Source of the DNA: Flavivirga spongiicola
GTDB taxonomy: Bacteria; Bacteroidota; Bacteroidia; Flavobacteriales; Flavobacteriaceae
Assembly: GCF_030540825.1 (NCBI RefSeq)
Contig: NZ_JAUOEO010000001.1
Coordinates: 1,275,001 to 1,339,000 of the forward strand
Direction of reading: 5' to 3'
Length of the DNA stretch: 64,000 bases
This document shows positions 1 through 64,000 of the stretch, piece by piece. The position numbers and the translations under genes are program-made. The notes under the pieces were generated by a model. It was not told where the DNA came from and made no database searches. It saw nothing but the letters and a program-made list of their open reading frames with translations. Position 1 is the stretch's first letter. Each line of letters begins with the position of its first letter.

Positions 1-260
1 GCCTGTGCAGTTTAGGGATTTGTGTTAATTTGTGTCATTCGTGTCCAACTTTTTATTATACAATATTTGTGTACATACGTTAGATTCCTGCCTTCGCAGG
101 AATGACAATCTCACGTCATTTCATTCGCTAGTTAAAATATTTAACACCGATCTCAGCATGAACACGAATCAGACTTTCAGTCTGCCAAACCTGTCGATAG
201 ATAGGAATATTAGTGAGACCTACCAGTCAGGCAGATTTGTGTATTCGTGGCTGCTTTTTT
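1..260. repeat. Intergenic repeat-rich stretch with hairpins
   Basis: No credible gene is seen in bases 1-389. The stretch holds short palindromes of the kind scattered through flavobacterial intergenic DNA: an 8-bp stem ATTCCTGC/GCAGGAAT with a 4-base loop (84-103), a CAGACT/AGTCTG hairpin (170-184), and a looser CTGCC...GGCAG pair around 181-237. A frame covering 32-262 exists but is only a translation of these repeats. A role as processing signal, terminator or dispersed repeat cannot be decided here. Confidence 0.5.
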
Positions 261-389
261 AAAACCATTATATGCCATTTATCAATATTTGTAGGTACAC
301 TCACTAAGAAGGAAAGTTATAAAAATAGTAGCAATATAGTTTGTAGTCGTTTTAAATTGTAATCATAACCACAAAACTTAACAACACGA

Positions 390-866
390 TTAGCTGAGCA
401 TATAAATGTGTTCTTCTATCTCCTTTTTTCGGGCATTGGCATAATACTTCTCTTTTCCAATAAAAGTAAACCCGCAATTTTTAAGAACCTTTTGCGAACC
501 TAAGTTATCAAAGGCAACCCGTCCATATAAAGGCCTTCTCTTTGTTTTTGTATTTACAAACAATTCCAAGGCCTTTGTTGCAAAGCCTTGCTTCCAATAT
601 GGGCGTCCTATCCAATAGGATACATTGGTCTGATCCATCATCTCAAAATGTAAAACCGAACCAATAATGACATCATTTTTAGTAATAGTTTGAATATTAA
701 CCTTTGGATCGTTAATAAGTTTTGTCCATTTTTTTAAATAGGTAGCTTTATCTGTTGGGTTTTCAGATGTAAAGGCTGCCATATTATTAGCAATGAGATC
801 ACTTTGGAAGTTAAATAGGACATCCAAATCATTCTCAAGGGTTTTTCTTAGAGCTAACTGTGTCAT
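390..866 (-). CDS. GNAT family N-acetyltransferase (RimJ/RimL-like)
   Basis: A 158-aa cytoplasmic protein of the usual size for a single GNAT domain, which transfers an acetyl group from acetyl-CoA to an amine. The acetyl-CoA-binding motif A region is visible at about residues 83-105 (WIGRPYWKQGFATKALELF), and the motif B-like segment GRVAFDNLGSQKVLKNCGF follows near residues 115-133. This pattern is typical of RimJ/RimL-type enzymes, which act on protein N-termini or small molecules. The substrate cannot be read from the sequence. It stands alone, 195 bases downstream of the next minus-strand gene, with a repeat between them. Confidence 0.85.
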   Translation of the reverse strand: MTQLALRKTLENDLDVLFNFQSDLIANNMAAFTSENPTDKATYLKKWTKLINDPKVNIQTITKNDVIIGSVLHFEMMDQTNVSYWIGRPYWKQGFATKALELFVNTKTKRRPLYGRVAFDNLGSQKVLKNCGFTFIGKEKYYANARKKEIEEHIYMLS

Positions 867-942
867 AAATATTTAGTTTTATTGTTTGTAAAAACCCATG
901 CTTGCTTTAATTAATGTGAATAATGGATAAGAAATTCAATGT

Positions 943-981
943 ACTTCTCGATACACCACACCTTGGCGTGGCACTCGAAGC
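943..981. repeat. Imperfect hairpin repeat
   Basis: Between the GNAT gene and the EEP gene lies an imperfect inverted repeat: TTCTCGATACACCAC on one side and GTGGCACTCGAAG on the other. Sequences of the type TTCTCGATAC...CACTCGAAG are common dispersed intergenic repeats in Flavobacteriia. It may act as a 3' end for the minus-strand EEP transcript, but it has no clear T-run. Confidence 0.4.
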
Positions 982-1061
982 GACACTACGTGGTTTAAAC
1001 ATTATCGCGTTAAATTATACTATCTATTTCAAAATAAAACTACGAAAAAGATGAGTAAATA

Positions 1062-2402
1062 TTACTTAAATCTGTATTTGGCAACAATAGCGGCATGGTC
1101 GCTAGGCCATTCTGAATCGGTATACCCTTTTACATATGCGTCTACACAATTCAAAGCTCCTTTATAGTATATATAATCGATACGGTCTTGCAGGTCTTCA
1201 TGAAAACGAGGAGACCAGGTTAGCCCCAAACTATGTCTCGGAATTGGTGCCATTTCACGAAAAGAGTCTATAAAACCTGCTTCTGCCATTGATGCACTAA
1301 CGGGCCATTTTATAACATAATCATTATGAAATAGTTTCATATTTTCTCCCCAATCTAAATGAGAAGGACTATTAAAATCCCCTCCAATAATAAGCGGTAT
1401 TTTTTCGCCTGAAATAGCCGCCATTTGTAAACTCTTTAAAATATCTTTTATTTCTGAACCTCTGGTTTTATTTTCTTCTGAAAGAATATGGGCAACCGAT
1501 TCTCCAGGATACATTTTAGAAATATCAGGCAGGTAATGAATCCACAATGAAAAAACATCTACCAATTGGGCTCCCATTTTTACACGTACTCCGCCAAAAC
1601 GAAAAGGTTGATATAAATCGTAAGTATCTACAATTGGATATTTTGAATGCACTGATAAATTTGAACTACGATAATAAAACAACGTTCCTAAGGCATCCGA
1701 TATTTTTGGTCCAGACCCATAAGTTTCCTGCATACATACTAGCTCAGCACCCGATTCTTTTATAGCCGTAATCGCTTGTTCAATTCCTTTTTCAACACCA
1801 TTATGACGCGCGCCATGCCATATATTCCAGCTCATTACGGTTAATTTATCTGGAGTATTTTCTAAATAACCTTTATTTTCCTTTGTCTTAATCTTAAACG
1901 TTCCTGTCTTTTCTTCTTTGATACTGAATTGGTTGTTCTCTGAAAACACCATATTATCGGTAAGGTGTTCCTTTGTTAAATTCAGCTCACTTAAACTATA
2001 AATAGCCACATGTTTCTCATCAAAATACAGCCATGCTGTTTTTTTGTCCAGATAAAACGACATGGCTATTTGGTGCCATTTGCCATCATTTACTTTTTGT
2101 AATTCGGATGGTAAATAATCCAAACGTGCTTTTCCATCACCAATATTCCACCCCCAAGAACCATTTGGTTGTATAAAAACTGACCAGCCTGCCATTCTTC
2201 CAGACTCTAAAGTAAGTCCCATATTTGAAGTACTTATCAGATCTACAATCTTCGCTCCATCCCATTTTTTATTTGATACAAACGATGGGAATGTTTTGGT
2301 GTTACTTTTGGTTTTTATTTTAAATTGGACAGCATAATCTTGAGCAAAATTAATTTGCATAAAACAAACTACAAAAAACAGGACATAGCATTTTTTTTTC
2401 AT
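1062..2402 (-). CDS. Exported LamG-like + endonuclease/exonuclease/phosphatase (EEP) protein
   Basis: A 446-aa protein starting with an SPI-type signal peptide (MKKKCYVLFFVVCFMQINFA). Residues about 20-165 look like a concanavalin/LamG-type beta-sandwich (GWSVFIQPNGSWGWNIGD, then DGKWHQIAMSFY and a WLYFDEKHVAIY strand), a fold that often binds carbohydrate. Residues about 185-446 are an EEP domain with the metal and catalytic motifs MSWNIWH, MQET, GGDFNSPSH, DRIDYIYY and SDHA. EEP enzymes hydrolyse phosphodiesters in nucleic acids, phospholipids or inositol phosphates. It shares the FNxPSHLDW motif with the EEP protein at 16892-17974, so both belong to the same subfamily. It is the last gene of the minus-strand phosphodiester cluster, separated from GDPD by two repeat elements. 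The true substrate is unknown. Confidence 0.85.
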   Translation of the reverse strand: MKKKCYVLFFVVCFMQINFAQDYAVQFKIKTKSNTKTFPSFVSNKKWDGAKIVDLISTSNMGLTLESGRMAGWSVFIQPNGSWGWNIGDGKARLDYLPSELQKVNDGKWHQIAMSFYLDKKTAWLYFDEKHVAIYSLSELNLTKEHLTDNMVFSENNQFSIKEEKTGTFKIKTKENKGYLENTPDKLTVMSWNIWHGARHNGVEKGIEQAITAIKESGAELVCMQETYGSGPKISDALGTLFYYRSSNLSVHSKYPIVDTYDLYQPFRFGGVRVKMGAQLVDVFSLWIHYLPDISKMYPGESVAHILSEENKTRGSEIKDILKSLQMAAISGEKIPLIIGGDFNSPSHLDWGENMKLFHNDYVIKWPVSASMAEAGFIDSFREMAPIPRHSLGLTWSPRFHEDLQDRIDYIYYKGALNCVDAYVKGYTDSEWPSDHAAIVAKYRFK

Positions 2403-2458
2403 TGGATAACTTGTGGATTCAGCAGATAAATATCCTGATTTTTTTTTATTTACTATAC

Positions 2459-2618
2459 GAAGTGGTTTAAACTTTTTTGATTGAAGCGAAAAATAGTCAT
2501 TTTATTCCCAAATGAAGGCTTTTTAGAGCTGCATAGCATCGCTACGGAGTAATAAAAAGGCAAAATGTGGGGATAAAAGAACATTTTGCAGCCAATTATA
2601 AAAAGTTTAAACCACTTC
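2459..2618. repeat. 160-bp inverted-repeat element, family A copy 1
   Basis: Perfect 19-bp terminal inverted repeats (GAAGTGGTTTAAACTTTTT at 2459-2477, complement at 2600-2618) enclose a short AT-rich core containing GCTGCATAGCATCGCTACGG (2528-2547). A trinucleotide TAC flanks both sides. The core and the inner ends resemble the element at 7152-7313 in reverse orientation, so the two look like one non-autonomous family. No coding capacity. Confidence 0.65.
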
Positions 2619-2720
2619 TACTAATACTTTGTATTTTTTCTATGTTTTATGATAAATTAGAAACAGAACAAATTAACAGCTCTACTCCAATAATAAAACC
2701 AACTTAAATTTAAACTTTTA

Positions 2721-2889
2721 ATTAGTGACTGGTCGGAAACATAGCAAAATTAAAAAAGTTTCTTTTTACAATCTTTGTATTTATTTTTAATCGCCTGATG
2801 CTAAGGCATCACCTCATAAAAAGTAAATCCAAATCTCACCAAAAATAAATCTTTTGATAAAATTAGTCTGTTTCCGACCAGTCACTAAT
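2721..2889. mobile_element. 169-bp MITE-like element with 21-bp perfect TIRs and TA flanks
   Basis: Perfect 21-bp inverted repeats lie at 2721-2741 and 2869-2889; they begin ATTAGTGACTGGTCGGAAAC. Both ends are directly bordered by TA (2719-2720 and 2890-2891), as expected for TA-targeting IS630/Tc1-mariner-type transposition. The interior is AT-rich, non-coding and contains a small palindrome (GATGC...GCATC). The right TIR covers the stop codon of the GDPD gene ending at 2885, so the insertion now supplies or preserves that gene's 3' end. A transcription terminator role is possible, but the roughly 127-base loop makes a simple terminator unlikely. Confidence 0.65.
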
Positions 2890-3844
2890 TATGCAATTGT
2901 TTCTTTCTTAAGTACTCTAGTAATTCTTTTGGGCGATCTGTTTGGATAACATTCGCTCCTTTTTCAATAATCCATCCCCAATGTGCCTCTGGATTCTCTA
3001 ATGCTTTATCATCGGTATGTCCAGCACATAATTCATCCCAAAGCGTATTTACCCAAACCGTTATTTTTTCTTTTTTCATTAATGCTATGCCATCAATAAC
3101 TGGAGAATCTTCTTTATCATAAATAACCTCAAAGGCTATAGGTTTGTAATTATCAATAAATCCTTTGGCATAAATATCTGGAGCTTCTGCTGTTTCCCCA
3201 TAAATGTTATAATTAATAGGCCATACCATGGGCATGTAATGAATACTATCCATTAGCTTTCCATGTTTTTCTTGCATGACATGCAATGGGTCGTTACCTT
3301 TAAAAATAGCTTGATTAATGGTCCCTGTTTCTTTTAAAATAGCAAAGCTTTCTGGCAGATTATCCCAGGCTTTATCTAAATTAAGTAATACAGGTTTTCC
3401 TTTTACAAAATTCATAACTTCTTTTAGAGTTGGCACTTTATGCTTTGTTGGCATACCTGCTCCATTTTTAAGTACCAGTTTTTGAATGGAGTCTAATTTT
3501 ATTTCTGCTATTTTACCTTTGCCTGTTGTGGTTCTGTCAACAGATTTGTCATGCATAACAATTAAATGGTTGTCCTTCGTTTTTCGAACATCAATTTCTA
3601 CAATGTCAATCCCCATTTTTAAAGCTCTATTAATCGCATCTATAGAATTTTCTGGCGCATTTCTCCAGTCTCCTCTATGCGCAACTGCTAGCACATGGTT
3701 TTCTGTTGGATTTTTAAGCTGCTCTAAAATAAGCGTGCTCGTTTTACTACTAACTGCTTTTATGGTATTATTTGTTCTATGTGTATTCTCTTTACAAGAA
3801 ACAAGAGCACATATCAATAATGACACAACTATTATTTTTTTCAT
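2885..3844 (-). CDS. Glycerophosphodiester phosphodiesterase lipoprotein
   Basis: A 319-aa GDPD-family lipoprotein: the leader ends in a lipobox (CALVSC, Cys at residue 17), so it should be anchored in the envelope. The catalytic TIM-barrel motifs are plain: VAHRGDWRNAPENS (catalytic His and the metal-site region), VEIDVRKTKDN, and MHDKSVDRTTTGKG with the second catalytic His. The family hydrolyses glycerophosphodiesters to glycerol-3-phosphate plus an alcohol. The gene ends inside the right TIR of the element at 2721-2889. It has a clear paralogue at 6046-6978 with the same motifs; the HAD phosphatase and the phosphate-ester carrier lie between the two. Substrate preference cannot be read. 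Confidence 0.9.
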   Translation of the reverse strand: MKKIIVVSLLICALVSCKENTHRTNNTIKAVSSKTSTLILEQLKNPTENHVLAVAHRGDWRNAPENSIDAINRALKMGIDIVEIDVRKTKDNHLIVMHDKSVDRTTTGKGKIAEIKLDSIQKLVLKNGAGMPTKHKVPTLKEVMNFVKGKPVLLNLDKAWDNLPESFAILKETGTINQAIFKGNDPLHVMQEKHGKLMDSIHYMPMVWPINYNIYGETAEAPDIYAKGFIDNYKPIAFEVIYDKEDSPVIDGIALMKKEKITVWVNTLWDELCAGHTDDKALENPEAHWGWIIEKGANVIQTDRPKELLEYLRKKQLHN

Positions 3845-3954
3845 GTGTTTATATTTATTGTTTTTAATTGGTCACATGTAGCTTCCATATATAATCTTCC
3901 CCTTGGGTATCGACTGTTCGTTATGGAAGTTTCATAACTATTAATTATTTTATG

Positions 3955-4584
3955 TTAATTTCTAAACAAACTATGTAATGTATTTCTGGAATTTATATGA
4001 AACGTTTGAATCCCAAATCTTTGAGCCGCTTTAATATTGTCTATCGAATCATCAATAAAAAGTGTTTCCTGTGCTTCTAATTCACTCCATTTAAGAACGT
4101 AACGGAATATCCCTTCTTCTGGCTTTCTAATTCCCATTTGATGCGAATAGTACACTTTATTAAATAAATTTTTAAAATTATAGCCATTTTGAATTTCGAA
4201 ATCTCTTTCAAATTTTTCTTGATGTATACTATTCGTGTTACTTAAAAGGTATAGGTTATACTTCTTTTTTAGATTAATAAGAAGTCCTATTCTTTCTTTA
4301 GGAATATTCAATATCATAGCATTCCAAGCATCTCTTATCTCATTCTTTGAAGGATTTAGACTAGACATGCTTCTAAGTTTTTCTAAAAATTCAAATTCAG
4401 ATACTTTTCCTATTTCGAAATCATAAAAAATAGGATCGGTATAATAATGACCTGTATCATTAACAATATCTATTATACCCAAATGTTTTAATTCACTAAT
4501 CGTTTTTGGAACATGCAAATTCATAATTACAGCACCTAAATCGAATATGATATTTTTTAATTTGCTTAAATTTTCTTTGGACAT
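3955..4584 (-). CDS. HAD-superfamily phosphatase (YihX-like)
   Basis: A 209-aa cytoplasmic HAD hydrolase. Motif I is IIFDLGAVIMN, where the second Asp of DxD is Gly, as in the FDLG(N/G)V branch typified by the sugar-phosphatase YihX. Motif II is YLLSNTN, motif III contains the Lys of IRKPEEGIF, and motif IV is LFIDDSIDN. A cap-1 helical insert sits at about residues 15-95. Family knowledge suggests dephosphorylation of a sugar- or glycerol-phosphate. Its position 20 bases downstream of the organophosphate-type carrier suggests it works on the imported phosphoester; this is inference. Confidence 0.8.
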   Translation of the reverse strand: MSKENLSKLKNIIFDLGAVIMNLHVPKTISELKHLGIIDIVNDTGHYYTDPIFYDFEIGKVSEFEFLEKLRSMSSLNPSKNEIRDAWNAMILNIPKERIGLLINLKKKYNLYLLSNTNSIHQEKFERDFEIQNGYNFKNLFNKVYYSHQMGIRKPEEGIFRYVLKWSELEAQETLFIDDSIDNIKAAQRFGIQTFHINSRNTLHSLFRN

Positions 4585-4604
4585 CTTCTATAAATTTTTA
4601 TAAT

Positions 4605-5948
4605 TTAATCCTTAGCCTTAGCATTCCATACAAACAAGGCACATATTAATGACAACACTGCAGCTCCTAGCCAGAATATTTTTACTGTTGAAAAATCGTA
4701 AGCATCTATACCGTTTATTGTCGTATGATTGTCTCCAATTAAATAGCCGCTTATGGCATCTTGAATTCCGGCGCCTATATAACTTGCAATACCAATTAGT
4801 CCTAGAGCAGCACCTGAAGCTTTCTTTGAAGCAATATCTACTGCCATTAGCCCTCCTAAAAAGGTTATTAGAATCCCAATAGCAAAACCAAAAATGAACA
4901 TGCTAGCCGTATCTACCCATGGGTAACCATCTGGATAAAACAGAAATAACGAAATGGCCATTACATTTAAAATACCCGCTATTAGTACCGGAACATTACG
5001 ACTTCCTTTAAAATATTTATCTGAGATTATACCCGATATTATCGTACCAATAATACCACTAACCGCACTTACAGAAACAATAGAACTAGCTTCTAAAGTC
5101 GTATATCCCTTTTGTGCTTCTAAATAGTAAATCCCCCAACTTTCTATACCATATCTACTAACATACATTAAGGCACTGGCTAGTGCCAATATCCAGATAT
5201 ATGGATTTTTTAGGACTTCTTTCTGCAAAGCTCCAACTGATTTTCCTTTTGCCGAAACCGGGGCATGATCATTTTTATAATCTGCAATAGATGGCAACCC
5301 TTTACTCTCGGGAGAATCATGTAAAAATAGGGCAACCATTAAAGCTCCCGCTAAGCCAATTAATCCGGCTCCCCAAAAACCCCATTGCCAGCCTGAAATA
5401 CTTACCATAAAGGCTACTACTATAAAGGTGATGGCTTTTCCTAGACCATGACTGGCGCTCCAGATACCATAATAGGTACCGCGTTCTTTGTTACTAAACC
5501 ATCGTGATAAGGATACCACACTTGGTGCGGCTCCCATGGATTGAAACCAACCACTAAAGCCCCAAAGCACAACAAACATAGTAAAGGAGGTTGTAAAGCC
5601 CAACGCCAAATTGATGAGCGCAGTCAATAACAATCCTGTTGCCATAAAGCGACGTATATTGCTTCTATCTGCTAAAAAACCGTTTGTGAGTTTTCCTATG
5701 GCATAGGCAAAAAACAGTGCTGAACCGATCATACCTATTTCTGAATCGCTTAATATGCCTGAACCTACTATTGGCTTTTTTACCACACTTAAACTTAAAC
5801 GACACACATAAAACAAGCTATAGCCTATAGTTGCAGAAATAAAGACCGCCCATCTTAAACGTTTGTATTTCTTATCGATTTCTTTTTGATTTTCAATTTT
5901 TGCTCCGACTGCTAATGCCGTATAAAAATTTATGATTCTTTTAATCAT
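4605..5948 (-). CDS. MFS organophosphate:phosphate antiporter-type carrier (GlpT/UhpT family)
   Basis: A 447-aa inner-membrane protein with about 12 hydrophobic helices. The N-terminal segment YSLFYVCRLSLSVVKKPIV matches the GlpT/UhpT/PgtP family signature (a Tyr-rich helix 1 with the substrate-phosphate-binding Arg), and GKLTNGFLADRSNIRRFM is the MFS A-type loop. Members exchange inorganic phosphate for glycerol-3-phosphate, hexose-phosphate or phosphoglycerate. Two GDPD genes flank it (one upstream, one downstream beyond the HAD gene), so glycerol-3-phosphate or a related product is the natural guess for its substrate; glpT would be a plausible but unproven symbol. An intrinsic terminator lies between it and the upstream GDPD gene. 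Confidence 0.85.
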   Translation of the reverse strand: MIKRIINFYTALAVGAKIENQKEIDKKYKRLRWAVFISATIGYSLFYVCRLSLSVVKKPIVGSGILSDSEIGMIGSALFFAYAIGKLTNGFLADRSNIRRFMATGLLLTALINLALGFTTSFTMFVVLWGFSGWFQSMGAAPSVVSLSRWFSNKERGTYYGIWSASHGLGKAITFIVVAFMVSISGWQWGFWGAGLIGLAGALMVALFLHDSPESKGLPSIADYKNDHAPVSAKGKSVGALQKEVLKNPYIWILALASALMYVSRYGIESWGIYYLEAQKGYTTLEASSIVSVSAVSGIIGTIISGIISDKYFKGSRNVPVLIAGILNVMAISLFLFYPDGYPWVDTASMFIFGFAIGILITFLGGLMAVDIASKKASGAALGLIGIASYIGAGIQDAISGYLIGDNHTTINGIDAYDFSTVKIFWLGAAVLSLICALFVWNAKAKD

Positions 5949-5984
5949 GGTGTGTTAATTAAAGGGGGTGTTTTATTTATTGAA

Positions 5985-6010
5985 AAAGCGCAGTATGAAT
6001 GCTGCGCTTT
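5985..6010 (-). terminator. Intrinsic terminator/attenuator after GDPD (6046-6978)
   Basis: A 9-bp GC-rich stem AAAGCGCAG/CTGCGCTTT with an 8-base loop is followed on the minus strand by a short U-rich run (TTTTTC...). It lies between GDPD and the MFS gene, so it should end or reduce transcription coming from SusC/SusD. Confidence 0.65.
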
Positions 6011-6045
6011 CAAACTAACTCAATCAACTATGAAAAAAATTGATT

Positions 6046-6978
6046 TTAATTATGAAGTCCCTTGCTACGCAAATAATCCAATAATAATTTTGGTCTATCG
6101 GTTTGAATGATATCAACATGGTTATCTATATACCAATCATAAACCGCAGGATTAATAGCTGCTTTTTCATCATCATGACCGCCATTATGTTGCGGCCAAA
6201 GTGAATTTACCCAAACACTGGTTCCTTGTTCTCTTAGTTTTTTAAAACTTTTTATGCCTTGTAGTGTATCATATTTAGCAGTAAACTCGATGGCTTCAGG
6301 TGGATTGGATGCCATATATTCATCAACAATCTCTTTAGCTCCAGGATTGTGAAGTCTTACCACAGGCATGAAAAGTACCTTATCCAAATACTGCCCAAAA
6401 TCTTCCTCTACTTCTGTTCTTTTAATAGCTCCCTTGATTATTACCTCATCTTGAGTTCCCGTTTCTTTTATAACCTCAAAGCATTCAGCAAAAATGTCAT
6501 AACTTTTATCTAGATTAACTAGTATTTTTCCTTTAGTAATTAATAACGCTTCTTTAAGCGTAGGGACCTTGTGTTGGGTAGCAACACCTAAACCATCTTT
6601 TAATTGTAACATCTTTAAAGAATCTAGAGTCCAATCTTTAACAAGACCCATACCTGTAGTTGTTCTATCAATGGTTCTATCATGTATGATTACTAGCTGA
6701 TTGTCCTTTGTTTTTCTAACATCTATCTCCACCATATCTACACCCATATCGATACAGTTCTGTATAGCCTGTAATGAATTTTCAGGGGCATTTCTCCAAT
6801 CTGCTCTGTGCGCAACAACGATGACTTCTTTATTTTTTGAATCTTTGAAGTTTACAATCTTTTCTTGAATTGAAGCTATTTTGAATTCCTCTTCGCTTTT
6901 TTCTTTTTTTATTGCAACCTCTTTATTACAAGACATTAATACCATAAAAAAAGTAAGTATGGAAAAATATGTTTTCAT
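6046..6978 (-). CDS. Glycerophosphodiester phosphodiesterase lipoprotein (paralogue)
   Basis: A 310-aa GDPD-family lipoprotein (leader with VLMSC lipobox, Cys at residue 17). Motifs: VVAHRADWRNAPENS, VEIDVRKTKDN, IIHDRTIDRTTTGMG, and a C-terminal VNSLWPQHNGGHDDEKA segment also found in the paralogue at 2885-3844. Both copies carry a His-Arg pair in the first motif, although this one has HRAD instead of HRGD. Reaction as for GDPD: a glycerophosphodiester gives glycerol-3-phosphate plus an alcohol. The gene lies downstream of SusD, separated by two repeat elements, and is followed by a terminator. Keeping two diverged copies may reflect different head groups; that is inference. Confidence 0.88.
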   Translation of the reverse strand: MKTYFSILTFFMVLMSCNKEVAIKKEKSEEEFKIASIQEKIVNFKDSKNKEVIVVAHRADWRNAPENSLQAIQNCIDMGVDMVEIDVRKTKDNQLVIIHDRTIDRTTTGMGLVKDWTLDSLKMLQLKDGLGVATQHKVPTLKEALLITKGKILVNLDKSYDIFAECFEVIKETGTQDEVIIKGAIKRTEVEEDFGQYLDKVLFMPVVRLHNPGAKEIVDEYMASNPPEAIEFTAKYDTLQGIKSFKKLREQGTSVWVNSLWPQHNGGHDDEKAAINPAVYDWYIDNHVDIIQTDRPKLLLDYLRSKGLHN

Positions 6979-7151
6979 CTGTTTTTATTTATTTGTTTTT
7001 ATTGGTCAGATGTAATTCGCCATTAAACATTTCGTTTGATATCAGGAAATTGTTACGGCTCATCTCATTTATATGATTATTTTATTTCTGTTTTCTAAAG
7101 ATTAATCCATTCTAAATTCACTAAATATGCTCTTTTTTTGAAACTTGATAT

Positions 7152-7313
7152 TGAACTCATTTAGACTTTTTCAATTTGCTAAAAAATGGCTGTTTTCAAC
7201 TCTGTTTTTGTCTTTTTTTCCTTCCGTAGCTCTGCTATGCAACTCAAAAAAATCTTCAACAGAGCTGAAAACTTCTAATTTTCGCTTAAATCCAAAAAGT
7301 CTAAATGAGTTCA
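7152..7313. repeat. 162-bp inverted-repeat element, family A copy 2
   Basis: Perfect 20-bp terminal inverted repeats (TGAACTCATTTAGACTTTTT at 7152-7171, complement at 7294-7313). Inner arms also pair (GTTTTCAACTCTGT with ACAGAGCTGAAAAC, one mismatch), so the whole element can fold into a long imperfect hairpin. On the minus strand its centre reads GTTGCATAGCAGAGCTACGG, close to the core of the 2459-2618 element, and both carry AAGCGAAAA just inside one TIR. A 61-aa frame inside is not a gene. Confidence 0.65.
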
Positions 7314-7342
7314 TTGAAAAAATGGAATAGTTAAGTTATAAT

Positions 7343-7508
7343 GAGGCTGCCTGAAAAGTGTCATTCAGAGCATAGCGAAGAACCCTATATTTCTATAAAT
7401 CAAAACATTATAATTTAAAGAGATTCTTCACAGCTTCGCTGCTACCTTCGAAACAAAATATATTTCGCTTCTCGGTAATATTCAGAATGACACTTTTTAG
7501 ACAGACTC
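7343..7508. repeat. 166-bp imperfect inverted-repeat element, family B
   Basis: Ends GAGGCTGCCTGAAAAGTGTC and, reversed, GAGTCTGTCTAAAAAGTGTC pair with few mismatches over about 26 bases (7343-7368 with 7483-7508). The interior contains further short pairs (GAAGAACC, AGAGATTCTTC) but no gene. It lies 29 bases from the family A copy, so the 570-base gap between SusD and GDPD is mostly repeat DNA. Confidence 0.55.
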
Positions 7509-7548
7509 ACTAATAAACTAAACTCAAAAAAACTATTCTTGTTTATTT

Positions 7549-8961
7549 TTAATATCCTGGATTTGGAGTAATCGCAGGATCGGTGTCTATTTGACTTTGC
7601 GGAATGGGCAAAATAAGGTTGTCAACATCTATAGTTACATTTATACTATTAGCTGTAAACCATGCATTCATAGTTTGAATGGCTTCACCTGTTCTCTTTA
7701 AATCAAACCAGCGATGTCCTTCTCCTATAAACTCAAACCTTCTTTCCATCTCTATGGCATCTCTCAATTCACTTTGTGTTGTAGCCGTTGTATTTGCCAA
7801 TCCTGCCCTATTTCTCACCATATTAAGATACTGCGCTGCATTTGAACCTCCTGATTCATTTAATGCTTCGGCGTATTTTAACAGCACATCGGCAAATCTA
7901 ATAATGATATGATCAGAACCGCCATCATCTGCTCCTGTTGAAGACACTTCATATTTCAATGAGAAGTAAAATGGATTAGCTGCTGCATCTAGACCTACAT
8001 AATCATCCTTTCGTGTATCACCTAATTCATAAAGTGCTACAAATTCTGCAGAAGGCAAATTATGTCCCTTTGCATTTGCTGTAGTCCCTGAGGGTCTGAA
8101 TTGCGATGCAGCAGGCTCCCCTTCATTATTACCATCAACACCACTGGCAAACTGAACTTCAAATAAGATTTCTGAATTACCTTCATTAGCAACACCAAAA
8201 ATTTCTGATGTCGATGGCATTAAACTGTAATTCCCAGAGTTAACAAGCGGCCCTAGAATTGTAACAGCTTCACTATAATTGCCGAGATTCATTTGTACAT
8301 CGGCAAATAAGGCTTGAGCTGCTCCTTTGGCTGGTCTTCCTGCTAATTTATCTGTATCTGGTGGAAGGTTTTGAATCGCATCATTTAAATCTAATTCAAT
8401 TTGCGCATAAATATCTGATACCGTGGCACGCCCTTGTCCGAAGTAATCGGAAGGATTCGTTGTTTCTTCAAGCGCCAATGGAACGCCTCCATACAATCTT
8501 ACAAGGTTAAAGTACAACAAACCCCTAAGGAATTTCATTTCACCTATTCGGTTATTTTTAATCGTGCTATTTTCATATTCTATATCGGTGATTCGATTAA
8601 GAACAATATTAATTCTTTGAATGCCTTCATAAGACTCTTTCCAAATGTCTCCCACTAAATCATTTCCAGCATTTGTTGAAAAATCGTCCAATTGGCCAAA
8701 ACGGCCACCATCGTTTGCCGCAATTTCCTCGAAAGTATCTTCTCCCGATATTTCCCCAGCACCAATTAAATCAAGTCCGTAAAGTCCTCCATTTTGAAGT
8801 TGAGCATATGCGCCTATAACAGCACTTTCAATTTCTTGTTCGCTAGTATAAAAATTATTTGCTGCCTTCTCTGTTATTGGGGACAAATCTAACTTATCTG
8901 AACAAGCCCCTAAAACCAACGATATTAAGGCTATAGTTATAATATTTAATTTGATATTCAT
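7549..8961 (-). CDS. SusD/RagB-family surface lipoprotein
   Basis: A 470-aa lipoprotein (LVLGAC lipobox, Cys at residue 20) with SusD family features: N-terminal AANNFYTSEQEIESAV, a TPR-rich middle (EMKFLRGLLYFNLVRLYGGVPL), and the C-terminal block RNRAGLANTTATTQSELRDA followed by ERRFEFIGEGHRWFDLKRTG. SusD proteins cap a SusC channel and capture the ligand at the cell surface. It is 16 bases downstream of its SusC partner. Homologues usually take glycans, but here the neighbours are phosphodiesterases, so the ligand may carry phosphodiesters; that is inference. Confidence 0.93.
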   Translation of the reverse strand: MNIKLNIITIALISLVLGACSDKLDLSPITEKAANNFYTSEQEIESAVIGAYAQLQNGGLYGLDLIGAGEISGEDTFEEIAANDGGRFGQLDDFSTNAGNDLVGDIWKESYEGIQRINIVLNRITDIEYENSTIKNNRIGEMKFLRGLLYFNLVRLYGGVPLALEETTNPSDYFGQGRATVSDIYAQIELDLNDAIQNLPPDTDKLAGRPAKGAAQALFADVQMNLGNYSEAVTILGPLVNSGNYSLMPSTSEIFGVANEGNSEILFEVQFASGVDGNNEGEPAASQFRPSGTTANAKGHNLPSAEFVALYELGDTRKDDYVGLDAAANPFYFSLKYEVSSTGADDGGSDHIIIRFADVLLKYAEALNESGGSNAAQYLNMVRNRAGLANTTATTQSELRDAIEMERRFEFIGEGHRWFDLKRTGEAIQTMNAWFTANSINVTIDVDNLILPIPQSQIDTDPAITPNPGY

Positions 8962-8977
8962 TTCTATATTTTTTTAA

Positions 8978-11900
8978 TTAAAATTTAATATCCATTCCTA
9001 TGGCTATAAATCGAGTTAATGGACTCGATGAATCAATATAACCTCGGGACAACGACTGCCTTTCATTTGATCTTGTATCCACCCCATCGGAATTATATCC
9101 TCTAAATTTTGTGACATTAAACAGATTGTTTCCTGTGAAGTATAGTCTTAGGTTATCAATACTCAGTTTATCAATGATACTACTTGGTAATGTATACCCT
9201 AATTGCAAACTTCTCAACCTAAAGTAGTCACCATCAAGTACTGAAAGATTTGATTTTCTTGTCAGCCTCCCCGCAGATGAAAAACTAGAAAAATCTGGTC
9301 TTCTAAAGAATCCATCTGGATTGCGATCGTTAAAATAGTTATCAAAATAATATTGAGAAGGAATAAAGAAACCTTCTCCACTTTCGGTACGATTAATTAT
9401 ATGATCGGACACTTTTCTCCCTTCAATACCAGTGAATTGAGCAGATAGATCAAATCCTTTGTAGTTTAATGTAAATCCAAAACCATAGGTAAAATCGGGA
9501 TTAAAGTCTCCCTGCATGGCTCTATCGTCAGATGTGATTCTGCCATCACCATTGGTGTCTTGTACAATATAGTCTCCTATTTCTGTACCAGATAACGGCG
9601 TTACCGGATCGTTATCGATCTCTGACTGTGACTTGTAAACACCCGTAACATTATAATTGTAAAATTGTGCTACTGGTTCGCCTACTTTAGTAATGAAATC
9701 TACCCCTGAACTAAATATTATTTGGCTCTGTCCGTTACCAAGCGCTAATACTTTATTTGTACTATGAGAAATGTTAGCATTAAAGCCAATTTTCAAATCA
9801 CCAATATTAAAGTCTCGCCCTTTTATTTCGAACTCTACCCCTTTGTTTTCTAATTCTCCAATATTTTGTAAAGACTCAGAAAAACCAGATTGTTGAGGCA
9901 CTGGAACATCCAATAACAAATCGGTTGTTTTAGACGTATAATATTCTGCTGTAAAAAACAATTTGTTTTGCAAAAGCCCTAAATCTAAACCAAAGTTAAC
10001 AGCCGTATTGGTTTCCCAAGACAAATCGGCATTTGGTGATGTTCTCGTGTACACTCCAGAAGTTAGACTTCCATCTATGGCATAATTATCAGGAGAGATT
10101 AATGCAACGGAACCAAAATCACCAATTTGGTTGTTACCTGTTTGACCTAAACTTGCCCTAAGTTTTGCATAGTTAATTAACTTGTCTTGAGGAAAGAAAG
10201 ATTCATTACTCAAAACCCACCCTGCTGACACTGAAGCAAAATTTCCATACTTTGTATTGGCTCCAAAACGTGATGATCCATCTCTTCTTATAGATCCAGA
10301 CAAGGTATATTTGTTGTCAAAATCATATTGTAAACGTGTAAAATATGATTCTAATGCCCATTTACTACTTTTAGACGTTGCAGTAATAGACGTCGCACCA
10401 CTCACGTTTCTTATATTGTCATCAGCAAAATCTCTACTCTCAAGGTCGGTTTCGTTTCTAAATTCCTGTTGATAGCTATATCCCAACAATACATCAAATG
10501 TATGTGATTTAATTTTTTTCTTATAACTTAAAAGATTTTCGATAATAAAATTCTCTCTCTTGGTATCATACTTTGCTGCTTGTGTAGGATTATTAGCTAC
10601 TGGTGTTCTGTAATTACCAAAAGTTGAAGGCGCAAAGAATTCTTCTACACTGGTGCTGTAGTCCCCGCCAAAGGAGGTTTTAAATTTAAGGTCTTCTATA
10701 GGTTCAATCTCAACAAATGTATTTCCAAAAAGCCTAAAACCTTTTTTAGTAAAATCAGACAATAGCACATGTGCTATTGTGTTTTCTGAAATTGGGCCAT
10801 CCCAATTTTGGTTATTATCATCTAATTGTGCTGCAATGGCCAAGGTGCCATCTGGGTTATATATAGGATAATAGGGTTGCATCAATGTCACTGTAAATGC
10901 AGGATCTGCTTGTCTGCCTCTACCTAAAAGGGTTTGTGACCAAGCGCGTTCTCCTGTAGGAGTCGCATCAGACATTGAAATATTTGTATTAATACCAAAC
11001 TTAATACGATCGCTAATCTGTGAATTGAATCTTATATTATTGGTATATCTTTTATAACCGGAAGCAATAATGATATTATCTTGATTCAAATGCCCAAATG
11101 AAATAGAATAGTCGCTTTTTTCATTTCCACCACTAAGGTTTAAATAATGGTTTTGTTGCATGGCATCTCTAAAAACGGCATCATTCCAGTTTGTATTGGT
11201 AAGACCAGGAGTACCATCTATATATCCTTGAAGATACGTCGGTATTCTACTTCGTTTTCCTCCACCATTGGCATCTCTTGTAGCATTATCATCTGTAATA
11301 CTTCTTCCTGCTCCTCCTGATATATAACCAAAGTTACGAGCATCTAAATCGAATAATGCTGTGTCATAGGCATCGGTCACTTTAAATTTGTCAATCCGTG
11401 ATTGAAAACCAACATAACCGTTGTAAGTCACTTTAAGTTTACCTCTGTTTCCTTTTTTTGTTGTAATTAATATGACCCCATTTGATGCTCTAGACCCATA
11501 AATGGCAGCAGAAGCGGCATCTTTTAGTATACTGATAGTTTCGACATCATTTGTATTTACCGAACTTAATGAAGATCCCTCACTTAATGGGTTTCCATCA
11601 ACTACAATTAATGGGTTAGTCCCAGCAGTCAAGGTACTAAGACCTCTAATTTGGATTACGGAATTATCACCAGGGTTTTTACTATTACCTAATATTTGAA
11701 CACCCGAAATTGTACCAGCCAATGACTGTTCAAAATTTGCAGAAGAATAATTGTTTAGCGTTTTATTATTTACCTTCGACACAGATCCATTAAACTTTTC
11801 TTTGGTACTTGTACCGTATCCCACGACGACAACTTCATCTAACTTAGCTGTATCTTCTTGTAAAGCAACGGTAATGGTCTCTTGATTATTAACGGATACT

Positions 11901-12475
11901 TCTTGCGATAAAAAACCAATATAAGACACTACTAAAATGACATTTGCACTGCTTACGTTTAATGAAAATTTACCATCAAAATCTGTTTGTGCTCCATTTG
12001 TTGTACCCTTTTCAAGAATATTAGCTCCTGGTAATGGTTGACCAGATGCATCTGTTATTTCTCCAGAAACATTGTGTTGTTGCTGACCTGAGGTAATAGC
12101 TTTTTTAGGTTTTTCTTGTATTAAAATAGCATTATTATTAGTTACTATAATATTTAAATCACCTTTGGACAAGGTCCTATTTAATAATTTATTAGTTTTT
12201 AAAGTCCCTTTCTTTAAATGTACCTTGGGAAAGTCTTTGAATATACCTTCTTCATAAAAGAATTTATAATCCGTTTGCTCCATGATAAGGTCAAATACCT
12301 CATCAACAGTTAATACCTTATCTTCTTTAACCTTAATCTTAGAATTTTGTGAAATAACATTATTTGGTGTTAAGGCAAAAACCATGGTGCAGTATAAGAA
12401 AATGAAAGTTCTCATTATAATCATTAAGAGCCATTTTCTATATTGAAAACAGGCATTAGTTAATTTAATTTCCAT
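8978..12475 (-). CDS. SusC-type TonB-dependent transporter with STN signalling domain
   Basis: A 1165-aa outer-membrane transporter. After the signal region there is an STN (secretin/TonB short N-terminal) domain at about residues 45-115, a carboxypeptidase-D-like regulatory domain at about 133-205 (VSGEITDASGQPLPGANILE), a TonB-box-like DEVVVVGYGT at about 213, a plug with LSTLTAGTNPLIVVDGNPL and ILKDAASAAIYGSRASNGVI, and a 22-strand barrel ending in Phe (GMDIKF), the usual BAM signal. The STN domain marks a transducer that signals ligand occupancy to the anti-sigma factor FecR encoded just upstream (12698-13867). It forms the import pair with the SusD at 7549-8961. Confidence 0.94.
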   Translation of the reverse strand: MEIKLTNACFQYRKWLLMIIMRTFIFLYCTMVFALTPNNVISQNSKIKVKEDKVLTVDEVFDLIMEQTDYKFFYEEGIFKDFPKVHLKKGTLKTNKLLNRTLSKGDLNIIVTNNNAILIQEKPKKAITSGQQQHNVSGEITDASGQPLPGANILEKGTTNGAQTDFDGKFSLNVSSANVILVVSYIGFLSQEVSVNNQETITVALQEDTAKLDEVVVVGYGTSTKEKFNGSVSKVNNKTLNNYSSANFEQSLAGTISGVQILGNSKNPGDNSVIQIRGLSTLTAGTNPLIVVDGNPLSEGSSLSSVNTNDVETISILKDAASAAIYGSRASNGVILITTKKGNRGKLKVTYNGYVGFQSRIDKFKVTDAYDTALFDLDARNFGYISGGAGRSITDDNATRDANGGGKRSRIPTYLQGYIDGTPGLTNTNWNDAVFRDAMQQNHYLNLSGGNEKSDYSISFGHLNQDNIIIASGYKRYTNNIRFNSQISDRIKFGINTNISMSDATPTGERAWSQTLLGRGRQADPAFTVTLMQPYYPIYNPDGTLAIAAQLDDNNQNWDGPISENTIAHVLLSDFTKKGFRLFGNTFVEIEPIEDLKFKTSFGGDYSTSVEEFFAPSTFGNYRTPVANNPTQAAKYDTKRENFIIENLLSYKKKIKSHTFDVLLGYSYQQEFRNETDLESRDFADDNIRNVSGATSITATSKSSKWALESYFTRLQYDFDNKYTLSGSIRRDGSSRFGANTKYGNFASVSAGWVLSNESFFPQDKLINYAKLRASLGQTGNNQIGDFGSVALISPDNYAIDGSLTSGVYTRTSPNADLSWETNTAVNFGLDLGLLQNKLFFTAEYYTSKTTDLLLDVPVPQQSGFSESLQNIGELENKGVEFEIKGRDFNIGDLKIGFNANISHSTNKVLALGNGQSQIIFSSGVDFITKVGEPVAQFYNYNVTGVYKSQSEIDNDPVTPLSGTEIGDYIVQDTNGDGRITSDDRAMQGDFNPDFTYGFGFTLNYKGFDLSAQFTGIEGRKVSDHIINRTESGEGFFIPSQYYFDNYFNDRNPDGFFRRPDFSSFSSAGRLTRKSNLSVLDGDYFRLRSLQLGYTLPSSIIDKLSIDNLRLYFTGNNLFNVTKFRGYNSDGVDTRSNERQSLSRGYIDSSSPLTRFIAIGMDIKF

Positions 12476-12697
12476 AAATTTGTTTATTATTTGTTAGTTA
12501 AACACTTTTAATTAATAGATAATGATCTAAGGGGATAGAGTTTTATACTTTTGCGGGTTAAACTTTATCCTTCTTTTTTGTAATTGTTTTTTTATTTCAT
12601 AAGCAGTTCCTTATATTTTATTAAATGGTTATTATTCATCCTTTTACAAGGTCTTTTCAATGTTATCAGATAGTTATATCTAACAAAAATGAATGGT

Positions 12698-13867
12698 CTA
12701 TTTTAAAATTATAGTTTTATCCTTAATCTTATAGTCGCTTATTGTACTAGACTTCATAATTGATAAAATTTCTTCAATACTTTGATTCTTACTCAAAACA
12801 CCTTTAAATTTTAATTCTTCTAAATTTTTATCTAAAAAGATGACATCAACATCATACCATCTAGATATAACTCTCATAATGTTTTTTAAAGATTTCCCTT
12901 TAAAACTAAAAACACCATTTTTCCATGAAATCTCCCCTTCAACGTCAACCACAGTTACTTTAATACTATTCTTTTCAAGGTCTAAATTAGATTGTTGATT
13001 CGGAATTAAATTTTGCTTTGAAATACCATTATCTACAACAACTCTTCCTTCTACTAATGTGGTATAAATATTAACTTCATCTTTGTAAGCTTTAATATTG
13101 AATTCTGTTCCCAACACTTCAACTTCTTGAGACCTATTAAACACTTTAAAATTAGATCCCTTATGTTCTGTACTTGGGGACACATCAAAATAAGCTTCAC
13201 CATATACCAGTTCTACTTCTCGTGTTTCTCCTTCTATAAAACTTTCAGGATATTTAAGCTGAGATTCTGAATTTAACCAAACACGTGTACCATCGGATAA
13301 GACAATATAATATTCTCCGCCTCTTGGAACCGTTAAATAATTATATACTATTTCTGTTGGTTTTTGTTTACTTGCTTCATAGATTATTTCTTCGCCATTA
13401 CTATTAGCATTTTGCCCCTGATATGTATTGCCTTTTTTCAAAACTACAATAGAACCATCTCCTAAAGTTAATGTTGCCTTGTCTGTTCCTGGCACGATAG
13501 CTTTAGTATTCACTATTGTTGGAGTTTGTTCAATGGGTGTACTAAAGATATTATCTTTAAAGAAATAACCTGTTGCTAATATACCTACTACTACAGCTGC
13601 AGCTACATATCTAGAATATTTTTGAATTCTCTTTAATCTCAAAACTTTCTTTTCCTGTTCGATAAGGTCGTAAAGTTTTAACTTGGTTATATCTTTATTA
13701 AATTTCTTCAAGTTGTATTCTATTAAATAATTTGTTTTTACAAAACGGGCAAACTCCTTTTCATTATCTGAGTCTTTGAGCCATTGTTCTAACTCATCCA
13801 ATTCTGAAAAGGAAGCTTGATTTACAAGGTATTTAGCTATCAGCTTTTGTATTCTTTTCGTTATCAT
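12698..13867 (-). CDS. FecR-family anti-sigma factor
   Basis: A 389-aa inner-membrane protein. It has an N-terminal cytoplasmic anti-sigma region (residues 1-85), one membrane segment at about 88-107 (YVAAAVVVGILATGYFF), and a periplasmic FecR domain with the hallmark YNYLTVPRGGEYYIVLSDGT, WLNSESQLKYP, VYGEAYFDVS and VLGTEFNIKAY. The C-terminal half (about residues 310-389, KNIMRVISRWYDVDVIF) resembles the domain that contacts STN domains. It should hold the sigma factor encoded divergently at 13980 and release it when the STN-bearing SusC binds ligand. Confidence 0.93.
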   Translation of the reverse strand: MITKRIQKLIAKYLVNQASFSELDELEQWLKDSDNEKEFARFVKTNYLIEYNLKKFNKDITKLKLYDLIEQEKKVLRLKRIQKYSRYVAAAVVVGILATGYFFKDNIFSTPIEQTPTIVNTKAIVPGTDKATLTLGDGSIVVLKKGNTYQGQNANSNGEEIIYEASKQKPTEIVYNYLTVPRGGEYYIVLSDGTRVWLNSESQLKYPESFIEGETREVELVYGEAYFDVSPSTEHKGSNFKVFNRSQEVEVLGTEFNIKAYKDEVNIYTTLVEGRVVVDNGISKQNLIPNQQSNLDLEKNSIKVTVVDVEGEISWKNGVFSFKGKSLKNIMRVISRWYDVDVIFLDKNLEELKFKGVLSKNQSIEEILSIMKSSTISDYKIKDKTIILK

Positions 13868-13979
13868 TATTATTACATTCTATATTATTAAAGCGAAGCA
13901 AAATCGAACAACCCTAACTTTTAATTAAGTTTTTTTTATATTTTCGCTTTAATTCATATCAAATTTTATCATTTTCAAT

Positions 13980-14576
13980 ATGCAAATGGTTTTTAAAAAT
14001 GACACTGATCTTATTAGGTCGTTAAAAAAAGGGGAACCTAAAGCCTATACTTTTTTAGTAGATTCTTATCACCATAAGCTTTGTATTTACACGTATGGGT
14101 TAACAAATGACCATGACCTTTCTGAAGACATCGTACAGAACGTGTTTGTTTATATATGGAAGAATAGATTAAAACTTAAAGATCATTTTTTAGTGAAGAA
14201 TTATTTATACAGGTCTGTATATAATGAATTTATTGATCAGTATCGTAAACGAAAAACGGTTATGACCATAGAGAAAAAATATATTGATGCTTTGAATCAT
14301 ATTGTTGAAAAGGAAGATGAAAATTCGTTAGAAAAACTAATTGCTCTTGTAAAAAAGGAAATAGGGAATTTACCTCCCAAATGCAAACAAACATTTTTAT
14401 TAAGTAAGCAAGAAGGTCTTACCAATATTGAAATTGCAGAGTACTTAAATGTTTCCATAAAATCTGTCGAAGCTCATATAACTAAAGCGTTTTCTATTTT
14501 GAGAAAAACTCTGGGTGGTAAAATGAATAGTATTTTATTTTTACTTTTTGGGATTAACAAAAACCTTAAAATTTAG
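13980..14576 (+). CDS. ECF RNA polymerase sigma factor (SusC-associated)
   Basis: A 198-aa ECF sigma factor of the kind paired with FecR in Bacteroidota. The sigma-2 region spans about residues 20-90 (DLSEDIVQNVFVYIWKNR, NYLYRSVYNEFIDQYRK) and sigma-4 about 130-180 (LPPKCKQTFLLSKQEGLTNI and VSIKSVEAHITKAFSILR). The short hydrophobic tail (MNSILFLLFGI) is common in this subgroup. It is divergent from fecR with a 112-base shared upstream region and is the only plus-strand gene of this cluster. Its likely regulon is the SusC/SusD operon next to it. A second in-frame ATG lies two codons in, so the start is uncertain by two residues. Confidence 0.93.
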   Translation: MQMVFKNDTDLIRSLKKGEPKAYTFLVDSYHHKLCIYTYGLTNDHDLSEDIVQNVFVYIWKNRLKLKDHFLVKNYLYRSVYNEFIDQYRKRKTVMTIEKKYIDALNHIVEKEDENSLEKLIALVKKEIGNLPPKCKQTFLLSKQEGLTNIEIAEYLNVSIKSVEAHITKAFSILRKTLGGKMNSILFLLFGINKNLKI

Positions 14577-14755
14577 ATTTCAATTTGAATTAAAAAGCGA
14601 AAACTATTGTATTGTAAATCTATTATATTTTCCAACAACTTTATTTCCTAACTTACTTGTCTTTTACCTTACAAAGCATACATGCAAAATTAAAACTAAA
14701 AGTTGATAAGAAATATATTAATGCCCTGTGTGCACCATATTTTTATTCTGCATTG

Positions 14756-15565
14756 CTATTGCTGTAATTCAAATACAGACCAAATAGGTTTATGGTCGGA
14801 CTGAGGCTTTTCTTTTTCTTCGATTATTTCCGCTCTTTTTACTTTTAAACCTTTAAAAAATATATGGTCTATTACGGTATCATCTGGTGATTCAGGATAA
14901 ATATAAGTGGTTTTATCTTTTAAATTTATGTCAAGCGCTTTCCACGAATTATAAAAACCAATATGATACAAATATGATAAAACCTTGGAATTATATAAAT
15001 CGTTAAAGTCTCCCGCCAATATCATCATATCTGAAGTATTATAATTGTTTTCAATTAATCTTGACAAATATTCTGCTTTACTTTTGATCGGATTAGATTT
15101 ACCAGAAGGAATATGCAAACTAAATATTTGAATACTATTATTGTTATCAATAACAACATTTGCAACTACTGCTGAAGCTGGTGACCAACCTATGCCTTCA
15201 AGTAAAACCTCATGCGTATTTTCTAATGGATATTTGCTTAATATAGATTTATACTTCCCATAGTATTTTTTTGTTTTATCTATGAATTTATCGGTGTGGT
15301 TTGCAGAAGCAATTTCACCTTCATAACTATATGGCAATCCCAATAATTTTCCGACTTTTTTAGTCCATCCTTGTGCCGGGACTTCATTAAAACAGATAAT
15401 ATCAGCATTTTCAGGTTTCAAAAGTTTAGATATTGCTTTTGGAGATGTATTTTTTCCGAATTCAACATTATAGGCTATAACTTTAAATTCTTGTCCTAAA
15501 ACCGTTTCAGCAGAACTAATAACTAATAGCACAAGTAAAGTGACTTTGAATAGATTATTCTTCAT
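14756..15565 (-). CDS. Exported EEP-family phosphodiesterase/nuclease
   Basis: I place the start at the ATG at 15565 because the following residues form a good signal peptide (MKNNLFKVTLLVLLVISSAE, cleavage near VLGQ). An in-frame ATG 51 bases upstream would bury it. The 269-aa product has the EEP motifs VIAYNVEFGK, ICFNEVP, LAGDFNDLYNS, TVIDHIFFKG and SDHKPIW. It is more distant from the two FNxPSHLDW-type EEP proteins in this window, suggesting a different bond or substrate. It is the last gene of the second SusC/SusD operon, 88 bases after the type I phosphodiesterase gene, and is expected to act in the periplasm or outside the cell. Confidence 0.85.
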   Translation of the reverse strand: MKNNLFKVTLLVLLVISSAETVLGQEFKVIAYNVEFGKNTSPKAISKLLKPENADIICFNEVPAQGWTKKVGKLLGLPYSYEGEIASANHTDKFIDKTKKYYGKYKSILSKYPLENTHEVLLEGIGWSPASAVVANVVIDNNNSIQIFSLHIPSGKSNPIKSKAEYLSRLIENNYNTSDMMILAGDFNDLYNSKVLSYLYHIGFYNSWKALDINLKDKTTYIYPESPDDTVIDHIFFKGLKVKRAEIIEEKEKPQSDHKPIWSVFELQQ

Positions 15566-15653
15566 TTTTTTGTTAAAATTATTTAAAGCAAATGTGTAAC
15601 TACTAAATGTAATCAAATAATATTTGATTGGGTTTCATGTTTTATAATTATAC

Positions 15654-16880
15654 TTATTTATAAATAACCCAAGTATTTACGGTATTGTACTTACCTTCTA
15701 AAACTATTTTATAAAAGTTTGATGGTAGGTGGTTTACCTTTATTGTTGCACTTCCTTTTTTAATTTTCACATTGCCTAATAATTTGTAGGTATCATTACC
15801 TCCTGATTTAAATTGATTTTCTGTGGTTACCCAAATCTTTACTTTCCCTTTCTTATGTATGACATCCCAAGTTACCTGTAAGGTATTATCTTTTAAAATG
15901 GCTTTAGCATTTGCTAGTGAAACATATCCTATTAAAGGAATGCCATCAATCTCCTGCTGCTGTTCTTTTTTAGGAGTAATTTGTAGCGTACTCAACATGG
16001 TTGGCATGATATCTACAATGGCTGGTTGATAATCTTTAAAATAAGTATTTAATTTTTTTGCATTAGTCACAATCCATGTAAGACGTTCTCTTTCGCTTTG
16101 TCCTCCATGACCTTGCCCTGTCTCTTTACTTCTTCCATGATCTGTTGTGATAAATATTTGCCATTCTTCATTAAATTGCTCCCTTCTATAAGTAATTGCG
16201 TCCCATATCTCACCTATTTGATTATCTGCTATTTTTACGGCATTATAAAATGGATCACTGTCTCCATATTTATGTCCCATATCATCGGTATATTCTAAAT
16301 ACACCCAAGAAAGATCTGGTGCATTTTCCTTAATACTATGCACCGCTTTAGTTACGACATGTTCATCTATTTTATGAATATACATTTTGTCTTTATCATG
16401 TGCAAAGTTAATGGTGTCATGCTCATACCCATCATAATGATAATCTAACTTCAGATTATCGGTCTCTGAAAGATTTTCTCCTATCAATTTGGTTCGATTA
16501 TCCAACCAGGTAGAAAATATGGCTGTTTTTAATTCAGGTCGATACTTTTTTGCCATTCTAAAAACAGTCCAATAATTATAATTTGGTTTTTTAATCCCAT
16601 TTCCCCAAACATTATGCTTGTTAGCCCAAGTTCCTGTAAGCAAACTGTTATAGCCTACAGCAGAAATTGTTGGTGTTTGTGAATACCCGTTTTTTTCACC
16701 CCCTACATAAGCTCGGGTATACCCACCTTCTTTTGAGATTCGGTCTAAATGTGGCGTTTTTACATTTTCTATAACATCTGCAGAAATACCATCTACAATT
16801 ATAAAAATTACTTTTGGTTTTTTATTTTGAGCATATGCAAAGCTCATTATAAATAAGAAAAGATAAATTATGTACTTCAT
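15654..16880 (-). CDS. Exported type I phosphodiesterase / nucleotide pyrophosphatase family protein
   Basis: A 408-aa protein with a signal peptide ([18 protein letters not shown]) and an alkaline-phosphatase-superfamily domain. Metal and nucleophile motifs are [32 protein letters not shown] (a Thr nucleophile region), [29 protein letters not shown]. The family cleaves phosphodiesters, nucleotides or phosphonates. The last 80 residues (from about 325) look like a small beta-domain ([19 protein letters not shown]). It is 11 bases downstream of the EEP gene (16892-17974), in the same operon as a SusC/SusD pair, supporting extracytoplasmic attack on a phosphodiester ligand. Confidence 0.87.
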
Positions 16881-16891
16881 TTGATGACTTT

Positions 16892-17974
16892 TTAATTTAT
16901 TCTAAAAGTTGCTAATAGTCCTTTATGGTCTGATGGCCATTTGCCTTGAGGTAATAAAAATTTATCTAGCAAACTATTGTCCTGAATACCTTGTCCATTT
17001 ACAATACTCCCGGAAGGTCCAACAACAATAATATCTTCTAAAGTAAATCGAGAATCGTTATTATAATAAATAAAATCAATACGATCTCTATCATCAGCAT
17101 CAGGAGTCCAAACCAATTTAGATAATTCTACATCAATGTTATACGCTGCCCAAGTAAAACCAGGATGCGTAGTTGGGTTTGGGTACTTCATCCTATAAGC
17201 ATCCACATAATTATTTTCTTTTAAGGTTATGCTGTTATGCCAAGGTACTACGGTTCCATTATGGTCAAATAAATCTTTTGTTTCCATAGTCCAATCTAAA
17301 TGTGAAGGCTCATTAAAATCTCCAGCTAAAAGCACTAAATTGCCATTTTCTTTTTCAACAGAAGCATCTTTTACAAACAGCTCAATAGCTTCATCTCGTG
17401 AAGATGCTTTATTTTGAAGTAAAATTTTAGATACATCTAAAACTGGTTCTGGCAGTTTTTTCCAAGTTATTCCATCATAACCTCTTGGTAAATAACAGGC
17501 ATAATGTGTATAATCTAAGTGTGCCGCATATAATGCTACTTGTAGTGTTTCATTCAATTTTACTATACACTTAGTTAATGAAGTGTTATCTATTACTGGT
17601 TTTGAAACAATTGGAAATTTAGATAGTACAATAGGCGATTTTCCTGAATTAAAAGAGTAGTAATCTTCTCCTCTTTTTTTCAACTCGTCTGTAATTTTGT
17701 TACTAAAAATAATATTATTAGAATTACGGATTTCACATAAAATAATGACATCAACTTCCGTCTGAAGAATAATGTCAACAATGGCATCAAATCCACCATC
17801 GACCAATTCCCCTTCGTGCCATGTATTTAAGGACAGAACCTTTAATGTTCCATTAAAATGAACTTCGGAAAACTCAGGATTTTCTACTTCATTGTGCTGG
17901 TCTTTATTAGCTGAAATACAGCCATAACTTACTCCCAGCACTACAAAAAAGACATATATTTTTATTTTTTTCAT
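16892..17974 (-). CDS. EEP-family phosphodiesterase lipoprotein
   Basis: A 360-aa lipoprotein: the leader ends GVSYGC with Cys at residue 19. The EEP domain covers most of the rest, with [42 protein letters not shown] and PSDHKG. The FNEPSHLDW motif links it to the LamG-EEP protein at 1062-2402. It is separated from the Calx-beta lipoprotein gene upstream by a hairpin terminator, and runs straight into the type I phosphodiesterase gene. Anchoring in the outer membrane would place it next to the SusC/SusD complex. Confidence 0.87.
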
Positions 17975-17992
17975 TGTATAAAAACTTCAAAA

Positions 17993-18012
17993 AGGGAGAT
18001 TTTCACCTCCCT
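17993..18012 (-). terminator. Intrinsic terminator/attenuator after the Calx-beta lipoprotein gene
   Basis: On the minus strand AGGGAG-GTGAAAAT-CTCCCT is followed by TTTTTG. It lies between the SusC/SusD/lipoprotein block and the hydrolase block, so it probably keeps hydrolase expression lower than that of the binding proteins. Confidence 0.6.
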
Positions 18013-18058
18013 AAAACTAAACTCAATCTGACTTAAAAAACTAAAATGTTATATATCG

Positions 18059-18892
18059 TTATGGTATTTTAATAGTATTGTTAGACTCCTTCCAATACAC
18101 CCAAGAACCACCAGATTCATAATACACAGCTATATTTATATTTATTGTTCCTGTACAAACATCGTAAGTACCATCGCTTACCTGCCTAAATTGATAGGTA
18201 TAACCATCGCTGTCGGTTCCAGCATCAAAATCGGCAAAAGTGGCATTCCCTATTTTTGCACCAGCCTGAACCGGTGTTAGAGTAACTTCTAAATTAGCAT
18301 TAGCGAATGGTGAATATGAAATTAAATCTCCTGTAAATGTTACCACATCACCTGTCACGCTTCCACTAATTGTATGCGTGCCAGAGCCCGTTGTATTGGT
18401 TAACGATGTTGCAAAAATATCGATATCATCACTACACTCATTATCTATAATTTTTAAAGCAAATGCTTTATTTGATTGAAGAAGTGTCCCAACGCCAATA
18501 TCTATATTAGGGTTACTAACACTTTCAATAGAAATTTCTAAACTTTTATCTTCAACACTATTAACTACTAAATTATCAATTATAGTGATTTCAAAGGGTT
18601 CAGATTTTATTTCGCCTGCTTTAAATGTAACGATGTTATTCGCTATTGAATAATCTACACCGTCTTGTGCATTGCCAGCAATTTTAAGATTTAGGGAAAA
18701 ATCTTCGGTTAAAACACTGCCGTCATATCTTAAAAAAATGGTATAAGTTGCTTCATTTTCTAAAATTTCATCATTTTCATCTAAAAATGAAACAAACTTA
18801 TATTTTTCAAAATTATAAAGCTCTGGTTCTTCTTCACAGCCTAAGCTTAACAAGACTATGGTTAAATATAATATTGATTTTAAAATTTTCAT
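18059..18892 (-). CDS. Calx-beta-type surface lipoprotein (SusE-position protein)
   Basis: A 277-aa lipoprotein (LLSLGC lipobox, Cys at residue 19). Residues about 28-150 look like a Calx-beta/Ig-like domain (DGVDYSIANNIVTFKAGEI followed by SVEDKSLEISIESVSN). The C-terminal part (about 160-277) is beta-rich with Cys residues at 152 and 242, which may pair. It sits 43 bases downstream of SusD, the position of SusE/SGBP-type surface-binding proteins. A role as an extra ligand-binding protein is inferred from position; no enzymatic motif is visible. Confidence 0.75.
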   Translation of the reverse strand: MKILKSILYLTIVLLSLGCEEEPELYNFEKYKFVSFLDENDEILENEATYTIFLRYDGSVLTEDFSLNLKIAGNAQDGVDYSIANNIVTFKAGEIKSEPFEITIIDNLVVNSVEDKSLEISIESVSNPNIDIGVGTLLQSNKAFALKIIDNECSDDIDIFATSLTNTTGSGTHTISGSVTGDVVTFTGDLISYSPFANANLEVTLTPVQAGAKIGNATFADFDAGTDSDGYTYQFRQVSDGTYDVCTGTININIAVYYESGGSWVYWKESNNTIKIP

Positions 18893-18935
18893 TGTATTTA
18901 ATTTTTGCGTTTAAATTTTTGAACTTAAACAAGTT

Positions 18936-20720
18936 TTACCACCCCATTATTTGAGATAATTGCGGATTTAAAGCGACCTGATGTGCTGGTATTGGGCGGT
19001 AATAGTACTTAGGCTCTTCAAAGGTTCGTACATCTATATTCGCAACCATATTCCCTGAAGTTCCATTTGACAAATAAATACTTGCAGCAGCATCTCCAAA
19101 AACTCCGGCTTTATAATATATAAGGTCAACACCTAATGCGTTTTGTTCTTTAGGCGAAGGAATATCATCACTACTGCCAATAATACTTATATCTTCTACG
19201 CCATCTCCAGTCATATCATATTTACCCAAACCAGGAAAATACATGCCAATAGGGTTTCTCTCTAATACCTTCCCTGCATACCATCTCTGTAAATCATAAA
19301 GCCTAAATGATTCTAATGCTAGTTCTGCTCTTCGCTCTCTTCTTATTTCGTAAATGACACCTTTATTTACTCCAGAAACATTGGGATAATCACTTTCAAA
19401 TATAGGATCGATATCAGCATTTGCTCCAACCATATCTAAATTTGGCAAGCCAACTCTTGCTCTTAATTTATTAATACTATTATCAAGATCTGCTTGCATT
19501 AGTGTGCCTAGTTCTGCTTTAGCTTCAGCATAGATTAATAGTGTTTCTGCGTATCGCATGACGATCAAATCGTTCCCTTGATTTTCATTAGTGTTAGAGT
19601 TATTATAACCTTTGGTTTGAAAATACCCTGTAAAGTTCCTGTTAAATTCCGGGATATATGGTGCAGGTTCGTTTCGTCGCACCCAACCCGGGTAAACAAA
19701 AGTTTGTGACATTCTAGGGTCTCTATTCTGAAATTCCTGTACATAGGTAAACGTATCTGATCCAGGTTGATCACTAAACCTAGTACCATCTTGCATTAAA
19801 TAATTATTTAATAATGATTTGGTAGCACTTTGCTCATAATCACCAAAAACAGTGTTATTACCGCTGGTTTTTTCTTTTTCAACATCATAAATATTGACTA
19901 AAATAGCTTCAGGATTACTAGTTTGATTATCAGAATTAAATAAAGATCCATAGTCTGAATTTGGACTACCGGTAGTGTATACATTAAAGTTTCCGGAATC
20001 CATCAACTGCTTGGCAGCATCACTCGACATTTGTAAAAAGGTATTTGCGGTACTTTCTAAACCTAGTTCCGGGTGATATTTCCTGTAGGTCCCTTCATGT
20101 AAAGCCATTCTAGCCAGTACATGTAAGGCAGCCCATTTGCTAACTTTTTCTGTACCCGCAGCTTCTTCATTTATATACTGCGTTGCAAATTGAATATCTT
20201 TGAAAACACTATCTACAACCATAGCACGGGGGTCTCTTGCTTTATACAAATCTTCATCACTTGCTCCAAGTGTTTTTGAATAATATGGTACATCTGAATA
20301 TCGTCTTACCATACCATAATAAAAATTTGCTCTATGATATTTAGCGATGCCTTCATAATGTTTTTTAGTGGCATCGTCTATTTCAGCTTTATCAAAATTT
20401 TCCAGGAAAAAATTAATTTGTCTTAATCTGCCCCAATTCCATCCTGAATTGATATTTTCAGCACTTGGGGATCCGATCATAATATTCTTTAATTCTACAG
20501 CTCCAGTAGTTGCCACGTCATCCGTCGCCTGGTCTCCTAAAAAAGTTCCATACCCTGAAACAGAATGAAGCCCATCAATATACAATTGTAAATCACTCGC
20601 CGTATTAAAAAAGTTTTCTGCAGAAATTTCATCCTTAGGAACGGTATCTAAGAAATCGTCGTTACAGGCAATAACCATAGTTATTGACAATAACACTATT
20701 ATTTTATGTATTGTTTTCAT
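18936..20720 (-). CDS. SusD/RagB-family surface lipoprotein
   Basis: A 594-aa lipoprotein (MVIAC lipobox, Cys at residue 19) of the larger SusD type. Features: DFLDTVPKDEISAENFFNT, the TPR segment KHYEGIAKYHRANFYYGMVR, the C-terminal LRARVGLPNLDMV, IYEIRRERRAELALESFRL and YDLQRWYAG. It partners the SusC 20 bases upstream (20741-24025). It differs in size and sequence from the SusD at 7549-8961, so the two systems probably bind different molecules or parts of one molecule. Confidence 0.94.
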   Translation of the reverse strand: MKTIHKIIVLLSITMVIACNDDFLDTVPKDEISAENFFNTASDLQLYIDGLHSVSGYGTFLGDQATDDVATTGAVELKNIMIGSPSAENINSGWNWGRLRQINFFLENFDKAEIDDATKKHYEGIAKYHRANFYYGMVRRYSDVPYYSKTLGASDEDLYKARDPRAMVVDSVFKDIQFATQYINEEAAGTEKVSKWAALHVLARMALHEGTYRKYHPELGLESTANTFLQMSSDAAKQLMDSGNFNVYTTGSPNSDYGSLFNSDNQTSNPEAILVNIYDVEKEKTSGNNTVFGDYEQSATKSLLNNYLMQDGTRFSDQPGSDTFTYVQEFQNRDPRMSQTFVYPGWVRRNEPAPYIPEFNRNFTGYFQTKGYNNSNTNENQGNDLIVMRYAETLLIYAEAKAELGTLMQADLDNSINKLRARVGLPNLDMVGANADIDPIFESDYPNVSGVNKGVIYEIRRERRAELALESFRLYDLQRWYAGKVLERNPIGMYFPGLGKYDMTGDGVEDISIIGSSDDIPSPKEQNALGVDLIYYKAGVFGDAAASIYLSNGTSGNMVANIDVRTFEEPKYYYRPIPAHQVALNPQLSQIMGW

Positions 20721-20740
20721 TGTATTTTTTTTAATTAATA

Positions 20741-23700
20741 TTAGAATGTAACATTCATTCCAACTGATAGTTTACGATGAAAAGGGTATGCAAAACCTCT
20801 GTTTCCTGTAGCTTCCGGGTCTAAAAACTTTTTGATGGAAGACCATTCAGCAATATTTTCACCCGTAACAAAAACACGTAAATTGGAAATTTTCATTTTA
20901 TCAAGTAATTTATTTGGTAAGGAATACCCTAGCGTAACATTCTTCAACCTTAAATAAGCTGAGCTTTTCAGATATTTTGTTTGAGATATATCTAAACCAG
21001 CTCCAAAATTATTGTCCGCTAGCCACGATTGTAATACCGGAAATTCCGAATCGGTATTGGCATCTGCTAATCCAGCATCAATATAAGATTGTGAATGCTG
21101 AGCTCGTAATGCATCACTATCTCCTGTAGCTCTATAGAAATCTAATAAGTGTGGATAGACATTAGCATAAGGTTGTTGGTAAGGTCCCCAATACAAATAA
21201 TATCTTGGGTAATAATCTCGCTTCCCAATCCCTTGTACAAAGCAGCTCACATCAAAGCCTTTCCATGCGGCATACATATTAAAACCAAACTGATACCTGG
21301 GCTGGTTATTACCTATTAATTTTAAATCTTTAGGATCAATTGCAGACTGCCCGCGTTCTATTTTACCATCACCGTCTTGATCAATGTATTTTGGCCACCC
21401 GGGAACTACGGCTATGGCTCCCCATGGAACAATTGCAGATTGGTCTAAGGTTGTAATTTCATCCTCGTCTTTAAAAAATCCATCATTTTCCAGCCCCCAT
21501 ATTTCTCCTATGTCCTGTCCTTCTCTCCATTGCGAAAATAACTGCCCTTCATTATCAAAGCGGGTAATTTTTGTTTTATTATCCCATATTCTTGCAGCAA
21601 CTTCTAAATTAAAAGGGCTTCCTCCAAGTTCGAATTGATCCTTATAACCTAGCGTAAATTCCCAACCTTTGGTTTGTAAATCGGCTGCATTTTGAATTGG
21701 AGGTGCGGTTCCTAATACAGCCGGAAGTTCCTTACTTGGAACTAACATGTCCTTAGTATCTCTGGTAAACATTTCAAAAGTCAAAGAGAGCATACTATTA
21801 AAAAAGCTTGCATCGATACCAAAATTTGAAGAAATAACACGTTCCCAAGTATAATTATTTGGGTCTACACCCAAACCGGGGCCTCGTACTATCTTAGGGT
21901 AATCGCCATCGATTAAATAACCGGACTCACCTTGTCCTAACGAGTTTATATATCCATAATTGCTAACACTTTGATTTCCTAAAGAACCGTAAGAATATCT
22001 GAATTTTAAATGATTCATAACATCGGTAACTGATTCTCCTAAGTCTTTGCTCACTAACCATGCTACAGACATTCCCGGAAAAAATCCATAACGATCTTGT
22101 TGTGGGAATCTGGACGAGCCATCATATCTTGTATTTACCTCAAAAATATAACGTTCATTATAGATATAATTGACTCTATTGAAAAGTCCGGTTACAGCCC
22201 AATCGGAAAAATTATAACCAACTTCCTGATCCCCAGTAGCCAACGACAAGTAAGGTAAGTCTCTGGATATCAAACCATTTCTTTGCGCCGAAAACCAGTC
22301 AAATTTACTGGTTTCCTTGTTAAAACCGGTAGTTGCACTAATATAGTGCCTACCTATTGTTTTTGCATACGTTCCATATACATTTAAGACATTATAGGTG
22401 TTTATCGATTGTGTTTCGTAAGCCCAGTCATTAACATTGATATCTCTAAAAGAATTAGGCCCGTCACTTACTCTATAACTAGTACGATCTGAGTGATACC
22501 TGTTAAAATCTTTCTTAAAGGTATGCTCTGCTGTAATTGTTAGGTCCTTGTTTAATAGGTAAAAATGTAATCTGTTTGTGGTTTGTACACCTGTTTGTTT
22601 ATTATTTTGTTTACCGCCATCTATCATTTCTGCGGCCGCTAATCCAGCAGGGTTGTCTGCCCATGACCCATCGGGATTTTTCACCACTTCTGTAGGTCTT
22701 AGATTATACACATTGGTTAAATTATACCTTGGGTTTTTTCTGTTTGATAAGGTTAAAAATGTATTGTTTTCAAAATCCATCCAAGCATTGGGTTCAATCT
22801 TAATCTTTGATCTTAAAGTGTTGCGCTCCCAACTGTCAGTAGCTAATCTATTCAATCCATTTTCCAAAGTATGACTTGCAGAAAGATAATAACTAATTCC
22901 TTGATCAATTAGTTCTTCTCCATCTACTTTAGTTGTTCCAAATGCTCTTTTCCCACTAATGGAAATATTATGGTTTTGAGAAAAAGAATATTTGTTAAAA
23001 AAATAATCATTCCAATTAGTATCCCCCATATATTGATATTTATTTGGGTTATTAGGGTCTAGCCGAACACTTGGCACTGAAGGATCTTCAGATCTGGCTT
23101 TTGCCCAGGCATACCAATCGTCATTATAACTTACATAATTCCAGGGTGTATTGCTTGTTGCAATATCTAACAGTCTTGAAAATATATAAGGATCTGTAAT
23201 GGGCTCCGGAGTAACCGTAGGTGTTCCCCAAATAAATGTATTAGAATATTGAATTTTATTTCTGCCACCTTCTTTTGTTGTTACCAGCACAACACCAAAG
23301 GCTGCTCTAGCTCCATAAATGGCTGCTGAAGACGCATCTTTTAATATAGATATGGAAGCTATATCATTAGGGTTCATACGTGTAAGGTCACCTGAAGATG
23401 AAGGCACCCCATCAATCAATATTAAAGGAGACCCACCGTTTAAGGAGGTTATTCCCCGAATATTAATATTCGCTGTACCTCCAGGGGCTCCATTTCCGAA
23501 AGTGATATTCAAGTTTGATACGGCTCCCTGAAGACCTTGCGAAACATTAGCTATAGGTCTATCTTCTATGATATCCATATCAACAACTTCAACGGCCCCG
23601 CTTAGGTTTACCTTTTTTTGAGTACCATAACCTACAACCACTACTTCATCTAAGGTACTTGAGTCCTCCTCTAAATAAACAACAAGGTTTTCTTGATTAC

Positions 23701-24025
23701 CAGCCTGAATTTCTTTAGTTTGGTAACCAACATAAGATACCTTCAATATAGCATCTCCCGATGCTACTTTTATTGAGAATTTGCCATCGAAATCTGCTGA
23801 TGTCCCAGTTGATGTTCCTTTTAATACTACTGTTGCTCCAGAAAGTGGTTGTTCTGTCTCTGCATCAAATACAGTTCCTGTTACAATTTTTTCCTGGGCA
23901 AATACACTATGGCTAATCATAAATAACAATATGAATACCGCAAAATTGCATGCATACTGTTTTTCATTTACAATATAACCTCCTGCTCTTTTGCTTTCAA
24001 GAATCAAAAAGTTTAATGTTTTCAT
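20741..24025 (-). CDS. SusC-type TonB-dependent transporter (no STN domain)
   Basis: A 1094-aa outer-membrane transporter. The signal peptide region ends near residue 43 (SHSVFAQ), followed by a carboxypeptidase-D-like domain at about 48-130 (VTGTVFDAETEQPLSGATVV), the TonB-box-like DEVVVVGYGTQKK, the plug (NINIRGITSLNGGSPLILID, ILKDASSAAIYGARAAFGVV) and a barrel ending GMNVTF. Unlike the SusC at 8978-12475 it lacks an STN domain, so it is not expected to signal to FecR. Instead a TetR-family regulator is encoded divergently with an inverted repeat between them. It is the first gene of the operon running to 14756. Confidence 0.94.
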   Translation of the reverse strand: MKTLNFLILESKRAGGYIVNEKQYACNFAVFILLFMISHSVFAQEKIVTGTVFDAETEQPLSGATVVLKGTSTGTSADFDGKFSIKVASGDAILKVSYVGYQTKEIQAGNQENLVVYLEEDSSTLDEVVVVGYGTQKKVNLSGAVEVVDMDIIEDRPIANVSQGLQGAVSNLNITFGNGAPGGTANINIRGITSLNGGSPLILIDGVPSSSGDLTRMNPNDIASISILKDASSAAIYGARAAFGVVLVTTKEGGRNKIQYSNTFIWGTPTVTPEPITDPYIFSRLLDIATSNTPWNYVSYNDDWYAWAKARSEDPSVPSVRLDPNNPNKYQYMGDTNWNDYFFNKYSFSQNHNISISGKRAFGTTKVDGEELIDQGISYYLSASHTLENGLNRLATDSWERNTLRSKIKIEPNAWMDFENNTFLTLSNRKNPRYNLTNVYNLRPTEVVKNPDGSWADNPAGLAAAEMIDGGKQNNKQTGVQTTNRLHFYLLNKDLTITAEHTFKKDFNRYHSDRTSYRVSDGPNSFRDINVNDWAYETQSINTYNVLNVYGTYAKTIGRHYISATTGFNKETSKFDWFSAQRNGLISRDLPYLSLATGDQEVGYNFSDWAVTGLFNRVNYIYNERYIFEVNTRYDGSSRFPQQDRYGFFPGMSVAWLVSKDLGESVTDVMNHLKFRYSYGSLGNQSVSNYGYINSLGQGESGYLIDGDYPKIVRGPGLGVDPNNYTWERVISSNFGIDASFFNSMLSLTFEMFTRDTKDMLVPSKELPAVLGTAPPIQNAADLQTKGWEFTLGYKDQFELGGSPFNLEVAARIWDNKTKITRFDNEGQLFSQWREGQDIGEIWGLENDGFFKDEDEITTLDQSAIVPWGAIAVVPGWPKYIDQDGDGKIERGQSAIDPKDLKLIGNNQPRYQFGFNMYAAWKGFDVSCFVQGIGKRDYYPRYYLYWGPYQQPYANVYPHLLDFYRATGDSDALRAQHSQSYIDAGLADANTDSEFPVLQSWLADNNFGAGLDISQTKYLKSSAYLRLKNVTLGYSLPNKLLDKMKISNLRVFVTGENIAEWSSIKKFLDPEATGNRGFAYPFHRKLSVGMNVTF

Positions 24026-24102
24026 TGGCTTTCTTTTAATAGTTAATAGTTAATAGTTTAGTATAGATTATTTTAAATGCTGGGCTAATGTATAAAAATA
24101 TT

Positions 24103-24122
24103 TTGATTGAACAACCAATCAA
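24103..24122. promoter_or_regulatory. Candidate TetR operator (TTGATTG-N6-CAATCAA)
   Basis: A perfect 7-bp inverted repeat with a 6-base spacer lies in the 149-base gap between susC-like (minus) and tetR-like (plus), 77 bases before the SusC start and 53 bases before the TetR start. The size and symmetry fit TetR-family operators, so the adjacent regulator is the natural ligand. Confidence 0.55.
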
Positions 24123-24162
24123 TTTAAAATTAATATGTTATTTTTGTTAAATAATTATTAAC

Positions 24163-24170
24163 TATGTTTG
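24163..24170 (+). promoter_or_regulatory. TAnnTTTG -7 element for the TetR gene
   Basis: TATGTTTG matches the Bacteroidota -7 consensus exactly and ends 4 bases before the ATG at 24175, so the transcript would be leaderless or nearly so. An upstream TTTTTG is present but its spacing (16 bases) is shorter than the usual 19. Confidence 0.4.
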
Positions 24171-24174
24171 CATT

Positions 24175-24798
24175 ATGGGTAGAAAAAGTTTGAAAACCGT
24201 TAGACAAAAAGAAATTATAAAGTCTTTTTATGAGGTTGCTAAACAAGAAGGGTTAGAAAATAGCTCTGTTGCTAAAGTGGCAAAGCACATGGGGATAAAC
24301 ACTAGTTTAATACTACACTATTTTGAATCTAAAGACGAATTAATGTTTGGTCTTATAAACCATATATTAGAGAGTTACAAACAACTTTATGTTACGAATG
24401 ATATAAAAGATAGTGAGCTTAAACTTAAACAAACTATCTCCAATTTGTTTTCAAGAGACTGGAACAATTTAATTGATGATGGTGTTTTCTATAGCTGCTA
24501 TTCATTAATTTTTAGAGATAAAAATATAAAAGAAGCTTTTAAAAATTTACATGACTCTTTAAGAGATTATCTAACCGATCTTATAGTTGAAGCAAAAAAA
24601 GAAGGCATTGTAAATGTTGAGAATCCCAAAGAAACAGCCGAACTTATTTTTGTATTAGTAGAGGGAGCTTATTACTACCTGTCTCTTTTTGATGCTGATT
24701 GTTTAGAACATTCCAAAAAAGCAGAACACTACAAAAATGCAGCGATAGAGATACTGAATTTTAAAGATATGTTATCTCTTCCTCTTCATAATGATTGA
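24175..24798 (+). CDS. TetR/AcrR-family transcriptional regulator
   Basis: A 207-aa repressor-type regulator. The N-terminal TetR helix-turn-helix is clear (IIKSFYEVAKQEGLENSSVA, then MGINTSLILHYFESKDELM); the C-terminal domain (about residues 70-207) is helical and would bind the inducer. It is divergent from the SusC-led operon with a good inverted repeat between them, which suggests it controls that operon and itself. Its 3' end overlaps the convergent small membrane protein gene by 27 bases. Confidence 0.9.
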   Translation: MGRKSLKTVRQKEIIKSFYEVAKQEGLENSSVAKVAKHMGINTSLILHYFESKDELMFGLINHILESYKQLYVTNDIKDSELKLKQTISNLFSRDWNNLIDDGVFYSCYSLIFRDKNIKEAFKNLHDSLRDYLTDLIVEAKKEGIVNVENPKETAELIFVLVEGAYYYLSLFDADCLEHSKKAEHYKNAAIEILNFKDMLSLPLHND

Positions 24799-25017
24799 AA
24801 ATAAAGCTATTAAACCAATACACATCCAAACAAAATTTGTTACTAAATTGGGGTTATCTCTTGTGCTATATGCGGAAACAACTAAACAAAACCCTCCAAT
24901 AACATTCATAAGCTGATATGAAATACTGTTAGGTTTTAGTTTATTAAAGCTTAATAAGAAATACGATAATAAATAAGAAACAGCCCCTGTCCAACCTATG
25001 ATTTCGAAAATGGTCAT
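24772..25017 (-). CDS. Small membrane protein, CBU_0592-like
   Basis: An 81-aa protein with three hydrophobic segments (IIGWTGAVSYLLSYFLLSF, LMNVIGGFCLVVSAYS and FVWMCIGLIALFSIIM). The pattern 'GWxGAxxYLLxYFLL...N...GxxxLxxxxxxxxxxxxxxxN..W' matches the small CBU_0592 family of unknown function. It is convergent with the TetR gene and overlaps it tail to tail (24772-24798). No link to the neighbouring transport systems is evident. Confidence 0.7.
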   Translation of the reverse strand: MTIFEIIGWTGAVSYLLSYFLLSFNKLKPNSISYQLMNVIGGFCLVVSAYSTRDNPNLVTNFVWMCIGLIALFSIIMKRKR

Positions 25018-25331
25018 TAATTCTATTTATTTTTAATTTTAGTTCAACGCTCAAAATTTAAGTAGCAATCAGTCCATAAAAATAAATATAATCAATCTTA
25101 AGTCAGTATGGTTAGCTATTATAATATTAAAATTTAATTACTACAAAAGAATGACTTTTTTTGGGCTATGCTCTAAAAAAGGTACAAAGTGTACTCCTAT
25201 CTCAAAAAACATCTCCAAAGAATTAAAAAATGCTATTAGTTAAAACCTTGACAAAGAATTTGAAAAAATAACGATCCCAAAGGTCACCACGTAATTAATA
25301 GCAAAAAACATTGGAAAGGGCAATAAAACAA

Positions 25332-25368
25332 AAAGGCTAAAACATTTATTTTAAATATTTTAGCCTTT
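25332..25368. terminator. Bidirectional hairpin terminator
   Basis: An 11-bp stem AAAGGCTAAAA/TTTTAGCCTTT with a 15-base AT loop, followed on the minus strand by TTTTGTTTTA. It lies about 190 bases downstream of the ROK kinase gene and would end the mannoside operon transcript. Confidence 0.55.
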
Positions 25369-25447
25369 ATTAGTAGAGCGTACAGAAAAAATGGCGAACC
25401 ATTTACTTATTTCAGAATTAAATAAATTTGATGTGATATTATAAATC

Positions 25448-25555
25448 TTAATAGTGAACTTGGTTAATAAAAAAACGCCTAAAAAGTTCTTGCCGAATCT
25501 TCAGCGTTGTAGCTCCTTTAATTTTGGCTTGTAGGTCAACCGGTGAATCAATCAT
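25448..25555 (-). CDS. Possible 35-aa peptide or gene remnant after the ROK kinase
   Basis: An ATG lies 3 bases after the ROK stop codon and opens a frame of 35 codons (beginning MIDSPVDLQAKIKGATTLKI). Spacing is operon-like and the start of the frame looks protein-like. It runs through the imperfect hairpin at 25467-25507, so it could be the truncated 5' end of a lost downstream gene. I recognise no family. Weak call. Confidence 0.25.
   Translation of the reverse strand: MIDSPVDLQAKIKGATTLKIRQELFRRFFINQVHY
25467..25507 (-). terminator. Imperfect hairpin with U-run
   Basis: On the minus strand AACGCTGAAG...CTTTTTAGGCGTT is followed by TTTTTTTATT. The stem is interrupted, but the run of Ts right after GCG fits an intrinsic terminator 50-90 bases after the ROK kinase gene. 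Confidence 0.4.
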
Positions 25556-25558
25556 AAT

Positions 25559-26488
25559 TTAATTTACAGGAAGGTCATTTTTTATTTTATTCCAAAACTC
25601 AACGTTAAATAACTTAGCACTACCTATAATGGCAGCATCTTCCATTAAAGTAGATATTTCAATCCTAACATCTAAACCTGCGGCTTTAACAACTTGGTTT
25701 AAAGTAGGAATAAAAAGATTAGAGGCTTTAGAGATATTACCGCCTACAACTATCAACTGAGGTTCATATTTCTGAATAAAAGGAATCATGAAATGCCCCA
25801 TATTATGACCAAATTCCTCAAAAAGAAGTCTAGAATTATCCGTATTCGCTTTAGCTATTTCTTTTACACCATTAACACTTTTTGAAGAAATTTCATCATA
25901 GCGTTTTATACACCAACGAGTAGAAAAGTAATCATCTCCAACACCACTTTTAAAAGGTTTATCCCATAAGCAACCTTCTTTGGGTACTTCAGGATGATTT
26001 ACCAACGGTATTCCTTCTTTTATAAAAGCAGAACCAAAACCAGTACCTAAGGTAACTGCAATAATTTTATTGCAATTCTTGGCTTTACCCTGTGCTGAAA
26101 CACCTACAGCAAATGATGTGGCATCATTTAAAAACCTAAAATTGGTTTCTTCAGAGACAAGATACTTTGATAATTCTTCTGAAATAGAAACATTATACAA
26201 GTTTTCGTATTTATCATTTTCTCCTTTAAATAATGCAATTCCATCTTTGTAGTTAAAAGGCCCTGGAATTGCAAAACCTATATTAGTACTTTGCATTAAT
26301 GAAGCACTAACAATAGTCTTATTAATGGCGTCGCTCCATTTTCTTAAAATAATATCTTTTTCAGCTTTATTATCTACTTTCACAGAAAAAGTAGTTTCAG
26401 AAATAATAGTAAGTTTTTTTAAATCTACAGCAGCACTTGTAATATGGCTACCACCAACATCTACTCCTATTGCAATTTGATTACTCAT
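25559..26488 (-). CDS. ROK-family sugar kinase (likely mannose/hexose kinase)
   Basis: A 309-aa protein with the ROK ATP-binding signature at the N-terminus (IAIGVDVGGSHITSAAVDL), the substrate-side segment GFAIPGPFNYKDG, and VTLGTGFGSAFIKEG. ROK kinases phosphorylate hexoses at C6. The usual ROK zinc motif (CxCGxxGCxE) is not visible; the region reads NHPEVPKEGCLW. It is co-directional with GntR (15-base gap), three glycosidases and a phosphomannose-isomerase-like gene, so phosphorylation of mannose released by the GH92 enzymes is the likely job, followed by isomerisation to fructose-6-phosphate. Confidence 0.82.
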   Translation of the reverse strand: MSNQIAIGVDVGGSHITSAAVDLKKLTIISETTFSVKVDNKAEKDIILRKWSDAINKTIVSASLMQSTNIGFAIPGPFNYKDGIALFKGENDKYENLYNVSISEELSKYLVSEETNFRFLNDATSFAVGVSAQGKAKNCNKIIAVTLGTGFGSAFIKEGIPLVNHPEVPKEGCLWDKPFKSGVGDDYFSTRWCIKRYDEISSKSVNGVKEIAKANTDNSRLLFEEFGHNMGHFMIPFIQKYEPQLIVVGGNISKASNLFIPTLNQVVKAAGLDVRIEISTLMEDAAIIGSAKLFNVEFWNKIKNDLPVN

Positions 26489-26503
26489 TATATATTTTTA
26501 AAA

Positions 26504-27241
26504 TTAAAAGTCTCTCTTAATTTCTATATCATATGTAAAATAATCTGTGAGATAATATACTATGTTAAACTCCACAGGACGATCTCCTAGGTCACATACT
26601 AACCTTTCTCTTTTTAGAATTGGTGTTTCCTCCTCTACATCCAATAATTTGCCAATTTCTTTCGAAGCAGTAATAGCACTTATTTTTTCTTTAGAGGTAG
26701 AAACTATTACGTCATGTTCTTTCTCCAATAACTCATATAAAGGGGTACTGAAATCTTCTTTACCAGTGATGCCTACCCTTGGATGAAAGTATGATACTGA
26801 ATAAAGGTATTTGGCATCTTTAGATCCTCTAATTTTTTCTAGCTTCCATATTTCTTTTGATTGAGAAATAGCTAATGCTTCATTAATTTCATTTGGAGCA
26901 TTTACCATTGCATTTTGTACCATATAGTTTACAACATCAATCCCCTGGTTTCTCATTTCTTTGGTAAAGCTAATCCAGTTGTCTAACCGGGTTGCAATTT
27001 TTTTGTATACTACTTTTGTACCAACTCCTTTTTTACGTTCTACAAGACCTTCATTAACTAATGTATTTACAGCTTGTCTTACAGTATTTCTGGAAACACC
27101 TAGTTTTTTTGATAAGGTTACTTCCTTAGGAAGAAGGTTATCCCCATTTTTATATTCTTTCAAAGTAATTAACTTTCTTAAGTATTCTTCTATTTGAGCA
27201 TGAAGAGGAACTGAGCTTTGTTGATCTAATCTAAAATCCAT
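26504..27241 (-). CDS. GntR-family regulator, HutC/UTRA type
   Basis: A 245-aa regulator. A winged-helix GntR domain occupies residues 10-75 (PLHAQIEEYLRKLI, PKEVTLSKKLGVSRNTVRQA, NEGLVERKKGVGT), and a UTRA ligand domain about 95-240 (VEFNIVYYLTDYFTYDIE at the end). HutC-type members usually sense a sugar phosphate or other small metabolite and bind palindromes. It lies inside the mannoside operon between the glycosidase and kinase genes, so autoregulation is expected. A candidate operator is the palindrome ATGTTTAAACAT between the divergent promoters at 36006-36067. Confidence 0.9.
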   Translation of the reverse strand: MDFRLDQQSSVPLHAQIEEYLRKLITLKEYKNGDNLLPKEVTLSKKLGVSRNTVRQAVNTLVNEGLVERKKGVGTKVVYKKIATRLDNWISFTKEMRNQGIDVVNYMVQNAMVNAPNEINEALAISQSKEIWKLEKIRGSKDAKYLYSVSYFHPRVGITGKEDFSTPLYELLEKEHDVIVSTSKEKISAITASKEIGKLLDVEEETPILKRERLVCDLGDRPVEFNIVYYLTDYFTYDIEIKRDF

Positions 27242-27278
27242 AAGGCATTATTTTATATACTTGTCGAATATACTGTAT

Positions 27279-28571
27279 TTACTTTTGTGATTCTACCCAT
27301 TCTTCCAGCATTGTAATAGCTTTATATAATACACCAGCCGAACCTCTGAAAGTACCAGAACCTTCGGGTTTATTTTTCACTGTATACCATTCAAAAAAAC
27401 CATCATTTTTCACTACTCTGTCTGTCATTGGTAATAATTGCTCATACGCTTCTTTTTCAAATCCATTTTCAATTAATTCCTGAATCATGCGCCCTCCAAA
27501 CCAGGTCCAATCCCCTCCATTTTGGTAGCCATAAGGATACATTCCCTTATTTTCAAAGGCCCAATCAGGATAGGGAGGATACATGGTTAACCCTATAGAA
27601 CCAGCACCGGAAGCTTTTACGTTGGCAATCATTTTATCTAAAGAAACTTTAATTTGTTTTTTTGTTAGTAATCCTGCTTCTATAGCTATTGCCGTCCCAC
27701 CATGATAGTAAATTTCATTTTCGTTAAAATCATCTGGATATGGTGATTTTTCCAAATAAACATGAGGTATAAACTTTTGATTTTTTTCATCCCATAAAAC
27801 ATTCATGGTGTTTTTGGCAATATTTTTTCGTATTGTACCCCATTTTAATTGGGTTTCAGGAACAAGTTCCATCATATTATCCAATGCAATCAATAGCATT
27901 GCATTATCATAAATATCAACACAGTAATGTGTGTCTTCTGTAATATAAACACCCCAAGGGTGTGAGTGTTGCACATCTCCCCAATCTGCTGTTGTAGCTC
28001 CGTAAATCAATCCAAATTTATCAGACCATCTATGACTCATCAAAAACTCCATAGCCTTTTCCATTCGTTTGGCAACTGTTAAGTTTCCTACCTGTGTATT
28101 TAAAAAATTGTGATGACCTGTTTTCTTAATATATTTATATACTGCTTGTATTAAGGATGTTTCATGATCTGTCTCTACTGTATTCTTATGACCACAATAA
28201 TTAGGTTCTAAATCGTTACAAATGAATTTATAACCTTCTTCGGTCTCAATGGCTTTTTCCTTTGGTATAAAACCATCAATAATGTTACCATCTTTTCCTT
28301 GAAGTCTAAAAAAGACTAGTAAATTTTCTTCAAGTTCTTTGGAATCAAAAACTTCAGCTGATAACTCTATAAAAGTATTATAATCTCGTATCCAAACTTC
28401 GCCATAACCATCACCAGCATTAAACCCTGTCTTAACAACATCTAAAGCTCTGTTTTTTACTTCTTTGAAATTTTTGTTACTCGTGATTTTACCAATAAGT
28501 TCCTTGTCTTCCTTTTGTTGGTTGCAACTCACTATTAGTATTGTTATAAATAATCCTAAATATTTTTTCAT
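27279..28571 (-). CDS. (alpha/alpha)6-barrel glycosidase lipoprotein
   Basis: I choose the ATG at 28571 because it gives a lipoprotein leader (MKKYLGLFITILIVSC); an ATG 18 bases upstream is in frame. The 430-aa product has six-hairpin glycosidase features: EVWIRDYNTFIELSAEV near the N-terminus, YGATTADWGDVQ, IYDNAMLLIALDNM, and the C-terminal YQNGGDWTWFGGRMIQELI. These match the fold seen in GH15, GH63, GH125 and amylo-1,6-glucosidase-like enzymes; I cannot fix the CAZy family. It follows the GH92 gene by 4 bases and may trim alpha-linked glucose or mannose from the same glycan. Confidence 0.75.
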   Translation of the reverse strand: MKKYLGLFITILIVSCNQQKEDKELIGKITSNKNFKEVKNRALDVVKTGFNAGDGYGEVWIRDYNTFIELSAEVFDSKELEENLLVFFRLQGKDGNIIDGFIPKEKAIETEEGYKFICNDLEPNYCGHKNTVETDHETSLIQAVYKYIKKTGHHNFLNTQVGNLTVAKRMEKAMEFLMSHRWSDKFGLIYGATTADWGDVQHSHPWGVYITEDTHYCVDIYDNAMLLIALDNMMELVPETQLKWGTIRKNIAKNTMNVLWDEKNQKFIPHVYLEKSPYPDDFNENEIYYHGGTAIAIEAGLLTKKQIKVSLDKMIANVKASGAGSIGLTMYPPYPDWAFENKGMYPYGYQNGGDWTWFGGRMIQELIENGFEKEAYEQLLPMTDRVVKNDGFFEWYTVKNKPEGSGTFRGSAGVLYKAITMLEEWVESQK

Positions 28572-28575
28572 GGTT

Positions 28576-30969
28576 TTATTTTTCTTCATTTGACATTGAT
28601 GGTGGCACTTGTTCTATACCCCATTGTTTATTTGGTTCTGGTCCCATTGTAAAAGATAGTGTTCCTCCTCTAACAATTTCATCTCTATATATCCAGTTAT
28701 TCTTAATTGGAGAACCATTAAAATTTACAGATTGGACATAGAAATTATTTGGTTGTTGATTTATAGTTTCTATTACTAAATCTTCACCTGGATAATATTT
28801 GTTATCTAATTGAATTGTGATTTTGTTGAATATTGGACTTCCGAATTGAAATGATGTGTTTGCAGAGGCATGACCTTGCACATCAAATAACCCCATGGAA
28901 GCCATTACGTACCACGCGCCTAGCTGCCCTTGATCTTCATCTTGACCTATACCATATCCATGTAAAGGGTCAGTACCATAAAACTCGTTACATATGGTTC
29001 GTGTCCATTTTTGCGTTAACCACGGTTTACCAGAATAATTGAACAACCACGCATTGTGTAAACAAGGTTGATTACCGTGATTATATAATTTTTCGACCCC
29101 AGAAAAGCTATGTATTTCTTCGCCCCCTCCACCAAACATATTTTTTTGTGCGTTATTGAACATAGTCTCCAAACGTTCATTAAATAAAGGCTTTCCTATG
29201 AGTTTTATTAAGCCCGCTGGGTCATGAGGAATATACCAAGTAAACTGATAGGCATTTCCTTCCTGAAAACCATCCCAACCTCTCATAGGGTCAAAATCTT
29301 CTATGAATTTTCCATTTTCCAGCTTGGGCCTAATGAATTTTGTTTCTGGATCAAAAAGGTTTTTATAATAGTCAGCCAGTTTCATGAGTTTATTATAATT
29401 ACCGTAATCTTTCATTCCTTTTGCCATTTGAGCTACAGCATAGGAGCTAAAGCTGTATTCTAAGGTATGTGATGCTCCAAAATTGAAAACCCACCCATTG
29501 GATATGATGGTATCTTTATAGGGAACATATTTTTCTTTTATAAAATAAGCCAAATCGTATTTTCCATTCCCCAGGTTACGTCCGCTATATTCTAGTTCAT
29601 TTTTTAAAGCGGCCTTATATCCCGTTTTTATGTCAAAATCACGGATACCCACATTGTATGCTGATGCTAATAATAAACCTTGAAAATTGGTTTGTACACC
29701 GTTGGTAAAAACACCATTGGCCGCACCATCATGTAACCACCCTCTATCTTTGTAAAAATCAATATTAGATTGGATATAAGAACTAAAGTAATCAGGATAT
29801 GCCAAAGCCCATACTTGGCTCAAGTTCCAAAAACCACCCCATATCCCATCCGTATTATAATGATGATATTTAGGATTACCATTAGCATCTAAGGTAGTCT
29901 TACCAATTTTTCCATCTACCAAAGGATAATCACCATTAGCATCACTAGATAACCCACGCCCCAATAAAGCATGATACAATCCAGTATAAAATTTAATTCT
30001 GTCTTCCTTTTCACCCCCTTCAACAACAATTTTGTTTAGCTTTTTATTCCAAATAGCTTTAGATTCGTTTTTAACCGTACCAAAGTTTTTTCCTTTGGAT
30101 TCTTTTTCTAAATTTAGACGAGCATTGGTAATTGAAGTATAACTTAGCCCTGTCTGAATTTCTAACACCTCACCTTGTTCCATAGCAAAAGAAAGGTATA
30201 GTCCATTATTAATTCCTTTTGTACTTCTAGCACCTTGTTGATGCAATGTATCAACAAAACTCCCAGTTTTTATAGGGGTTTTATTTAATTTGGCAACAAA
30301 ATACATTTTAACTCTTTTGCCTGGGTCACAAAACTTTGTGTATTCGGGATTTGTTTCAATATATCCTTCTACTTCATTATTATTTACTAGTTGTGCATAT
30401 GCATCAGTTACATTGCTACTTTCTCCTTGTTTGTGCCCTATATCTATAATTAGATGAGCTTCATCGGTTTTTGGAAATGTATAGCGATGGTAACCCACTC
30501 TTTCAGTAGCAGTAAGTTCTACGGTAATATTATAATCTGAAAGATTCACATTGTAGTACCCTGCTTCGGCATGCTCGGTAGTTTTTTCAAACCTAGATCT
30601 ATATCCGTCGTCAGGATTTTCTAAAGAACCTGGAATTGTTTTTAACGCTCCAGTAGTTGGCATAAAGACTAATCCACCAATTTGAAATTCATGAAAATGA
30701 CCAAATCCTTCAATGGAAGTATGTCTATTGTCATAACCTGTAGGTCCCCAGCCTCCATCACTATTGTAAGCATTTGTATGTGGAGCAAGCTTTGCCATAC
30801 CGAATGGTCGAGCTGCAGGTGTATAAAAAAACCACCTGCCATGTACAGAACCTATTTGTGGGTCTACATATTGAGTAAGGTCTTGTAATGGTTTTTCTTT
30901 TGTTTTTTTATTACTCTTGCAGCTTGCAAAGCTTAAAAGAATTATGATTATGGTTATTAAATATTTCAT
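28576..30969 (-). CDS. GH92 alpha-mannosidase lipoprotein
   Basis: A 797-aa protein with a lipobox leader (LLSFASC, Cys at residue 18). It is close to full-length GH92: VDPQIGSVHGRWFFYTPAAR at the N-terminus, YDNRHTSIEGFGHFHEFQIG, ATERVGYHRYTFP, TDGIWGGFWNLSQVWALAYP, and the calcium/catalytic region GYGIGQDEDQGQLGAWYVMA. GH92 enzymes are calcium-dependent inverting exo-alpha-mannosidases acting mostly on alpha-1,2 (also 1,3, 1,4 and 1,6) linkages of N-glycans and mannan. The unusual VHGRWFF first motif differs from the sibling enzyme at 30975-34202 (GHSRWMI). It lies between two other glycosidase genes with 4- to 5-base gaps. Confidence 0.93.
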   Translation of the reverse strand: MKYLITIIIILLSFASCKSNKKTKEKPLQDLTQYVDPQIGSVHGRWFFYTPAARPFGMAKLAPHTNAYNSDGGWGPTGYDNRHTSIEGFGHFHEFQIGGLVFMPTTGALKTIPGSLENPDDGYRSRFEKTTEHAEAGYYNVNLSDYNITVELTATERVGYHRYTFPKTDEAHLIIDIGHKQGESSNVTDAYAQLVNNNEVEGYIETNPEYTKFCDPGKRVKMYFVAKLNKTPIKTGSFVDTLHQQGARSTKGINNGLYLSFAMEQGEVLEIQTGLSYTSITNARLNLEKESKGKNFGTVKNESKAIWNKKLNKIVVEGGEKEDRIKFYTGLYHALLGRGLSSDANGDYPLVDGKIGKTTLDANGNPKYHHYNTDGIWGGFWNLSQVWALAYPDYFSSYIQSNIDFYKDRGWLHDGAANGVFTNGVQTNFQGLLLASAYNVGIRDFDIKTGYKAALKNELEYSGRNLGNGKYDLAYFIKEKYVPYKDTIISNGWVFNFGASHTLEYSFSSYAVAQMAKGMKDYGNYNKLMKLADYYKNLFDPETKFIRPKLENGKFIEDFDPMRGWDGFQEGNAYQFTWYIPHDPAGLIKLIGKPLFNERLETMFNNAQKNMFGGGGEEIHSFSGVEKLYNHGNQPCLHNAWLFNYSGKPWLTQKWTRTICNEFYGTDPLHGYGIGQDEDQGQLGAWYVMASMGLFDVQGHASANTSFQFGSPIFNKITIQLDNKYYPGEDLVIETINQQPNNFYVQSVNFNGSPIKNNWIYRDEIVRGGTLSFTMGPEPNKQWGIEQVPPSMSNEEK

Positions 30970-30974
30970 TTTTT

Positions 30975-33900
30975 TTATTTTGGGCTTTTAGGTAAAGCGT
31001 TTGTACCCCATGACATGTTAGGTTTAGAACCCATTATTAATTCTAATTTTCCTCCCTTTAAAAGTTCATTTGAAGGAAACCAAAAATTTTTCAATTCTTT
31101 TCCATTTAGTATAGCACTTTGCACATATTTATTATTAAATGATGTGTTTTTTGCTACTATGGTAAAAGTTTTTCCACGACTGTATCGATTACCTAAGTCT
31201 ATTACTATTTTTTCATATAATGGGCTTCCTATTTCGTATATAGGCTCTGTTCTTGTACCTCCATCGGTTTGAAACAACCCTAGTGAAGACATTAAAAACC
31301 ACCCGCTCATTTGCCCCTGATCTTCGTCTCCTAGGTAGGCATTAGAAATACCAAAACCATAAAATCTATCTAAAATATCTCGATTCCATTTTTGGGTCAA
31401 CCACGGTTTTTTAACCCAGTTAAATAGAAATGAGAAGTGCATGGATTGTTGATTTCCTTGGATTACAGGAAAATCCCAATACTTTTCATTTGGGGCGTTG
31501 TACCTCCAATTACGACTTATATTAAAGCCGTCGTCCAATCGCTTAGCAAATTCTTCATTTCCAATTATTTTGGCCAGTGCAGGTATGTCCTGTGGAACAA
31601 AAAAAGTGAGTTGCCATGCGTTTCCTTCTGCGTACTGATGGTTTCCTCCACTTGTAATGGGATCAAAATTTTTGAACCAAGTACCGTCTGAATGTTTTAA
31701 TCTTGCGAAACCAATAGTAGAATCAATAGCATTTTTCCACCAATATGCTCTATCTATAAACTCATTATATGCCGTTTTTTTACCTAAAGATTTTGCAAAT
31801 TGAGACACTGCGAAATCATCAAAAGAATATTCCATAGTATTAGAAAAACGACCCTTGTTATAGGGAACATATTTATGTTTCAAATAAGTGACTAAATCTC
31901 TATTTCCAGCATAGCCATTTCCAATTTGTTCTCCTATTGTTGTTTGCATTTTGTAGGTAGCTTCAAAGGCTTTGTCAACATCATAATCTCTAATACCCAT
32001 TTGATAAGTACTTACAATTAATGGTATTTCATGTTCTGCAACCATTACTGGAATATATTCTATTCCTGCCGGTCCTTTAGCCAGCCAGCCGTTAGTGTTA
32101 TACATTGCTAACTGAGATTTTACCCATTTTGAAGACCACTCTGGCGTAACTAAATTCCAAAATTGGTTAAGGTTCCAAAATGTATTCCAAAAAGCATCAC
32201 AACCTAAGGCAACATCTTTTGAGTTTTTAAACTGTTGTTTCCTTTCTGTAGCATCTATCCAACTACCATCCACATCACTAAAGATGTTTCTACTAACTAG
32301 TGCTCTATACATATTGGAGTAAAATCTGGTTTTCTCCATTTTATTGTCACTCGTAATTAGAACTCTCTGTAATAAATCTCCCCAAGTTTTTTCTTGATTT
32401 TCTCTAACTTTTTCAAAGCTCCAATTAAAAGGCTTTACTATTTCTTCTTCTAAATTCAAATTGGCATTTTCTATGCTTACATAAGAGATACCTGTTCTAG
32501 TTTGTACTATTTGATTTTCTGAAGTGTCAAATTCAATAAAAGCGACAATATCATCTGGGTTTTCAATTGTAAATTTTGAAGATTTGCTAATACTGCTTGT
32601 GTCATCTCTATCTTTATTTTTTATTTCCGTCCATACTCCAAAATCTTTTATTGGCTGGTCAAATTCCATTACAAAATGAATTGTATATTCTTGTTTTATG
32701 TCATCCCACGCTCTTTTTTCATCTCCATTTTCTACCATTTTACTTCGGTAGTAGTGTTCTCCCCAAACAGATTCGGACATGTGTTTGCTATAACCTACAA
32801 TTTTATAATCATTAATTTTTTCAAAATGCGCTTCTTGAATATGGTATGTATATTCAGAAGGTATTTTAAGGTCAACCAATATTCTTGAGTCAGAAATGTC
32901 TTTTGGGTAGGTGTAACGTTGGAAGCTACATCTTGTGGTAGCAGTCAGTTCTGCTTTTATATTATAATCACTTAATAGAGCTGAGTAATAACCTAATGGG
33001 GCTTTTTCTGTAGTCTTGTCTATACGCGAGCGATACCCCTTATCAGGTTCTCCTTGGTTTCCAACTTTTGTAATGAGCGGACCGTTTGTTGGAAATGTCC
33101 CTAGACCAGCCATTGTCCATTCATGCACATGACTAAAAGTTCCAATACTTTCAAAAGTAGGTTGATATCCCGCTTGCCAACCTTTATTTTGATTGTCAGG
33201 AGAAATTTTAACCATGCCAAATGGCATCCATGGACCCGGTGCAATCATCCATCTAGAATGACCGGTTCCTATTTTGGTATCTACATAGTCTATAAGTTTA
33301 TTGCGTTTTTGTAGTGCTCTTTGAATTTTTCCTTCTTGAATTGTTTTCCCATCTACAAGAATTTCATAGCAACTCATTTTCGATGTACTTATAGCTGGCA
33401 TAGGTACTTCTAAAATTTGCATTCCGTGCTCTATTGTTTTTTCAAATATCTTTTTTTTATCTAACAAAACTTCTAGCTTCGGAGTTCCTTCCAAATGTTG
33501 TACTTCCAATAAAAGAGGTTGTATTCTTGATTCGTTTTCTTGTAATTCGTAGTTTGCAGGTCGTATATTTTTGATAAATATATTTGAAGGTTTAAGTAAG
33601 CATGCTCGTTTTGGAGCTTCTAACTTAATCTGATCAAATACTAACCAACTGCCTTCTAAAGAAGTTAATTGAATTTTGTTGCCCCCTTTGTTTATAAGTT
33701 CGGGGTTAATATCTATTTCTATTTTTTGTTCGTGACTACCTTTTGTTTTTCCATTTAAGGCGTTGGAGTTTTTTCCTTTTTTGAGTCTAAACTTCCAGGG
33801 TTTACCATTAATTGATACTTTAAAAAATGGGGGATCTTCAGGGCTACAATCTAAAATATCTATACTAAGTTTCCAATTTCCTTTTTTGGGTTTCTTTGCA

Positions 33901-34202
33901 ATACTAAATAATAGGTTTAATTGATGAGGGCGAATTCCTGCCAATCCTGATGTTCCTCCCCAATAATCTATTGCTCCTGGCAAAACATAGGGAAAATCTT
34001 TGTCTATTTTCGAATAACCAATAACAAAACTGCGGTCTTCCCATCCAAAATCTTTTTCAAGAAACTTATCATAGCTTGAAGGTGCCAATGCAAATTCGTT
34101 TCCGCTATTATCCGACTCTCCTATTTGCCACAGTATTTTTTGTGCAAAAGAATAGTTTGATATTACACCAAGTATAAGTAAGAAGATTAATTTTTTTCTC
34201 AT
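30975..34202 (-). CDS. GH92 alpha-mannosidase with large N-terminal beta-domain
   Basis: The start at 34202 is preferred because it begins an SPI-type signal peptide (MRKKLIFLLILGVISNYSFA) and avoids overlap with the upstream gene; an ATG at 34247 is in frame. The 1075-aa protein has an added N-terminal region of about 290 residues (ILWQIGESDNSGNEFALAP..., KGNWKLSIDILDCSPEDPPF), which resembles the beta-sandwich module found in polysaccharide lyase 4-type and related proteins. The GH92 domain runs from about residue 300 (DYVDTKIGTGHSRWMIAPG) to the end, including TAELTATTRCSFQRYTYP and YLGDEDQGQMSGWFLMSSLG. Expected to act in the periplasm on complex alpha-mannosides. Confidence 0.9.
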   Translation of the reverse strand: MRKKLIFLLILGVISNYSFAQKILWQIGESDNSGNEFALAPSSYDKFLEKDFGWEDRSFVIGYSKIDKDFPYVLPGAIDYWGGTSGLAGIRPHQLNLLFSIAKKPKKGNWKLSIDILDCSPEDPPFFKVSINGKPWKFRLKKGKNSNALNGKTKGSHEQKIEIDINPELINKGGNKIQLTSLEGSWLVFDQIKLEAPKRACLLKPSNIFIKNIRPANYELQENESRIQPLLLEVQHLEGTPKLEVLLDKKKIFEKTIEHGMQILEVPMPAISTSKMSCYEILVDGKTIQEGKIQRALQKRNKLIDYVDTKIGTGHSRWMIAPGPWMPFGMVKISPDNQNKGWQAGYQPTFESIGTFSHVHEWTMAGLGTFPTNGPLITKVGNQGEPDKGYRSRIDKTTEKAPLGYYSALLSDYNIKAELTATTRCSFQRYTYPKDISDSRILVDLKIPSEYTYHIQEAHFEKINDYKIVGYSKHMSESVWGEHYYRSKMVENGDEKRAWDDIKQEYTIHFVMEFDQPIKDFGVWTEIKNKDRDDTSSISKSSKFTIENPDDIVAFIEFDTSENQIVQTRTGISYVSIENANLNLEEEIVKPFNWSFEKVRENQEKTWGDLLQRVLITSDNKMEKTRFYSNMYRALVSRNIFSDVDGSWIDATERKQQFKNSKDVALGCDAFWNTFWNLNQFWNLVTPEWSSKWVKSQLAMYNTNGWLAKGPAGIEYIPVMVAEHEIPLIVSTYQMGIRDYDVDKAFEATYKMQTTIGEQIGNGYAGNRDLVTYLKHKYVPYNKGRFSNTMEYSFDDFAVSQFAKSLGKKTAYNEFIDRAYWWKNAIDSTIGFARLKHSDGTWFKNFDPITSGGNHQYAEGNAWQLTFFVPQDIPALAKIIGNEEFAKRLDDGFNISRNWRYNAPNEKYWDFPVIQGNQQSMHFSFLFNWVKKPWLTQKWNRDILDRFYGFGISNAYLGDEDQGQMSGWFLMSSLGLFQTDGGTRTEPIYEIGSPLYEKIVIDLGNRYSRGKTFTIVAKNTSFNNKYVQSAILNGKELKNFWFPSNELLKGGKLELIMGSKPNMSWGTNALPKSPK

Positions 34203-34215
34203 AGAGGTATTGCGT

Positions 34216-35982
34216 TTAACATGCATTTTCTTTAACAAAAGAGACAATTACTTTTGCTTGCTTATTTCCTGTATTAATTAATGTGTAATTTTTTGCTGCT
34301 GCTGGTATGGCAAAAGTTTCAGCATAATGAAAGGTCCGTTTATCTTCATTGACATTAAGTTCAATAGTTTCTCCTTCAACTAACATAAGCACGTGACATT
34401 GCTGTTTTGTATCAATATGTATCTTATCCTCAAATTCATATCTATATACATCATAAAAATGATCTGGATGTGTTGGTAGATGAATTTTTTTCCAATCATC
34501 ACCAGAATTCTCCACTATTGGTTTAGATATTAAGGTGTCTTGTACATTTTGTCCTTTCCTTTCAAAATTCAAGTTTTCAAAAGCACGGTCAATGTTCATG
34601 GGTCTTGGATTGCCATCCAAATCCATACGCAGCCAGTCATACATTTTAAAGGTGAAAATATAAGGTGTAGCACTGATTTCTAAAACCATATTGTTAGTGC
34701 CAGAGCAATGTATTGTACCGTGAGGTATCAAAAAAAGATCATGCTTTTTTGCAGGAAGTTTTTGAACATAACTCTCTACGTCAAGAGTTTCTTTGGTTTC
34801 ATAGCTATGTTCAAGAGCTTTCTTAAATTTGGTTTCATCAATATCGTTTTGAAAACCCAGATACACTTCTGCATCATCTTCGGCATCAAGAATATAATAA
34901 GTTTCGTCTTGTGTAAAATTTTCTCCAAACTCTTTTTTAATATAATCTGGTTTTGGATGACATTGAACAGATAAATTACCACCTTGAAAAGTATCTAAAA
35001 AATCGAACCGGATTGGGAATTCATCACCAAATCTTTTTGCTGCTTTTCCCAATATATTTTCTTGTTCCTGAAACATCAACATATCAAAAGAAACTTCTAA
35101 AAGCTTTCCTTCACTCTCAAATAACAAACCATTTTCTGGAACTATCATTTCAAAAGACCAAGCATAGTTTGGAACATCCTGACTTAAATCATGTATTTTT
35201 TCTCTAATCCATTGGCCACCCCAAACACCAGATTCAAACCAAGGTCGTACACGAAAGTATTTTTTTGACATATTGTTGAGTTCTTGTCTCAATAATTCAC
35301 CAGTCATCCAGCATAGGTTTCTAGACCTTTGCTTATCAACAATAATATCAATTTTTGGTAGCAATTTTTTCTTTTCTTTATTCAATACAATCCAATCTAC
35401 AAAATAGAAATGCTTATACATCTGTTTTGGATTTTTGCCTTTTGTAAATCCTAAGTTGGCTACTTCATTTGCCCGCATTCTATACTGGAGTTCATTTTTT
35501 GGTAAATCAAAATAAACTAAAAACCCATCAAAATTTAATTGACTAGCACCAGTACCATAAATAAGAATTGTATTTGTGCTTTCCTCTAACTTTAATGAAT
35601 CAATTTTCATATTATCAAAAAAATCGTTTAATTCTATATCTGCTCTATAACCAAAAACGGGATCTTCCCCTCCTAAAAATGGATTTACCAAATCTGAGAT
35701 GTCCTTTTCTGATTTTAAATAATTGGAAATATTTAGTATTATTACGCGCAATCCTCGATCTTCAAGACTTAGTTTCAAAGAAGAACTAATCTCTTCCCAG
35801 TCTAAACCAATATAACCATCAAGAATTATAACTTTTTCATTACATATTTTATCTGCTAGTGTTTTATACCCAACATTAATTGAACCATCTTTAACATGAA
35901 AGGCTGGATAAATATCATAGCTTTTTTTATCATGATTTGGCTTTTCTATAGGTAACAGAAATTGGCTGGTTTTTCGTTTCAT
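34216..35982 (-). CDS. Class I mannose-6-phosphate isomerase fused to a degenerate kinase-like domain
   Basis: A 588-aa cytoplasmic protein, about 250 residues longer than a simple phosphomannose isomerase. Residues about 40-205 look like a uridine-kinase/P-loop-type domain without a visible Walker A (KVIILDGYIGLDWEEISSSL, VNPFLGGEDPVFG, FDGFLVYFDLP). Residues about 240-588 are the cupin-type class I isomerase: FESGVWGGQWI, LSVQCHPKPDYI with the zinc-ligand His, DETYYILDAEDDAEVYLGF, and LIPHGTIHCSG. The reaction would be mannose-6-phosphate to fructose-6-phosphate. It is the first gene of the mannoside operon, fitting the ROK kinase at its other end. The role of the N-terminal domain is unknown. 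Confidence 0.82.
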   Translation of the reverse strand: MKRKTSQFLLPIEKPNHDKKSYDIYPAFHVKDGSINVGYKTLADKICNEKVIILDGYIGLDWEEISSSLKLSLEDRGLRVIILNISNYLKSEKDISDLVNPFLGGEDPVFGYRADIELNDFFDNMKIDSLKLEESTNTILIYGTGASQLNFDGFLVYFDLPKNELQYRMRANEVANLGFTKGKNPKQMYKHFYFVDWIVLNKEKKKLLPKIDIIVDKQRSRNLCWMTGELLRQELNNMSKKYFRVRPWFESGVWGGQWIREKIHDLSQDVPNYAWSFEMIVPENGLLFESEGKLLEVSFDMLMFQEQENILGKAAKRFGDEFPIRFDFLDTFQGGNLSVQCHPKPDYIKKEFGENFTQDETYYILDAEDDAEVYLGFQNDIDETKFKKALEHSYETKETLDVESYVQKLPAKKHDLFLIPHGTIHCSGTNNMVLEISATPYIFTFKMYDWLRMDLDGNPRPMNIDRAFENLNFERKGQNVQDTLISKPIVENSGDDWKKIHLPTHPDHFYDVYRYEFEDKIHIDTKQQCHVLMLVEGETIELNVNEDKRTFHYAETFAIPAAAKNYTLINTGNKQAKVIVSFVKENAC

Positions 35983-36005
35983 TCATTAATAATATAAAAT
36001 AAATA

Positions 36006-36067
36006 CAAAGGTAGTAATTTTTAATATGTTTAAACATTTGAACATAATAAATTTTTACATACTTTTG
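36006..36067. promoter_or_regulatory. Divergent Bacteroidota promoters sharing a palindromic operator
   Basis: Plus-strand promoter: TTTG at 36037-36040, 19-base spacer, TACTTTTG at 36060-36067, an exact fit to TTTG-N19-TAnnTTTG. Minus-strand -7: TACCTTTG, read from 36013 to 36006. The 12-bp perfect palindrome ATGTTTAAACAT (36026-36037) overlaps or abuts the -33 regions of both. It fits the GT-N-TA-N-AC pattern of GntR/HutC operators, so the regulator at 26504-27241 could control both directions. Confidence 0.6.
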
Positions 36068-36198
36068 TTTAGTGAAGAGATTGAGATAAATTAGATACCG
36101 ATTCAATTCCTATTATGATTTCTTGTAAATTATACGAGGCCAGATAGAAAAATTCTGTTTCTATATCTTTCATTTTAACTTAAATAAACTATAAATTC

Positions 36199-37581
36199 AT
36201 GAAAAACAATGTAACTTTTCTTGCATTAATTGCCGCCTTGGGGGGCTTTTTATTTGGATATGATACCGCCATCATTTCAGGCACAATCGGGTTTGTAAAA
36301 ACTCAATTCGATCTAAATACCGTTATGGAAGGTTGGTACGTAAGTTCAGCCCTTGTTGGTACTATTTTAGGCGTTTTAGTTGCTGGAGTTCTCAGTGACA
36401 AATTTGGAAGGAAAAATATCTTAATCCTGTCCGGACTATTTTTTGCACTTTCGGCAATAGGGTGTGCCATATCAGGTTCATTTAACGAACTAGTAGTCTA
36501 TAGACTCCTTGGAGGTATGGGAGTTGGTGTAGCTTCAATGCTATCGCCTTTGTATATTTCTGAAATCGCACCAGCTAAAAATAGAGGGAGGCTCGTTGCT
36601 CTTTATCAACTTGCAATTACCTTAGGAATTCTTGTAGCCTATTTTACCAACGCATATTTATTAAGCCTTTCCAACTCCGAAAGTTTAATAGATAGTACTG
36701 GTATGACTAACAAAATATTTGTATCTCAAGTTTGGCGGGCAATGCTAGGTAGTGAAACAATTCCCGCTATTATATTTTTACTACTACTCTTTGTTATTCC
36801 AAAAAGCCCTCGTTGGTTAGCTATGAAAGGAAAAAAGGAACAGGCGAAAAACACTTTATTACGTTTTGTAAATGAAGAAGAGGCCGATAACGAAATTAAG
36901 AATGTAGAAGGAGTCCTTGCCAAAGAATCAGGAGGCATTAAGGCTGTTTTTTCAGGACCTTTTAAACTAGCTATGACAATCGGAATTTTGTTAGCCCTAT
37001 TAAGTCAAGTAACAGGTATTAACGCTATTATATACTACGGTCCAAAAATTCTGGAAGAAGGCGGGTTGCAGTTGGGCGATGCTCTTGGCGGTCAAGTTGT
37101 TATAGGTATCGTTAATGTGTTGTTCACTTTCATTGCTCTTTGGAAGATTGACAATTTAGGTAGAAGACCATTGCTGATATATGGTGTTATTGGTATAATG
37201 GCTTCCTTAATAATGATAGGTTTATTGTTCTATTTTGAAGTAAATAACACCTACCTTTTAATGACTTTTATACTTACTTTTATTGCCTGCTTTGCATTTT
37301 CTTTTGGACCTGTTGTTTGGGTATTACTTTCTGAAATATATCCGCTAAAAATAAGAGGTGCTGCCATGTCGGTTGCTACAATGGCTGTTTGGGTTGGAAC
37401 TACATTTGTAGGGCAAATGACCCCTTGGTTTTTAGAAAATTTGAAGGCCCATGGAACTTTTTGGCTTTTTGCTGTTTGCATGATTCCAGCATTGTATCTA
37501 ACCATTAAAGTAATACCTGAAACTAAAGGCAAAACTTTGGAAGAAATAGAGAATTACTGGTTAGCAAAAAAAAAGAATTGA
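36199..37581 (+). CDS. Sugar porter family MFS transporter
   Basis: A 460-aa inner-membrane protein with 12 hydrophobic helices and the classic sugar-porter (XylE/GLUT family) motifs: GGFLFGYDTAIISGTIGF, DKFGRKN, the helix-4/5 RGRLVALYQLAITLG, PKSPRWLAMKGKKEQA, GRRPLLIYG, and the C-terminal PETKGKTLEEIE. Proton symport of a hexose is the family role. It is divergent from the mannoside operon with a shared palindrome, so mannose is the likely cargo, brought in after GH92 digestion and phosphorylated by the ROK kinase. Confidence 0.92.
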   Translation: MKNNVTFLALIAALGGFLFGYDTAIISGTIGFVKTQFDLNTVMEGWYVSSALVGTILGVLVAGVLSDKFGRKNILILSGLFFALSAIGCAISGSFNELVVYRLLGGMGVGVASMLSPLYISEIAPAKNRGRLVALYQLAITLGILVAYFTNAYLLSLSNSESLIDSTGMTNKIFVSQVWRAMLGSETIPAIIFLLLLFVIPKSPRWLAMKGKKEQAKNTLLRFVNEEEADNEIKNVEGVLAKESGGIKAVFSGPFKLAMTIGILLALLSQVTGINAIIYYGPKILEEGGLQLGDALGGQVVIGIVNVLFTFIALWKIDNLGRRPLLIYGVIGIMASLIMIGLLFYFEVNNTYLLMTFILTFIACFAFSFGPVVWVLLSEIYPLKIRGAAMSVATMAVWVGTTFVGQMTPWFLENLKAHGTFWLFAVCMIPALYLTIKVIPETKGKTLEEIENYWLAKKKN

Positions 37582-37674
37582 ATCCTAGCACTTTTTAATA
37601 AACTTCATAACTTTTAAATAATTTCGCATAAATAGTTTGAGAATAAGTCATTTAATTTTATAACTAACAATAAA

Positions 37675-37704
37675 GAACCCTCAACTTTAAAAGATTGAGG
37701 GTTC
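37675..37704 (-). terminator. Original chromosomal terminator of tRNA-fMet, now at the far island end
   Basis: A perfect 10-bp stem GAACCCTCAA/TTGAGGGTTC with a 10-base loop, followed on the minus strand by TTTATTG. It touches attL (37705-37722), which carries the last 11 bases of tRNA-fMet. It also lies 94 bases after the sugar porter gene and may serve it too. Confidence 0.65.
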
Positions 37705-37722
37705 TACTTTGTAGCGGGAACT
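37705..37722. other. attL: 18-bp duplicate of the tRNA-fMet 3' end
   Basis: TACTTTGTAGCGGGAACT is identical to 60048-60065. Its last 11 bases are the 3' end of tRNA-fMet on the minus strand; beyond it the sequence no longer forms a tRNA. It marks the tRNA-distal end of the island. Confidence 0.8.
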
Positions 37723-37779
37723 AGATTCATTACTACATTACATTTCGCAATGAGCCATATTGGGAAACTTGGACAACAA

Positions 37780-37930
37780 TGGGTAGAATGGTCAATGTGA
37801 ACCACCTTCAGCGGATAAAAATGAGCATAGCAATAACTATTGCAAGTCCTTTTATAGCTTAAGGTGGAATGAGTTTTTAAGTGGCTCAAAAATTTTCGTT
37901 TTCAGTGGTTCACATTGACCGTTTTTTGCA
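37780..37930. mobile_element. 151-bp TG...CA-ended repeat element, left copy
   Basis: Nearly identical to 51810-51960 in the same orientation (about five differences in 151 bases). Imperfect 26-bp terminal inverted repeats contain GGTCAATGTGAACCAC; a second inner pair is CCACCTT/AAGGTGG. Ends are TG and CA, as in the IS21 family, so it may be a non-autonomous derivative of an IS21-like element; that is inference. Minus-strand frames through it are not genes. Confidence 0.65.
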
Positions 37931-38046
37931 ATCAATAAGATTAAAGAAAAAATACTACAGGTAACAATAGATAAGAAGTAATAATTTTAATTCTACTCTG
38001 ATAAATCAGATTGGTATGAAATACATAAGATAGATTATGGAAAATC

Positions 38047-41000
38047 TTAAGGTGTAGATAACTTAAGAATAAAACTCACTAGTTCTTCAACTATTATGTT
38101 TTTTCTAAGAATAACACCTGAAAGAGGATCTTTGTTTCCTGAAAAACCGAAGCTTATTTGATAATCAGTGATTTCAAACGTTGGTACACTTGCCCTATAC
38201 AAAAAGGCTCTTGTCTTATCTTCATTCCAAACGAATCCTATTTTAAAAGCACGACCAGACGACTTTTTTGCAGTTGCAGTAATCCTATACCAGTCAATAG
38301 GTTCAGGCGATTCTAATAAAACCAATGAATCTGAACTATTAAGTATAGGTATTTTGAAAACTTCAAACTTTGTTGCAGCAGGACGATTTTCCATGTTAAT
38401 GGATATCAACGATTTTAGTACTATTTCATCTAGCTCATTGAAATGTTTTAGGCTATTTGCATCTATTTTAGCTCTTAAACCCTTAATAGAATCGAAAAGC
38501 TCCTTTTTCTTCAGTAGATTGGTTTCTTCTTGATTGAATCTAGAAACTAGACCAAAATATTTATTCAATAGAATAGTCAACACTCCTAAATTAAAAGTTG
38601 GACGTAATCTCGCAACTTTAGGTAGAGAAATAACATCAATAACGTTTTCAGGGTAATCATTAAGAATATGTGCTGTAAAACTATTATATCTAGAAGAAGT
38701 AAATTGAAATTGATGAAGTTTGTACTCACCTAAATCAGTATCCACTATCATTTCTGCCGAATATAGACTATTTGCTTTGAATGGATACTCAAGGGAAAAA
38801 TTCAAGTAAGGAGATTGCGTAACTGATGGAGTTTCATTACCACAACTACCGTCTTGTTTATCACTCAACCAAGATAAAAGACCAAAATGAAATAAAGGTA
38901 AAAAGCCTACCATAAAATCACCATTCTGCTCATCTAACAATTTTCCATTCCTATCTCTAAATTGTATCCGAATAGAGTTTTTGAACAGTTTTTCAACATA
39001 AGATTCATTGAACTGAACCCCAACATCATAATCCAAATAATGATTTAAAGCACCATCAATCGGTAAAGTACGCTCAATGTATGTCGACAAAATATTAATT
39101 GGTTTTTCCTTATGAGATAAAACTCCTTTAGGAATAGATAATGCACTTCCTATTGATAATGGATTTGCTGAAACTTCAGTTACGCCTGGTCCTTCATCTG
39201 TCCTGAAATAAACATAATTTTCGGCTGAGTGGACGTTAATCCTGTCGTTAATGTCAACGGCGGTATTAAGTTTAATTCGATAAAATTGTGCTGGTTCTAG
39301 AAACAACTTACCATTCATATTTTGTCTTGCAGCACTTGGGCTTGGGTTATTGGTGACAATAAGTTGGTCGACCGCTCCTTGTTTGGTGATATAAGTTATG
39401 CTGATTATTCTATTATAATTAGTGAGCGCTAAATTTTGTCTAGCTACTTTTAGCTGAATACTATTAAAATGGGTAGTACTCTTATAAATTAAAACATTTG
39501 TAACACCTGCCATATCTCCTATTTTGCTACCATTCATTACAGCACTGCCTTTTACATCACCCGATTTATCATTAAAGAGTATGCCTACGTAAAGAATAGG
39601 ATTAGGGAAATTTATGGTCACATTTCCAATGGCTAAATGCTCCCGATATACAATAGGTTCTATAGCACCATCTGTTACAAACGACAAGCCAGCATAGTTA
39701 AATGAAGACCCATACTTCGTATTATCCAGTATTCCCTGCCAATTTATAGTAACCCACTTTGAGAAAGGTTCTAAGTTGCATGCAGGTTTACTCTCATTAT
39801 AATCCTCTCTTCCATAATCATTCACATGATCTCTGGCACTATACTTCCACAACTGTAACTGAGGCTCATTGGGGTCTAAATTATCTTGGATATTTATAAT
39901 GTTGTCTCTCTCTATAACAAATTCGGTTTCTTTATTCTCAGTGTTAATTCCATATTTTATAGCTTCCCAGTTAGAACCATCATATTTCTCTAGAACTAGG
40001 GAATCCTTATCTAATTTATAAACAAATTGTTGATCCCCTACTTGGTCATAAGGTGTCTTGAATATAGGAATTACTCCTAATTCGTTTTCATGCGATCCTA
40101 AATTATTAATTGGGCGTGAAAAAGTAAATACTGGTCTAGAATCTATAGGAACAATAGGGAAATCACTCCAAGTGGGAACAGTTGAATCACCAATCAAGAT
40201 AGGCCATGTAGTTCCACTGCCTTTATGGTGTGTAAATGAACACTCTTTTAGTAATGGCCAGGCAGCTGGAGTTTCCGCTGGTTGACTCCATTCAAGCTCA
40301 ACGCGGACGCTAAGATCAGGCAACGGCCAAAAAAGTTTTATACCAACTTCTGCAACACCGTGTATCCAATATGGTTTTGGAACCCTACCTTCTAATAGCA
40401 TGTAGAGATAGAGTTCAAGACCGATGCCGAATACTTTGATTCCTAAAGAAGCTTCCAATTCTAGAGATCCCTCTAGTTGCATGGGCTTCCAAAAGATAGT
40501 TGCATCAAAACCTATTTTGGCAACAAGAACAATCGAAACAGGGCCATACTTCTTTCGAAAATCAAAACCAACACCTGCTCCTGTTTGCAAGCTAGTATTG
40601 TCAATCATAAAATAGGCATTGGCACTAAATAGTGATAGAATCTCAGCTCGAATTCTTTTAGTTTCTGGTGTTTTACGACCTAAATAAACGTACCAATTTG
40701 AAGAGTTGTTAAAATCGAAAAAGGCTTCTAAACTAGCTCCTATTGTAATAACATCTTCAAGGGAGTATTTCACATCAACATTTAGCATAAAAGTACCGGC
40801 GCGACCATCTAGCACTGCTAACAAATAAAAAGCTCCTTCAGGACCACCAGCTTCCTGTTGACCTTTGGTTCTTTGTTTTAGTAAATTGGCTTTCCCTTCA
40901 AGTACTATTACTGGACCAGGCAAAAGAATAGCCAACATCACAGACATATTTAAAGTAAACCCATCATCGTACATGGTACCTATAGTTACTCCTGCACCAA

Positions 41001-42882
41001 AAGCATAATTGTCATACTTGGGCATCCATTTTTGCATGGATGTAATTTCACGCTCTGGTTCTGCTTTATACCATTCGTACCAATTCTGCTCTTCAGTTTT
41101 AGTAGGTGCAGAATTATAAGCTCCGAGTCCTTTAAGCCCATAAAGACTTGTGCCCGTAGCACCCAAAGGTATACCTGCTGGTAACTGTGCCCCCAAGACA
41201 ATAAAGAAGGTGGTAAACTCATTACCATCTGCATCTTTAATTTTACCAATAATTAACTCTGCTTCTATTTGAAGTCGAACTGATATTAGGTTTAAATCTA
41301 TATTGCCCCTAAAAAGCTTGCCAGTAAGCCCGGTATCTCCATTATTTTCTGGAGTAAGTTCTTCATATTTAACCGAGCCTTTAAACGAAAGTGTTTTTGG
41401 TATTTCAAATTCTACGGCAATACCTTTTAGAGAAACTTGAACATCCTTGCTACCCGCACTAATAGTTGGATGTCCTGCAGGTGCGGGCTCTTTAAGCCAA
41501 CTAAATTTAAGACCTTCTACCGATGCCTTTAAATCTAATCCTTCTACTAAGTTCAATTCTCCAGAAAAGCCTAACCATTGTCTGGAAAGTTCAGGTTCCT
41601 CACCCTCATTACCAAAACCAATTTCATTAATACCGATTTTAAAGGCACCAAAATTTAAGGTGATAGTTTTTGGAGCTTTGATCCAACCACCTGGAATAGA
41701 AATATCTCCCTCAGAGCTTATGGATAAGCCCTCAATCTTTATTTCTGGCCAGTCAAAACCTTCGATTTTAGGTTTGATACTGCCAGAAATTATGGCATAA
41801 TGAATGCGGTCATCTACTTTATAGGCAATACTATCAGCTTTAATTTCAAAATATTCATGGTCTAAACTAATAAGCGGACTATTTGAAGCTCCACCTATTT
41901 CGAGCATAAAATCAGAATCAGGACCACCTAAAGAAGCTTTGAATTTCATCCATTTATCAGCAAACGGCATAAATAGATGTCCTGTTATGAGGCAGGCTAC
42001 CGGAATGCTTTGGAAGAATGTAAGACCAAAATATTGAAAAATAACTGACATTTCAGAGACACTCGATCCTTCAGGATTCAAAGCTAATAAATGAGAAGGA
42101 ATGTTAATAGGAGTCTCGTCGGTCAATGGCTGTAGTATTGATTCTGGTAAATCTTCTTCGGCAGCTGATCTTTCCCCAAGGGAAACAGTTCCAGAAAACC
42201 CTCGAGTGCCGATTCCTGCCTTATATAGCTCAATTGGAGGAAAATTAGTACCCTCTTTAACAAAATGGAAGGTAGCTCTTACAATCCATAGTCCTTTAAA
42301 ATCAAATGGAATTTGCTCCTGGTCTAGCTCGACTGGAATCGAACCATTGATTATTCTTAGATCCTCAAGATCAATAATAACCCCACTCGTTCCTAGACGA
42401 GCTGGAGAAATGGTCTCTGGACTGGAAATGTTAAAGTCAAAATTACCATCACCGTCAATACTAAATCCAGATGTAAATGCAAGATCGTAACCAGTAATAG
42501 TTTCTTCCGGAATCCAGATTCCTTCAGTATCCTTTTTAAAAGCTTGAAGTACTGTTTGCGGGAAATGTATGCCAAAATGAAGATTTTCAATAGAAAATTT
42601 AAAGAGCGGATTACTTATTAATCGTATATCAAAATAAGGTAAATCAGCTGATCCTGAACCAATGAATAGGCTAGTACCGCCAAGAAATGGAATTTCAAGA
42701 TTGATGTTTTGTAGAATAATAATACGCTGCAAAGTGCTAAACCCTTCTGAATCCCAATCCGTTTCAGATATTGTACCATCTATTCCAATAAAATCAATAA
42801 TACTATTAATTTCATTCACCCATTCATTTGGTAAAATATCAGTTAAAATCTGACCTATTGGAATTATTGCTCTTTCGCTCAT
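38047..42882 (-). CDS. Giant beta-rich protein of unknown function (1611 aa)
   Basis: No signal peptide and no clear membrane anchor. The first 1000 residues consist of long runs of alternating beta-strand-like segments, many as 'LEIxGxxxxPxI' or 'xLxASVxGLxFSW' units (for example SISSEGDISIPGGWI, ITLNFGAFKIGINEIGFGN, FIVLGAQLPAGIPLGATGTS, LEASLGIKVFGIGLELYLY). They suggest an extended or toroidal beta-structure; I see a distant likeness to DUF6603-type proteins, low confidence. From about residue 1000 on, Ig/FnIII-like strands follow (RIKLNTAVDINDRINVHSAE, YVYFRTDEGPGVTEV). It is the last gene of a three-gene operon, 11 bases after the 1063-aa gene. Function unknown. Confidence 0.8.
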   Translation of the reverse strand: MSERAIIPIGQILTDILPNEWVNEINSIIDFIGIDGTISETDWDSEGFSTLQRIIILQNINLEIPFLGGTSLFIGSGSADLPYFDIRLISNPLFKFSIENLHFGIHFPQTVLQAFKKDTEGIWIPEETITGYDLAFTSGFSIDGDGNFDFNISSPETISPARLGTSGVIIDLEDLRIINGSIPVELDQEQIPFDFKGLWIVRATFHFVKEGTNFPPIELYKAGIGTRGFSGTVSLGERSAAEEDLPESILQPLTDETPINIPSHLLALNPEGSSVSEMSVIFQYFGLTFFQSIPVACLITGHLFMPFADKWMKFKASLGGPDSDFMLEIGGASNSPLISLDHEYFEIKADSIAYKVDDRIHYAIISGSIKPKIEGFDWPEIKIEGLSISSEGDISIPGGWIKAPKTITLNFGAFKIGINEIGFGNEGEEPELSRQWLGFSGELNLVEGLDLKASVEGLKFSWLKEPAPAGHPTISAGSKDVQVSLKGIAVEFEIPKTLSFKGSVKYEELTPENNGDTGLTGKLFRGNIDLNLISVRLQIEAELIIGKIKDADGNEFTTFFIVLGAQLPAGIPLGATGTSLYGLKGLGAYNSAPTKTEEQNWYEWYKAEPEREITSMQKWMPKYDNYAFGAGVTIGTMYDDGFTLNMSVMLAILLPGPVIVLEGKANLLKQRTKGQQEAGGPEGAFYLLAVLDGRAGTFMLNVDVKYSLEDVITIGASLEAFFDFNNSSNWYVYLGRKTPETKRIRAEILSLFSANAYFMIDNTSLQTGAGVGFDFRKKYGPVSIVLVAKIGFDATIFWKPMQLEGSLELEASLGIKVFGIGLELYLYMLLEGRVPKPYWIHGVAEVGIKLFWPLPDLSVRVELEWSQPAETPAAWPLLKECSFTHHKGSGTTWPILIGDSTVPTWSDFPIVPIDSRPVFTFSRPINNLGSHENELGVIPIFKTPYDQVGDQQFVYKLDKDSLVLEKYDGSNWEAIKYGINTENKETEFVIERDNIINIQDNLDPNEPQLQLWKYSARDHVNDYGREDYNESKPACNLEPFSKWVTINWQGILDNTKYGSSFNYAGLSFVTDGAIEPIVYREHLAIGNVTINFPNPILYVGILFNDKSGDVKGSAVMNGSKIGDMAGVTNVLIYKSTTHFNSIQLKVARQNLALTNYNRIISITYITKQGAVDQLIVTNNPSPSAARQNMNGKLFLEPAQFYRIKLNTAVDINDRINVHSAENYVYFRTDEGPGVTEVSANPLSIGSALSIPKGVLSHKEKPINILSTYIERTLPIDGALNHYLDYDVGVQFNESYVEKLFKNSIRIQFRDRNGKLLDEQNGDFMVGFLPLFHFGLLSWLSDKQDGSCGNETPSVTQSPYLNFSLEYPFKANSLYSAEMIVDTDLGEYKLHQFQFTSSRYNSFTAHILNDYPENVIDVISLPKVARLRPTFNLGVLTILLNKYFGLVSRFNQEETNLLKKKELFDSIKGLRAKIDANSLKHFNELDEIVLKSLISINMENRPAATKFEVFKIPILNSSDSLVLLESPEPIDWYRITATAKKSSGRAFKIGFVWNEDKTRAFLYRASVPTFEITDYQISFGFSGNKDPLSGVILRKNIIVEELVSFILKLSTP

Positions 42883-42893
42883 AATTTTGTTTT

Positions 42894-45800
42894 CTAAATT
42901 TCTAAAAGTCGTCTTACTACATGATTAAAATTATTTGAAAATTCATCCTTAAAATTATTTGAAGTAAATCTGCTTTCTATTCCATGGAGCGAAATGACCA
43001 CTTCTATTCTGCTAATATTTCTAATAATACTTAGGTCTTTAAGTATAACAATAGTATTTACTGTGCCTGAAGTTGATGAAGAACTGTTTATTGCTGATCT
43101 TGAACTTTGAGTAAAGTTTGGCCCTGATGCTTGATCTAATCGAAAAATAATAGAATCTAATAGACGATTTTCATAGCCAGAAGTGTCATTGAGTTCACTA
43201 TATAGACCGAAGTATATTATGCTTTTTGGTTCCAAAAAATCTGCTTCTATTTGTGCTTCGATTATATCGTTACCTCTAATGTCTGTAGTTCGACCAATAT
43301 TTATTTCAAATTGAAAAAAAGCACTAGCTAAACTAGAATATTGCCTAGAAATTGTCTCTGGAGTCTCTATTTGATATTTATAACGATTAGGAATAACATT
43401 TTCTCTAACGTTCCTGCTCATAAATGAAAATATTCTTAAACCAAAATAATTATAGTATAAAGCAGTTCCATTGTATATGTCCTCTACTGTTAAGGGTTGA
43501 GGATGTGATGAGTGAGATATGGTCTGTTCTGCTTCTCGTATCAATGAAAAGAAGCCTGCTACGAACATTATTCCTGTTCCTATACCTAATACTACCCATC
43601 CAGCTGGTCCAGTAGAAAAAGCCAACATTAGTTCACCAACAATGACAGAACTCGCTCCAAATATATTGAGTCCTGCCAGAAAATCATCAGCTGTGTTAGT
43701 AGTTCTTTGGGCTTCGGTAAGTCCATCTATGGCTCTCCATAAAGTAAGTGTTGCTCCAAAGACCCCTAGAAAACGAACAAAACTAATTGCTCTTCCTCCA
43801 AAAGCTGAAATACGCCACCTTCCCTCTAAAGGGATAACAAATCTTGTTCCTCTATATACTTCAGTTAGTTCTGCGGCAAATTTACCTAAGGTTGCGGCAA
43901 ACTCAAAATGATTTCGCATTCCTCTATCGGGATTTGAATACAATTGAATAGCTTTTGCTACAATATCTATAGTGTTTAAAGCAGCGCCTAATGCACTAAG
44001 TCTTGGAGGAGTCGAGAATCGATTCGCATTGATCCCATCCAAAACAGTATCCGCGGTAGCTGAATTTATTGGGGCATTTTTATAAATCAAAGTATAGTTA
44101 AATTCTCGAAATATTTCCGTTGTGCTTCCTCCAAAACTTGGCCTACTAACTATAGCAGCGGATGTTCTAGTAAACTCAATTCCTAAACTGTCAAAGAGCG
44201 TACTTAAGTTGTTTTCAATTTCTCCTATTGTTGTTAAAATTGAACTAGGATTGCTAGAAGTTCCAATTGATGTAAGAGATTTGATAATATAAACTTCCAA
44301 AAAAGCTTTATATATGTATGAAATTGATTTATGCCATTGTCGACCACGTCTCCAAATAGCTGATAGAGTTGTCCATCTTATAGAATTATTTGGACCAGAA
44401 ATAGAATGTCCTAAACCATCTTGCACAAAATTATTTGCATAAATCCCTATAAGTTCATTGCCATCTGTTGTTCCTTCAAGTGCGAAGAATGCCTCAGCTA
44501 GTAGTTCAACTAATTCAGGATTTGATTTTAAAAGATTCATGAAATATGGCCGCTCAAATAGATTAAGTTTTAATGAATCACCAAGAAGATTAATGTTCCT
44601 ATTTGAGACCCTTTGAAATGAACTAAAGGCCGAACGTACGTCACTTGCTTTTTGTTGACCCATCATTTCCCGAATAGCCTCTTTTTGCTGAAAACTTAGA
44701 CCCCTACTACGAGTCATTTGAAGAAACAGATTATGTAGACCCATAAGATCATTAAGACTAAACCCACTCGTTTCATGTTCTCTATTTATATTTCTTATAA
44801 GTCGTTCCTTTGCTCTTAATAAACGATTAATTGTAATTCGGACCTTTCTTGAGATATCATAGTGAACAAAAAAGGAAATCTCAACATCCCCTTCTATTCC
44901 AGAAGTAGAAGAAGAATTTGGAGAACTAAAATTAATTAATGCTGTTCTCTTACTTGGAATCCACTCATCCCCTTCCTGTGCAACTTGTAGATCCTCGAAT
45001 TTATAATTCATTAGTGTTATTCTCCTAGCTAGACTGGACTCAAAGATACCGTCATCGTTGTATCTTAATCTATAAACAGCTTTTACATTGTCAGGCAATT
45101 TTATTGTAGCAACAATACTGTTCGTTTCTTCCCCTGGGATCACATAGAATATTTCTTTTGGAATTTCAACTATAACAGGTTCTGGAGGGTTACCTTGTGG
45201 TTCGTATGGGATAGATATTCGTAATTTTTGAATACCTTCATAAACATCCAAACGCCTAGAAGTAGATTCTCCTTTAAAATCCTTGGTTTGATGGATGTAA
45301 AAAGGATCCCTATATGCCGCAGTAAGTTGTTCACTATTTCTGATGTTGAATGGCAGACTAGGATGTGATGTGACTAAATTATCATCATACAGACGTTGAT
45401 AAAATTCATTTGTATCAAACCAAAAGAAATCCTTGGATATCCAATTGTCTAGATTAGTCAAGGTTTTATTAAAAACTCCTAGACCTATCTCAATGTTAAT
45501 TCCTGACCCTTTTAGTTGAAATAGAATGTTTTCCTTTTTAACAGGGAGTAAAAAACTTGAATTGTTTCCCCAATTATTATTTACAAATAAGGTTGCGGAA
45601 TCTAATATTAATTCATGAGTGGGGTCGTTAAAAAGCATTGATTCCCAATCTAGCAAATTCCTTCTAGCTTCAGGGATTATCTCAATATTACTACCTTCCA
45701 GATAACTACCTGCCGTGGTCTGCAAAACTGTCTGTATTTCGAAATTATTATTTTGAACGTATTGTTTGAACACATTCGAAACAATTTTAATAGCGGCATC

Positions 45801-46085
45801 GCCATCGGAATTTAATTGCGGAGTAGAAAAATGAAACCCTCTTACAAGGGGTGCAACCCAATTATGATAACTTGGAATAAGACTTGATCGTTCAGGTAAA
45901 AAGAACAGTTTCCATTCAAAACCGCTACCGTTATTATTTGGAAGCTTAAACATAATTATAAATCCATCAGTGGGTGCTATAATGGAGATTGAGTCATTAT
46001 TTCTACTTGAATAATTGTAAAGCCTAATATCGTTTGATATCAATTGAAAGGGATTACTTGCTTGTAAAGGAAATGGAATACTCAT
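42894..46085 (-). CDS. Giant protein with C-terminal pore-like hydrophobic region (1063 aa)
   Basis: No signal peptide. Residues 1-410 are beta-rich; about 415-560 is helical (RKVRITINRLLRAKERLIRN, MGQQKASDVRSAFSSFQRVS). Residues about 755-855 are glycine- and alanine-rich hydrophobic helices separated by a short polar loop (FVRFLGVFGATLTLW, NIFGASSVIVGELMLAF, AGWVVLGIGTGIMFVAGFF). In large soluble proteins such a block is reminiscent of pore-forming effector domains, but this is resemblance, not homology. The last 200 residues are again beta-rich. It starts 3 bases after the 1861-aa gene, so the two are tightly coupled. Function unknown. Confidence 0.8.
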   Translation of the reverse strand: MSIPFPLQASNPFQLISNDIRLYNYSSRNNDSISIIAPTDGFIIMFKLPNNNGSGFEWKLFFLPERSSLIPSYHNWVAPLVRGFHFSTPQLNSDGDAAIKIVSNVFKQYVQNNNFEIQTVLQTTAGSYLEGSNIEIIPEARRNLLDWESMLFNDPTHELILDSATLFVNNNWGNNSSFLLPVKKENILFQLKGSGINIEIGLGVFNKTLTNLDNWISKDFFWFDTNEFYQRLYDDNLVTSHPSLPFNIRNSEQLTAAYRDPFYIHQTKDFKGESTSRRLDVYEGIQKLRISIPYEPQGNPPEPVIVEIPKEIFYVIPGEETNSIVATIKLPDNVKAVYRLRYNDDGIFESSLARRITLMNYKFEDLQVAQEGDEWIPSKRTALINFSSPNSSSTSGIEGDVEISFFVHYDISRKVRITINRLLRAKERLIRNINREHETSGFSLNDLMGLHNLFLQMTRSRGLSFQQKEAIREMMGQQKASDVRSAFSSFQRVSNRNINLLGDSLKLNLFERPYFMNLLKSNPELVELLAEAFFALEGTTDGNELIGIYANNFVQDGLGHSISGPNNSIRWTTLSAIWRRGRQWHKSISYIYKAFLEVYIIKSLTSIGTSSNPSSILTTIGEIENNLSTLFDSLGIEFTRTSAAIVSRPSFGGSTTEIFREFNYTLIYKNAPINSATADTVLDGINANRFSTPPRLSALGAALNTIDIVAKAIQLYSNPDRGMRNHFEFAATLGKFAAELTEVYRGTRFVIPLEGRWRISAFGGRAISFVRFLGVFGATLTLWRAIDGLTEAQRTTNTADDFLAGLNIFGASSVIVGELMLAFSTGPAGWVVLGIGTGIMFVAGFFSLIREAEQTISHSSHPQPLTVEDIYNGTALYYNYFGLRIFSFMSRNVRENVIPNRYKYQIETPETISRQYSSLASAFFQFEINIGRTTDIRGNDIIEAQIEADFLEPKSIIYFGLYSELNDTSGYENRLLDSIIFRLDQASGPNFTQSSRSAINSSSSTSGTVNTIVILKDLSIIRNISRIEVVISLHGIESRFTSNNFKDEFSNNFNHVVRRLLEI

Positions 46086-46088
46086 TTT

Positions 46089-49000
46089 CTACAGTATTTC
46101 TAACGGATTTGAATAAATGTATACATCTTGTTCACTTTTTAATTTATTATTACTTCGAACGTTAACTAAATAAATAATCGAATTATCTTTGTCAACCTTA
46201 TCCTCAAATTGATCACCGATGATAAATCTGCGCCAGTGTATTAAAGTTTTCCATTTAGGATTTCCTTCCGTCCTTTTTTGAATAAAAATTTCAAGATTAC
46301 TTGACTCACCTTCGGCAACTGTTAAAATAATTACATCGATATTGAAAGTATTATTACCTCTTTCTATTACTATTTTTGGTACTTTTGGAGGAACTATTTC
46401 CAATGCGCTAGATTTTTTGATTTCTGAACCGACTGATTTTACATCAAAATAATTAACTCCGAGAATTCGATAATAATAATCCTGTAAACCTGCCAAACCA
46501 GAATTTGTAAAAGGAATCAGTTCATGTTGTTGTACTAAGTGTCGTATTTCATCATTATCACCCTCATATACCACTGCAACCGAAATGCCATTTGCTATTT
46601 TTCTTAGATTTGCTGTAGTTTGTGGAGCACTTGATCCTGTGTAATAATTCAAAGCTTGGTGCTGATTTTCAATTGGGCTGGCTTCCTTGTCAAATTCATC
46701 TAACCGATAAACACCTAAAATTCTTGCGACAGGAAACTCCTCAGGAATATGTATTTTATTATTGAAAGTTTTAATTCTAGGATCAGGAATCCTGTCAACA
46801 ATTCTCGGGTCAAGTTCATTGCTCCACCAGCGTAAATCCTCTAGCTCCTTTTTACTTTCAGCACGGTACAATACATATTCTTTAAAGTCAGGCTCTCTAT
46901 TTAATGACCATTGAAGTGTTACTTGTCTATCTCCTGCTTCTACTTTTGTAAAAACTGGTTTCCTTGGCGGTTTTACAGCTATGGTTATTGCCGCTTCACT
47001 AAGTGGACCCCAAATAGTGCTTTCTGATAAGGCTTCATTCATGGTTTTTAATCGATAGAAATATCGGTTGTTTACAATGCCATTTACCTCATCTATATAT
47101 TTTTTTTCTCTAATTGGCTTTCCGGTAAGTAATTTGAATGCTTTTTCATTACCCATCCGTTTCGCTAGGGTAGTGATTTCTTTACTATCTTCTACTTCGA
47201 TAAGCGATGGGTAAAAGCGATCTGCCCATTTTCGCCATATAGGAGTAACTGATTGCCAATCAGCACTATCGACAACCGTAGGAAATAATTCTGCTAGGGA
47301 AACTTCTTGAGTTTGAAGCCAATCTGTAAAATCTACATCATCATTAAAGATAACTTGCGGTTCCATATTTTTATAGAAACCTTGACGGGTTCTGCGTTGT
47401 TCTAAATCTCTGGTATAGATGTCGCTGTCTGTAGCTCTGAATACTTTATAAAACAAAGTTTCTGATGGAGGAGGGTCACTCCAGTCCACAGTAATTTTTG
47501 ACTTGCCATAGTAGTCGGCTTTGGCTCCTACGGTAACAATTGGCCTAGGAGCCTCTCCTGGTCTTTTTCTGTTAACAGCTACCATGACGGTACTGCGTGA
47601 TAAATCACTTTTTACATCATCTACATCAGCACTTGTAAGAGCAAGATGATATTGCTCCGTCGTTTTTCCGTTAATAAATTGAGGTAATGCATTTAATTCT
47701 CCCTCATAATTAAAACGCCTGCCGATATAAAAACGCAACGGATGTGTGGCAGAAATAATTATTTCTGGCTGTGGTTCATCTTTTTCACCTGGTGTGGTGT
47801 ATAAGACTAATTTCCTATTACTAGTCCACCTATGCCATAGCACATAAAATGAACGCCATTTATTTTGCGGTTTAGATTTATCATAAAAAACAAGAGCACT
47901 AGGCAGGTAATCTTTAGGCTCAGGTTGAACATAAGTGTTGGGTCTTTGAAAATTGGATATGGTTATTTTATACACTTTAGAAAGCGGGAACCAATCTATT
48001 TTCTCTTCATTTATTAATCTTTTTCGCTCAACTATCAAGGGGTCTGAACTACTTTTTAAATCATCTTCCAAAATTGCCTCCATGACTTCCAAGGCAGGTA
48101 CTTGACCCACGGACAAGCTTAGCGGCTCCATATATGGAAGCGGAATTGAATCTATACGTGGTTCAATAGTATCAGCAAGGCTTCTATGTGCATTTGAGCC
48201 CTCAGGAATACTGATACGGAGTATATCCCCATCTTTTGGAGTCACCAAAGGTTCGGATGCGTATTTGACTTTAAATTCGGGTTCATCGCCCGTAGTATGA
48301 CTTTGTATTTTAAATTTATGCGGGCCTATCAGACAATTTTGTCCCTCCAATTCATTTGCCTCAAAATTGAGACGGTTGTTCTCAATCTTTATTTTAAACT
48401 CTTTGGACTCAAAACTTCGTGCAGGAGGTAGAACTTCTATTGGGCTGGATAATTCATTTTGAATACCTATGGATTGATATAAATTAAACGTGCTAACTTC
48501 TTTAAAGAATAATTGCTGAATACCTGTCCAACCCCATGTCAATTCATAAAAGAAATCTAATGGAATGGAAACGAAATCGCCTGTTTTGGGTTGTAATTGT
48601 TCAAAGGGAACAGCTTTAATATTGAATTTAAAGAATGACGTTGAGCCTTGCTGAGCAGCATCACCAATTTCAAAAGATTGTTCTACGATTCGATTTACCG
48701 TCTCCATTATTATTGGTGGCAGGAGAGGATTGCTAGTGTTTTTCTTTGGAACTTCGTAACTGATTGTTCTTTTGATGGTAAAGTCATAACCAATTATGTT
48801 ATCTTCTAAAATACGACGATATGGAATATTGGTAACCACAGAGTACCCTATTTTTATGGAATTGTCATTGTCATCCAAAACGTCATCGCCATTTACATCT
48901 TTCTTAATCCAGTCTTCAACTGTAGTTATCTCTCCTGTTATAGCTTTAAATTTAGCATGTAGGTTAACTGGTGGGTTATAAACGGGTATAGCATTCGTTT

Positions 49001-51674
49001 TTATTTTTTTAAGGAAACCATGTGTACTTATTCTTCCAAATAAATCAATGCTTCTAGCTCCATAGTGGTAATTGTTATTTTTTAAAAATCTATCGATTAA
49101 TTGTATACTGCCCATTTTTTGATGCCATTCATCAATGGTCAATGCCTCTCTCCAAAATTGAATATTACTTATTAAACCATTAAAAGGATACTTGATATTA
49201 GTGGAACCTGTTGGTAAAATTTCTGAACCAATGGCAATAGCCATATCATTTTGTGTAATAGGTCCCAAGGAAGCCCTATGGCTACTATCCAACTTTCCAT
49301 TTATGAATAACTTTAAGGTGCTTCCATCATAGCTTACTCCTAGGTGGCTCCATTGATTTTCTTTTATTTTACCTATAGAATCAAAGTAACTGTTATTCAG
49401 CCAAAACCTCAAATGAAACTGATTACCAGATTTAGCTAAGCCTAGCCAAAAACCATTTTGATAATCATTTCCTAGTAAGGTGGGAAAGGGTTCAACCATT
49501 ATATCATTCGGCCTAGCCCATACAAAAATTGAAAACCTTGAAGACAAGGCCTTCATAGGATTTGTTTTATTTATAATTATTTGTTCTGCTCCATCGTACG
49601 TTAAGTATGTTTTTTGATCATAAAATATCAATTGAGCCAAACCTTGTTGTTGAGGAAGATAAACAGCTCCCTTTTTTAATAGATGTTTACTTTCAGAGGG
49701 ATGAATAACCTGTTGCCATATACTAATTTCTGACATCTCTCCAATAAATGTAGAACTTAAGTTCCTTGAGCTAATAGCAACATCAGCACCTATGAACACA
49801 TCATTTCTAGGAATGCCTACCTTACCGAGGTCAGCCTCGACCGGATCATCAAAATTTAAAAAATGAAAACCACCATAACGAAAAACAACTTGGTTGCCGT
49901 CATAGGCAACAGATAGTTCTAATGTATGATTCGTGGGGATTAAAAAATTACCTTCAACTAAGTTGCCATTGATCCATAAGCGTGTTTTATAACGACCATC
50001 TGGTTCTTTTTTAATCCCCCACCAGAAACCATTCCTCTTACTATTTCCAATTAGTGTAGCTGTATTGGGGCATAAACTATTTATTTTAACTTTGGCTTGT
50101 AAGGTGAAATTATCACCTAATACCTTTAGATGATTTTGACTTTCCAAAACCAACGCTTGGTTCCCATTTAATTTTAGATTATAAGGTGAGGTTTGATTTT
50201 CCGAATCTGATTTCACAAATTTAGGATTGCCAAGTTTAATTGCGTTTATACCATCTTTAATGTTAGATAAATGACCATTTAAGGGCCAATAGCCTAATAA
50301 GCTCGGCAAACTTAGATCTGAGATATTATCCCTATAGATTGCAGGAGAACTAATATTTTGTAATTGTGTTGGTAACACAGTACGACTATTTGAAGAAGTT
50401 GTTCTACTAAATTGAATTCGGACAGGATTGTTAAGTTGGTCTAAGTCTTTCAGTACCTTAATAGTATCAGATTCCTTTGGTATTAAAACCTCGCTAATCT
50501 TTGGAGTAGTAATTAAAGTGCTTAACTTTATTTGAGAAATTTTATTATTCACTTCTCCATTATTATTTAGAATCGCAGGCATTTGCTCATTAACTAGCTT
50601 ACTAATAATTGGTTTTGGTAAAGTTTTGGTAAAAGAAGGATCCAATATTATAATGTTGTGGACATTACCTATAGCGCCAAACCTTCTTCGATAAGTAATC
50701 TTGTAAATTCGAAAAGTTTCGCCAGGTATTTTCTTAAAATTTAATACTTGAAATGGAGAACTTGGTCTTGTAATTCGAAGGTGTTTACTGTCGTCGTCGT
50801 ATGATAAGCGTTCTCCAAGAGTTGTTAATTGCCAATTACCTGAAGAATTGCCTAATTCATACTCGATGGTCACTTCCTCGACAGGATATTCGAATTCAAT
50901 CAAAAATCCTGGATTTAAGTTGCCTTTAACCAACAGGTGAGACCTATACAAATCATTATTTTCATTTAAAGAGACTCCTAAAGTTCTTAGATTAGGAACT
51001 ACTTTTAATCCTTGAAATTGTAACGGAATGACACCTTGGCGTATATCGTAATTTTCAAAGGTGGTAGTTAATGAAGCGAACATCATATTTTTCCAATGCC
51101 CTTGAACTAGATATAAATATTTATTTAAGGGATCAGCTTCAGTATCTATTATGTATAACCCCAACATTCTGGCGATATATGGATCAACACTGGCAGCCAT
51201 TAACACATCCATTACCCGAAGACCACCCTTCAATCCATTTTCTGCAATATCCTCACTATCCAAAAAGGCATTATACATTTCTTCAGAATTTCCTGAATTT
51301 GTCAAACGCTCAATAACATCTAGTAAATCATCAGCAACTTGATCATATTTTGCTTTTATAGCTTGGGAAACTAAAACCTCATTTATTCTGGAAAGTGCCT
51401 CTCTTTTATTTTTGGGTAAGTTGATTTTTATTTCCCACTCCAGTAAAGAAGTTGGAGTAGTACCTGAAGTCAAATGTGTTGAATCAAGTCTATTTGAAGT
51501 AACTTTAATATGATAACGTTGTATGGTAAATCCATTTTTAGGAAAACCCATCTCAGGATTAAAAGTCCAGCGTAGGTGACTACCAGATACTGCCTTTTTT
51601 CCATCGAAAAGCTCTGTGGAAGAATTTAGACTTAAAGCTACTAAGCCTAAATCTGGTTTTTGAAGATTTAGCAT
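46089..51674 (-). CDS. Giant multidomain protein with two LamG-like and FnIII-like domains (1861 aa)
   Basis: No signal peptide (MLNLQKPDLGLVALSLNSST). Two LamG/concanavalin-like domains at about 460-665 (LLGYWPLNGHLSN, NGFWWGIKKEPDGRYKTRLW) and 700-850 (FSIFVWARPNDIM, NQWSHLGVSYDGSTLKLFIN). A dockerin/EF-hand-like calcium loop DVNGDDVLDDND sits near residue 928. FnIII-like domains follow at about 1375-1420 and 1570-1615 (AGDRQVTLQWSLNREPDFKE). Adhesion-type domains in a protein without an export signal recall tail-fibre, injection-system or non-classically exported proteins. It is the first gene of the operon; its upstream region ends at the right 151-bp element. Function unknown. Confidence 0.82.
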   Translation of the reverse strand: MLNLQKPDLGLVALSLNSSTELFDGKKAVSGSHLRWTFNPEMGFPKNGFTIQRYHIKVTSNRLDSTHLTSGTTPTSLLEWEIKINLPKNKREALSRINEVLVSQAIKAKYDQVADDLLDVIERLTNSGNSEEMYNAFLDSEDIAENGLKGGLRVMDVLMAASVDPYIARMLGLYIIDTEADPLNKYLYLVQGHWKNMMFASLTTTFENYDIRQGVIPLQFQGLKVVPNLRTLGVSLNENNDLYRSHLLVKGNLNPGFLIEFEYPVEEVTIEYELGNSSGNWQLTTLGERLSYDDDSKHLRITRPSSPFQVLNFKKIPGETFRIYKITYRRRFGAIGNVHNIIILDPSFTKTLPKPIISKLVNEQMPAILNNNGEVNNKISQIKLSTLITTPKISEVLIPKESDTIKVLKDLDQLNNPVRIQFSRTTSSNSRTVLPTQLQNISSPAIYRDNISDLSLPSLLGYWPLNGHLSNIKDGINAIKLGNPKFVKSDSENQTSPYNLKLNGNQALVLESQNHLKVLGDNFTLQAKVKINSLCPNTATLIGNSKRNGFWWGIKKEPDGRYKTRLWINGNLVEGNFLIPTNHTLELSVAYDGNQVVFRYGGFHFLNFDDPVEADLGKVGIPRNDVFIGADVAISSRNLSSTFIGEMSEISIWQQVIHPSESKHLLKKGAVYLPQQQGLAQLIFYDQKTYLTYDGAEQIIINKTNPMKALSSRFSIFVWARPNDIMVEPFPTLLGNDYQNGFWLGLAKSGNQFHLRFWLNNSYFDSIGKIKENQWSHLGVSYDGSTLKLFINGKLDSSHRASLGPITQNDMAIAIGSEILPTGSTNIKYPFNGLISNIQFWREALTIDEWHQKMGSIQLIDRFLKNNNYHYGARSIDLFGRISTHGFLKKIKTNAIPVYNPPVNLHAKFKAITGEITTVEDWIKKDVNGDDVLDDNDNSIKIGYSVVTNIPYRRILEDNIIGYDFTIKRTISYEVPKKNTSNPLLPPIIMETVNRIVEQSFEIGDAAQQGSTSFFKFNIKAVPFEQLQPKTGDFVSIPLDFFYELTWGWTGIQQLFFKEVSTFNLYQSIGIQNELSSPIEVLPPARSFESKEFKIKIENNRLNFEANELEGQNCLIGPHKFKIQSHTTGDEPEFKVKYASEPLVTPKDGDILRISIPEGSNAHRSLADTIEPRIDSIPLPYMEPLSLSVGQVPALEVMEAILEDDLKSSSDPLIVERKRLINEEKIDWFPLSKVYKITISNFQRPNTYVQPEPKDYLPSALVFYDKSKPQNKWRSFYVLWHRWTSNRKLVLYTTPGEKDEPQPEIIISATHPLRFYIGRRFNYEGELNALPQFINGKTTEQYHLALTSADVDDVKSDLSRSTVMVAVNRKRPGEAPRPIVTVGAKADYYGKSKITVDWSDPPPSETLFYKVFRATDSDIYTRDLEQRRTRQGFYKNMEPQVIFNDDVDFTDWLQTQEVSLAELFPTVVDSADWQSVTPIWRKWADRFYPSLIEVEDSKEITTLAKRMGNEKAFKLLTGKPIREKKYIDEVNGIVNNRYFYRLKTMNEALSESTIWGPLSEAAITIAVKPPRKPVFTKVEAGDRQVTLQWSLNREPDFKEYVLYRAESKKELEDLRWWSNELDPRIVDRIPDPRIKTFNNKIHIPEEFPVARILGVYRLDEFDKEASPIENQHQALNYYTGSSAPQTTANLRKIANGISVAVVYEGDNDEIRHLVQQHELIPFTNSGLAGLQDYYYRILGVNYFDVKSVGSEIKKSSALEIVPPKVPKIVIERGNNTFNIDVIILTVAEGESSNLEIFIQKRTEGNPKWKTLIHWRRFIIGDQFEDKVDKDNSIIYLVNVRSNNKLKSEQDVYIYSNPLEIL

Positions 51675-51809
51675 AAAATATCAATAACTTTAATAAAAGT
51701 TTTTAGCTAAAATCAATTAAATAGGGATTGTTAAATTTACAAAAAAAATGATACACTCTCTCTTTTAATCTTAAAAAGCTACATATGAGAATCATAAACT
51801 TTACAATAC

Positions 51810-51960
51810 TGGATAGAATGGTCAATGAGAACCACCTTCAGCGGATAAAAGTGAGCATAGCAATAACTATTGCAATTCCTTTTATAGCTTAAGGTGGAAT
51901 GAGTTTTTAAGTGGCTCAAAAATTTTCGTTTTCTGTGGTTCACATTGACCGTTTTTTGCA
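51810..51960. mobile_element. 151-bp TG...CA-ended repeat element, right copy
   Basis: Direct repeat of 37780-37930. Its right end (CA at 51959-51960) is exactly where the ATPase reading frame stops resembling its family: on the minus strand GAG (Glu) is followed by TGCAAAAAACGG, the element end. No target duplication is visible at either copy, which suggests later recombination or deletion. Confidence 0.65.
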
Positions 51961-52107
51961 CTCTGTATCGATAATGGCAATCTTTGTCCAGTCATTAGTG
52001 ATTCCATAGGCTAGTAACAGGGCTGAGTAACTTTTACCGAAACCTGATGCCCCTGATAATCCAAGCCTTAATTTTACTTGATGTCTTTGTGCTTGCTGTA
52101 ATTTCAT
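51940..52107 (-). pseudogene. 5' fragment of a RecA-like/AAA ATPase of mobile elements, truncated by the repeat element
   Basis: The start at 52107 (MKLQQAQRHQVKLRLGLSGA) leads into a Walker A motif (GLSGASGFGKSYSALLLAYG) and the first Walker-B-side strand IAIIDTE; then the frame enters the 151-bp element and stops after six foreign codons. Intact relatives, phage- and element-borne nucleotide-binding proteins, are several times longer. The ATP site half is present but the rest is missing from the island, so the product should be dead. It is 96 bases downstream of the 114-aa gene, which probably belonged to the same operon. Confidence 0.8.
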
Positions 52108-52203
52108 AATGTATTTGTTATAATTAAAAATGTTAGATGTTATTGAATAAAAAAAGAGCCTCATTTCTGAAGCTCCTTTATTCTTGTTTGAAGTAAATTG
52201 TGA

Positions 52204-52548
52204 TTAGATAACCACTTCTTCTTGTACAACATGGTCTTGTACGATGGTTTCGTCTTCTCCAACGTATTCAAAACGATGTGATAACATGATTACTTCTCCA
52301 TTGTCAGGAATCTGGTATTCATAAGGTTCTACTTCGACCTTTTTAATGTCTCCTGGTAGTTCTGTGCCTTTTAAAATTTCACACGTTGCCTTATCAAATG
52401 TACAAGACACTGATGCTCTTCTTGCCGTTAGATAAGTTCTACCTGTTTCTTTACTTTTTACTGCTTCAACACCTCCTTGAACTTCAAGTGCATTAAATTC
52501 TTTCCCATCCTCTGATTGACAGGCTCTGTAATCTACGATTGTAGCCAT
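52204..52548 (-). CDS. Small conserved mobile-element protein (114 aa), unknown function
   Basis: A soluble, acidic 114-aa protein (MATIVDYRACQSEDGKEFNA ... LEVQGGVEAVKSKETGRTYL ... TFDKATCEILKGTELPGDIK). No catalytic motif is visible. Position directly upstream of the broken ATPase gene suggests both came from the same mobile-element DNA-processing module, as single-strand-binding or accessory proteins often do. I recall similar small proteins beside such ATPases in flavobacterial elements, but this was not checked. Confidence 0.7.
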   Translation of the reverse strand: MATIVDYRACQSEDGKEFNALEVQGGVEAVKSKETGRTYLTARRASVSCTFDKATCEILKGTELPGDIKKVEVEPYEYQIPDNGEVIMLSHRFEYVGEDETIVQDHVVQEEVVI

Positions 52549-52738
52549 AGTTTTTTATATTTTAAGATTAAACAAAATGGAAAGTACCCACCGGGTAAGT
52601 CCCAATCGTTAAATAAGAGCGGGGTGGTTCTTTGGGTATGGTCGTAGACTTGATAAAAAGCGTCTTCAAAAAAAATATAAAATATATATTTTTGAGCTTT
52701 CTAGAATTTTAAAAGTTTGGCAATACTACTTACCCTAC

Positions 52739-52876
52739 CTACTCAAATATTTGGTTTATTCCTAATAGAACTAATACAAAAATAATTACATAAATACAGC
52801 CATTTAGATTATTTTGGCCATGTTCTCCTTTAAAGGCACTATTATAATCATCAGGTCTTTTTCTCTTCTTATTCAT
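52739..52876 (-). CDS. 45-aa single-pass membrane peptide
   Basis: A short frame 2 bases after the lipocalin-like gene, encoding a basic start (MNKKRKRPDDYNSAFKGEHG) and one hydrophobic segment (CIYVIIFVLVLLGINQIF). Tight spacing on the same strand supports co-transcription with the lipoprotein. Family unknown. Bases 52549-52738 downstream hold no gene and should carry the promoter of the 114-aa gene. Confidence 0.5.
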   Translation of the reverse strand: MNKKRKRPDDYNSAFKGEHGQNNLNGCIYVIIFVLVLLGINQIFE

Positions 52877-52878
52877 AG

Positions 52879-53346
52879 CTAATTTACTTTTTGAAAGACA
52901 TATACTTCCTGTTCTGTTGAATTAGAATCTGTATCTGCGTCTATTTTAAGTGTGGTTGCTGTTAACTCAGTTATTAGGTAATCTCCGATAGTTCCGTTAT
53001 CAAATTGACCATTTATTGTAATCCTCAAGATATCATCATTGACAATCTGCCAATTACCTGTATTATCCCATTCTAATTCACAGTCTGTTACTGTGTAATA
53101 TCCCGTTTGAGCAAAATTTCTAGTGTTTGAAAATGTAGTTCTTCCAGTCTGTTCACAGGCACTATAATTATCTGTTATAGTTGTGCCATTATTATCTACA
53201 AATTCGGCTTGTATAGGCTTCCAAACACCTTCTATTTTGGAATTAGCATTGTTATCATCATCTGAAGGACTATCAGAGCTGCATCCAGTTGATAATAGAG
53301 TTCCCATAAGGATAGCTAGAATCGGTTTTAAAAATTGATCTTTCAT
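52879..53346 (-). CDS. Lipocalin-like lipoprotein
   Basis: A 155-aa lipoprotein (leader MKDQFLKPILAILMGTLLST, then GCSS with the lipid-modified Cys at residue 22, followed by a Ser/Asp-rich linker). The body starts with the lipocalin-like 'IEGVWKPIQAEFVDNNG' and continues with about eight short strands (NWQIVNDDILRITINGQF, LITELTATTLKIDAD), as in Bacteroidota lipocalin_4-type proteins. Two Cys residues (ACEQ, DCEL) may pair. It probably binds a small hydrophobic molecule or serves as an envelope accessory. Divergent from the small HTH gene. Confidence 0.75.
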   Translation of the reverse strand: MKDQFLKPILAILMGTLLSTGCSSDSPSDDDNNANSKIEGVWKPIQAEFVDNNGTTITDNYSACEQTGRTTFSNTRNFAQTGYYTVTDCELEWDNTGNWQIVNDDILRITINGQFDNGTIGDYLITELTATTLKIDADTDSNSTEQEVYVFQKVN

Positions 53347-53462
53347 TTTTATTTACTTTAGGTTAATAGATAGACTTATTGTTTGTCAAATATAATTAAA
53401 ATGACAGAATTGCGTCCTTTAGTCCGCATTATTTTCTATAACAACTTATTCCTTTGTTGTAT

Positions 53463-53684
53463 ATGGTCGATATCAACAAAAGAATATGTAATTACATTGC
53501 AAGTGAATGGATAGCTATAAGTAAGTCCAATAGGAGTTTTGCTATTGAGCATAACATAGATGAAAAGACTGTTAGAAAGATTCTTCAAAAAGATGGTTAT
53601 AGGATACCTGTGAAAACTTTATACAAGATTTGTGAAGCGAAGGAATTGAATATGGAAACCTTTTTTAAGCTTATACAATTATAA
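53463..53684 (+). CDS. Small HTH DNA-binding protein (XRE-like)
   Basis: A 73-aa protein, with the ATG at 53463 preferred over an in-frame TTG at 53454. It is almost entirely one helix-turn-helix domain: ISKSNRSFAIEHNIDEKTVR and a C-terminal VKTLYKICEAKELNMETFF that matches the last helices of XRE/Cro-type regulators. It is the only plus-strand gene in the island and is convergent with the NACHT gene (15 bases apart). It may regulate island genes; no operator was identified. Confidence 0.75.
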   Translation: MVDINKRICNYIASEWIAISKSNRSFAIEHNIDEKTVRKILQKDGYRIPVKTLYKICEAKELNMETFFKLIQL

Positions 53685-53699
53685 TATTAAGCTATCAAC

Positions 53700-56600
53700 T
53701 TATCTACCAAACGATTCACCATCCAAACTATCAATAAGTACAGAGAAATTATGAAAATACTCACTAATCAATAGATAATCATCTTTGATTTCTTCTAATA
53801 TTTCCAAATGCATATCTTCAGGTGAATTTGCCTTAAACTTGAACCTATCTTTTAGTTTTACTGGCACAATTTGCTTAATACTATTGACACTTATAAAATC
53901 TTTGTATTCTTGCCATTTTAATTTTAGGTCCTTCTGGAAAAAAGTAGGCAGGTCACTAACCTCTTTTGCTTCAAACTCCAGAACACTCATTTGATAAATC
54001 TCCGATCCTTCTCTAATGAATAAACTAGAGGAGTCTTCTCTATAATAATCTTGTGTAGCTAAATCGTAAAACAAAGCTTCTAATTTTTTGAATCCTTCCT
54101 CTCCATTTTCATACTTTTCATAAATACTTAAAGACACTAAAAAAGTATGAATTGTATCATGTAGAAATCTATACTGCCTAGTTTTAACGTCTTCAAATCT
54201 CTCATTTGCCACTGACACGAGTAATCCAGAATTTATTCCAAATTCAACTTTTTCTTTATTTGAATCGTTAATATAAATGTTTCTTTTTCCCTTGTTAAAA
54301 TATGTTTCAAAACTTAGTGAAATCAAGTTTGAATCAATTACGCCATTCTCCGTTTTCGTCATAGACTCTACAAAATCTTTATAAAGGGTATTAATGCTGT
54401 AAGACTTACTAATATTGCTTTTATAGGACTTATTGACCAGATTTACGGCAAGTCTTACCAAAATCGGAAGGTAATCACCAGCCTCATCTTTACAGATATC
54501 CAATAACTCTCTATTTAGCCTTTTGTCTGGATTTAAATAGCTATTTACAAAAATCTCAACATTATTATCGTTCAATCTTTGGGGCTCGATTAAAATATAA
54601 TTCTTTGAGGTTTTAAATTCAGTTTCAATTTTCTTATTTGGTCTAATGGTGGCTATAACACAAGTATTTCGCCCAATATCGTTACTTGCTTTTACAAAGG
54701 TTTCAAAAACACCTTTTGGTATTCCTGCTTCAGACAACCCATCAAAGAAAAGTATAAATGAGCCACTGGAAAGTTCTTTTTTAAATGAATCTTCAACAAC
54801 TAAGCTTCCCAATGCATTCTTAATAATTGATTCCACACTCTCATTTTCTAGTTGTTCGCCACTTACATATATTGGAATTGGCAATGCAGTATCATTATTG
54901 TATTTAATTATATATGCTTTGACAAAAGCCCGTAATAACGCTGACTTACCTTGACCTCCAGGGGCTTTAATTAGTATATGTGGTGCTTCCCTATGTTTAG
55001 CATTAGTTGTTAATTCTAGCAGCTTATCTACAGGAGCAGACTCAATTGAAGCGTTTCCATTAATTCTAAATCTTGCCGGAATAGGTACATAAGACTCATC
55101 CTTTATGTCATTTACACTATTAACTTCCTTATCAAAATTAATGCTCTCAATATGTTCCTTAAAATAACGCTTTTTAAATGCTGGAATAGTTTTTAAAAAT
55201 GAGTTTAATAAATCAAAAGGTGTTACACTTTGTAATTGCCTGTACATATATGGTGAGATAAAACCAGAAAAAACAGACGCTACCAACAAAGTAATTGACC
55301 CTAAAATGAAAGTAGTAGAATCGAAATGTTTAGAAAACTCTTCAATGAGGCCATCTCCATAAGATGTAAAAAAACCAGAGGTTACAAATACAATTAAAGG
55401 CGAATATCGCTTAACTATGCTAGGTAGAAGATTTAATTTAATTATTAGGATTGACAATAATAATAACCCTAGTAAAAGCAATATAGTTTTTCCTTCGTTA
55501 GCCTTAAAGAAAGGTTTTGTAAACATTTTATCTTTAATACTCACAAAAGCTTTAGATTCTTTTGTGCTCAAGGTTAGATAGAAATCATAGGCTTTGTCTG
55601 ATTCAATTTTCTCATCATTATAAAAGGCATAATTAACCTTAAAAAGGTTGTCCCCAATTTTAAATGCCTCAAGTGAATCTGAATTTCCACCGATCTTATC
55701 TCCATTTCTATAAATACCATATTTAAATTCTATTGGATTCGGAAGGCTATCAAAATTGTTAATACTAAATTCAAAACTTTTTTCATTGATATTATTTATT
55801 TCAGTGTCTAATTGATTCAATGAATATAAACTCCAAGTATTATTGACTTTGTTATGAATATTAATGATTCCAAAATCCATCGTTTCATTTATATAGTAAT
55901 TTTTAATATTTGAATCTTCTCCGTATTTATCAGCGTCATTTATAAAGTTAGAATACAAATAATTGTTTTTTAAGGTGTTATTAATGCCAAAACTGATTTT
56001 ATTTAATGTATCACCATTAAAATTAAAAAAAGAGAATCCATTAATATTATTCAGGCTTAAAACTGAATCGCTGATTTTATCAAAGGCTATAGAATCGTAA
56101 TAATATCCACCTTCCGTGGACGAAATAGAATCTTTAGGGTAAATGTCATGCTGAATTTTAAATATTGATTTATCTTTTTTATTGATGATATAAGTGTCAT
56201 TATTAGAATATGTAGAAACTGCTTTTGTTGGTCCAATTGGAAAAAGAGCTTCAAAATCCTCTTTTTTATGCAATACTGTATCATCAATTAACTCTATTTC
56301 TCCATTATCTAAAGAATAAAGTTTGTTATGGGAATATTGATTATCCCCACCCTTAACAATTCCAGATTTAGAATTTGTTGCTATCCATAATTCGCTTGGA
56401 CTACTTCCTCTGTATATTCTATTAATATTTAGGCCCGATTCTATACTTTTAGAATTAATAATGGTATCATTTTCAAATAAAAAAAAGTGCAGTTTATCAT
56501 TAAAAGCTTTGTTAGAAACAATAGTATCTGCTTGTTCTGAAACCCAAAAAGACTCCCTTTTTTTATCAGTTAAAACTTGAATATTTTTATTTGCAAATAA

Positions 56601-57389
56601 ATTTTCAAATTTTCCATTTGGATATAATATATAAAGACCTTGATTTTCAAATCCATGGGTGAATACTAAGCAATTACCCACTATTTGAAATTCAAAATGC
56701 TGTCCAAGGGTTAAAATATTATTAGAGATAGTATTTCTAATATGAGAGCCATTAGTGCTTAAATAGGTGAAATTTTCGGAATCAAAAATCCATATAGATT
56801 GAGATTTTCCTAAAAATATATCTGAAACATAATTATAGCCTTTCAAGGAAATTGTATCTAATACTTTGTTAGTGCTAAATAAAATGGCTTCTTGATTATT
56901 TGTGTTTTGGTTAAAACCATGCGTCACACCATACCCATACTTATTTGAATACTTTTGCTTGAAGAGATTATTAAAATATGAAGTTTTAATGGAAAATTGC
57001 TTATTCCCAATGCTATCAATACTCGTAATTGATTTTGTATTTAATCTCTCTATGTTATAGAATTCCTCTTGCAATAAAAAAGCATACCCACGCTCAAACG
57101 GGAATAACTCGTAAGCATCAAAATCTTCAATTGAATCAATTGAGATGATTTTTTTATAATCATCATCTCTTCCGAAAGATAATTCTAACTTTTTATCAGT
57201 TGGATTAAAACTACTTAACCAAAATTGCCCGTATTGTTTCGAATATACCTCATCAAACTGTTTAAGTTCTTTAGTGAGATATCCTGACGATTCTATTTTG
57301 AATTTATTTTCTTTCTTGGAACAACTAGAAAATAAAAGAACAGTAACTAGTAAGAATAATGAAACAATATCTTTTGATAAGTCCTTCAT
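53700..57389 (-). CDS. Transmembrane sensor-NACHT NTPase (1229 aa)
   Basis: The start is the ATG at 57389, one base overlapping the upstream stop (TGATG). An N-terminal leader ends in FSSC, a possible lipobox. Residues about 25-560 are beta-rich and repeat-like, as in propeller sensors, followed by a region ending KDKMFTKPFF that resembles a Y_Y_Y/Reg_prop end. Three membrane segments follow at about 638-655 (ILLLLGLLLLSILIIKL), 662-677 and 693-712. The cytoplasmic part is NACHT-like: Walker A APGGQGKSALL near 811, Walker B FILFFDGLSE near 885, and VIATIRPNK near 913, then a helical C-terminus. This replaces the histidine kinase of a hybrid two-component sensor by a STAND-type NTPase. A defence or envelope-stress role is inference. 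Confidence 0.85.
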   Translation of the reverse strand: MKDLSKDIVSLFLLVTVLLFSSCSKKENKFKIESSGYLTKELKQFDEVYSKQYGQFWLSSFNPTDKKLELSFGRDDDYKKIISIDSIEDFDAYELFPFERGYAFLLQEEFYNIERLNTKSITSIDSIGNKQFSIKTSYFNNLFKQKYSNKYGYGVTHGFNQNTNNQEAILFSTNKVLDTISLKGYNYVSDIFLGKSQSIWIFDSENFTYLSTNGSHIRNTISNNILTLGQHFEFQIVGNCLVFTHGFENQGLYILYPNGKFENLFANKNIQVLTDKKRESFWVSEQADTIVSNKAFNDKLHFFLFENDTIINSKSIESGLNINRIYRGSSPSELWIATNSKSGIVKGGDNQYSHNKLYSLDNGEIELIDDTVLHKKEDFEALFPIGPTKAVSTYSNNDTYIINKKDKSIFKIQHDIYPKDSISSTEGGYYYDSIAFDKISDSVLSLNNINGFSFFNFNGDTLNKISFGINNTLKNNYLYSNFINDADKYGEDSNIKNYYINETMDFGIINIHNKVNNTWSLYSLNQLDTEINNINEKSFEFSINNFDSLPNPIEFKYGIYRNGDKIGGNSDSLEAFKIGDNLFKVNYAFYNDEKIESDKAYDFYLTLSTKESKAFVSIKDKMFTKPFFKANEGKTILLLLGLLLLSILIIKLNLLPSIVKRYSPLIVFVTSGFFTSYGDGLIEEFSKHFDSTTFILGSITLLVASVFSGFISPYMYRQLQSVTPFDLLNSFLKTIPAFKKRYFKEHIESINFDKEVNSVNDIKDESYVPIPARFRINGNASIESAPVDKLLELTTNAKHREAPHILIKAPGGQGKSALLRAFVKAYIIKYNNDTALPIPIYVSGEQLENESVESIIKNALGSLVVEDSFKKELSSGSFILFFDGLSEAGIPKGVFETFVKASNDIGRNTCVIATIRPNKKIETEFKTSKNYILIEPQRLNDNNVEIFVNSYLNPDKRLNRELLDICKDEAGDYLPILVRLAVNLVNKSYKSNISKSYSINTLYKDFVESMTKTENGVIDSNLISLSFETYFNKGKRNIYINDSNKEKVEFGINSGLLVSVANERFEDVKTRQYRFLHDTIHTFLVSLSIYEKYENGEEGFKKLEALFYDLATQDYYREDSSSLFIREGSEIYQMSVLEFEAKEVSDLPTFFQKDLKLKWQEYKDFISVNSIKQIVPVKLKDRFKFKANSPEDMHLEILEEIKDDYLLISEYFHNFSVLIDSLDGESFGR

Positions 57390-58285
57390 CAAAAATTGAT
57401 ATTTAAATTAAGAGAGGTTACATCCACCTGAACAAATTTTGCCCCAGGATCATAACCGTTTTTATAATTAAGTCCTATACTTACATGTTCTTGTTTACCT
57501 GGATAATAGTTTAGTGAAACATCAAAAATTGGTAAGTCATTCTTAACTAAATTATCGTTACCAAATACATTTCTAAATGTTCCGTTGAAAATAGTTTGCA
57601 AGGTTCTAGGCGACCACCAATATTCCAGAAACAATCTTATGAAATAAGTGGAAAACACTTCACGTTGTCCATCTATTATTAGGTTAGGAACTTCGTAATA
57701 TTCAAAACCAATATAAGGATAATACATTCCTCTATAATCTGAATCTTTATTATTAAATCTCCAAGGATATCCAGGTGCATTTTTAGATAAGCTAAAAAAA
57801 GACATCTGTGCTACATACTTAATTTCATTTACAGACTCCATTAAATTTCGCTTAAAAACAAAATTTGATAATAGGTAAGGTTTTACATTCCAATCTTTAC
57901 CAAAATAATATTCACCATTTAATCCTATGCTTAAATTATCCTTTTTAGCATCATCATTAGAGGATTTGTGCCATTCTACTACTGGGAATAAAGTGAGTAT
58001 TGAACCACTATTCTTGAGTGGTTCAAATTCAATCAATTTTACGGCGATATCAACGTTAATGAAGTCATTTCTATTTTTGTGGTTTTCAAATAGACTAAGC
58101 GTAGCTGGTTTTTTTTCATTCTTTGAACCATCGAATGTTTTTCTAATGCTTACATTCTCTTTAAACCAACTCTTTTTAGTACTAGCGGTATTACTGCTAT
58201 TTTGAGAAAAAGCTAAACAAATAATAAAGTTGAAAAGAAGGAGTAGGAGTATTCGTCTAGAAGAATGATAAGAAATATTATCCAT
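57389..58285 (-). CDS. Predicted outer-membrane beta-barrel protein
   Basis: A 298-aa protein with a signal peptide (LLLLLFNFIICLAFSQ) and alternating amphipathic strands ending in Phe (SLNLNINF), the usual sign of BAM-inserted barrels; about 10-12 strands can be counted (for example DFINVDIAVKLIEF, LSIGLNGEYYFGKDW, YFIRLFLEYWWSP, HVSIGLNYKNGYD). No enzymatic motif is visible. The start overlaps the 90-aa gene by 8 bases, and its stop overlaps the NACHT start, so the three proteins should be made together and perhaps assemble across the envelope. Confidence 0.75.
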   Translation of the reverse strand: MDNISYHSSRRILLLLLFNFIICLAFSQNSSNTASTKKSWFKENVSIRKTFDGSKNEKKPATLSLFENHKNRNDFINVDIAVKLIEFEPLKNSGSILTLFPVVEWHKSSNDDAKKDNLSIGLNGEYYFGKDWNVKPYLLSNFVFKRNLMESVNEIKYVAQMSFFSLSKNAPGYPWRFNNKDSDYRGMYYPYIGFEYYEVPNLIIDGQREVFSTYFIRLFLEYWWSPRTLQTIFNGTFRNVFGNDNLVKNDLPIFDVSLNYYPGKQEHVSIGLNYKNGYDPGAKFVQVDVTSLNLNINF

Positions 58286-58550
58286 TAATCTTTTTGTTAA
58301 TTAGTTTACATAAATTTAATACAGTTTTAGCCTTTTTAACTTCTTTAGCTAAAACGGTTTTTGAACTATCATGCTTTTTCACATAACCTCTTAAGGATAA
58401 AGACATGAAGTTGATTTTAGGTGTATCCATTTTTAATGGATGCTTGGTCAGCTCATATGATTCTTTGATTTTTGATGCTGGAAAATTTGCATAATCTCCT
58501 ATTCTTTCTTTAACATAATTGTACACTTTTGTTTTGGACGGTTTACTCAT
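58278..58550 (-). CDS. Small basic protein (90 aa), first gene of the NACHT operon
   Basis: A soluble, Lys-rich, predicted helical protein (VYNYVKERIGDYANFPASKI, INFMSLSLRGYVKKHDSSKT, AKTVLNLCKLINKKING). The arrangement of helices and the 'TVLNLCKLI' end faintly recall acyl-carrier-like folds, but the phosphopantetheine site motif DSL is absent. Small carrier-like or death-fold-like adaptors are frequent beside STAND NTPases. No family is recognised. Confidence 0.6.
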   Translation of the reverse strand: MSKPSKTKVYNYVKERIGDYANFPASKIKESYELTKHPLKMDTPKINFMSLSLRGYVKKHDSSKTVLAKEVKKAKTVLNLCKLINKKING

Positions 58551-58685
58551 GATTTAATAATTAAAATTTACAACAAAATTTAGCTCATTCTGGAGAGTGA
58601 ACTTTTAACTATTAATTATATAAGGGAGAATTTAAAGATAGGAAAAAATGTATTACCTTTTTTATCTACACATTAAAACTCTTTA

Positions 58686-59891
58686 CTAATTGTTAAGTTT
58701 TTTGTTTAAAAGTTTCGTTAAGTCACTTACACTCTTTTGAACAACCTTAGCATAGTGACGTTGTGTAATTTGCATTTTGGAATGTCCAAGTAATTCAGAA
58801 ACAATTTCCATAGGCACATCATTGTAAAGCAATACAGTAGTTGCAAAGGTCTTTCTTGCTATATGATGAGTTAATCTCTTATTTATCCCTACAATAACTG
58901 CAATTTCCTTTAAATAAGAATTAAATTTTTGATTTGTAATTACTGGCAATAGACGATCATTTTGACAATACTTCATTAGAACCTCATTAGCCTTATCCAA
59001 TAGAGGAACAGAAACGGTTGTATTAGTCTTTTTTCTATACATTTTTATCCAGGTATTACCATCAAATCCTTTTATTAGATGCTCTCGGGATAAATTACTC
59101 ATTTCAGCATAAGCCAACCCTGTATAACAACAAAACACAAACATATCTCTTACTTGTGACAGCCTACTTTGAGCAAATTGATAATCTTCTAAATCTTTCA
59201 ATTCTTCTTTAGTCAAGAATACAACCCTAATTTCATAACGCTTAGGTTTATATAATATAAAAGGGTCTTTCTCCAACCAACCTTCTGCTAATGCCAACTT
59301 TACAATCTTACGTACTCTCTGTATGCTTTTATTAATAGTTATCTGCTTATGCCCAAACTCAGATTTTAAATAGAAATCAAAATCTCTAAGAAAATTCATT
59401 TTAATAGATTCTAGTAAAATATCATTTTTATTATACTGATGTTTAATGAAATTAGTTGTATGTTTTTTAGCTTCAATAAACTTCCTGTAAGTAGAGTTTG
59501 TGTATTCTATACCCACTAACTTATTCATGCGTTCATTATGCAATTTAAACACCTCTAAAAGCGTCTTATGAGTCTTTATATTCTCTCCTTTATACTTCAA
59601 ATAAACATCATCTACATCAAACGTTTCATTGCTAACTTGTAGAAATAAAAAAGCCTCATTAATCTTTTGACTAATAAGGCTTAATTGTGTATTGATGTAA
59701 TTATTATCTGGATTTGGTGGTTTTGCTTTCTGTTGTTTACTGCTCCAATAATCTGGATTTAAGAATAGACCTAATGAGAATTCTTTACGTTTTTTTAAAT
59801 AGGTAATCCTACATCTAATAGGACACTTTCCCTTTTTATTTACTTTATGTTTATGCAAAAGAAAAAGTATAGTCATTTTATTGATATTCAT
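58686..59891 (-). CDS. Island tyrosine recombinase (IntDOT-like)
   Basis: A 401-aa integrase. The N-terminus has an Arm-type DNA-binding domain (VNKKGKCPIRCRITYLKKRK), then a core-binding SAM-like domain (about 105-205), then the catalytic domain with HHIARKTFAT (HxxR, about 340), LLGHSKM and the nucleophile Tyr in QRHYAKV (about 378). The first catalytic Arg is missing: the segment reads TGLAYAEMSNLS where typical enzymes have TGLR. This substitution is known in Bacteroidota integrases related to IntDOT. It lies 164 bases from tRNA-fMet and is the obvious enzyme for integration and excision of the island. Confidence 0.93.
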   Translation of the reverse strand: MNINKMTILFLLHKHKVNKKGKCPIRCRITYLKKRKEFSLGLFLNPDYWSSKQQKAKPPNPDNNYINTQLSLISQKINEAFLFLQVSNETFDVDDVYLKYKGENIKTHKTLLEVFKLHNERMNKLVGIEYTNSTYRKFIEAKKHTTNFIKHQYNKNDILLESIKMNFLRDFDFYLKSEFGHKQITINKSIQRVRKIVKLALAEGWLEKDPFILYKPKRYEIRVVFLTKEELKDLEDYQFAQSRLSQVRDMFVFCCYTGLAYAEMSNLSREHLIKGFDGNTWIKMYRKKTNTTVSVPLLDKANEVLMKYCQNDRLLPVITNQKFNSYLKEIAVIVGINKRLTHHIARKTFATTVLLYNDVPMEIVSELLGHSKMQITQRHYAKVVQKSVSDLTKLLNKKLNN

Positions 59892-59910
59892 AGTTTTATG
59901 TTTTTAAAAA

Positions 59911-59942
59911 TGGTACACCTAGAAAGGAATATGGTACACCTA
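59911..59942. repeat. Pair of 11-bp direct repeats, likely arm-type integrase sites
   Basis: TGGTACACCTA occurs at 59911-59921 and 59932-59942, 21 bases (two helical turns) apart, between the integrase start and attR. Position and phasing fit binding sites of the integrase N-terminal Arm domain. Confidence 0.55.
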
Positions 59943-60022
59943 ATTGTTTACCTTTTTTTAAAGGTTTAACAGATTTATATTTCTGAAGTAATTATGTAAA
60001 CCTTGAGTTTACAGCATAAAAA

Positions 60023-60048
60023 AAGAGTAACCATTTCTGATTACTCTT
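60023..60048 (-). terminator. tRNA-fMet terminator supplied by the island
   Basis: On the minus strand an 11-bp stem (AAGAGTAATCA/TGGTTACTCTT, one G-U pair in RNA, 4-base loop) is followed by a run of Ts. It directly follows the tRNA 3' end and has taken over the role of the original terminator at 37675-37704. Confidence 0.65.
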
Positions 60049-60054
60049 ACTTTG

Positions 60055-60127
<73 letters not shown>

Positions 60128-60247
60128 ATATCATTTTAAAATAATTTACTTAGCTTTTAACTTTCGGTTCATAATGCCGACCAAATTATTTCGGACTGCA
60201 AATATACAATCCTTTTTATGTTTCTACAAGAATAAAATTAGAAAATA

Positions 60248-60430
60248 TTATTGTTCAATGCTACTAGCCTGAAAATCTATTAATTCCGAATTTAAAAATT
60301 GAATGGATACTAGAATGGGATTACAGCACACCTCACAATCTTCAATATAGGATTGTTTAGAGATAGAATTATCAATCAATACAGAAATCCTTTCCCAACA
60401 ATATGGGCAAGTAAAAAATTGTTCTAACAT
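60248..60430 (-). CDS. CPxCG-motif cysteine-rich protein
   Basis: A 60-aa protein with FTCPYCWERISVLID and a second pair EDCEVCCNP, forming a likely zinc ribbon; the C-terminal half is short and acidic. This matches the small CPXCG-motif family found across Bacteroidota and Proteobacteria, whose role is unknown (zinc binding presumed). The first motif reads CPYCW, with Trp instead of Gly. It follows the LRR gene after a terminator. Confidence 0.8.
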   Translation of the reverse strand: MLEQFFTCPYCWERISVLIDNSISKQSYIEDCEVCCNPILVSIQFLNSELIDFQASSIEQ

Positions 60431-60447
60431 AATTATATAAAATTAAA

Positions 60448-60473
60448 AAAGCCGACATAATTATGTCGGCTTT
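60448..60473 (-). terminator. Strong intrinsic terminator after the LRR gene
   Basis: A perfect 13-bp palindromic stem around AAAGCCGACATAATTATGTC, followed on the minus strand by a run of Ts. It lies 25 bases after the LRR gene and 17 bases before the CPxCG gene. Confidence 0.8.
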
Positions 60474-60498
60474 CTAAGTTAAAATTTATAAAATATAA

Positions 60499-61323
60499 TT
60501 ATTCTTTTTCAAGATCCATAGTAGCTGTAGAGTTTTGCATCTGTAAATGCATTAAACTGGGAGGGTTTTTACCAGAAACACTAATATATTCTTCATTTAA
60601 ATTATTATCACTCACCATCATAGTATTTAACTTAGTTAAGTTCATTAACTCCATTGGTACATCACCTGTAAATTGGTTTGTAGACAATAATAGCTCTTCT
60701 AAGTTTGCTAATTGTGCTATTTCAACAGGAATCTCACCATCCATTTTATTATCCATAAGACTTAACTTTTGTAGTTTTGACAAAGCGTATATCTCTTTTG
60801 GAATGTTACCTGTTAAATAGTTACTTCCTAATAAAAGTTCTTTTAAATTAGTTAAGCTCATTAGTGAATTAGGAATATTGCCAGCAAATTTATTACTATA
60901 AAGTTTTAACGCCTCCAATTTTTTTAACTCACCTAATTCTGATGGAATATCTCCTTCAAAATTATTCATAAATAATTCTAAAGATGTTAATTCTTTTAAA
61001 TTTTTTAGAGTCAATGGTAGCTTTCCTGTTAATTTATTAAAGCCTAAATTAATTTTCTTCACATGAGTTAAGTTCCCTATTTCTTGTGGTAACTCTCCTT
61101 GAAGATTATTAAATTGTAAGTTAATTTCAACGACCTTATTATTTTCTACTTTAATACCATACCATGTATCGATAGTGGTATTTAAATCCCAAGTAGCATT
61201 CCACTCAGGGCCCTTGGTTGCATTATATAAAGCAATTAGTGCATCTTTTTCGGTAGAAGAAATATTAGCAAATGAATAAGCCGTTACAAAAAAGCTTATT
61301 GCTAAAAGTTTTAAAGTCTTCAT
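60499..61323 (-). CDS. Exported leucine-rich-repeat protein (plant-type LRR)
   Basis: A 274-aa protein with a signal peptide (MKTLKLLAISFFVTAYSFAN), a short N-cap (WNATWDLNTTIDTWYGIKV) and about seven tandem 24-residue plant-type LRRs of the form LxxLxxLxLxxNxLxGxIPxE (LPQEIGNLTHVKKINLGFNK, IPSELGELKKLEALKLYSNK, IPKEIYALSKLQKLSLMDNK). It ends in a polar tail. A protein-binding role at the cell surface is likely; no anchor or sorting domain is visible. Single gene with its own terminator. Confidence 0.88.
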   Translation of the reverse strand: MKTLKLLAISFFVTAYSFANISSTEKDALIALYNATKGPEWNATWDLNTTIDTWYGIKVENNKVVEINLQFNNLQGELPQEIGNLTHVKKINLGFNKLTGKLPLTLKNLKELTSLELFMNNFEGDIPSELGELKKLEALKLYSNKFAGNIPNSLMSLTNLKELLLGSNYLTGNIPKEIYALSKLQKLSLMDNKMDGEIPVEIAQLANLEELLLSTNQFTGDVPMELMNLTKLNTMMVSDNNLNEEYISVSGKNPPSLMHLQMQNSTATMDLEKE

Positions 61324-61422
61324 GTTTCGTGTAAATTAGGGGATTAATCTACTAACGAAATTAAGTAATGTATCGACGAAAAACTATTTTATTCGACGAA
61401 ATGCATTAAATTTTAACAAATA

Positions 61423-63333
61423 CTACTCATTAAACTGCTCAATTTCCAGCTGAATGCCTTCCCATTTCTCCATAAAGCCTTGCAAATCAGTTTTCATTTT
61501 TTGATAATTATCGAAAAAATTCGCCTTTGAGGTCACTGTTTCATAATTAGTTTCAAGCTCTAAATCAATAGTTTTTATATCACGCTCTAACTGATTGATT
61601 TGTGCCTCAACATTACTCAATCTATTATTTAAAGACTTTAACTTTTTTTGATCTTCATATGATTGGTGATTCTTTTCTTTAGGCACATCCTTCACAACGG
61701 TTCGCTTCTCAACATCGCGAAGGCTTTCAACTTTACGCTGTTCTAAATAATAATCTATATCGCCTAAATACTCTTTTATTTTATGATCTTTAAACTCGTA
61801 CACCAGATTGGTTAAGCCTTGAAGAAAATCCCTGTCATGAGACACCAAAATTAAAGTTCCTTCAAATCGTTTTAAAGCCTCCTTCAGCACATTTTTAGAC
61901 TTTATATCTAAGTGGTTTGTAGGCTCATCCATTATTAAAACATTGAATGGTTGCAACATTAATTTTGCCAATGCTAAACGATTTCGTTCTCCTCCGGAAA
62001 GTACACGTACATATTTTTCAACCTCATCACCACGAAATAAAAAGGATCCTAGAATATCACGTACTTTACTCCTATTGGTTTCGTTAGCAGCATCGATCAT
62101 CGTGTCTAAAACCGTCTTACTACCATTTAAATATTCTGCTTGATTTTGAGCAAAATATCCTATTTGCACATTGTGCCCCAATTTTAAATGCCCGTCATGT
62201 TTTATATCTCCAACTATGATCTTAGCTAAAGTTGATTTTCCTTGTCCATTTTGTCCAACAAATGCTGTTTTACTATCACGCTCTATAAGTAAATCAATAT
62301 TTTTTAAAACCTGATTATTTCCATAGTTTTTTGAGACATTTTCGGTTTCCACTACTACCTTTCCAGGTGTTATAGACACTGGGAAATTAAGTGTCATCAC
62401 ACTACTATCATCAGCATCAACTTCAATCCTATCAATTTTATCAAGCTTTTTAATAAGCGATTGCGCCATGGTTGCTTTTGATGCTTTAGCACGAAACTTC
62501 TCTATAAGCTTTTCTGTTTGTTCAATCTGTTTTTGCTGGTTTTTCTGAGACGCTAGTTGTTGCGTTCTTAACTCTTCCCGTAATACTAAATACTTCGTAT
62601 AAGGCTTCGGATAATCATAAATTCTGCCTAAAGAAATCTCAATGGTTCTATTAGTAACATTATCTAAAAACATTTTATCATGCGATACAATAACTACGGC
62701 CCCTGGATAGTTTTTTAAAAATCCTTCTAACCAGATAATAGATTCTATATCTAAATGGTTAGTAGGCTCATCTAATAAAAGGATATCATTATTTTGAAGA
62801 AGTAATTTAGCCAGTTCTATTCGCATCCGCCATCCACCAGAAAAGGTATCGGTGAGCTTATTAAAATCTGGTCGTTTAAACCCTAACCCTTGAAGAATTT
62901 TCTCAGTATCACCTTGATAGTTATAACCACCTAAAATTTCATATTGATGTTGAAGCTCATTAATATCAATCATCAATTGGTTATAGTCTTTACTTTCGTA
63001 ATCCGTACGTTCTGCCAATTGGGTATTAATCCCTTCCATTTTCGCTTCCAACACTTTGATCTCAGTAAAAGCTTCGTAAGCCTCTTCAAGTACCGTTCTC
63101 CCTAAAACAAAATCAATGTCTTGTTTTAAAAACCCAATTTTCAGTTCTTTATCGGCAGCAATTTGTCCTGTATCGGGTTCCATCTCCTTTGATAAAATTT
63201 TGAGCATCGTAGATTTACCTGCTCCATTTTTCCCAATAAGACCTATTCTATCCCCATTACCTAGTTTAAATGTAATATCTTCAAACAGGTATTCACCTTG
63301 AAATGAAATCGATAAATTATGAATGTTCATCAT
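61423..63333 (-). CDS. ABC-F family ATPase
   Basis: A 636-aa protein with two ABC ATPase domains in one chain and no membrane segments, hence ABC-F. Domain 1: Walker A GLIGKNGAGKST, signature FSGGWRMRIELA, Walker B ILLLDEPTNHLD. Domain 2: FVGQNGQGKST, LSGGERNRLALA, VLIMDEPTNHLD. The linker of about 80 residues (YTKYLVLREELRTQQLASQK...) is charged and helical, and a C-terminal coiled coil spans about 555-630. Such proteins act on the ribosome (translation factors or antibiotic protection). The coiled-coil tail resembles Uup/YheS-type members. A second ATG lies one codon downstream. Confidence 0.93.
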   Translation of the reverse strand: MMNIHNLSISFQGEYLFEDITFKLGNGDRIGLIGKNGAGKSTMLKILSKEMEPDTGQIAADKELKIGFLKQDIDFVLGRTVLEEAYEAFTEIKVLEAKMEGINTQLAERTDYESKDYNQLMIDINELQHQYEILGGYNYQGDTEKILQGLGFKRPDFNKLTDTFSGGWRMRIELAKLLLQNNDILLLDEPTNHLDIESIIWLEGFLKNYPGAVVIVSHDKMFLDNVTNRTIEISLGRIYDYPKPYTKYLVLREELRTQQLASQKNQQKQIEQTEKLIEKFRAKASKATMAQSLIKKLDKIDRIEVDADDSSVMTLNFPVSITPGKVVVETENVSKNYGNNQVLKNIDLLIERDSKTAFVGQNGQGKSTLAKIIVGDIKHDGHLKLGHNVQIGYFAQNQAEYLNGSKTVLDTMIDAANETNRSKVRDILGSFLFRGDEVEKYVRVLSGGERNRLALAKLMLQPFNVLIMDEPTNHLDIKSKNVLKEALKRFEGTLILVSHDRDFLQGLTNLVYEFKDHKIKEYLGDIDYYLEQRKVESLRDVEKRTVVKDVPKEKNHQSYEDQKKLKSLNNRLSNVEAQINQLERDIKTIDLELETNYETVTSKANFFDNYQKMKTDLQGFMEKWEGIQLEIEQFNE

Positions 63334-63530
63334 AGAAATGTAACTTATATTTTAGCGCTTTTATTATTAAAAACTTATTTTTGCTCTAGATTTCTGATTT
63401 ACTCATTAATCTCTATTTAAATGGTATTCGTGCATCTTTGATTTCGCGAGAAAGGCCATTTTAATAGAAATCTCGATTTATAACCAAGAAGTCTTTTTTC
63501 TATTGCGCTTGCAAAAATACATTAAATTAT

Positions 63531-63914
63531 ATGTTTAAAAAAGGAACAAAATTATATAGTATTCTAACAGGTACTTGCCCAAAGTGCCACGAAGAATCTA
63601 TGTTTAAAAATAAGAACCCTTATATACTTTCTCAGGCTTTAAGCATGCATGAACACTGTAGCAATTGTAAAACTAAATACAAAATAGAGCCTTCCTTTTT
63701 TTATGGTTCTATGTATGTAAGTTATCCGGTTGGAATTGCATTTGCCACGGCTGCTTTTGTTATTTCATTTTTTGTTTTTAATGCAAGCATACACATTGTA
63801 TTTATATCAATTATTGCCACTCTGATTGTGTTTATGCCTATTATTTTAAGGCTTTCAAGAAATATTTGGATTAACTTTTTTATGAGCTACGATAAGTCGT
63901 TTGCTAAAAAATAG
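63531..63914 (+). CDS. DUF983 family membrane protein
   Basis: A 127-aa protein with two CxxC pairs (TCPKCHEES and HCSNCKTKY) near the N-terminus and two hydrophobic segments (IAFATAAFVISFFVF and IVFISIIATLIVFMPIIL). This matches the DUF983 family, whose members are small membrane zinc-binding proteins of unknown function, some near respiratory genes. The gene begins 197 bases from the divergent ABC-F gene, and nothing else is seen before the window ends. Confidence 0.85.
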   Translation: MFKKGTKLYSILTGTCPKCHEESMFKNKNPYILSQALSMHEHCSNCKTKYKIEPSFFYGSMYVSYPVGIAFATAAFVISFFVFNASIHIVFISIIATLIVFMPIILRLSRNIWINFFMSYDKSFAKK

Positions 63915-64000
63915 TTTACTTCGAACTCAGGTCATTTTAGCTATATCACGCTTAATCTGGGTTAAAAAGAAAAACGATTAATATCAATTTCTTTTTCTAA

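What the first reader, a model, noticed from the sequence alone, without database searches (positions are those of the whole stretch)
53700..58550. Envelope-spanning NACHT operon: small protein, outer-membrane barrel, and periplasmic sensor fused to a NACHT NTPase
The three genes overlap (8 bases, then TGATG), so they should be made together. The last product joins a periplasmic beta-rich sensor region, three membrane helices and a cytoplasmic NACHT-type NTPase (APGGQGKS, FILFFDGLSE, VIATIRP), in the place a histidine kinase holds in hybrid two-component sensors. Its operon partner is a predicted outer-membrane barrel. Known bacterial NACHT/STAND defence proteins are mostly cytoplasmic; a version wired to the cell surface could sense phage adsorption, envelope damage or a ligand. 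It sits on an integrated island, a usual place for defence genes.
Basis: partly seen in the sequence, partly recalled or inferred. Interest (0 to 1): 0.92.

Follow-up and report, generated by a model that had tools for sequence, protein, structure and literature searches.

The report
Envelope-spanning NACHT alarm operon
Three overlapping genes on a tRNA-linked genomic island of a bacterium encode a small protein with a predicted carrier-protein fold, an exported beta-rich protein that is likely in the outer membrane, and a predicted membrane protein carrying an immune-type NACHT switch; together they would form a surface-wired alarm, which would matter because bacterial NACHT immune proteins are described with their sensor at the other end.

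Summary
The genes, overlaps and NACHT motifs are there. The last product has a lipoprotein-type N-terminus, about 610 predicted periplasmic residues, two strong and one weak membrane helix, and a NACHT-type domain (profile probability 92%; controls 0.1% or less). The genes lie on a 22.3-kb island bounded by an 18-bp direct repeat of the tRNA-Met 3' end. No relative of the NACHT protein itself was found. The barrel (poor model) and a propeller-type sensor are unproven. Best reading: a modular, envelope-coupled conflict system whose window version fires a NACHT switch; the defence role is inferred from neighbours only. New variant of a known kind.

The parts
58278..58550 (-). 90-aa small protein, no signal peptide seen; predicted acyl-carrier-protein fold without a conserved phosphopantetheine serine
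57389..58285 (-). 298-aa exported beta-rich protein (signal-peptide-like N-terminus, C-terminal Phe), putative outer-membrane barrel; E-[WYF]-H-[KR]-[SN]-[ST] motif at residues 104-109
53700..57389 (-). 1229-aa lipoprotein-signal / periplasmic / 3-TM / NACHT protein
57321..57389 (-). lipoprotein-type signal peptide, residues 1-23 (LLFSSC)
   Evidence: sequence; lipobox reading is recalled knowledge
55485..57320 (-). predicted periplasmic beta-rich region, residues 24-635
   Evidence: topology; propeller test weak
55257..55484 (-). transmembrane segment, residues 636-711 (two strong helices, one weak)
54090..54983 (-). NACHT-type NTPase domain, residues 803-1100
   Evidence: hhalign; Pfam, below cut-off
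54942..54965 (-). Walker A APGGQGKS, residues 809-816
54729..54758 (-). Walker B FILFFDGLSE, residues 878-887
54639..54659 (-). VIATIRP (sensor-1-like), residues 911-917
58686..59891 (-). tyrosine integrase of the island
   Evidence: Phage_integrase 55.5 bits, cut-off 27.1
60054..60127 (-). tRNA-Met, integration site
60048..60065 (.). 18-bp direct repeat, island end at the tRNA 3' end
37705..37722 (.). 18-bp direct repeat, other end of the island

Best explanation
This three-gene cluster likely encodes an envelope-coupled conflict (defence) module in which a predicted outer-membrane beta protein and a predicted periplasmic sensor region would pass a signal through membrane helices to a cytoplasmic NACHT-type NTPase. 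Shown: the gene overlaps, the domain order signal peptide / about 610 residues / membrane helices / NACHT, the island ends, and the recurrence of the small protein plus barrel-relative pair in front of different third genes. Inferred: the exported protein sits in the outer membrane as receptor or bait; the lipid-anchored N-terminal half of the NACHT protein contacts it across the periplasm; on envelope insult (phage adsorption or injection, a contact toxin, or damage) the cytoplasmic NACHT domain binds ATP and oligomerises; the small carrier-fold protein acts as a cytosolic adaptor or brake on the membrane partner, not as an acyl carrier; and clustering of the membrane helices, the only candidate effector part, would leak the inner membrane and stop the cell. 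Relatives would keep the pair as the conserved sensing part and change the output protein.
Against: No relative of the NACHT protein found, so its own gene order cannot be tested for conservation. Two of seven pairs (Aquimarina) have no third gene. In L012 and L018 the small gene is assigned by position and weak similarity only (hhalign to the core small-protein profile 7.9% and 2.5%; L012 to L018 BLAST E 0.002). The Pfam NACHT score is below the curated cut-off, and the PF05729 search did not ring on this gene in its own genome. PADLOC finds nothing in the window's three genes. Barrel model poor. Propeller signal not significant. The carrier-fold model has pLDDT 54.7; hhalign against local acyl carrier proteins was not significant (0.2% for the six-sequence and 1.2% for the eight-sequence profile, where one of ten column shuffles reached 2.6%); L018's small protein and profile A2 hit no acyl carrier protein. 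No functional data.
Confidence: 0.4

Rival explanations
1. Envelope lipid maintenance module: the carrier-fold protein, the exported barrel-like protein with an E-x-H-x-[SN] site and partners such as patatin would sense or remodel membrane lipids, with the NACHT protein as its regulator, not a defence system.
For: Patatin third gene in L010; E-[WYF]-H-[KR]-[SN]-[ST] in 8 of 8 barrel relatives, reminiscent of the H-x-S of OMPLA and PagL (recalled); carrier fold; lipoprotein-like gene behind the pair in L018.
Against: No conserved carrier serine in the registers examined; NACHT, SLATT and Avs1/Lamassu-like MBL plus protease neighbours are conflict-type; patchy occurrence and island location.
Confidence: 0.2
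2. Island-maintenance or inter-bacterial competition device: the module punishes cells that lose the island or meet a competitor, rather than phage.
For: It lies next to the island's integrase, and 0 of 11 other genomes of the genus searched carry the NACHT gene.
Against: No toxin or antitoxin family in the three genes. Weak: no tRNA in the stretches fetched around the relatives' pairs; a crude integrase-motif scan of L004, L010, L011, L012 and L018 flagged one ORF, in L011, which has no integrase family in Pfam.
Confidence: 0.12
3. Chance neighbours: the NACHT gene is independent island cargo that landed behind a separate small protein plus barrel pair.
For: Pairs without a third gene in L004 and L005; no relative of the NACHT protein beside another pair.
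Against: One-base overlap TGATG; 5 of 7 pairs are followed within 58 bases by co-directional genes, one of them a membrane NTPase.
Confidence: 0.17
4. A nutrient or ligand receptor in the style of hybrid two-component sensors, with the NACHT domain as a signalling switch for metabolism or gene expression.
For: Blade-like stretches around residues 245-340 align with the host's own propeller sensors (probability 4%); a small HTH gene lies beyond the operon's end (HTH_26, 20.2 bits, just under the cut-off of 22).
Against: Propeller match not significant; no kinase or utilisation family among the ten window proteins scanned.
Confidence: 0.08

Closest known systems
Bacterial NACHT (bNACHT) antiphage proteins
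   Same: NACHT-type STAND NTPase with Walker A, DG-x-x-E Walker B and sensor-like motif; like clade 14 bNACHTs it has a short C-terminal part and no recognised effector domain (clade 14 from PMC12169576, passages)
   Different: bNACHTs are described as C-terminal sensor, central NACHT, N-terminal effector (same passages); here a region of about 610 residues lies N-terminal, predicted beyond the membrane, and no C-terminal repeat family was recognised
Avs1 / AVAST type 1 and Lamassu
   Same: L011 carries an MBL protein matching LmuA and Avs1a and an S8 protease beside the pair
   Different: NCBIfam Avs1a score 131.5 is far below its cut-off of 420; no STAND gene recognised in L011; no MBL or protease among the ten window proteins scanned
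DGR-diversified STAND sensors of multicellular bacteria
   Same: Some NACHT targets are predicted to lie at or across the membrane (PMC10907252, passages)
   Different: C-type-lectin variable domains and retroelements; no barrel or carrier-fold partner mentioned in the passages seen
Acyl carrier protein family
   Same: Predicted four-helix carrier fold; best structural matches are carrier proteins
   Different: No conserved phosphopantetheine serine
SLATT-domain membrane effectors
   Same: SLATT_2 protein upstream of the L012 pair
   Different: No SLATT family among the ten window proteins scanned

Membership tests
NACHT STAND NTPase | Profile match over the domain, with P-loop and DG-x-x-E Walker B | tested here: met
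   hhalign 92.2% with controls; motifs; Pfam alone stays below its cut-off and did not ring in the own genome
NACHT STAND NTPase | NACHT three-dimensional fold | not tested
bNACHT antiphage protein | C-terminal sensor, central NACHT, N-terminal effector | tested here: inconclusive
   Large region N-terminal of the membrane helices, about 130 residues after the NACHT, no effector or repeat family found; but clade 14 bNACHTs also have short C-termini and no recognised effector
bNACHT antiphage protein | Protection against phage | not testable with these tools
   needs an experiment
Avs1 (AVAST type 1) | MBL, protease and STAND genes together | tested here: not met
   No MBL or protease among the ten window proteins scanned; L011 has MBL and S8 but no STAND recognised
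Acyl carrier protein | Carrier-protein fold | tested here: inconclusive
Acyl carrier protein | Phosphopantetheine serine | tested here: not met
   No conserved serine in the registers examined; TN in place of DS in L012
Outer-membrane beta-barrel | Transmembrane barrel fold | tested here: inconclusive
   pLDDT 36; no significant fold or sequence match; amphipathicity z 0.8 window, 0.1 L004, 1.8 L010, 1.3 L012, 2.7-2.9 L011, L017, L018; intended positive control 1.6, three non-barrel controls -0.4 to -1.2
Hybrid two-component sensor periplasmic region | Reg_prop propeller plus Y_Y_Y | tested here: inconclusive
   Probability 4%, E 0.011; 6 shuffles and 5 other proteins 0.1-0.2%; no Pfam hit
Known antiphage systems in PADLOC | Model match for window genes | tested here: not met
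   0 of 4 proteins given, integrase included

The most novel reading that the evidence does not exclude
A new class of bacterial immune chassis: an outer-membrane receptor paired with a repurposed carrier-fold adaptor forms a fixed envelope-sensing front end onto which evolution plugs different killers (NACHT switch, membrane NTPase with SLATT, patatin lipase, MBL plus protease), so that the cell would answer an attack at its surface before the genome enters.
Probability: 0.3. Interest if true: 0.88.

Novelty: new variant of a known kind. Interest (0 to 1): 0.68.

Why it matters
If right, it gives bacterial NACHT proteins a route to sense the cell surface, extends the 'conserved sensor, swapped effector' logic of conflict systems to the outer membrane, and shows a carrier-protein fold serving as an immune adaptor. 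It also supplies a marker pair (small protein plus barrel relative) by which further such operons can be found and tested. In the paper searches made no listed paper described this combination; the listings were capped, and most subscription papers are not in that library.

Tried and rejected
The genome-contig scan with the NACHT protein found nothing; with the barrel it found L004 and L005. G733 (RND pump, L019) was dropped as a false barrel hit; G758 (L068, E 5.7e-4 over 81 positions) was not examined. L017's barrel relative has no small gene beside it. L018's barrel match is weak (E 7.8e-5, positions 17-115). Plasmids, phages and viral contigs gave no relatives of the NACHT protein; the window's barrel gave none in plasmids and viral contigs (phages not searched with it); the barrels of L010, L011 and L012 and L012's NTPase gave none in plasmids, nor profile A4 in viral contigs. 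Dropped: a Rho-like PDB hit at the P-loop (E 5e-4), read as a shared P-loop; Glyco_trans_4_5 (below cut-off). L012's NTPase had no PDB sequence match. Of 29 PDB matches of L012's small protein up to E 10, most were porins and beta-lactamases at E 0.14 or worse, read as chance. The first carrier-protein comparison held two misframed rows and was redone; neither was significant. The barrel fold search is noise from a poor model. dN/dS of the small gene between L004 and L005 rests on dS 0.019 and says nothing.
Full report
WHAT IS THERE. On the minus strand lie three genes: 58278-58550 (90 aa), 57389-58285 (298 aa) and 53700-57389 (1229 aa). The first two overlap by 8 bases; the second stops and the third starts in TGATG, sharing one base. 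Behind the operon a small HTH-like gene (53454-53684, HTH_26 just under its cut-off) runs the other way. Upstream is a tyrosine integrase, then tRNA-Met. The 18 bases TACTTTGTAGCGGGAACT at 60048-60065, of which 12 lie in the tRNA 3' end, recur exactly and in the same direction at 37705-37722; the chance expectation from base composition is 6e-7. The operon therefore sits at the integrase end of a 22.3-kb integrated island. Of 149 relatives searched, own genome included, only the own genome carries the NACHT gene and only it carries the barrel gene.

THE NACHT PROTEIN. Residues 1-23 look like a lipoprotein signal (LLFSSC; the lipobox is recalled knowledge). Strong hydrophobic segments lie at 636-654 and 693-711, with a weaker one between. 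Loop charges (2 positive and none negative after the first, 3 negative and 1 positive before the third, 4 positive and 1 negative after the third) put residues 24-635 outside and the C-terminal half inside. Pfam NACHT is below its cut-off (E 0.2 whole protein, 0.027 for the C-terminal half, over 8-164 of 167 positions), and PF05729 did not ring on this gene in its own genome. A profile of four NACHT proteins from two genomes of the genus (L021, L022, L045, L046) does align with residues 803-1100 at 92.2% (E 1e-6), inside the range of four leave-one-out positives (89.8-98.4%), while 5 shuffles and 6 other P-loop proteins stay at or below 0.1%. I call it NACHT-type. The N-terminal half has short stretches like propeller blades of the host's own hybrid sensors, but the match is 4%: open. 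No relative of this protein was found: 1 of 149 relatives, 1 of 397 family genomes and 1 of 296 phylum genomes, each time the own genome (the samples overlap, and searches used the C-terminal 540 residues); none in plasmids, phages or viral contigs, in genome contigs by pattern or in the genomes of L004 and L005 (which had no positive control).

THE PAIR. The barrel gene led to relatives: two Aquimarina loci, three genomes beyond the own among 397 of the family, and, by a wider profile, G524 and G516 plus one false hit, G733, among 296 of the phylum. A later search of 198 relatives of G280 gave G280 itself and one weak hit not examined. Of the eight barrel loci examined (window, L004, L005, L010, L011, L012, L017, L018), seven have a small gene directly upstream, from 8 bases of overlap to 11 bases of gap. 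In five of these (window, L004, L005, L010, L011) the small proteins are clearly related (42-52% identity to the window's); in L012 and L018 the assignment rests on position and weak similarity (30% and 22% in alignment; hhalign 7.9% and 2.5%; L012 to L018 BLAST E 0.002). What follows differs. Window: NACHT protein. L012: a 561-aa protein with membrane helices and the motifs TAPAGFGKS, VIMVDDLDE and LSRPE, only weakly NACHT-like (17%), with a SLATT_2 gene 134 bases upstream of the pair. L010: a 157-aa membrane protein and a patatin with two membrane helices. L011: three large proteins without family, and directly upstream an MBL protein matching LmuA and Avs1a (NCBIfam Avs1a below its cut-off) and an S8 protease, all on one strand. 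L018: a 666-aa protein with a lipoprotein-like start (by eye). L004 and L005: nothing co-directional. PADLOC rang on 2 of the 10 relatives' proteins given (eight neighbours, two pair members): strongly on the L011 MBL, weakly on L012's small protein. Between L004 and L005 the barrel shows dN/dS 0.08, so it is kept even there.

THE BARREL. It looks exported and beta-rich, and ends in Phe; E-[WYF]-H-[KR]-[SN]-[ST] is present in 8 of 8. The structure model is poor and nothing matches significantly. Amphipathicity, on 7 of the 8, is weak in the window (z 0.8) and L004 (0.1), intermediate in L010 and L012 (1.8, 1.3), and better in L011, L017 and L018 (2.7-2.9); the intended positive control gave 1.6, three non-barrel controls -0.4 to -1.2. 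Outer-membrane placement is likely, not shown.

MECHANISM. I take the pair as the conserved sensing part and the third gene as a swapped output; in the window the output is a NACHT switch held at the inner membrane with its own periplasmic half. Activation by envelope attack, oligomerisation and inner-membrane leakage are inferred. Lipid maintenance is the strongest rival.

LITERATURE. bNACHT proteins are described as C-terminal sensor, central NACHT and N-terminal effector; clade 14 has a short C-terminal domain and no readily discernible effector (PMC12169576, passages). Membrane-placed NACHT sensors were proposed in diversity-generating loci (PMC10907252, passages). In two large surveys of STAND conflict systems the word counts for 'outer membrane' and 'acyl carrier' are 0 in the held main text (PMC7159879, PMC8195603, passages and counts only). 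The listings (20 of 1,473 papers; 15 of 132,076 in 73; 15 of 64 in 75; 12 of 16 in 95; 4 of 5 in 96; 0 in 97; 10 of 10 in 101; 10 of 258 in 102) showed no paper on this combination.

Noticed in passing
window 38047-51674 (-): Three giant tandem genes (1611, 1063 and 1861 aa) fill most of the same island; DUF6603 (48.2 bits) in the first, Laminin_G_3 (84.1 bits) in the third, nothing in the second.
   Followed up: partly
window 52879-53346 (-): Lipocalin_4-type protein beyond the end of the operon on the same strand (33.1 bits, cut-off 22.4).
   Followed up: no
L011 3065-12536 (-): Run of eight same-strand genes: small membrane protein, S8 protease, MBL, small carrier-fold protein, barrel relative, three unknown proteins; looks like an undescribed conflict operon.
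   Followed up: partly
L012 7961-8335 (-) and L018 8332-8727 (-): These small proteins carry an extra N-terminal segment of about 45-55 residues before the carrier-like part; L012's also matches DUF7599 at E 9e-5, below the cut-off.
   Followed up: no
L004 7702-7983 and L005 1636-1911: The small gene has dS 0.019 while the adjacent barrel has dS 0.489 between the two Aquimarina loci; possible recombination.
   Followed up: no
L004 6432-7322 (+) and L005 76-1189 (+): Transposase-like ORFs, judged by eye only, lie upstream of both Aquimarina pairs.
   Followed up: no
G007 (same genus): 58 carrier-protein domain matches, many in open frames of thousands of residues: likely a large nonribosomal peptide or polyketide repertoire.
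   Followed up: no
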